IMG/VR virus record: IMGVR_UViG_3300035070_003531
Location: 1-21,097 of that record
Reading direction: 5' to 3' (one strand)
Length of the DNA: 21,097 nucleotides
Source: a virus
Shown here one piece after another: positions 1-21,097 of this stretch. Position numbers and translations under genes: made by a program. Every line of letters starts with the position of its first letter. Position 1 is the stretch's first letter. The notes under the pieces were generated by a model. The model searched no databases. It saw only the letters and a program-made list of their open reading frames with translations, and was not told where the DNA came from.

Positions 1-51
1 AACCACTAATGCTAATTCAATACCGAACTCTGGATTTGCTTTTACTATCAT
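1..51 (-). CDS. Partial CDS, 5' end only, unknown product
   Basis: An ATG at 51-49 opens a frame that reads 17 codons (MIVKANPEFGIELALVV) to the left edge without a stop. The ATG overlaps the TGA of the PIG-L gene (50-48) as ATGA, the same junction used at many other gene pairs here, which supports a real gene. The upstream bases give only a weak ribosome-binding site, consistent with translational coupling. Too little is present to name a function. Its position suggests it continues the sugar island. Confidence 0.6.
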   Translation of the reverse strand, partial: MIVKANPEFGIELALVV

Positions 52-698
52 AAACTAACTTGTTTTATTACTTGGAAACCCTCAGCGTATTTACAATTTG
101 CTTGTATTCCTCTGAACTTTGCTAATGTGGTTAAATTTTCCGTTACATCAAACCCAGCTTCTTCGTATTTTTTGAACTGACTTTGATGACATTCAGCTGC
201 TTTTATCTTATCGTCAAATGATTCTGTGATATCTACATAAGTGTTTATTCTCATAGGATTATCTGTGTGTCTTGGAATGGGTATTTGCTCATAACAATAT
301 ACATTTGGAACATATCTTGCAGCAGCCATTGTGGTTTTAAATGTAGAGATGTGGTCTTGATTGCTATCACCGGACCAATGTGTATAAATTGTATCTATTT
401 GATATTGCTTTATTATTGTTTCTAATTGAGATACACTTTCAAAACTAAATGGAACGTGTAAATCTTTAAATGGTAAATAAAATATTCTATCCACCCCAAG
501 AACATCAGCTGCACATTGTGTTTCTGATTTCAATTGTGATTCTGTCCTGATAACTTTACCTTGTGTAGCATCAACTGATTCTGTATCAGTCATACATACA
601 TAAGTTACATCATTACCCATATCTTTGTGTTTAATTAAAGTTCCACCACAACCAAATTCTATGTCATCTGGGTGTGCCCCAATTGCCATTATGTTCAT
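48..698 (-). CDS. PIG-L / LmbE family deacetylase
   Basis: Predicted zinc-dependent N-deacetylase of the PIG-L/LmbE family, which removes acetyl groups from GlcNAc-type sugars and related metabolites. The 216-residue protein has the signature AHPDD at residues 8-12 followed by a Gly-rich FGCGG stretch. A second metal-site region lies near residues 107-116 (TH, then QDH). Length is normal for the family and no signal peptide is seen, so it should act in the cytoplasm. The ATG overlaps the stop of the WbqC gene as ATGA and has an AGGAG-type ribosome-binding site seven bases upstream. Next to aminotransferase and dehydratase genes it probably unmasks an amino group on a nucleotide sugar or glycan. 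The substrate cannot be read from sequence. Confidence 0.87.
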   Translation of the reverse strand: MNIMAIGAHPDDIEFGCGGTLIKHKDMGNDVTYVCMTDTESVDATQGKVIRTESQLKSETQCAADVLGVDRIFYLPFKDLHVPFSFESVSQLETIIKQYQIDTIYTHWSGDSNQDHISTFKTTMAAARYVPNVYCYEQIPIPRHTDNPMRINTYVDITESFDDKIKAAECHQSQFKKYEEAGFDVTENLTTLAKFRGIQANCKYAEGFQVIKQVSL

Positions 699-1381
699 AT
701 AACCTCTCCTGATTTTTCTCCGTGATTAAATAATAAATCCACTACTGATAAATATGGAATAAAATCTCCAAACAACTGATTATATTTTTTACACTCATAG
801 CTTTGCCATTGTAGATTAATACCCAATCTATTGAAGTCTTCCTCTTTGATATATCTTTTTGAACCTGGACCTGAACCTGTCAAATATTCTGTGGCATTTG
901 TATTATCCAATATACTGAATATCTTATCACTACCTGTTTCATATGATTCAGATAGTTCAGAACCATAAGCGATTGTTGTTCTAATATCTAATTGTACCAT
1001 AAAATATCTAATCAAATCAGTTGATAGTTCAGTTAGTGATTTATGTTCACTCATAATAATATTTTCTATGTCTTGATAGTAATCATTGAAGTATGGTGCT
1101 TTTTGGTAATTACTTTTAATTAGATTACAATGGTCCGTTTGCCAAGTTGTTTCGTAATTAATTATAGTTTCGTTAAACACAACCATATCTGATTTATTCT
1201 TGATTGGAACTGATAACCACTTTGCTCCATTTGGTGTTTTGATTTGATTCCTATGACCAAAATGCTTTTTACCTCTTGGAAATTGGACATCATCAAAAAT
1301 AACAAATAAATCACTTCGTTTTATTTTATCAAAGAAGCCCAACCAAGGCAAATAATTTGGTTGATGAATCGATACTATCAT
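695..1381 (-). CDS. WbqC-like family protein
   Basis: The N-terminus (MIVSIHQPNYLPWLGFFDKI) is the hallmark of the WbqC family, and the 228-residue length fits. Family members sit in O-antigen and capsule loci and are thought to act in amino-sugar or glycan assembly, perhaps as acyl or aminoacyl transferases; the exact reaction is unsettled. Conserved-looking features are the HQPNYLPW motif at residues 6-13, a FDDVQF segment near residue 29 and an RN-K-P basic patch around residues 44-50. The ATG overlaps the TGA of the DegT aminotransferase gene, and only a weak AGAAGA site precedes it, so it is probably translationally coupled. The neighbouring aminotransferase could supply the amine that WbqC modifies (inference). 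Confidence 0.85.
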   Translation of the reverse strand: MIVSIHQPNYLPWLGFFDKIKRSDLFVIFDDVQFPRGKKHFGHRNQIKTPNGAKWLSVPIKNKSDMVVFNETIINYETTWQTDHCNLIKSNYQKAPYFNDYYQDIENIIMSEHKSLTELSTDLIRYFMVQLDIRTTIAYGSELSESYETGSDKIFSILDNTNATEYLTGSGPGSKRYIKEEDFNRLGINLQWQSYECKKYNQLFGDFIPYLSVVDLLFNHGEKSGEVI

Positions 1382-2529
1382 AGTTCTTCTATTGTTCTAC
1401 AAATATAATGAACTTGTTCATCAGTCATTTCTACATACATTGGTAGTGAGAATATCTTTGTGATAAACTCCTCTGAGTTTTTGTATCCATTAGGACTTAG
1501 ATAGTCTTTATAGATTTCTTGTTCGTGACATAGTGGTGAGTAAGCGTTTGCTGTTGGTATTTTGAACTCATCTAATAATCTTAGTAGAGTTTCTGTTCTA
1601 TCTCTTCCATCTGTAATCTTGACAATGTATTGCCAATAGGTTTGTTTGATGTTATCATCTTTGAATGGTGTTTGTAACCAATCAACCTTTGATAGTCTTT
1701 CATTATAGATATCTGCTATCTCGTTTCTTCTCTCGATAAAACTTCTTAGGTATTTGTTTTGTGCTAATCCAAGAACTGCGTGAAACTCTGACATACGATA
1801 ATTAGTTGATGGCATTGCACAAGTGTATCCATAATCTAATCCTTGATACTCTCCGTTATTTCTTGTGGTTCCGTGATTTCTCACCACTCTACATTTCTCT
1901 GCTAAAGCGTGGTCATTAGTCGTGATTAATCCACCCTCTGCTGTTGTGATTATTTTACTTGGATAAAAACTAAATACACCAGCGTCTCCAAATGACCCAG
2001 CGTATCTTCCGTCAGATTCACCTTTATTATAGAACTTTGCACCATAACTATGAGCGTCATCTGTTAGTAGAAATAAATTATTGTCTTTACAATACTTTTC
2101 AATCTCTTCCATTTCTGGTGTAATCAGACCTGACATATGAACCAATACAACTCCACCCATATCATCTGTCATATTTTCTTTGATGATATCTAATGATAAA
2201 CATTGTGTTTCTGAATCAACATCTACGATTAGTGGTGTGTTGCCTGTTCTAATAATACAATTGACACTTGCAGCAAATGTCTGTGTTGGAACCATAAATC
2301 TCTTGTTCTTGATTCCACTTGCTATCAACACGGTTTCTAAACCTGTTCCACAAGATGTGGTAGCTATCGCATCTCCTACATCAAACATACGACAAGCTTC
2401 TTTCTCAAACTCTTCAACGTGTTGTCCTTGAATTAATGCTCCTGTTTGAAGTATTGTTTCAAATTTATTTAATATCCATTTGTGTGTAACTGATGGAATA
2501 TAAGGTTTTGCCCTATATATTGTATCCAT
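1378..2529 (-). CDS. DegT/DnrJ/EryC1/StrS aminotransferase
   Basis: Pyridoxal-phosphate sugar aminotransferase that converts a keto-nucleotide sugar to an amino sugar, usually with glutamate as donor. The 383-residue protein has the family landmarks: an SCGTGLE segment near residues 59-65, the cofactor-contacting DDAHSYGA around 157-164, and FYPSKIITTAEGG with the Schiff-base lysine at about 192. The longest frame starts at 2547, but AAGGAG (2544-2539) lies inside that extension, nine bases before the ATG at 2529. The shorter start is therefore preferred, and the protein then begins MDTIYRAKPYIP, which fits the family. It overlaps the upstream SDR gene by 17 bp. It probably acts on the product of the PseB/CapD-like dehydratase two genes upstream. 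Confidence 0.9.
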   Translation of the reverse strand: MDTIYRAKPYIPSVTHKWILNKFETILQTGALIQGQHVEEFEKEACRMFDVGDAIATTSCGTGLETVLIASGIKNKRFMVPTQTFAASVNCIIRTGNTPLIVDVDSETQCLSLDIIKENMTDDMGGVVLVHMSGLITPEMEEIEKYCKDNNLFLLTDDAHSYGAKFYNKGESDGRYAGSFGDAGVFSFYPSKIITTAEGGLITTNDHALAEKCRVVRNHGTTRNNGEYQGLDYGYTCAMPSTNYRMSEFHAVLGLAQNKYLRSFIERRNEIADIYNERLSKVDWLQTPFKDDNIKQTYWQYIVKITDGRDRTETLLRLLDEFKIPTANAYSPLCHEQEIYKDYLSPNGYKNSEEFITKIFSLPMYVEMTDEQVHYICRTIEEL

Positions 2530-3379
2530 ATTTTTTTGCTCCTTCATTGTAATACCACTTTGCGTAGTCTTTTAATCCTTCATCTAACTTGGTGTAATCC
2601 CAATTAGTTTCAAATGTGAAATCGTGTTCTGGTAAGACTGCTTTTTCATCATCTTGAACCAACATTACTTCACCCTCTCGTGAGTATTCATTTACTTTAT
2701 AAATTAGGTCAATGATTTCAATATTATCTCCGACAACCTCAATCATCTCATAGGTCCTTGCTCCTGTGGTAACTAATCTGATTAACTGATTAACTACATC
2801 TTGAACAAATACAATATTAACTTTATTTTGTCCATTACCAGCGACCTCAATATGTTCTCTATTGATAATCTTATTCATATAATGACCCAATCTTGGTCTA
2901 TGATTACCTTCACCCACGATATAACTCGGTCTAACTATTTTGTAGTTAAGTTTTGAATCTTGTAGTCTTCTTTCAACTTGTTTCTTATCGTGTCCATAAT
3001 CTCCGTAATTTTGTGAGTATTTTTGATTAGCGGCTCCACTACTGACAAAGATATAGTTGGTGTGTTCATTTATTCTATCCTCAATCAAATCAAACTGACT
3101 CTCAAAGAACAAACACATATCAACAATACAACCATAGGAATCAAAATTTATCTTATCAATATCCTCTGGATTATTTCTATCTCCTTGTATTATATTTGCT
3201 TCACAAGTTTCCATAACATAGTCTGGACCCGTTCCACTGCGATTAAACATATCAACATTATATCCTTGGTCTAATAACTTTTCTATTAAAGCTTTACCTA
3301 CGAATCTATTACCACCAAAAACTAAAACTTTTTGTCTTTGTTCAAGTTCTTGTAGTCCCATTACTTCTTCTAAATCCAT
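2513..3379 (-). CDS. NAD-dependent epimerase/dehydratase, atypical SDR
   Basis: A 288-residue Rossmann protein of the extended or atypical SDR class. The nucleotide-binding loop is FGGNRFVG (residues 21-28), a GGxxFxG variant typical of atypical SDRs. A YxxxK catalytic pair is present at Y128 and K132 (YGHDK), preceded by an FVSSGA strand carrying the likely catalytic serine. It probably epimerises, reduces or dehydrates a nucleotide-linked sugar between dehydratase and aminotransferase. Start and upstream stop overlap as TAATG, with AAGGAG eight bases before the ATG, so the start is well supported. An internal Met7 is an alternative start. The precise substrate is not deducible. Confidence 0.82.
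   Translation of the reverse strand: MDLEEVMGLQELEQRQKVLVFGGNRFVGKALIEKLLDQGYNVDMFNRSGTGPDYVMETCEANIIQGDRNNPEDIDKINFDSYGCIVDMCLFFESQFDLIEDRINEHTNYIFVSSGAANQKYSQNYGDYGHDKKQVERRLQDSKLNYKIVRPSYIVGEGNHRPRLGHYMNKIINREHIEVAGNGQNKVNIVFVQDVVNQLIRLVTTGARTYEMIEVVGDNIEIIDLIYKVNEYSREGEVMLVQDDEKAVLPEHDFTFETNWDYTKLDEGLKDYAKWYYNEGAKKYGYNI
2539..2544 (-). promoter_or_regulatory. Ribosome-binding site AAGGAG that decides the DegT start
   Basis: AAGGAG on the coding strand lies nine bases before the ATG at 2529 and inside the longer reading frame that opens at 2547, favouring the shorter protein. Confidence 0.75.
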
Positions 3380-4245
3380 TAGATTAACTCCTTGATTTCA
3401 TCCTTAGTGAATTGTTCTGCTTCATTAGAATATAGTCCGTCTTCTGATATCTTCTCGTGTAGATTCTCTCCGACTTGTAGTCCAATAGTTTTTACTTTTA
3501 GTTCTTGTCCCTCTGGTAGATACTTTTCTGCCATAGCGTCAAGTAAATCTCCCATACTCATTGACTTCATACTTGGAAAGTGGAAATGACTTGTTGTAGC
3601 ATTTTCCATACAATCAAATATTAAATCAACCGCTTGGTCAAGTGTCCAGAAATATCTTGTTGCTTCTGGGTCTGTTACGATAATCTCTTCACCATTTTGT
3701 AGTTTCTCTTTCCAAATACACAACACCGAACCAGTTGAATACAACACATTACCATAACGAACTATTCTGAATTTGGTCTGTGGATAATCTTGTTCAAATT
3801 GCGTAAACATTCTTTCCATAAGATACTTACTTGCACCATATGTTCCAGTAACTTGTGCTGCTTTATCTGTTGAAATTCCAATCACGAACTCTACATCATT
3901 TTTTACTGCTTCTTCCAATACATTCATACTACCAATCACATTAGACTTGATACACTCTCTACCTTGGGTTTCTGCTAAACCAACGTGTTTGAATGCTGCT
4001 AAATGAAATACTCCCGTTATACCTTGCATTAATCTTGGTATTGTGAAGTCATCACAAATATCACCTGTGTGTATTTCTAATTTACTATTTTTGTATTTAG
4101 ATTTTAATTCTATCAGTTTTCCCTCGTTCCTTGACACGGTAACTACTTCACCACCTTGTTCAAGTATTCTATCAATTAATTCTCCACCTAAAAAACCAGC
4201 TCCACCGGTTATTAAGTATTTTTTTCCTTCTTGTATTTTAATCAT
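3379..4245 (-). CDS. PseB/CapD-like nucleotide-sugar 4,6-dehydratase
   Basis: Short-chain dehydrogenase of the polysaccharide-biosynthesis CapD/FlaA1/PseB type. These enzymes turn UDP-GlcNAc into a 4-keto-6-deoxy sugar, some with C5 inversion. Evidence: NAD loop GGAGFLG at residues 14-20; AAFKHV at 83-88; the family-diagnostic STDKAA at 125-130; and YGASK with Y136 and K140. At 288 residues it is shorter than typical PseB (about 330), with the trimming toward the C-terminus. It overlaps the upstream fusion gene by 8 bp and has AAGGAG seven bases before the ATG. It likely supplies the keto-sugar for the DegT aminotransferase, as in pseudaminic- or bacillosamine-type routes. The final sugar is not determined. 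Confidence 0.85.
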   Translation of the reverse strand: MIKIQEGKKYLITGGAGFLGGELIDRILEQGGEVVTVSRNEGKLIELKSKYKNSKLEIHTGDICDDFTIPRLMQGITGVFHLAAFKHVGLAETQGRECIKSNVIGSMNVLEEAVKNDVEFVIGISTDKAAQVTGTYGASKYLMERMFTQFEQDYPQTKFRIVRYGNVLYSTGSVLCIWKEKLQNGEEIIVTDPEATRYFWTLDQAVDLIFDCMENATTSHFHFPSMKSMSMGDLLDAMAEKYLPEGQELKVKTIGLQVGENLHEKISEDGLYSNEAEQFTKDEIKELI

Positions 4246-5968
4246 TACTGATTCTCCTTATTAGTTCGTTTGCTGCGTCTACACAAGTATCTATTTTACC
4301 ACTAAACAAACTCCAAACATTATCTCCCTCGTGATTAACCAAGGTAGGTCTAGCGTCGTCGTGGTCTCTATTTGAAAGGACTACTCTAAATGTATACATA
4401 GAGCCAATGTGTTCTAAGTCTGCGAATTCATCTCCAAAATACTTTACTCCACTTTCGATAAACTTATCTATCTTGGTGAGTTCTGGTTTGGGATTTTTTA
4501 TTAATCCCTTGTTCAAGTATTCAGTATATTCACTATCCCAAAATGGTTCAGTTCCCTCGTTCCAACTATGGATTGCGTGTTTCACATTACCTAAAACGTG
4601 ATACTCATTTCCATATGGGTCTAAACACATAAAAGGGCCGTCCATAACTACGACACTAATGTCCTCAAAAATCTTTGGTAGTTTCACAACTGGCTTTTCA
4701 CACAACTCATATTGATATCTTTTCTTATTCTCTAATAACTGATTGATATTTGAGTATGTTGCTATCACTACCACATCATAATCTTTTTTACATTGTTCTA
4801 AATCTGTAACTTCTGTATTTGCATATACTTTTACATTAGAACCCCAAACTTTCTTCTCTAAATTCTGTCTAAGTTTATTTGGATTAAATAATTCTTCTTC
4901 TGCTACAATCGTTAAATCACAATTTGGCATAGGTTCTCTTTCTTGATATGGTAAATTCATTTCATCTAAAAACTTCTTATAATCGTCTCCACTAACTAAA
5001 CTATCTTCTGAAGCTATTGAATACATATGTGTTATTCCACCATTAACCACACAATCACCATATTTTCTTTTAAATGTTTTTAATCCGTCTAAACACTCTT
5101 GAGCTGTTTCTTTACTTCGTGGATAATGATATCCTTTGTGTAATCTATATTGATTGATTGATGAAGCACCATTTAATATATTATCTGACTTTTCTTTTAC
5201 ATCAACTTGAAACCCGTAATTTGTTAGTGCCAAAGCACCCGACAATCCAAATGCTCCTGCTCCTACAACTAATGCTTTTGGACACACTACCTCTTTTACC
5301 TTCTCAGATAATCTAATGGCATTTAATGACATTTTTCTATTTAATTCATAGTCTCCTGCATTTGAGAATAAGAATTCGAACATAGTTTTTAGTGGGTCAC
5401 CACCATAATTTACTAAATCTGTTTCATTGACAAAATGTAGTGGTTCACTTGAAAAACCATACTTGAACATAGCTGCTCTTCCGTCTTCCAATTCCACCTT
5501 GAAGTCATCACAATCTCCCTCGATAGATTTAATGTCAAAGTCTGTATCTCCAACCCACATTATAAAATGATGATATGCTAATCTATCAATAAAGTTAATA
5601 TCTTTTTGTTCTGGTTTAGTCCAAACGAAATAGTTCATATCATCATAAATAGGATAGTCATCTCTCCAACTAAACACATCATCTACATATAACTTACAAT
5701 TCATAGCGTCTGCAAATTCAAATAACTGAATAGCACTTTCATAACTTAATGTTAATGGTTTTTCACAAAATACATTTTTACCTGCTGCTAACCAAGTCAT
5801 CACTTGTTCATAGTGTAAATCATTTGGTGTTGATATAATGACCCAATCTGCCTGTTCTGGTTCTACAAAATTTATATTAAAAAAGTCATCAGATAACGAT
5901 AAGTCTTTAATAGTCTTATCAATTATTTTTCCCCACTTACCTTTTCCTATTAATCCTACTTTGACCAT
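4238..5968 (-). CDS. Two-domain fusion: Gfo/Idh/MocA oxidoreductase + FAD-dependent (DAO-like) oxidoreductase
   Basis: A 576-residue protein with two dehydrogenase folds. Residues 1 to about 225 match Gfo/Idh/MocA enzymes: GLIGKGKWG dinucleotide-binding loop at 5-13, an IISTPNDLHYE strand, and the diagnostic EKPL at 69-72. Residue 232 onward begins a second Rossmann fold, LVVGAGAFGLSGALAL, typical of FAD-dependent amino-acid-oxidase-like enzymes, followed by a conserved-looking INQYRLHKGYHYPRS block. No stop or frameshift separates the halves, so the fusion is directly seen. The first half normally oxidises or reduces a sugar hydroxyl with NAD(P). The second may oxidise an amine or hydroxyl. 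It overlaps its upstream neighbour by 13 bp and has a weak GAG ribosome-binding site. Combined substrate unknown. Confidence 0.83.
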   Translation of the reverse strand: MVKVGLIGKGKWGKIIDKTIKDLSLSDDFFNINFVEPEQADWVIISTPNDLHYEQVMTWLAAGKNVFCEKPLTLSYESAIQLFEFADAMNCKLYVDDVFSWRDDYPIYDDMNYFVWTKPEQKDINFIDRLAYHHFIMWVGDTDFDIKSIEGDCDDFKVELEDGRAAMFKYGFSSEPLHFVNETDLVNYGGDPLKTMFEFLFSNAGDYELNRKMSLNAIRLSEKVKEVVCPKALVVGAGAFGLSGALALTNYGFQVDVKEKSDNILNGASSINQYRLHKGYHYPRSKETAQECLDGLKTFKRKYGDCVVNGGITHMYSIASEDSLVSGDDYKKFLDEMNLPYQEREPMPNCDLTIVAEEELFNPNKLRQNLEKKVWGSNVKVYANTEVTDLEQCKKDYDVVVIATYSNINQLLENKKRYQYELCEKPVVKLPKIFEDISVVVMDGPFMCLDPYGNEYHVLGNVKHAIHSWNEGTEPFWDSEYTEYLNKGLIKNPKPELTKIDKFIESGVKYFGDEFADLEHIGSMYTFRVVLSNRDHDDARPTLVNHEGDNVWSLFSGKIDTCVDAANELIRRISND

Positions 5969-6699
5969 AAATACTCAAATGTTTTTTTCATCCAAAATGG
6001 AACTGATTTATCTTTGTCTGGTAATCCGTTGAAATGCATTACCCAACCTAATTTAGTGTGTAACATATCACCTGCCAATATTTCTTTCTTTGGCATACAA
6101 CTCATATTATATCTATATGGTAATAATTTAACATCAATATCTTGTAATGTCAAGTTATAATTTAATGGTGTTTGGTCTGTTCCAATACCATAACTTTGCT
6201 GAATCATATTAATATTTTCTATGTTCTCAAAATAAAAATCTCTCATATGTTGGAAGAAATCCCTGTGATTATTATTCACAATTTGAAATCCACTATTTCC
6301 ATACTTCCAATAGTCAAACCATTTTCCGTCATAAACATATTTTGAGTAGTGTTCCATACCACGAAGTATCCAATCATAACTTCCGTCGTCGTGAACTAAA
6401 CAATACTTGTGTTCTGTTTTTTCAAAAAAGTTTGGTGTGTCTGGGTGAACTATCGTGTCAGCGTCAACCATTAGTGTTTGGTCTGATTCAATACCATTAG
6501 CATCATAAATGTCAAACAAAAAGTATCTTTGCCAAATGATATGCATTTCTTCCATTGGTAATACTGGTTCCTCTAACAAAAACAATTCTACGTCATTTTT
6601 CTTACACCACCTTCTCCAACTTTCAATACCTATTTCATATTCTGGTTTGAGTTGTCCGTCTTTCTTGACTGCGATAATAAATACAATGTTCTTACTCAT
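5956..6699 (-). CDS. GT-A fold glycosyltransferase, paralogue 1
   Basis: Predicted 247-residue nucleotide-diphospho-sugar transferase of the GT-A type. The metal/nucleotide DxD motif is VDADTIVHPD, with D79 and D81. Other landmarks are an ESWRRWCKKNDVELF strand-helix near residue 25, a GNSGFQIV segment in the acceptor region and a C-terminal MHFNGLPDKD motif. It is clearly related to the next gene upstream (6692-7444): both have W..WCKK, D.DT.VH.D.PN.FE, a MxKKE motif and a terminal HF.G.P. No membrane segment is seen. It overlaps that paralogue by 8 bp, with AGGT before the ATG. Sugar and acceptor are unknown; it resembles small GT8-like enzymes of glycan loci. Confidence 0.78.
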   Translation of the reverse strand: MSKNIVFIIAVKKDGQLKPEYEIGIESWRRWCKKNDVELFLLEEPVLPMEEMHIIWQRYFLFDIYDANGIESDQTLMVDADTIVHPDTPNFFEKTEHKYCLVHDDGSYDWILRGMEHYSKYVYDGKWFDYWKYGNSGFQIVNNNHRDFFQHMRDFYFENIENINMIQQSYGIGTDQTPLNYNLTLQDIDVKLLPYRYNMSCMPKKEILAGDMLHTKLGWVMHFNGLPDKDKSVPFWMKKTFEYLWSK

Positions 6700-7444
6700 A
6701 GTATTTACCTACCAATCCCCAAGTTTCTCTCATTAAATTTGTTCTGTCTTCAATTGGAAACCCTGTGAAATGCCACACCCAACTATATTTAATAAAAAAT
6801 GGTGTTTTATCATTTCCGTCTTGCCAATTATGACTGAACATTTCTTTTTTGTGCATAGCAAACATATTCCATTGTGGTGATAATAAATTTATATCATAGT
6901 TATTCTCTTGTAATAAGAAGTTAAATAGTGTTTGTTCTCTACCACCACCTTTATTCCAAGCATCAAGTTTTTCTCTATTTTGAAAATAAAAATCTTTTAA
7001 CTTTTCATATACTGATAATGATTTATTGTCAAGATACACAACTCCTGCATTAATATACTTGTCTAAGTTTATTTTGAAGTTTGGAAAAAACTCTCCTCCA
7101 TAATTACTCACACTATCATTTAACCACCTCAAATTAGCATCGTCTTGAATACCATAAACTCCACTACCAATCTCCTCAAATATATTGGGAGCGTCCCAAT
7201 GAACCATAGTATCACTATCCACGATAGCTATCTTTTCGTAATCTTTACCCTTTTCATAAACATCAAGTTTGTTCCAGATTGGGAAAGAATATTCTTCATT
7301 GTGTTCTTCAACAACCATAAAGTCTATTCCTCTTTTCTTACACCAAGCTTCCCAACTCTTAATACCATATTGAGCATAATCTGAGTTTTTAAACTTTGAT
7401 GCGTCGTGATTGACTGCCACCATATACACTAAGTATTTACTCAC
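6692..7444 (-). CDS. GT-A fold glycosyltransferase, paralogue 2 (GTG start)
   Basis: A 250-residue paralogue of the preceding glycosyltransferase in this list. Its DxD is VDSDTMVHWD (D76, D78), with a YINAGVVYL acceptor-side segment and a C-terminal VWHFTGFP motif. The frame can open at TTG 7447 or GTG 7444. GTG is chosen because AGAGG (7455-7451) is six bases from it but only three from TTG. With GTG the product begins MSKYLVYMVAV, which aligns exactly with MSKNIVFIIAV of the paralogue. It overlaps the epimerase gene by 8 bp. The two copies have diverged considerably, so they may add different sugars or make successive linkages. Confidence 0.78.
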   Translation of the reverse strand: MSKYLVYMVAVNHDASKFKNSDYAQYGIKSWEAWCKKRGIDFMVVEEHNEEYSFPIWNKLDVYEKGKDYEKIAIVDSDTMVHWDAPNIFEEIGSGVYGIQDDANLRWLNDSVSNYGGEFFPNFKINLDKYINAGVVYLDNKSLSVYEKLKDFYFQNREKLDAWNKGGGREQTLFNFLLQENNYDINLLSPQWNMFAMHKKEMFSHNWQDGNDKTPFFIKYSWVWHFTGFPIEDRTNLMRETWGLVGKYYE

Positions 7445-8291
7445 CAATTACCTCTTTAATGTAATCCTCTATATTTCTTTTTGGTTTATATCCAATTAGT
7501 CTTTCAGCGATTTGAATATCACAAAGAGTTTCTTTCGCTTCACCTGGTCTCGCATCAATATATTCAGTTTTTGTGTTAAACATATCTGCTATTTGATTGA
7601 TTGAATAATTGTTTCCCCTACCCAACTCTATTTCATCATAACAAGTTTCACTTTCTGATGATAAGATTAATCCGTCCACAATATCATCTATGTGAGTAAA
7701 ATCTCTTCTTTGAAAACCATCTCCTGTGATTGTTAGTGGTTCTTGGTTTTGGTATTGTCTTTCAAAAATACCCACTACCGTACAATACTCACCCTCTGTT
7801 AATTGATGTGGTCCATAAACATTATAAAATCTACATATTGATACATCAACTCCAAAATGTTTTCCATACAACAAACACAAATCATCTGCTACGACTTTTG
7901 AAAAAGTGTATGGATTTTTAAATTTACCACTATGAACTGATGATGAACCTGCAAATATAACTCTCGGTTTATTTTCTAACTCTCTTACCCACTCCAAGAT
8001 ATTCATAGTTCCTAATATTCCCACTTCTAATGTATTGGCTGGACTTTTAAATGATGGTTGGATTCTTGCGATTGCTCCCAAATGATAAATGACATCTGGT
8101 TTTTCCATAAAATAACCAAAGTCTATTACATCTCTAATATCACACTCGTGGTAAGTACAACCCTCTTGATGATTTTCTTTTTTACCTGTTGAATAATTGT
8201 CAAGACTAACGACATTGTGTCCGTCTTTTAATAACCTTTTAATTAGATTTGTTCCTACAAATCCTGCTCCACCTGTAACCATTATGTTCAT
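7437..8291 (-). CDS. NAD-dependent nucleotide-sugar epimerase/dehydratase (GalE-like extended SDR)
   Basis: Extended short-chain dehydrogenase of 284 residues acting on a nucleotide-linked sugar. It shows GGAGFVG at residues 7-13, a LDNYSTGKKEN segment typical of GalE/WbpP-like epimerases, a GSSSVHSG catalytic serine region, YTFSK with Y128 and K132, and RFYNVYGP downstream. The RRDFTHIDDIVDGL region matches the substrate-binding part of UDP-hexose 4-epimerases and 4,6-dehydratases. The ATG has TAGGAG five bases upstream; the stop codon TAG of the GT2 gene forms part of that site, so translation is probably coupled. Slightly shorter than GalE (about 330). Epimerase is favoured over dehydratase, but not firmly. 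Confidence 0.86.
   Translation of the reverse strand: MNIMVTGGAGFVGTNLIKRLLKDGHNVVSLDNYSTGKKENHQEGCTYHECDIRDVIDFGYFMEKPDVIYHLGAIARIQPSFKSPANTLEVGILGTMNILEWVRELENKPRVIFAGSSSVHSGKFKNPYTFSKVVADDLCLLYGKHFGVDVSICRFYNVYGPHQLTEGEYCTVVGIFERQYQNQEPLTITGDGFQRRDFTHIDDIVDGLILSSESETCYDEIELGRGNNYSINQIADMFNTKTEYIDARPGEAKETLCDIQIAERLIGYKPKRNIEDYIKEVIGE
7451..7455 (-). promoter_or_regulatory. Ribosome-binding site AGAGG that favours a GTG start at 7444
   Basis: AGAGG on the coding strand is six bases from GTG 7444 and only three from TTG 7447. Alignment with the paralogue encoded at 5956-6699 supports the GTG. Confidence 0.65.
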
Positions 8292-8299
8292 TTTAACTC

Positions 8300-8965
8300 C
8301 TATAAAATCGAATCGTATAATTTATTTTGATATTCTTGTTTTTGAATTTCTTTTTCGTGTTTTAAAGTCAATTCTTCGTGTGGTGGTAAATGAGAGTATG
8401 TTTTTGCTCCGTCTATTACCTCGTGAACTGACTTGACCCATTTAATGTGGTCTGCATTTTTAAATATTCTTGCTTGATAATCTGGAAAGTTTATCCACCC
8501 TTCCTCTGTTATTCTCCACTTCCAAAGATTTAAATGAAAATCTGTAATACCATTGACAATATTAATTCTTGGAACCCATACCAAATCTGTATCGTTGATT
8601 TCTAATATTTGTGGTAATTGTTTTAACAATATTTCATTTGGTATTTCATCTGCGTCAATGTGAAATATATAATCACCTGAACAATGTTCTTTTGTATAGT
8701 TTTTTAGTTTAGAGAAATCTTTTCTAAACTCAAATGTTGTTACTTTTAATTGTCTTGGTTCAAAGAAAGTGTTATATTCATATTTTTCTAACACCTTTTC
8801 AAGAGCATAAAAATCATCTTGCATTATACTTTTATCACCGACTTTTGATATATCTCGAGTGATAACCACTTCATCTTCTTCTCTAATATGTTTGGATAAA
8901 TGATATAGTAGATTATCTAATTCTTTGTATTCATTATAAACTGTTATTCCATAACTAATCTTCAT
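8300..8965 (-). CDS. Glycosyltransferase family 2-like protein
   Basis: A 221-residue GT-A enzyme of GT2 type. It starts with the family signature ISYGITVYNEYKELDNLL and carries the metal-binding FHIDADEIP with D104, D106 and E107. The segment WVPRINIVNG and the later YQARIFK around the middle match GT2 proteins that extend host LPS or teichoic acids. It lacks C-terminal membrane helices, so it probably acts on a soluble or phage-protein acceptor. It overlaps the upstream unknown gene by 11 bp and has AAGGG ten bases before its ATG. The acceptor and donor are unknown. Confidence 0.82.
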   Translation of the reverse strand: MKISYGITVYNEYKELDNLLYHLSKHIREEDEVVITRDISKVGDKSIMQDDFYALEKVLEKYEYNTFFEPRQLKVTTFEFRKDFSKLKNYTKEHCSGDYIFHIDADEIPNEILLKQLPQILEINDTDLVWVPRINIVNGITDFHLNLWKWRITEEGWINFPDYQARIFKNADHIKWVKSVHEVIDGAKTYSHLPPHEELTLKHEKEIQKQEYQNKLYDSIL

Positions 8966-9446
8966 CTGGTAATGCCCTTTCTAATGCTTCTTTTTTGTCT
9001 TCTAATATTAATTTAACCACTCCCTTTAATGAACCACCTATCAAATCATTACTATCTTCAATTAAAAATACTCTTCTTTTTCTACACTCTCTTAAGAAAT
9101 ATGTTCTGAATATTGGTGTTTTGTCTAAATAACGTTGTAACGAACCATATATCCTTTTCATAGTTGCTTCCTCAGTATAGTCTGCACTTTTTTCAGAGTC
9201 TTCAAATATATCATTTATCTGTTCAAATAATTCCTTTACAACCATTGGATTTAGTGAACCCTTATCAGAATTTTCTATTTCTAATCCAATGAAAAATTCC
9301 ACGATACGACCAGTAGATTGTTTTCTATAACGATATCTTGGTGCCAAAACATAAGCAGTTCTATTTGAACTTACACCTTTCATATTTTTATATCTGAACT
9401 TAACTAATTGTCCAGATTGAATTATATTCCAATTGGTGTTCTTCAT
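8955..9446 (-). CDS. Conserved-looking hypothetical protein, basic
   Basis: No family was recognised. The 163-residue product has a basic N-terminal half rich in Arg, Lys and Tyr (for example YVLAPRYRYRKQSTGR near residue 33), then an acidic helical stretch (FEQINDIFEDSEKSADYTEE), a second basic patch (FLRECRKRRVFLIED) and an acidic C-terminus. It looks globular, with no signal peptide, membrane helix or Cys cluster. Its ATG overlaps the stop of the zinc-ribbon gene as ATGA and has almost no ribosome-binding site, so the two are probably translated together. The position between glycosyltransferases may be incidental. A nucleic-acid-binding role is possible from charge alone but unproven. Confidence 0.7.
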   Translation of the reverse strand: MKNTNWNIIQSGQLVKFRYKNMKGVSSNRTAYVLAPRYRYRKQSTGRIVEFFIGLEIENSDKGSLNPMVVKELFEQINDIFEDSEKSADYTEEATMKRIYGSLQRYLDKTPIFRTYFLRECRKRRVFLIEDSNDLIGGSLKGVVKLILEDKKEALERALPDED

Positions 9447-9895
9447 AAATCTTTAACGATACCCATTTTCTTACAAGCTTCAACAAATTCGTGTTGTCCA
9501 TATGTAGTTGCATTTTCTAAATCTAAAGTATGTTCGTGTCCCTCATACATTGGGTCCTTTTGTTCTTCTTCTGATAACTCACGAACCTCTGCTAATTTCC
9601 AGTTCCAATTATCTTTTTTACCCTCTGGATATATCATACCGAATTTACCCATATTCAATATAGTTGGAAACCAAAAGATTTCTCTTTCATAATCAAAGAA
9701 TTTTATTTCTTTCATAAGTTCTGATGATGATGCTTCCATTTTATTCAAAGCTTCACTATCTCTTGTATAAGTTGTATTACTCATAAATCCACAATTAAAA
9801 CAAATATAAGAACTAAAATTCTCTATATCTATTTTTTCTTCAAAACAATGTTTATCATTTAAACAATGTGGACAAGTTATTTTTATTTCTGCCAT
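9443..9895 (-). CDS. Hypothetical protein with N-terminal zinc ribbon
   Basis: A 150-residue protein opening with a likely zinc ribbon: CPHC at residues 8-11 and CFNC at 32-35, twenty residues apart. The rest is a Trp/Tyr- and acid-rich domain (MGKFGMIYPEGKKDNWNWKL in the middle) with no recognised family. Zinc ribbons of this spacing commonly bind nucleic acid or protein partners, so a regulatory or scaffold role is possible. AAGGGAT precedes the ATG at good spacing, and one base separates it from the upstream glycosyltransferase stop. It is coupled to the basic unknown gene that follows; a shared function is a guess. Confidence 0.74.
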   Translation of the reverse strand: MAEIKITCPHCLNDKHCFEEKIDIENFSSYICFNCGFMSNTTYTRDSEALNKMEASSSELMKEIKFFDYEREIFWFPTILNMGKFGMIYPEGKKDNWNWKLAEVRELSEEEQKDPMYEGHEHTLDLENATTYGQHEFVEACKKMGIVKDL

Positions 9896-9896
9896 T

Positions 9897-11216
9897 TTAT
9901 CCCTTTTTTAATGTTGGTAGTTTTAACTTTTTTGGTTCTTTTTTTAGAGTTGGTAATTTAAGTTCAACTTGCTTTGGTATATCACCCATTACACTTTCAA
10001 TTATGTCAATCAATTTAGTTTTCATAGATTCAAATGAAAAGTTCTCACGATTAACAATCATTTGCTTTTTACCACGAATTTTATATTTATTGTAGTTTTT
10101 GAAAACATCTGACATCAATGCACTTGCTATTGAATATTTTACTGTGGACCATTGTGAGTCTGGTGTAACATATTCCGTTGGAAATGCACTTGGTGATACC
10201 CTTGTCATAACGTGTGGAATTTCTATCGTGTATTCTCTATCCAAGAAGTCTGCTTGACCTGTTGAGATTGGTGCTATGATTGGTTTACCACTAAATGATG
10301 CTTCTAACAATGGTCTACCGAATCCCTCTCCGTGAGTAAATGTTAAATGTGCTTTCACTTTCGGGTGATTGTACATTTCGTTCATTTCTTCGTCGGTTAA
10401 ATCTCCGTGAATTAAATAAATGTTTGGAAGTTTCTTTGCTTTTACGGTATCTTTGATTTGTTGTATTTTCTTTTTCATTTCAACTCTATCCATAACTGAA
10501 AAACTTGCTCCACTTGTTTTCATAATCAACGCTGGTGGGTTTTTCATATCTTTAAAAGATAACAAGAAAGTTTTAATCATCATACCGATATCTTTTCTGT
10601 CTTCACCAAGATTACCTTGCAACCAATGACCTACAAACAAGAAACAAAAGTCTTCATTGATTTTAGAAAATTCACTTTTCATTCTGTCTGAAAACTGATT
10701 AGTTTCTTTATAAACATTGGCATCAGCTCCCTCAAATAATACTTCACTTGGTCTTTCTAATCTGACTTCTCCCACTTTTTGTTTTGTGTTTTTATCAAGT
10801 TTATCAAACTTAATGTTTTTGAAACCAGTTTTAGAAAATTCTGATGTGAATACAACCTTATCCATACGATTACAACCCTCTACCCACTCTGCTGGTGGAA
10901 CCGTGTGTTCTATACCTGCCGTCATACCGATATTTTTCTTTCCAAATTGTTTAAACTCATTTGGTATTACGATATGTAAATGTACTTCTGGTTGTTTTGG
11001 TAATTGTGGTTGTCTTAAAATTCTTTTTTCTATTTCTTTATGGTTCGGGTCATTTGAATCCAAAGCGTTTAGTGGTGTTGAACCCCAAGGAACTGATTGA
11101 ATAGCGATATCATATTTATCACTTTCAATAAGTGCTCTACAAATATCTCTTGCGTGGTTTCCGTATCCACTTCTCGTTGCAACTGGTGCAGTTACTAATA
11201 TTAATGGTCTTATCAT
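9897..11216 (-). CDS. GT4-like (GT-B fold) glycosyltransferase with duplicated LKLPTLKK tail
   Basis: A 439-residue GT-B glycosyltransferase. The N-terminal donor-fold loop is near RSGYGNHARD (residues 15-24). The C-terminal domain holds the GT4 nucleotide-sugar signature HGEGFGRPLLEASFSGKP, an E-x7-E with E297 and E305. Preceding segments (FLFVGHWLQGN, LIHGDLTDEEM) match the usual GT4 order. The tail is odd: residues 419-426 and 431-438 are exact copies of LKLPTLKK, giving a very basic end. The ATG overlaps the stop of the neighbouring glycosyltransferase as ATGA, with GAGG upstream. It should transfer a sugar from a nucleotide donor in the cytoplasm; the acceptor is unknown. Confidence 0.84.
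   Translation of the reverse strand: MIRPLILVTAPVATRSGYGNHARDICRALIESDKYDIAIQSVPWGSTPLNALDSNDPNHKEIEKRILRQPQLPKQPEVHLHIVIPNEFKQFGKKNIGMTAGIEHTVPPAEWVEGCNRMDKVVFTSEFSKTGFKNIKFDKLDKNTKQKVGEVRLERPSEVLFEGADANVYKETNQFSDRMKSEFSKINEDFCFLFVGHWLQGNLGEDRKDIGMMIKTFLLSFKDMKNPPALIMKTSGASFSVMDRVEMKKKIQQIKDTVKAKKLPNIYLIHGDLTDEEMNEMYNHPKVKAHLTFTHGEGFGRPLLEASFSGKPIIAPISTGQADFLDREYTIEIPHVMTRVSPSAFPTEYVTPDSQWSTVKYSIASALMSDVFKNYNKYKIRGKKQMIVNRENFSFESMKTKLIDIIESVMGDIPKQVELKLPTLKKEPKKLKLPTLKKG
9903..9962 (-). repeat. Coding direct repeat encoding two LKLPTLKK units
   Basis: Two 24-base copies at 9903-9926 and 9939-9962, offset by 36 bases, each encode LKLPTLKK in the tail of the 439-residue glycosyltransferase. 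The DNA copies differ at several wobble positions, so the peptide is kept while the nucleotides drift. A related NLPKLNK begins the upstream glycosyltransferase at 12634. Confidence 0.85.
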
Positions 11217-12634
11217 ACTTTGTATACCTCGTATCTTTCTTTTGGTTCAAACTTTTCAAGTGCCGTATTCATATGGTCTGTAAATAATTGACACATTGCT
11301 CTTGCACTCATCATTGCGTCATCACTACAAACAAACTCGTGTCCTTTAAATCCACACTCATCTCTTTCTTCTTTTGACATATCATACCACTCTCTAATTC
11401 TTTCCCCTGCTTCAATCCAATCACATCTATCATCAAAAATATATGGTGTTGGTGGTGAACCTTGTAATGAACGACTCTTAGGCCATACTGGTTTTACCCA
11501 CTCGCCGTAAGTTAAGTCTTCATTGTGTTCCCATTTTCTCCAATCGTGTAGTGAGTGAATTTCTGAATAATCTTGGTAAGTCAGTAATTTATCTTTCAAT
11601 CTAAATCCACATTGGTCTTGTAAACCACCCGTAACATTAACAATAATTGGGGTTCCACTCATTAAACTTTCACAAGTTCCTAATCCAAATCCCTCGTTGG
11701 ATGCCAAGTTAATTGTTACGTCTGCTATGTTGTATAAATAATTTAGATGTTTACTTTCTAATTTATTTGTTGAAAATATAATGTTCAAATCAGGACATAG
11801 TTCTTGAACTACTGCGGGTAAGTCTGTTCCGTTTTGGTCTACTGGTTGTGTATGTAGAACAAAAGCTACATGCTTTCTTTCCTCCTCTGGAAGACCATAT
11901 GCAAACTCTCTAAATGCCATAATCGTATCTGATGTTAGTTTTCTTCTAATGTTTCTATTGTTGTAGAACATACAAAACTTAATATCATCACCACCAAAAA
12001 GTTCTGACTTCATTTTGTTCATTTCTAATAATTCTTTTTTATTTTTTATTGGATAGAATAATTTTTCATTTATTCCGTGTGGTATGTAAGTTGAATCCCA
12101 ATCTGTTCTTGGTTTATTTTGACATACATTTTGCACTATATTGTGTGTTTGTTTTGAAATATTCATAATCAAATCACAACTTTCATAAAATGGTTCGTTC
12201 CACCTTGGATAAGGTAAGTCGTCCCAGATATTATAATAAAAAATTGGACAAACTTGTCTAATCTCGTGTTCCATTTGAAACAACCAAGTCCAGAATCTTG
12301 GGTCTGTATAAATCATAATAGCGTCTGGCTTTTCTTCTTTCATAATATATCTGAGCATTTTCTGGTCACCATAACCATTGACCGGATATATTTTTAAATT
12401 AGCATCCTCAACACCAGTTTCTTTTCTAACTAAGTCGTTCATATCTACAAGCTTTCCAGCGTCTGGGTGTTTGATAGCTCCACCTACTTGGACCCAATCA
12501 AAGTCTTTCAATGTTCCCATAACGAACTCTCTTGTCATAGTTCCAACTCCACTTGACATACGCAAGTCATCTGAGAATATTACTATTTTCTTCTTTTTAT
12601 TTTCTGTAACTTTATTTAATTTTGGTAAATTCAT
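11213..12634 (-). CDS. GT4-like (GT-B fold) glycosyltransferase
   Basis: A 473-residue GT-B enzyme, distinct from the next one downstream but of the same broad class. After a short basic leader (MNLPKLNKVTENKKKK) the Rossmann strand IVIFSDDLRMSSGVGTMTRE begins. The middle has YIPHGINEKLFYP, typical of the GT4 linker, and FCMFYNNRNIRRK opens the C-terminal domain. The donor site is ASNEGFGLGTCESLMSGTP with E314 and E322 (E-x7-E). An insertion rich in Trp (DWRKWEHNEDLTYGEWVKP) follows. AGAGG lies before the ATG; it is 9 bp from the ribbon-helix-helix gene. It likely adds a sugar to a phage or host acceptor, with the paired GT4 enzyme acting before or after. Confidence 0.83.
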   Translation of the reverse strand: MNLPKLNKVTENKKKKIVIFSDDLRMSSGVGTMTREFVMGTLKDFDWVQVGGAIKHPDAGKLVDMNDLVRKETGVEDANLKIYPVNGYGDQKMLRYIMKEEKPDAIMIYTDPRFWTWLFQMEHEIRQVCPIFYYNIWDDLPYPRWNEPFYESCDLIMNISKQTHNIVQNVCQNKPRTDWDSTYIPHGINEKLFYPIKNKKELLEMNKMKSELFGGDDIKFCMFYNNRNIRRKLTSDTIMAFREFAYGLPEEERKHVAFVLHTQPVDQNGTDLPAVVQELCPDLNIIFSTNKLESKHLNYLYNIADVTINLASNEGFGLGTCESLMSGTPIIVNVTGGLQDQCGFRLKDKLLTYQDYSEIHSLHDWRKWEHNEDLTYGEWVKPVWPKSRSLQGSPPTPYIFDDRCDWIEAGERIREWYDMSKEERDECGFKGHEFVCSDDAMMSARAMCQLFTDHMNTALEKFEPKERYEVYKV

Positions 12635-12643
12635 ACAACCTCT

Positions 12644-12847
12644 TTAATATTTTGAACCACTTTTTTCTAAATTATCATATTCCAAAACTTTCTTTTGGAA
12701 TTCCTCATCATATACAAATAAATCTAAACTACGATTAACCAGCTTTTGTAAAGAGAAATCATCACGAATGGATTTTTCTCTAAACTTACGATATAACTCG
12801 TCGATAACTTTTACTGATGTTAATTTTTCTTCTCTGTTTTTACTCAT
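12644..12847 (-). CDS. Small ribbon-helix-helix-like DNA-binding protein
   Basis: A 67-residue protein whose layout fits the Arc/MetJ ribbon-helix-helix fold: a strand near residues 9-14 (LTSVKV), a helix DELYRKFREKS, a turn, then a second helix SLQKLVNRSLDLFV. Such proteins dimerise and bind DNA with the strand. The charged C-terminus is short. The ATG has no convincing Shine-Dalgarno and follows the 48-bp gap that holds two copies of ACATATATA. It is the first gene of the sugar block, so it could regulate that block or itself. Function is inferred from the predicted fold; a structural role cannot be excluded. Confidence 0.68.
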   Translation of the reverse strand: MSKNREEKLTSVKVIDELYRKFREKSIRDDFSLQKLVNRSLDLFVYDEEFQKKVLEYDNLEKSGSKY

Positions 12848-12895
12848 AATCGTCTAATATATACATATATATTTCTTACATATATAAATAGTCTG
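12848..12895 (-). promoter_or_regulatory. AT-rich gap upstream of the sugar block, candidate promoter/operator
   Basis: This is one of two gaps longer than 10 bp. It is almost pure A/T and separates the YspA-like gene from the ribbon-helix-helix gene. On the plus strand it reads ATATAAATAGT at 12882-12892, a T4-late-promoter-like box, but that direction is antisense to all genes here. No minus-strand -35/-10 pair or hairpin stands out. Promoter assignment is an inference from location and composition. Confidence 0.4.
12863..12886. repeat. Direct repeat ACATATATA, two copies
   Basis: ACATATATA occurs at 12863-12871 and again at 12878-12886, offset 15 bp, just upstream of the ribbon-helix-helix gene. 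Half-site repeats in this position are common operators for that fold. The low complexity of the DNA means chance is possible. Confidence 0.45.
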
Positions 12896-13294
12896 TTAAT
12901 CTAAAATAACATACTTTTTATTTATTTTTTCACAATATTCTAATGCCGACCTTGTTCCGTTGGTAATCTCTCCGTCTTTACAAAATGCCACCACTTTATC
13001 AGAATACTTGACTAAATCTTTGTTTCGTTTGTGATAATAACCTACATTGTAGGGTTTTCCATAATTAAAAGCTTCCATTACACAATGCATATTATGTGGT
13101 AGATGTTGTGGTGGAAACTCACTATAAGGAACTTTGAACTCTAATGCAAATCTTTTTGCATATTTGTCTGCTCCGTCTTTGGCACCACCACTAACTATTT
13201 CCACATTAGGGTGTTCCATTTTTAATCGAAATATAAAATTCTGTATGTTTTTTTTATTAGTGTAGGTACGACTTCCGATAATCGCTATCTTCAT
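12896..13294 (-). CDS. YspA-like SLOG-family protein (DUF2493)
   Basis: A 132-residue Rossmannoid protein of the SLOG superfamily, cpYpsA/YspA branch. It starts MKIAIIGSRTYTN, with the GSR loop at residues 7-9, and has the nucleotide-binding SGGAKDGADKYA near 35-46, then the HKRNKDLVKYSD segment typical of the family. Members are thought to bind or hydrolyse nucleotide-like ligands such as NAD or ADP-ribose derivatives. In phages they are often near nucleotide-metabolism genes, as here with Nmad1. Start and upstream stop share TAATG, with no clear ribosome-binding site, suggesting coupling. Ligand unknown. It is the last gene of the replication block before the 48-bp gap. Confidence 0.83.
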   Translation of the reverse strand: MKIAIIGSRTYTNKKNIQNFIFRLKMEHPNVEIVSGGAKDGADKYAKRFALEFKVPYSEFPPQHLPHNMHCVMEAFNYGKPYNVGYYHKRNKDLVKYSDKVVAFCKDGEITNGTRSALEYCEKINKKYVILD

Positions 13295-13737
13295 TAGTCG
13301 TTTCGTTTTTGTTTTCTGGTTGGTTCTGGATTGAGTTCTTCTTTATTGATAAACTCGTATGTTTTTTTGAAGTGTTCTAATCCTTTTAGAATATCTCTTG
13401 GATTATCATATTCGTATGCAAATCTGTAATTTTGTAAATGCTTAGAGTTTTTTGGTCTAATATCAAAAGTAATAAAATGATTTTGGTCGTCGGTTAATTC
13501 TGGTATGATAATAATTTTTGTATTGAACTCTCCTGATGATTTCCAGTATTTGATAAATGGTTCAAGAGTTTTTAAATCAATCATTTCTGTTTCTCTATCA
13601 TACCAAAAATATAATGGAAAAGAAACACCATACAAATAGTCTAATTGCTTTAATTTCATTAATTCTTGAAATACTTCTTGTTCAAAATCTGTTGCTAAAA
13701 AATCTGTTACTTTAATTCTTAAGCTTGGTTCTGTCAT
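13294..13737 (-). CDS. Hypothetical protein
   Basis: A 147-residue product with no recognised family. It has alternating helix and strand character: an N-terminal helix around residues 17-29, an aromatic FPLYFWYDRE strand, IIIIPEL, HFITFDIRP, and a helical C-terminal half ending in a basic tail (EPTRKQKRND). No membrane segment or metal-binding cluster is seen. It lies between the Fe-S nuclease and the YspA-like gene, joined to both by TAATG overlaps, with AAGGA before its ATG. A role with replication or recombination genes is suggested by position only. It was compared mentally with T4 RegA because of the gp62 context, and does not resemble it. Confidence 0.72.
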   Translation of the reverse strand: MTEPSLRIKVTDFLATDFEQEVFQELMKLKQLDYLYGVSFPLYFWYDRETEMIDLKTLEPFIKYWKSSGEFNTKIIIIPELTDDQNHFITFDIRPKNSKHLQNYRFAYEYDNPRDILKGLEHFKKTYEFINKEELNPEPTRKQKRND

Positions 13738-14570
13738 TATAAATCCTTACAACTTCTACACTTTTTGTGTTTTTCACATTTTTCATAGTTGTGTGCGATG
13801 ATTTTACCTTTGTCATCATAACACTCATCTATAAACTCTTGTAACCTATTCATAACCTTATTGACACTTGGTTTTCCACTTGCTGGCGAGAACGCCTGAA
13901 TTCTTTTCTGTGGATACATCATATTTTCATATAATCTTCTCTTTAATATTAAATATTCAACATCTATTTTATCTTCCGATATTTCTAATTGTTTTGCCAT
14001 AAAGTGTTTGTACAATAACAACTGATTAGTTTTGTTCTTGTCGGCTTTCATATATTTGTTCCAACCCATTGTAGATGATTTGATATCAATTACTTTCATA
14101 CGACCAGTTTTCTTGTCGTGTAGAACAACATCCATAAACCCAACAAATCTCATATTCTTTGGTAGTTTGTAATTCAAGTTCATCTCGATACCGACTAACT
14201 CAGTATCTTTCTTTTTGAAATGACTACCTTTTCGTTTTAAGAACTCATCAATGATTGCGAATCCGTCTTGTGTGAACTCTGACATTTCTTCTTTTGTAAC
14301 TTCAAATCCGTCACCATATCTTTCTTTGGCTTCTTTGTATAATTCTTTCATACGATAAATCAGAATATCGTGTAATGGTAATTCATCTGCTTCTTTGATT
14401 GTTCGTTCGTAATAACATACTAAGTATGCTTGAATAGTTTCGTGGATGCTGCTACCGAAAAGGGTATATATGTTCCCTTTGAAAGTTTCTGCTTTATCTA
14501 CATAATTTGCTTTCCAAGTGTAAGGACATTTGTCCCACATTGCGAACTGACTATAACTTATTTTGCCCAT
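13737..14570 (-). CDS. PD-(D/E)XK nuclease, Cas4/AddB-like with predicted Fe-S cluster
   Basis: A 277-residue nuclease of the RecB/Cas4 branch of PD-(D/E)XK enzymes, expected to cut or trim DNA ends with Mg2+. Motifs in order: SYSQFAMWDKCP at the N-terminus, FGSSIHE with H43, VGFMDVVL with D147, VIDIKSS with D162 and K164, and QLLLY with Q183 and Y187. Cysteines C15, C265, C271 and C274 (C-x5-C-x2-C at the end) match the four ligands of the 4Fe-4S cluster in Cas4, AddB and Dna2. It overlaps Nmad1 by 13 bp, with GAGG before the ATG. No Cas1/Cas2 is nearby, so a replication or recombination role is favoured over CRISPR. Confidence 0.85.
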   Translation of the reverse strand: MGKISYSQFAMWDKCPYTWKANYVDKAETFKGNIYTLFGSSIHETIQAYLVCYYERTIKEADELPLHDILIYRMKELYKEAKERYGDGFEVTKEEMSEFTQDGFAIIDEFLKRKGSHFKKKDTELVGIEMNLNYKLPKNMRFVGFMDVVLHDKKTGRMKVIDIKSSTMGWNKYMKADKNKTNQLLLYKHFMAKQLEISEDKIDVEYLILKRRLYENMMYPQKRIQAFSPASGKPSVNKVMNRLQEFIDECYDDKGKIIAHNYEKCEKHKKCRSCKDL

Positions 14571-14959
14571 TTACCCCTCGCTACTACTTGTGCCATTACT
14601 CCGTAATTTGATACATCTGAAAAACTATCAGTTATGGGTTCGTTTTCTACACCTGGTGTATTTGTTTCTCTCATCAATAATGTTTTTAATCTTTCTGTTT
14701 TGTCCTGCATTCGAAACCAAATTCCTAACAATGATAATTTAATATCTTCTTTGGTTTTTAGAATTGTTCCTACTGCTATATTTTGTGGACCATAATCATA
14801 TTGTTTTCTACAAAACAATTCATATTGGTCTCGTTGAATCTTTTTAAATTCTGATGTCATTTCAGGATATGTGTTTTCCATATATCCAACAACATCTGTT
14901 GGTTCTCTTTCAAAATCAAGAGCCGAATCTGGCAATCCCTTTGGTGTGTCTTTAATCAT
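14558..14959 (-). CDS. Nucleotide modification associated domain 1 (Nmad1) protein
   Basis: A 133-residue all-alpha protein of the Nmad1 type, related to MazG-like nucleotide pyrophosphohydrolases. Signature elements: RKQYDYGPQNIAVG near residues 51-64, a long helix LSLLGIWFRMQDKTERLKTLL, and NEPITDSFSDVSNYGVMAQ, whose acidic residues D111 and D115 and Y119 belong to the conserved E..D..D..NY set. The family occurs in phages that alter their nucleotides or DNA bases, and probably acts on a (deoxy)nucleotide triphosphate or its modified form. It overlaps the clamp-loader gene as TAATG, with GGAG before the ATG. Exact substrate unknown; no base-modifying enzyme is visible in this window. Confidence 0.8.
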   Translation of the reverse strand: MIKDTPKGLPDSALDFEREPTDVVGYMENTYPEMTSEFKKIQRDQYELFCRKQYDYGPQNIAVGTILKTKEDIKLSLLGIWFRMQDKTERLKTLLMRETNTPGVENEPITDSFSDVSNYGVMAQVVARGKWAK

Positions 14960-15390
14960 TATTTACTCCATATTTTTTTTAGTTGCTTTTCGTCTACACC
15001 ATACTTTGATATAATTGAATATACGACATCTTTACCCATAATGTCAAGTGTTTTCTCAATATTTTGTGAACTTTCTTCAAAGTGTTCACATAATATATCC
15101 ATAGCCCACTTTTCTATCTTGGATTTCTTTTTAGACTTGGTGTATTTTAAAAAGGTTCTACCCTTTGGTATCACATCTGTATAGAATTGATATACTGATT
15201 TAGGTTTTAGTTCCCAGTATTGTTGTATTTCATTCACTATTTCAATCCATTCTGGTTTCATTGATAAAAATCTATGCACCATATAATTAGACCAAGTCTT
15301 TTTAGATGACTCGTCTAAATCTTCCCAATAATTTGGTCGTTGATTGTTGGTAATTTCCTGTATGTGATTAAATAGCGTTTTTGTTTTCAT
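14959..15390 (-). CDS. 62: Clamp-loader small subunit, T4 gp62-like
   Basis: The 143-residue protein resembles the T4-type sliding-clamp-loader small subunit, which binds gp44 ATPases to load the gp45 clamp. The match is by pattern: YMVHRFLSMKPEWIEIVNEI at residues 36-55 fits the cyanophage-type gp62 segment with YIVNRCLS, and FYTDVIPKGRTFLKYTK fits the PRGKR-like basic motif, followed by KKSKIEKWA and a C-terminal helix ending KQLKKIW. Length is like marine T4-like gp62 and shorter than T4 (187). AAGG lies about nine bases before its ATG. It is first in the replication block after a 59-bp gap. gp44 and gp45 are not in this window. The call rests on remote similarity. Confidence 0.68.
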   Translation of the reverse strand: MKTKTLFNHIQEITNNQRPNYWEDLDESSKKTWSNYMVHRFLSMKPEWIEIVNEIQQYWELKPKSVYQFYTDVIPKGRTFLKYTKSKKKSKIEKWAMDILCEHFEESSQNIEKTLDIMGKDVVYSIISKYGVDEKQLKKIWSK

Positions 15391-15449
15391 TGTGAATAAC
15401 CTTTTAGATATAAATAAATAGTTAGTATGAATCTGAAAATGTAAATTAT
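15391..15449 (-). promoter_or_regulatory. Gap upstream of the gp62-like gene, candidate promoter
   Basis: The longest non-coding stretch (59 bp) separates the radical SAM stop from the gp62-like start. On the plus strand it contains ATATAAATAAATAGT (15408-15422), close to ATATAAATAGT in the other gap; on the coding strand this reads ACTATTTATTTATAT. The ribosome-binding AAGG follows it. There is no convincing terminator hairpin. Promoter activity and its direction are inferred. Confidence 0.4.
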
Positions 15450-17501
15450 TTAGTATTGGTTTGTCATTTCTGTTCTTGGAAATGAAATTTTGTGTCTTTT
15501 ATAATCTATGCTATCTTGATATAGTTCATCAACCTCATTAGAGTATTTGTATTTACTGACATTATCTTTAATGTTGATTGTATTTCTTGCTACTAAATCT
15601 AAATTATCTGTATCATCAAACAATTGTTTATCAGTCTTACCAATTTTAAATCCATACTCAACATCAAGTTCAAAATCATCTCCATTAGATTTAAGTGAGA
15701 AATTACAATTGAAGTGTGAATCTTTTAAGTTGTATCCTTTATAATTGTCTCTGATGATAAAATTAATATTTGATTTATTAGATATATTTACCAATACCCA
15801 AGCAAATCCTTTAATCGCTTTTATAACTTCATTTTCAATCGTATCAACTATATTATTTTGTTCTGTTGATAATAAAAATTCATTTGTAAATATACTATCG
15901 TCCTTTTTCTCTTTCAATTCTACTTCAACCTCTTTGACTTGTAGTGAGTTCTCTCTAATTCTCGCTCTATAATATGGTGGTTTTCCACCCTTTTCTTTTG
16001 GTGTCGCATATGAAAAGTCATCTCCGATTAAATCCTCTCCCTCTTTGGTAAAATTAAATGTATTTAATAAGACCTCAATAAAGAATGCTCTCAAATGTCT
16101 AATCAATAATATATTTTTGTAATCATTTGAAGTCCAAGAATTTAGTATTGTTTTTTCTTTCGATACATCAAACTCATCTTTATAAACATCTAATGGTGTG
16201 TGGTCTAAAATGTCTGTTGATTGCATTAAATTTAATAATCCATTATTTCCAAAGTATTTATGATTATCATACAAGAATTTTAATTGTAACATAAAGTCCA
16301 TATGATTTTCCTTTGGATAACCTGGAATCCAATTTGCGTTGTAGAATACATTACTCTCGTGAGCTGATTTTAGAAAATGACTAACATCATCAGAAGTTTG
16401 TCCTTTTTCCATTAGTGCTAATATTTTATTTACTCCGTTCTCAACACCAACATTCATATAATTTAATCCAACATCAACTGCTTTTGTCAACAATTCTCCG
16501 TCTAACTTCTTATGTGTTCTGAAATGTCCACCCCAATACATTTTTGGTATATTTCCATTATTTATTTCTTCTTGCAACTTATCTACAAATTTTTTAAAAT
16601 TAGGCATTGACCCATTAATCAATGAATCAGTAAACCAAAAGTTATTAATACCAGTCTGTGCTTCTAATCCTTTCATTTCATCAACAATTTTTTCATTATT
16701 TTTGTATCTGTATAATCGTGTTTCACTACAAAATGTACATTTAAAAGTACAACCTCTTGAAGTTTGCATAGGTAATGTAACTTCTAAGTCAAATAGTTCT
16801 GCCAACTTTCTGTAATCATCAATAACACTTTCGTCCCAACTTGGTGTTTCTAATTCATTAAGATTTTGTGGTAATAATCCACCATTAAATACTGGTTTTC
16901 TACCACTACGACCTTTTTTTAACACCGTAGGAAAACTTGGTGATATTTTATCCCAACGATAAATACCTCTAATGTTTTCATAGTGTCCGTCTTCTAAATA
17001 TTTATTTACCAAATCAGATATAATTCTTTCCCCGTCATTAGAACCACAAGCGATATCAACAAACTCTCTATAATTATCTTTCTCAACTAATCCACCACAC
17101 TCCGAATACCAAGAGTAAGGACCACCATACCAAATTTGTATCTTTGGATTTTTTTGTTTTACATATCTCGCAATATAGTCTGTTGTAATAATGTTTGATG
17201 TGTAAGTGGTAAATGCCACAACATCATATGTTGATAGTTTTTCAATATACTCGTGCCATAGTTCTTTAAAATAAGGTAGAATTTCTGTTTGAAAATTTGT
17301 TTCTGAATTCCAAGGTTTATCATTACCCCAATCCCAAAACTTTTCTATGTTCTTTTCTTTTGTATAGATTGATGATAAGATATTTAAATCTATTTGGTCT
17401 ACAACGACATCTTTATTGTTGATGTGTGATTTTAAACTACCTATTGCGAACGAAGGTGTTTGAACTGACCATTGTGGACAAATACATAACGCTAACCTCA
17501 T
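15450..17501 (-). CDS. Radical SAM enzyme with N-terminal B12-binding-like domain
   Basis: A 683-residue radical SAM protein of the cobalamin-type (class B) layout. The N-terminal third (CPQWSVQTPSFAIGSLKSHI, later VVAFTTYTSN and YGGPYSWYSE) resembles the Rossmann B12-binding domain of RiPP-type methylases, but the usual DxHxxG base-off motif is not seen. The cluster motif SRGCTFKCTFC puts cysteines at 251, 255 and 258 (CxxxCxxC), followed by FWFTDSLING. About 200 C-terminal residues are unassigned. The longest frame starts at 17525. The ATG at 17501 is preferred because it overlaps the oxygenase stop as ATGA and has GGGAG ten bases upstream. It could methylate or otherwise modify a peptide or glycan; its substrate is unknown. 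Confidence 0.85.
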   Translation of the reverse strand: MRLALCICPQWSVQTPSFAIGSLKSHINNKDVVVDQIDLNILSSIYTKEKNIEKFWDWGNDKPWNSETNFQTEILPYFKELWHEYIEKLSTYDVVAFTTYTSNIITTDYIARYVKQKNPKIQIWYGGPYSWYSECGGLVEKDNYREFVDIACGSNDGERIISDLVNKYLEDGHYENIRGIYRWDKISPSFPTVLKKGRSGRKPVFNGGLLPQNLNELETPSWDESVIDDYRKLAELFDLEVTLPMQTSRGCTFKCTFCSETRLYRYKNNEKIVDEMKGLEAQTGINNFWFTDSLINGSMPNFKKFVDKLQEEINNGNIPKMYWGGHFRTHKKLDGELLTKAVDVGLNYMNVGVENGVNKILALMEKGQTSDDVSHFLKSAHESNVFYNANWIPGYPKENHMDFMLQLKFLYDNHKYFGNNGLLNLMQSTDILDHTPLDVYKDEFDVSKEKTILNSWTSNDYKNILLIRHLRAFFIEVLLNTFNFTKEGEDLIGDDFSYATPKEKGGKPPYYRARIRENSLQVKEVEVELKEKKDDSIFTNEFLLSTEQNNIVDTIENEVIKAIKGFAWVLVNISNKSNINFIIRDNYKGYNLKDSHFNCNFSLKSNGDDFELDVEYGFKIGKTDKQLFDDTDNLDLVARNTINIKDNVSKYKYSNEVDELYQDSIDYKRHKISFPRTEMTNQY

Positions 17502-18067
17502 ACAAAACAATCTCCCAACATCCAAGTTATCAATGAATATCTTCTACCTTTTGTGATTGGTGTAACTCTATGTGATAAGAATGCAGGAAAGATTGTAATA
17601 CTTCCTCGTGTTCTTGGTGCGGTGTAATTGTTTTTACCTGATTTATCCGTGATACCGAACTCTAAATTTCCACCCTCATATTTTGTTTCGTCTGATAATT
17701 GAACGATAGCGGTTAGTTTTCTTGTGGAAGTTTCTTTTGCTCCACAATCGGTATGCCATTTATATTTACCACCATTTTCATATCGTAATATCTTTACCTT
17801 TTCCATTTCTTGTATATTGTATTTCCAAATAGATAAGTTAGATAATTCAAATACCATTTTTAATTTGTTATTGAGTTTCTCATTATTGATTGTAACTTCT
17901 TTATTATCACGAACTTCTTTGTTCAATATGTTATCGTCGTAATTACCAGCGAGTTCTGATTCAGTCGGTTGTCCTGTTTCTAAATATCTCATCAGTTTTT
18001 GGCATTGACTTAATGATAGAAAGTCCTTTTTGTGAACTACAAATTTAAAGTTGTCGTTTTGTATCAT
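17498..18067 (-). CDS. 2OG-Fe(II) oxygenase, copy 3
   Basis: A 189-residue 2-oxoglutarate/Fe(II) dioxygenase of the prolyl-4-hydroxylase-like class. The facial triad is visible: WHTD with H105 and D107, H166 in FPAFLSHRV, and R176 in KGRRYS for 2-oxoglutarate. YEGGNLEFG between them is typical. The longest frame begins at 18100, but the ATG at 18067 overlaps the previous stop as ATGA and has AGGAG ten bases upstream, so it is chosen. It most closely resembles the first copy (18668-19294): RKLT.IVQL and FPAFL are shared. It likely hydroxylates protein side chains, perhaps in the Hint protein encoded upstream. Confidence 0.87.
   Translation of the reverse strand: MIQNDNFKFVVHKKDFLSLSQCQKLMRYLETGQPTESELAGNYDDNILNKEVRDNKEVTINNEKLNNKLKMVFELSNLSIWKYNIQEMEKVKILRYENGGKYKWHTDCGAKETSTRKLTAIVQLSDETKYEGGNLEFGITDKSGKNNYTAPRTRGSITIFPAFLSHRVTPITKGRRYSLITWMLGDCFV
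17512..17516 (-). promoter_or_regulatory. Ribosome-binding site GGGAG for the radical SAM gene
   Basis: GGGAG lies ten bases before the ATG at 17501, which also overlaps the oxygenase stop as ATGA. The upstream ATG at 17525 lacks such a site. Confidence 0.65.
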
Positions 18068-18660
18068 ACGAAAGTATCTCCTACACCCCAACATACACAA
18101 GAATATCTATTTCCTTCGGTTATTGGTGACACTCCGTGTCCTGCAAATGATGGGTGTATAATTAATTTACCAACCTCTTTTTCTATTTTTGTTCCGTCAA
18201 ACAATGTAAATTCTCCACCCTCGTAATCTGTATTTAAAAATACGATACAAGTTAATTTGACTGAACTAAATCTTTTAATTGGGTGAAAGTCTGAGTGTTG
18301 GTTATACCAATCTCCAATATCGTATCTATGTGCTTGTAGTCTGTTGTCGTAAATCCCTTTGATATTATATTTGTAAATCATTTGGTCTGCCACTTGAATT
18401 GCAGTCCAGAACTTATCAAGATATTTTTGTTCTTCTGTTCTACTAATGTTTAACATACAAACTTCATCTTTCATAACTGGTTCATCTTGCCAAGTAGGAT
18501 TTACTCCACCTGTGTAATGTCCTTGTTTTCTTTCAGATTGTTCATCAATATATTTGATAAAGAAATCACAATCCTCTTGTGTAAAGAAATTACTTTTTTC
18601 AACTACCCATTTGAAGTTTTGGTTTAACTTCAAACTATCCATATCTATTGGTTTATACAT
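18064..18660 (-). CDS. 2OG-Fe(II) oxygenase, copy 2
   Basis: A 198-residue dioxygenase of the same class, more diverged than its neighbours. Metal and cosubstrate residues: QHSDF with H122 and D124, H175 in SFAGHGVSPI, and R185 in EGNRYS. YEGGEFTLF is present. The start at 18660 has TAGGAT close upstream and lies 7 bp from the first copy. The N-terminus (NFKWVVEKSNFFTQEDC) aligns with the same part of copy 3, supporting both starts. It differs by having HSD in place of HTD and an extra QGHYTGGVNPTWQDEP loop, so it may have a different substrate. Confidence 0.88.
   Translation of the reverse strand: MYKPIDMDSLKLNQNFKWVVEKSNFFTQEDCDFFIKYIDEQSERKQGHYTGGVNPTWQDEPVMKDEVCMLNISRTEEQKYLDKFWTAIQVADQMIYKYNIKGIYDNRLQAHRYDIGDWYNQHSDFHPIKRFSSVKLTCIVFLNTDYEGGEFTLFDGTKIEKEVGKLIIHPSFAGHGVSPITEGNRYSCVCWGVGDTFV
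18078..18082 (-). promoter_or_regulatory. Ribosome-binding site AGGAG for oxygenase copy 3
   Basis: AGGAG lies ten bases before the ATG at 18067, inside the longer reading frame that opens at 18100, so it favours the shorter protein. Confidence 0.65.
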
Positions 18661-18667
18661 TTTTATC

Positions 18668-19294
18668 CTATTTGAAGTGGTCTCCGATAAATAATTCTTG
18701 AATTACATATCGTTTACCTTTACTGATTGGAACAACATTATGACATAGAAATGCCGGAAAGAAAGTTAATGAACCTTTTAGTTTGTTCATTGAATACCAT
18801 TCTTTAGTGTCTTTTTCTTGGATACCGAATTGAACATCTCCACCCTCATATTCACTTGGGTCTGTTAATTGAAGTATTCCTACTAATTTTCTTACTGAAC
18901 AAGTTCCCGCATTAAAGTCTGTGTGCCAACCATAAAATCCACCTTTTGTGTATTCTATTAATTTTAATTCATTATCACACCCGTCAATATCAAAATGAAA
19001 TACTTTATCATTTACGATATTGGCCATTTGAAACATTTTGTCCTGTAACCATTTCCAATCTTTGTTTGGTTTGTCTGGTCTGAACTGGTTTTCTTCTTGT
19101 TCACATAAATACCACTCATTAGTTTTTCTAATTTCTGGTATGACTGCATTTTTTCCTTGTTCATCTCCAACACAACCAATGACATCTTGTTCTGATTCCA
19201 TAATGTCTTTTAGTAATTCATCACATTTTTCTGATGATAAAAAGTTTGGAATTTGAACTGAATATAAAAAGTCGTTATTCTGTTTCTGACTCAT
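18668..19294 (-). CDS. 2OG-Fe(II) oxygenase, copy 1
   Basis: A 208-residue dioxygenase, first of three in tandem. Triad: GWHTDF with H124 and D126, H185 in FPAFLCHNV, and R195 in KGKRY. EYEGGDVQFG lies between. The N-terminal YSVQIPNFLSSEKCDELLKD is the usual lid-helix start. The gene overlaps the 3' end of the Hint-protein gene by 20 bp and has no good Shine-Dalgarno, so its translation is probably coupled to that of the Hint protein. This tight linkage is the best hint that the Hint protein or a partner is a substrate. In cyanophages and pelagiphages such oxygenases are common and mostly uncharacterised. Confidence 0.88.
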   Translation of the reverse strand: MSQKQNNDFLYSVQIPNFLSSEKCDELLKDIMESEQDVIGCVGDEQGKNAVIPEIRKTNEWYLCEQEENQFRPDKPNKDWKWLQDKMFQMANIVNDKVFHFDIDGCDNELKLIEYTKGGFYGWHTDFNAGTCSVRKLVGILQLTDPSEYEGGDVQFGIQEKDTKEWYSMNKLKGSLTFFPAFLCHNVVPISKGKRYVIQELFIGDHFK

Positions 19295-21086
19295 CTGATA
19301 CTAAAACCCTATTCGCAAAGTAATTCTTGCCGTTATTTGTGTTGTCTATATTATAAGTGATTTCGTGTAGGTCAAGTTTTTCAACACTAACCACTTTAAT
19401 TTTGTTTAATTCATCTGTTAAAACTTCATCACCAATTTCTAATGGTCTGTAATCTGAATCTATGTGTGAATCACTTGCGATAAAAAATGGGTGGTCATCT
19501 GTTGCTTTAATTTCTGTATTATCACTAAATTTATATTTAACTAAATTATCGTGTCTAATTTTTGTAATCTCTCCCACGATTGAATTTTGTAATTTACCAG
19601 TTTCCACATCATAAGTTTTTATTTCTGTTCCTGGTCTAATCTTTTGTATGTTTTCATAAGTTCCGTCTGTTAATGTAATCATAGTATCACCTGTAAAACA
19701 TTTACCTGGTGGAATATTATGGACCAATATGTCTGATGTAAAGTATGTATCAATGTCCTCTACATCTAATGAATAAAATGTTTCTTCTTGTGCGACTTCT
19801 GTTTTTGATGTAATCTCAACCTCGTTTCCGTCCTTATCAAAAAGATAATCTCCAACTGAAATATTTGTAGGTTTTACCCAACTCCAAGTATCACTTTGTT
19901 TTACAAAGTATCTCGCACCTTTCATCATAGATTGTTTCATAACCGGAACTTTTATACTACCATTAAGTAAATAGTATCCGTAATAGTCCTCTTGATAAGT
20001 TCTCACAACAACTGAACCTGAAGCGACTGAACCACTCAAATCTGTCGTGGAATAACTTAACCAATCCTCAAAGAAAAATTCATCTGGCATACCAACTGGT
20101 AGATAAGATTTTACAACATCACCTACTTGGACATCTTGAACTTGTTTTTGAGAGTCATCAAACATTCTAATATTACTACCACTTGGTGTTGAATATAATA
20201 GAGCGTTCTGCATATGATACCTGTCTCCACTCAATACGAACTTAGGAGCCATTGAAACATCTAACTTATCTTTTTTCTTAATTAGTATTTGTCTATCTGG
20301 TGTCATTAAATATTCATACTTCGGTGATTTCAAATATCCTTGTGTTCCTACGGTTGAACCACTCGGAACAATGTAAGTTTCAATTAATGAACCACTACTG
20401 ACTGCATTTTGGTAAGTAGGATTTTCTGCAACATACTTATGAAACAATATACTATCATCATAAGAAGTTCCGTCATCATCTGGATTTTTAATTACAAAAT
20501 CTGGGTGATATACATTTGTGTCTGAAAAAGAACCTGTATTGAATATTGGAATTAAACTTGAACTTACTGGTGAATTTGAAAGTATAGTTCTAAATGGTGT
20601 TTTATTAAACGAACCACTAACTATTTCTAATAAATTATCATCACTAAACCAAGGTGTTTGCATCCACAAATGGAACTTATCTAAATGGTCTGTATTTCCT
20701 CTTTGTGAAAAGTATGTTAGTGAAGTATTTTCAGCGTACTCAAAATTTACTGAAATATTGTGTCTTGCGAAACTTGCACTAATTATTGGTTCTTGAAATG
20801 ATGAAGGGTTTTGTTTTACAATATCATCTTGACCATAAATATAAGCAGTTGTACAACCTTTTTCGTTTGCATAGTCTGCTATCATATTAAAAGAAGCCGT
20901 TTGTTCATTATAAGAACCATACATACCACAAGCAGTGTTCATCTCATTTAAATAAACATTGTCTGTGCTTTCCTCTTTGATATAATCAACTCCTGCAAAG
21001 ATTGCGGTATTAGTATTTGCTGGCCAACCTCCGGCACTTCCCGTAATATAATTTAAATAACTTTCTATTGTTGTTTGTACTGACAT
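19275..21086 (-). CDS. Large protein with two C-terminal Hint (hedgehog/intein-like) modules
   Basis: A 603-residue protein. Residues 1 to about 285 have no firm family. A segment AIFAGVDYIKEES...VYLNEMNTACG near 28-54 faintly recalls the C-terminal part of ATP-grasp folds, and the Ser/Gly-rich stretches (SGSF, SSGSL, PSGST) recall phage structural proteins. From about 290 a Hint-like module runs to LVHN at 454-457. A second Hint module starts at C463 (CFTGDTMITL), with TDDH at 529-532 as the block-B TxxH. It ends VLVSD without a terminal His-Asn. Only five residues (IPPGK) separate N457 and C463. AGGAG sits six bases before the ATG. It may be a self-processing virion protein; splicing is not shown. 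Confidence 0.8.
   Translation of the reverse strand: MSVQTTIESYLNYITGSAGGWPANTNTAIFAGVDYIKEESTDNVYLNEMNTACGMYGSYNEQTASFNMIADYANEKGCTTAYIYGQDDIVKQNPSSFQEPIISASFARHNISVNFEYAENTSLTYFSQRGNTDHLDKFHLWMQTPWFSDDNLLEIVSGSFNKTPFRTILSNSPVSSSLIPIFNTGSFSDTNVYHPDFVIKNPDDDGTSYDDSILFHKYVAENPTYQNAVSSGSLIETYIVPSGSTVGTQGYLKSPKYEYLMTPDRQILIKKKDKLDVSMAPKFVLSGDRYHMQNALLYSTPSGSNIRMFDDSQKQVQDVQVGDVVKSYLPVGMPDEFFFEDWLSYSTTDLSGSVASGSVVVRTYQEDYYGYYLLNGSIKVPVMKQSMMKGARYFVKQSDTWSWVKPTNISVGDYLFDKDGNEVEITSKTEVAQEETFYSLDVEDIDTYFTSDILVHNIPPGKCFTGDTMITLTDGTYENIQKIRPGTEIKTYDVETGKLQNSIVGEITKIRHDNLVKYKFSDNTEIKATDDHPFFIASDSHIDSDYRPLEIGDEVLTDELNKIKVVSVEKLDLHEITYNIDNTNNGKNYFANRVLVSDESETE
19278..19700 (-). other. Hint module 2 of the 603-residue protein (intact N-terminal side, no HN)
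   Basis: Residues 463-603. Block A starts with Cys463 (TGT at 19700-19698), block B is TDDH at 529-532, and YNIDNTNNGKNYFANRVLV near 578-596 is the block F/G strand. The position of the usual His-Asn is occupied by SD, as in hedgehog- or BIL-type modules that cleave without splicing. Confidence 0.7.
19716..20219 (-). other. Hint module 1 of the 603-residue protein (degenerate N-terminal side)
   Basis: Residues about 290-457. It has VQDVQVGDVV, ISVGDYLFDKDGNEVEITS and FYSLDVEDIDTYFTSDILVHN-type blocks F and G, ending in His456-Asn457. No cysteine lies anywhere in this module, and no TxxH is seen where block B should be, so N-terminal cleavage looks disabled while the Asn-cyclisation end is kept. 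Confidence 0.65.
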
Positions 21087-21092
21087 AATTTT

Positions 21093-21097
21093 CTCCT
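21093..21097 (-). promoter_or_regulatory. Ribosome-binding site AGGAG for the Hint-protein gene
   Basis: AGGAG at the right edge lies six bases before the ATG at 21086 and supports this start. Anything further upstream is outside the window. Confidence 0.7.

Follow-up and report, generated by a model that had tools for sequence, protein, structure and literature searches.

A probable glycan-assembly locus in a marine T4-like phage

What does a phage make with a long run of sugar-modifying enzymes and glycosyltransferases, and on what acceptor does it place the product? The question is raised by a 21-kb phage fragment (IMG/VR record IMGVR_UViG_3300035070_003531; all 21,097 nucleotides are hereafter called the window), in which 14 genes between positions 48 and 12634 form an unbroken run on the minus strand. 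An earlier note had described positions 1-12634 as one self-contained island of twelve enzymes that makes a modified amino sugar and adds it directly to a protein, DNA or an existing glycan. All twelve enzymes are indeed encoded there, as identified with Pfam, NCBIfam, PHROG and a structure model, but those coordinates take in two different blocks, one conserved (8300-12634) and one variable (1-8291). We read the locus, tentatively and at close to even probability, as one that joins a conserved glycan stem to an exchangeable tip, with a phage-encoded protein, most likely of the virion, as the acceptor.

The source is a large uncultured marine T4-like phage, and the earlier note was right to call the genome viral. 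Directly beyond the run, on the same strand at 12644..15390, lie the backbone genes for H67, a SLOG protein, H147, a PD-(D/E)XK exonuclease, H133 and the clamp-loader small subunit gp62, which are syntenic in relatives; there, genes for gp43, gp44 and the clamp are found as well. The clade's polymerase is only distantly related to those of known phages. A near-identity DNA search of phage records gave no useful match, the relatives contained no tRNA that could serve as a clue to the host, and the T4 major capsid family (PF07068) had no match in the contigs, a result without weight because the control search was empty as well.

A conserved transferase core

The core comprises two GT4-type glycosyltransferases, GT4a (11213..12634) and GT4b (9897..11216), the zinc-ribbon-like protein H150 (9443..9895) and a GT2-family glycosyltransferase (8300..8965), all on the minus strand. 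Some 40 marine contigs retain them, as do cultured phages of Flavobacterium and Microcystis; at an identity of at least 40%, GT4a, GT4b and H150 are present in 39-40 of 40 contigs. Between H150 and the GT2 gene, on the same strand, sits H163 (8955..9446), a conserved protein without an assigned family that is kept in 29 of 32 contigs and had no significant match in profile searches. Both GT4 proteins match phrog_2170 (E 7e-22 for GT4a, 6e-17 for GT4b) and score at or just below the Pfam cut-off for PF00534; the A5 profile supports the GT4 identity of GT4a, whose best PDB match is chlorovirus B736L (E 1e-13). GT4a is found at 47% in Flavobacterium phage immuto and Microcystis phage Mel-JY01, and the clade's GT4b at 48% and 51%, respectively. 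In Mel-JY01, GT4a is split into two ORFs. The cysteines of H150 (CxxC...CxxC, alignment A3) are invariant, the immuto homologue included.

The core GT2 (PF00535) is also conserved in immuto and Mel-JY01. Its A4 profile matched GmaR best, at full length (E 5e-14, positions 3-205), with SunS near the top over the first part (E 3e-9); chondroitin synthase matched part of it too. GmaR is a flagellin O-GlcNAc transferase and SunS a peptide S-glycosyltransferase. In relatives, a second GT2-family protein is encoded at the far end of the locus.

The cassette and its probable product

The cassette, likewise on the minus strand, has at its edge an NAD-dependent epimerase/dehydratase of the epimerase-type SDR kind (7437..8291; PF01370, E 5e-46), with PDB matches that are GalE/UDP-glucuronate-decarboxylase-like. 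Next to it are two paralogous GT-A glycosyltransferases, a (6692..7447) and b (5956..6699), neither of which has a Pfam match. The AlphaFold (AF2) model of b is confident (pLDDT 93) and has a GT-A fold, its top Foldseek match being the glycosyltransferase domain of PBCV-1 A64R (E 2.7e-9); a and b are 30% identical and both retain the D-x-D motif (alignment A2). Together with the GT2 and the two GT4-type proteins, this pair bears out the five glycosyltransferases first counted.

A fusion of a Gfo/Idh/MocA dehydrogenase with an FAD (DAO) oxidoreductase follows (4238..5968; PF01408 and PF01266); its G-x-G-x-x-G and EKP motifs are invariant (alignment A1), and its two parts, fused here, are separate adjacent genes in Pelagibacterales. 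The PseB/CapE-like nucleotide-sugar 4,6-dehydratase (3379..4245; PseB/CapD type, PF02719, E 3.8e-65) has TDK and YGASK motifs that align with CapE and the UDP-GlcNAc C6 dehydratase 2gn4, and its best NCBIfam model is PseB at 190 of 408 bits, under the cut-off. It is followed by an SDR-type epimerase/reductase (2513..3379; PF01370, E 2.6e-13) containing GGNRFVG and Y-x3-K, and by a DegT/PseC-like PLP sugar aminotransferase (1378..2547; PF01041, E 2e-89), whose PDB matches are sugar aminotransferases and whose best NCBIfam model, PseC, scores under its cut-off at 248 of 424 bits. A search of two bacterial classes (295 and 289 genomes) at a strict threshold (E 1e-80) found no near bacterial source of the aminotransferase. 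The WbqC family protein (695..1381; PF08889, E 3.9e-68) probably has a role in sugar modification; the PDB search returned no relative of it, and a literature search on WbqC function found no paper. The PIG-L family de-N-acetylase (48..698; PF02585, E 1.7e-24) has an AHPDD motif and a diacetylchitobiose deacetylase as its best PDB match.

When this gene set is compared with the pseudaminic, legionaminic and bacillosamine pathways, as the earlier note proposed, none of the three is complete, the similarity being limited to the first two steps. It is in these PseB- and PseC-like steps, both scoring under the NCBIfam cut-off, that the cassette resembles pseudaminic acid and bacillosamine synthesis; the window is without PseH/G/I/F and PglD/PglC and has PIG-L and WbqC: Pfam and NCBIfam searches of it found neither a NeuB/PseI synthase nor a CMP-transferase, and Pfam found neither a PglD-type hexapeptide acetyltransferase nor Bac_transf (PglC). 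The product is probably a 4-amino-6-deoxy-hexosamine derivative. Since the window contains no nucleotidyltransferase, we infer that the starting material must be a host UDP-sugar. Nor is the locus a single self-contained island: it has no nucleotidyltransferase, 5 of its 14 genes are kept core genes, and the window edge truncates the cassette.

Cassette variation and purifying selection

Comparison of related contigs shows that the locus does vary between close relatives, a point the earlier note had wanted checked, and that the variation concerns the block 1-8291. The cassette extends past the left end of the window. Its genes for the 4,6-dehydratase, SDR, aminotransferase, WbqC and PIG-L form a sub-operon that turns up repeatedly as one unit, joined in relatives by a GT-like gene; in still other relatives its place is taken by ATP-grasp, NeuB or CMP-sugar genes. 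At an identity of at least 60%, the Gfo-DAO fusion is found in 11/27, the dehydratase in 5/16 and SDR2 in 0/14, and the SDR at 7437-8291 in 24 of 34 contigs. Alternatives to the cassette encode a CMP-sugar synthetase and an MptE-like protein (match below cut-off), or NeuB, which occurs only in the different cassette of one relative (G007). The Pfam family of the MptE-like protein is related to the flagellin transferase Maf.

All genes are under purifying selection, with dN/dS of 0.05-0.17 against the nearest relative, and of 0.14-0.18 for PIG-L and 0.06-0.16 for the dehydratase. Recent exchange of the dehydratase was considered in view of its 93% amino-acid identity and rejected; its dS resembles that of the core genes, so the high identity reflects strong constraint and not recent transfer.

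In our preferred stem-and-tip reading, the GT2, GT4b and GT4a proteins, with the second GT2-family protein in relatives, would attach and extend a short glycan in the cytoplasm, on a phage-encoded protein that is most likely a virion protein, which would make this a system of the chlorovirus or mycobacteriophage kind. From host UDP-N-acetylhexosamine the cassette would make an unusual sugar: a 4-keto-6-deoxy sugar would come from the PseB-like dehydratase, the PseC-like enzyme would aminate C4, the SDRs and the Gfo-DAO enzyme may epimerise or oxidise it, and PIG-L would take off an N-acetyl group. The GT-A pair would attach the modified sugar as the tip, which cassette exchange would alter, presumably under selection by host defences, receptors or adsorption.

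Which acceptor?

The sequence comparisons lead us slightly to favour a phage protein over a host surface glycan, because the best match of the core GT2 is GmaR, a protein transferase. The core is found at ~37-50% in the Flavobacterium and Microcystis phages, alongside T4-like virion genes at 45-55%; as these phages share both core and virion genes, the acceptor is likely to be something common to these phages and not to their hosts. The alternative cassettes with the MptE-like protein or NeuB, and the lack of Wzx, of an initiating transferase and of transmembrane proteins, are counted on the same side. Against a virion acceptor, the locus adjoins replication genes, not virion genes. Two general observations also count against it: GT2-family similarity does not define the acceptor, and peripheral glycosyltransferases without transmembrane segments, of which none is predicted in any window protein, are equally normal in LPS/O-unit synthesis. 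A more specific form of the proposal, to which we give rather less than even probability, is that in this widespread T4-like clade a conserved cytoplasmic GmaR/SunS-like initiator and two GT4 extenders glycosylate the phage's own virion protein, while swaps of entire nucleotide-sugar operons at one fixed locus vary the terminal sugar; the phages would then have a parallel both to the capsid glycans of chloroviruses and to O-antigen switching in bacteria.

Alternatively, the same enzymes could modify host LPS or its O-chain during infection by placing the new sugar on a lipid-linked glycan made by the host, which would keep competing phages from adsorbing or spare newly released progeny from sticking to debris. 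We rate this possibility only a little below the virion reading. It is the customary interpretation of cyanophage and pelagimyophage clusters (PMC3037559, PMC7029224, PMC7824862), and the early-gene neighbourhood suits a host-directed role. Bacterial loci are consistent with it too: a Pelagibacteraceae sugar locus groups Gfo and DAO with genes for a PseB-like dehydratase and a CMP-transferase-like protein, a marine Bacteroidota single cell carries the Gfo-DAO fusion within an LPS-type operon, and in a Bacteroidia genome a homologue of c78 (whose AlphaFold model is weak, pLDDT 51, with a GT-B-like hint only) adjoins genes of flippase-like and GT11-like type. However, the core glycosyltransferases are kept across phages of different host phyla, whose surface glycans should differ, and the core GT2 is nearest to protein/peptide transferases.

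DNA, another acceptor the earlier note had allowed, is improbable. Several glycosyltransferases and 2OG oxygenases do lie near the replication module, as might be expected if the phage DNA were glycosylated like that of T4 or RB69 on 5-hydroxymethylcytosine. However, the thymidylate-synthase/dCMP-hydroxymethylase family (PF00303) is absent from 36 contig fragments and from complete Mel-JY01, immuto's single gene of this family is annotated ThyA, and the oxygenases are of the PF13640 (P4H-like) type with no Tet/JBP match; DNA hypermodification was rejected on these grounds.

It is very unlikely that the sugar genes are non-functional filler padding the genome for headful packaging, an idea raised for cyanophages (PMC3037559): their content is variable and sporadic, but the reading frames are intact with overlapping ends, and dN/dS is far under 1 in every cassette gene, which counts against filler. 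There is practically no probability that the run is an O-antigen locus of a host chromosome wrongly binned as viral: the enzymes do resemble O-antigen genes, but the run is contiguous with gp62 and the exonuclease, relatives add gp43, gp44 and the clamp, and two isolated phages have the same order. Neither host-chromosome flanks nor a nearby Wzx, the signs that would have spoken for such a locus, were seen; the lack of a flippase held up in 36 related contigs (PF01943), and no initiating sugar-phosphate transferase (PF02397) was found in 26 records.

Relation to known systems

The locus is a more modular version of the glycan clusters known from other marine phages, having nucleotide-sugar enzymes and glycosyltransferases that vary among relatives of a T4-like phage; it has precedents in the "LPS" clusters of cyanophages and pelagimyophages. 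Those of cyanophages P-SSM2, S-SSM7 and S-SM2 are alike in placing SDRs, glycosyltransferases and sugar enzymes sporadically in hotspots of T4-like marine phages (PMC3037559, PMC7824862), but they lie near hli03/phoH, whereas the window locus is beside gp62 and the exonuclease and has the conserved GT4a-GT4b-H150-GT2 series. GT4a has weak matches in Synechococcus phages S-CBS4 and S-EIVl. The pelagimyophage host-recognition cluster similarly is a hypervariable island in which GT8-type and deoxy-sugar genes occur (PMC7029224); it belongs to the structural region, together with the tail fibres, whereas ours is in the replication region.

Immuto and Mel-JY01 have the same order of PDDEXK, GT4a, GT4b, H150 (in immuto), GT2, sugar genes and a GT2-family end gene, and have T4-like virion genes in common; their cassette genes differ from those of the window, and immuto has a family A DNA polymerase. 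We found no paper discussing their glycosyltransferase module. Moraphages, aquatic jumbo phages with predicted Bacteroidota hosts, have four glycosyltransferase orthogroups in their core genome, a likeness drawn from their description (PMC12619734). The autonomous glycosylation of chloroviruses and mimivirus also uses virus-encoded nucleotide-sugar and glycosyltransferase genes acting in the cytoplasm (PMC4691112), and the nearest solved structures of the GT-A and GT4a proteins are chlorovirus enzymes, at 11% identity; those are viruses of eukaryotes, and a capsid glycan is demonstrated for them alone.

For this phage group, purifying selection argues against the idea that such genes are filler DNA. 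The function of phage "LPS genes" becomes testable, as the cultured phages immuto and Mel-JY01 have the conserved transferases. Should the acceptor prove to be host LPS, the locus would be a well-defined case of phage-driven surface change; if virion protein is the acceptor, cassette exchange would let a common group of marine phages vary the sugars of its own coat, with a bearing on the way these phages encounter receptors, defence and grazing.

Gene content and phage origin

The window is one complete IMG/VR virus record (21,097 bases); it is a fragment that lacks terminal repeats, and gene calling places every gene on the minus strand. The order of transcription begins with a protein bearing a Hint domain, three 2OG-Fe(II) oxygenases, one radical-SAM protein, clamp-loader A (gp62), H133, a PD-(D/E)XK exonuclease, H147, a SLOG protein and H67, continues with GT4a, GT4b, H150, H163, GT2 and an epimerase-type SDR, and ends with two GT-A proteins (GTa, 6692-7447; GTb, 5956-6699), a Gfo/Idh/MocA-DAO fusion, a PseB-like 4,6-dehydratase, a second SDR (SDR2, 2513-3379), a DegT aminotransferase, WbqC and PIG-L. 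All enzymes listed in the earlier note, which read 1-12634 as a self-contained amino-sugar island, are present.

Longer contigs of relatives run on into gp44, the sliding clamp and a T4-type family B polymerase (phrog_262, E 3e-183), and also carry a UvsX-like recombinase, a DnaB-like helicase and ribonucleotide reductase; the window is phage DNA rather than a host locus. The earlier note saw no flippase and held that host O-antigen flanking genes, or Wzx/Wzy just outside the window, would refute its reading; the flanking genes are those of a phage, and Wzx was looked for in 36 contigs and not found. An initiating sugar-phosphate transferase was likewise absent from 26 records searched, and no window protein has a predicted membrane segment.

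Outside the sugar genes, the SLOG (YspA/DprA-like) nucleotide-binding protein (12896-13294) belongs to the conserved block, next to but not directly abutting the exonuclease (H147 lies between). The gp44-gp62 interval (15450-19294) is a second variable region, where a radical SAM protein of the B12-binding type accompanies three P4H-like 2OG-Fe(II) oxygenases and genes differ sharply in number and identity (37-95%) among relatives with an 85-95% identical backbone. Adjoining the oxygenases, a protein of 603 aa (19275-21086) has two unlike Hint-type domains (PT-HINT, 361-457; intein-splicing type, 470-570) and weakly matches a family of virion structural proteins; it is possibly a self-processing phage protein.

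A conserved core beside a variable cassette

Scans of IMG/VR gave 115 loci and then 13 further, and presence was counted on 40 non-redundant contigs reaching the GT2 gene, whose own presence is therefore by construction. Within the core (8300-12634), GT4a and GT4b were found at ≥40% identity in 40/40 contigs and H150 in 39/40. Past GT2 the content shifts, confirming the variation between relatives that the earlier note had proposed looking for: among sufficiently long contigs, matches at ≥60% identity fell to 24/34 for the epimerase, 5/34 for GTa, 14/33 for GTb, 11/27 for Gfo-DAO, 5/16 for the dehydratase and 0/14 for SDR2 (1/14 at 40%), and at the cassette end, where denominators are small, stood at 1/6 for the aminotransferase, 1/5 for WbqC and 3/4 for PIG-L. 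Cassette genes served as queries for several contigs, a bias that favours, not lowers, apparent cassette conservation. Beyond the cassette conserved genes resume, namely c16, a DUF2334 protein, c23 and c21 (a GT2-family protein of 400 aa).

H150 (9443-9895), a CxxC...CxxC protein with no assigned function, always lies between GT4b and GT2, is retained even in Flavobacterium phage immuto, and is a possible partner of the transferases.

Judged by gene order, the cassette (1-8291) extends past the window. In contig 3300028925_010123 (loci L236 and L246), Gfo-DAO is followed by dehydratase, SDR2, aminotransferase, WbqC, PIG-L, c78, c16 and, last, the gene for the DUF2334 protein. The genes from dehydratase to c78 form a unit, because they are also grouped, at about 50-70% identity, at a different position in a 67-kb contig (L237). 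The c78 product is probably a GT-B transferase: its structural model, a weak one, suggests heptosyltransferases, and its bacterial homologues adjoin flippase-like and GT11-like genes (neighbour names read from sequence).

Other relatives (G005/G006 and L240) have an ATP-grasp ligase in place of SDR2-aminotransferase-WbqC, ahead of PIG-L and c78, and further cassettes hold a PseF-like CMP-transferase with an MptE-like protein, an HpcH/HpaI aldolase, an asparagine-synthase-like protein or GDP-mannose-dehydratase type SDRs. In the same slot, the cassette of contig G007 (L133:3453-6158), with NeuB and a CMP-transferase, is a nonulosonic acid route. In the L116/L122/L138 cassettes an LdpA-like Fe-S protein occurs together with HpcH/HpaI aldolase, CMP-transferase and MptE-like protein, apparently an unusual pathway to a keto-acid sugar.

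By the Nei-Gojobori method, cassette genes have dN/dS of 0.05-0.17 against the nearest relative (L147), and PIG-L, aminotransferase and WbqC, compared with L246, have 0.14-0.26, resembling the core; GTa is fastest (0.15-0.54). The 93% identity of the dehydratase reflects constraint, because its dS resembles core dS. On these substitution patterns, the cassette is functional.

The order of exonuclease, GT4a, GT4b, (H150 in immuto), GT2 and sugar genes recurs in immuto and Microcystis phage Mel-JY01, whose hosts are Bacteroidota and Cyanobacteria, respectively; c21 also follows in order, clearly in immuto. T4-like virion genes (terminase, portal, capsid, tail tube) are also common to the two phages, at 45-55%, and the glycosyltransferase block therefore seems to have been inherited together with them, despite immuto's family A DNA polymerase. 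The core is old. In Mel-JY01 two adjacent ORFs make up the GT4a homologue (L152:17442-18933). The immuto record (18607-37015; L262 and L153) also holds FolE, QueD, QueE, QueC, DpdA and a QueF-like protein, a gene set for 7-deazaguanine modification of DNA, which is separate from the glycosyltransferase module.

Predicted sugar chemistry

The dehydratase retains TDK and YxxxK, as does the UDP-GlcNAc C6 dehydratase 2gn4, and with the PseC-like aminotransferase would be expected to give UDP-4-amino-4,6-dideoxy-HexNAc as an intermediate. PIG-L, whose nearest solved structure is diacetylchitobiose deacetylase, would remove an N-acetyl group. For WbqC we found no relative of solved structure, and a literature search on its function yielded no paper. 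Since the window has no nucleotidyltransferase, the precursor must be host-supplied. Neither GT-A protein has a Pfam match; a model of GTb (pLDDT 93) best matches the glycosyltransferase domain of PBCV-1 A64R (E 2.7e-9, TM 0.60/0.70), phage GT34-like proteins also match, and D-x-D is invariant in the alignment.

Gfo and DAO are separate adjoining genes in Pelagibacterales, in one case inside a sugar locus, and are fused, as in the window, in a marine Bacteroidota operon; these arrangements suggest an ancestry in bacterial surface-sugar genes. That fused homologue (L154:10001-10987; 45% identical) comes from a Marinoscillum-like marine single cell, where its operon is of LPS type, and is a hint that the host or the donor belongs to the Bacteroidota.

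Acceptor and novelty

The core GT2 profile matches GmaR, the flagellin O-GlcNAc transferase, over its full length (E 5.3e-14), followed by chondroitin synthase and the peptide S-glycosyltransferase SunS over the first part. This similarity to GmaR and SunS, and the retention of the core in phages whose hosts belong to different phyla, favour a phage protein as the putative acceptor. The replication gene neighbourhood counts against such an acceptor, and the same genes could instead modify LPS, as the literature takes such phage genes to do (PMC3037559, PMC7029224, PMC7824862). DNA, another target entertained in the earlier note, is unlikely, given that 36 related contig fragments and the complete Mel-JY01 genome lack a gene of the thymidylate-synthase/dCMP-hydroxymethylase family and that the 2OG oxygenases have no Tet/JBP match.

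T4-like marine phages with sugar clusters are already known, and moraphages carry four glycosyltransferases in their own core genome (PMC12619734). We found no description in the literature of the arrangement here, a fixed, conserved glycosyltransferase block beside an exchangeable sugar operon, common to phages of different host phyla.
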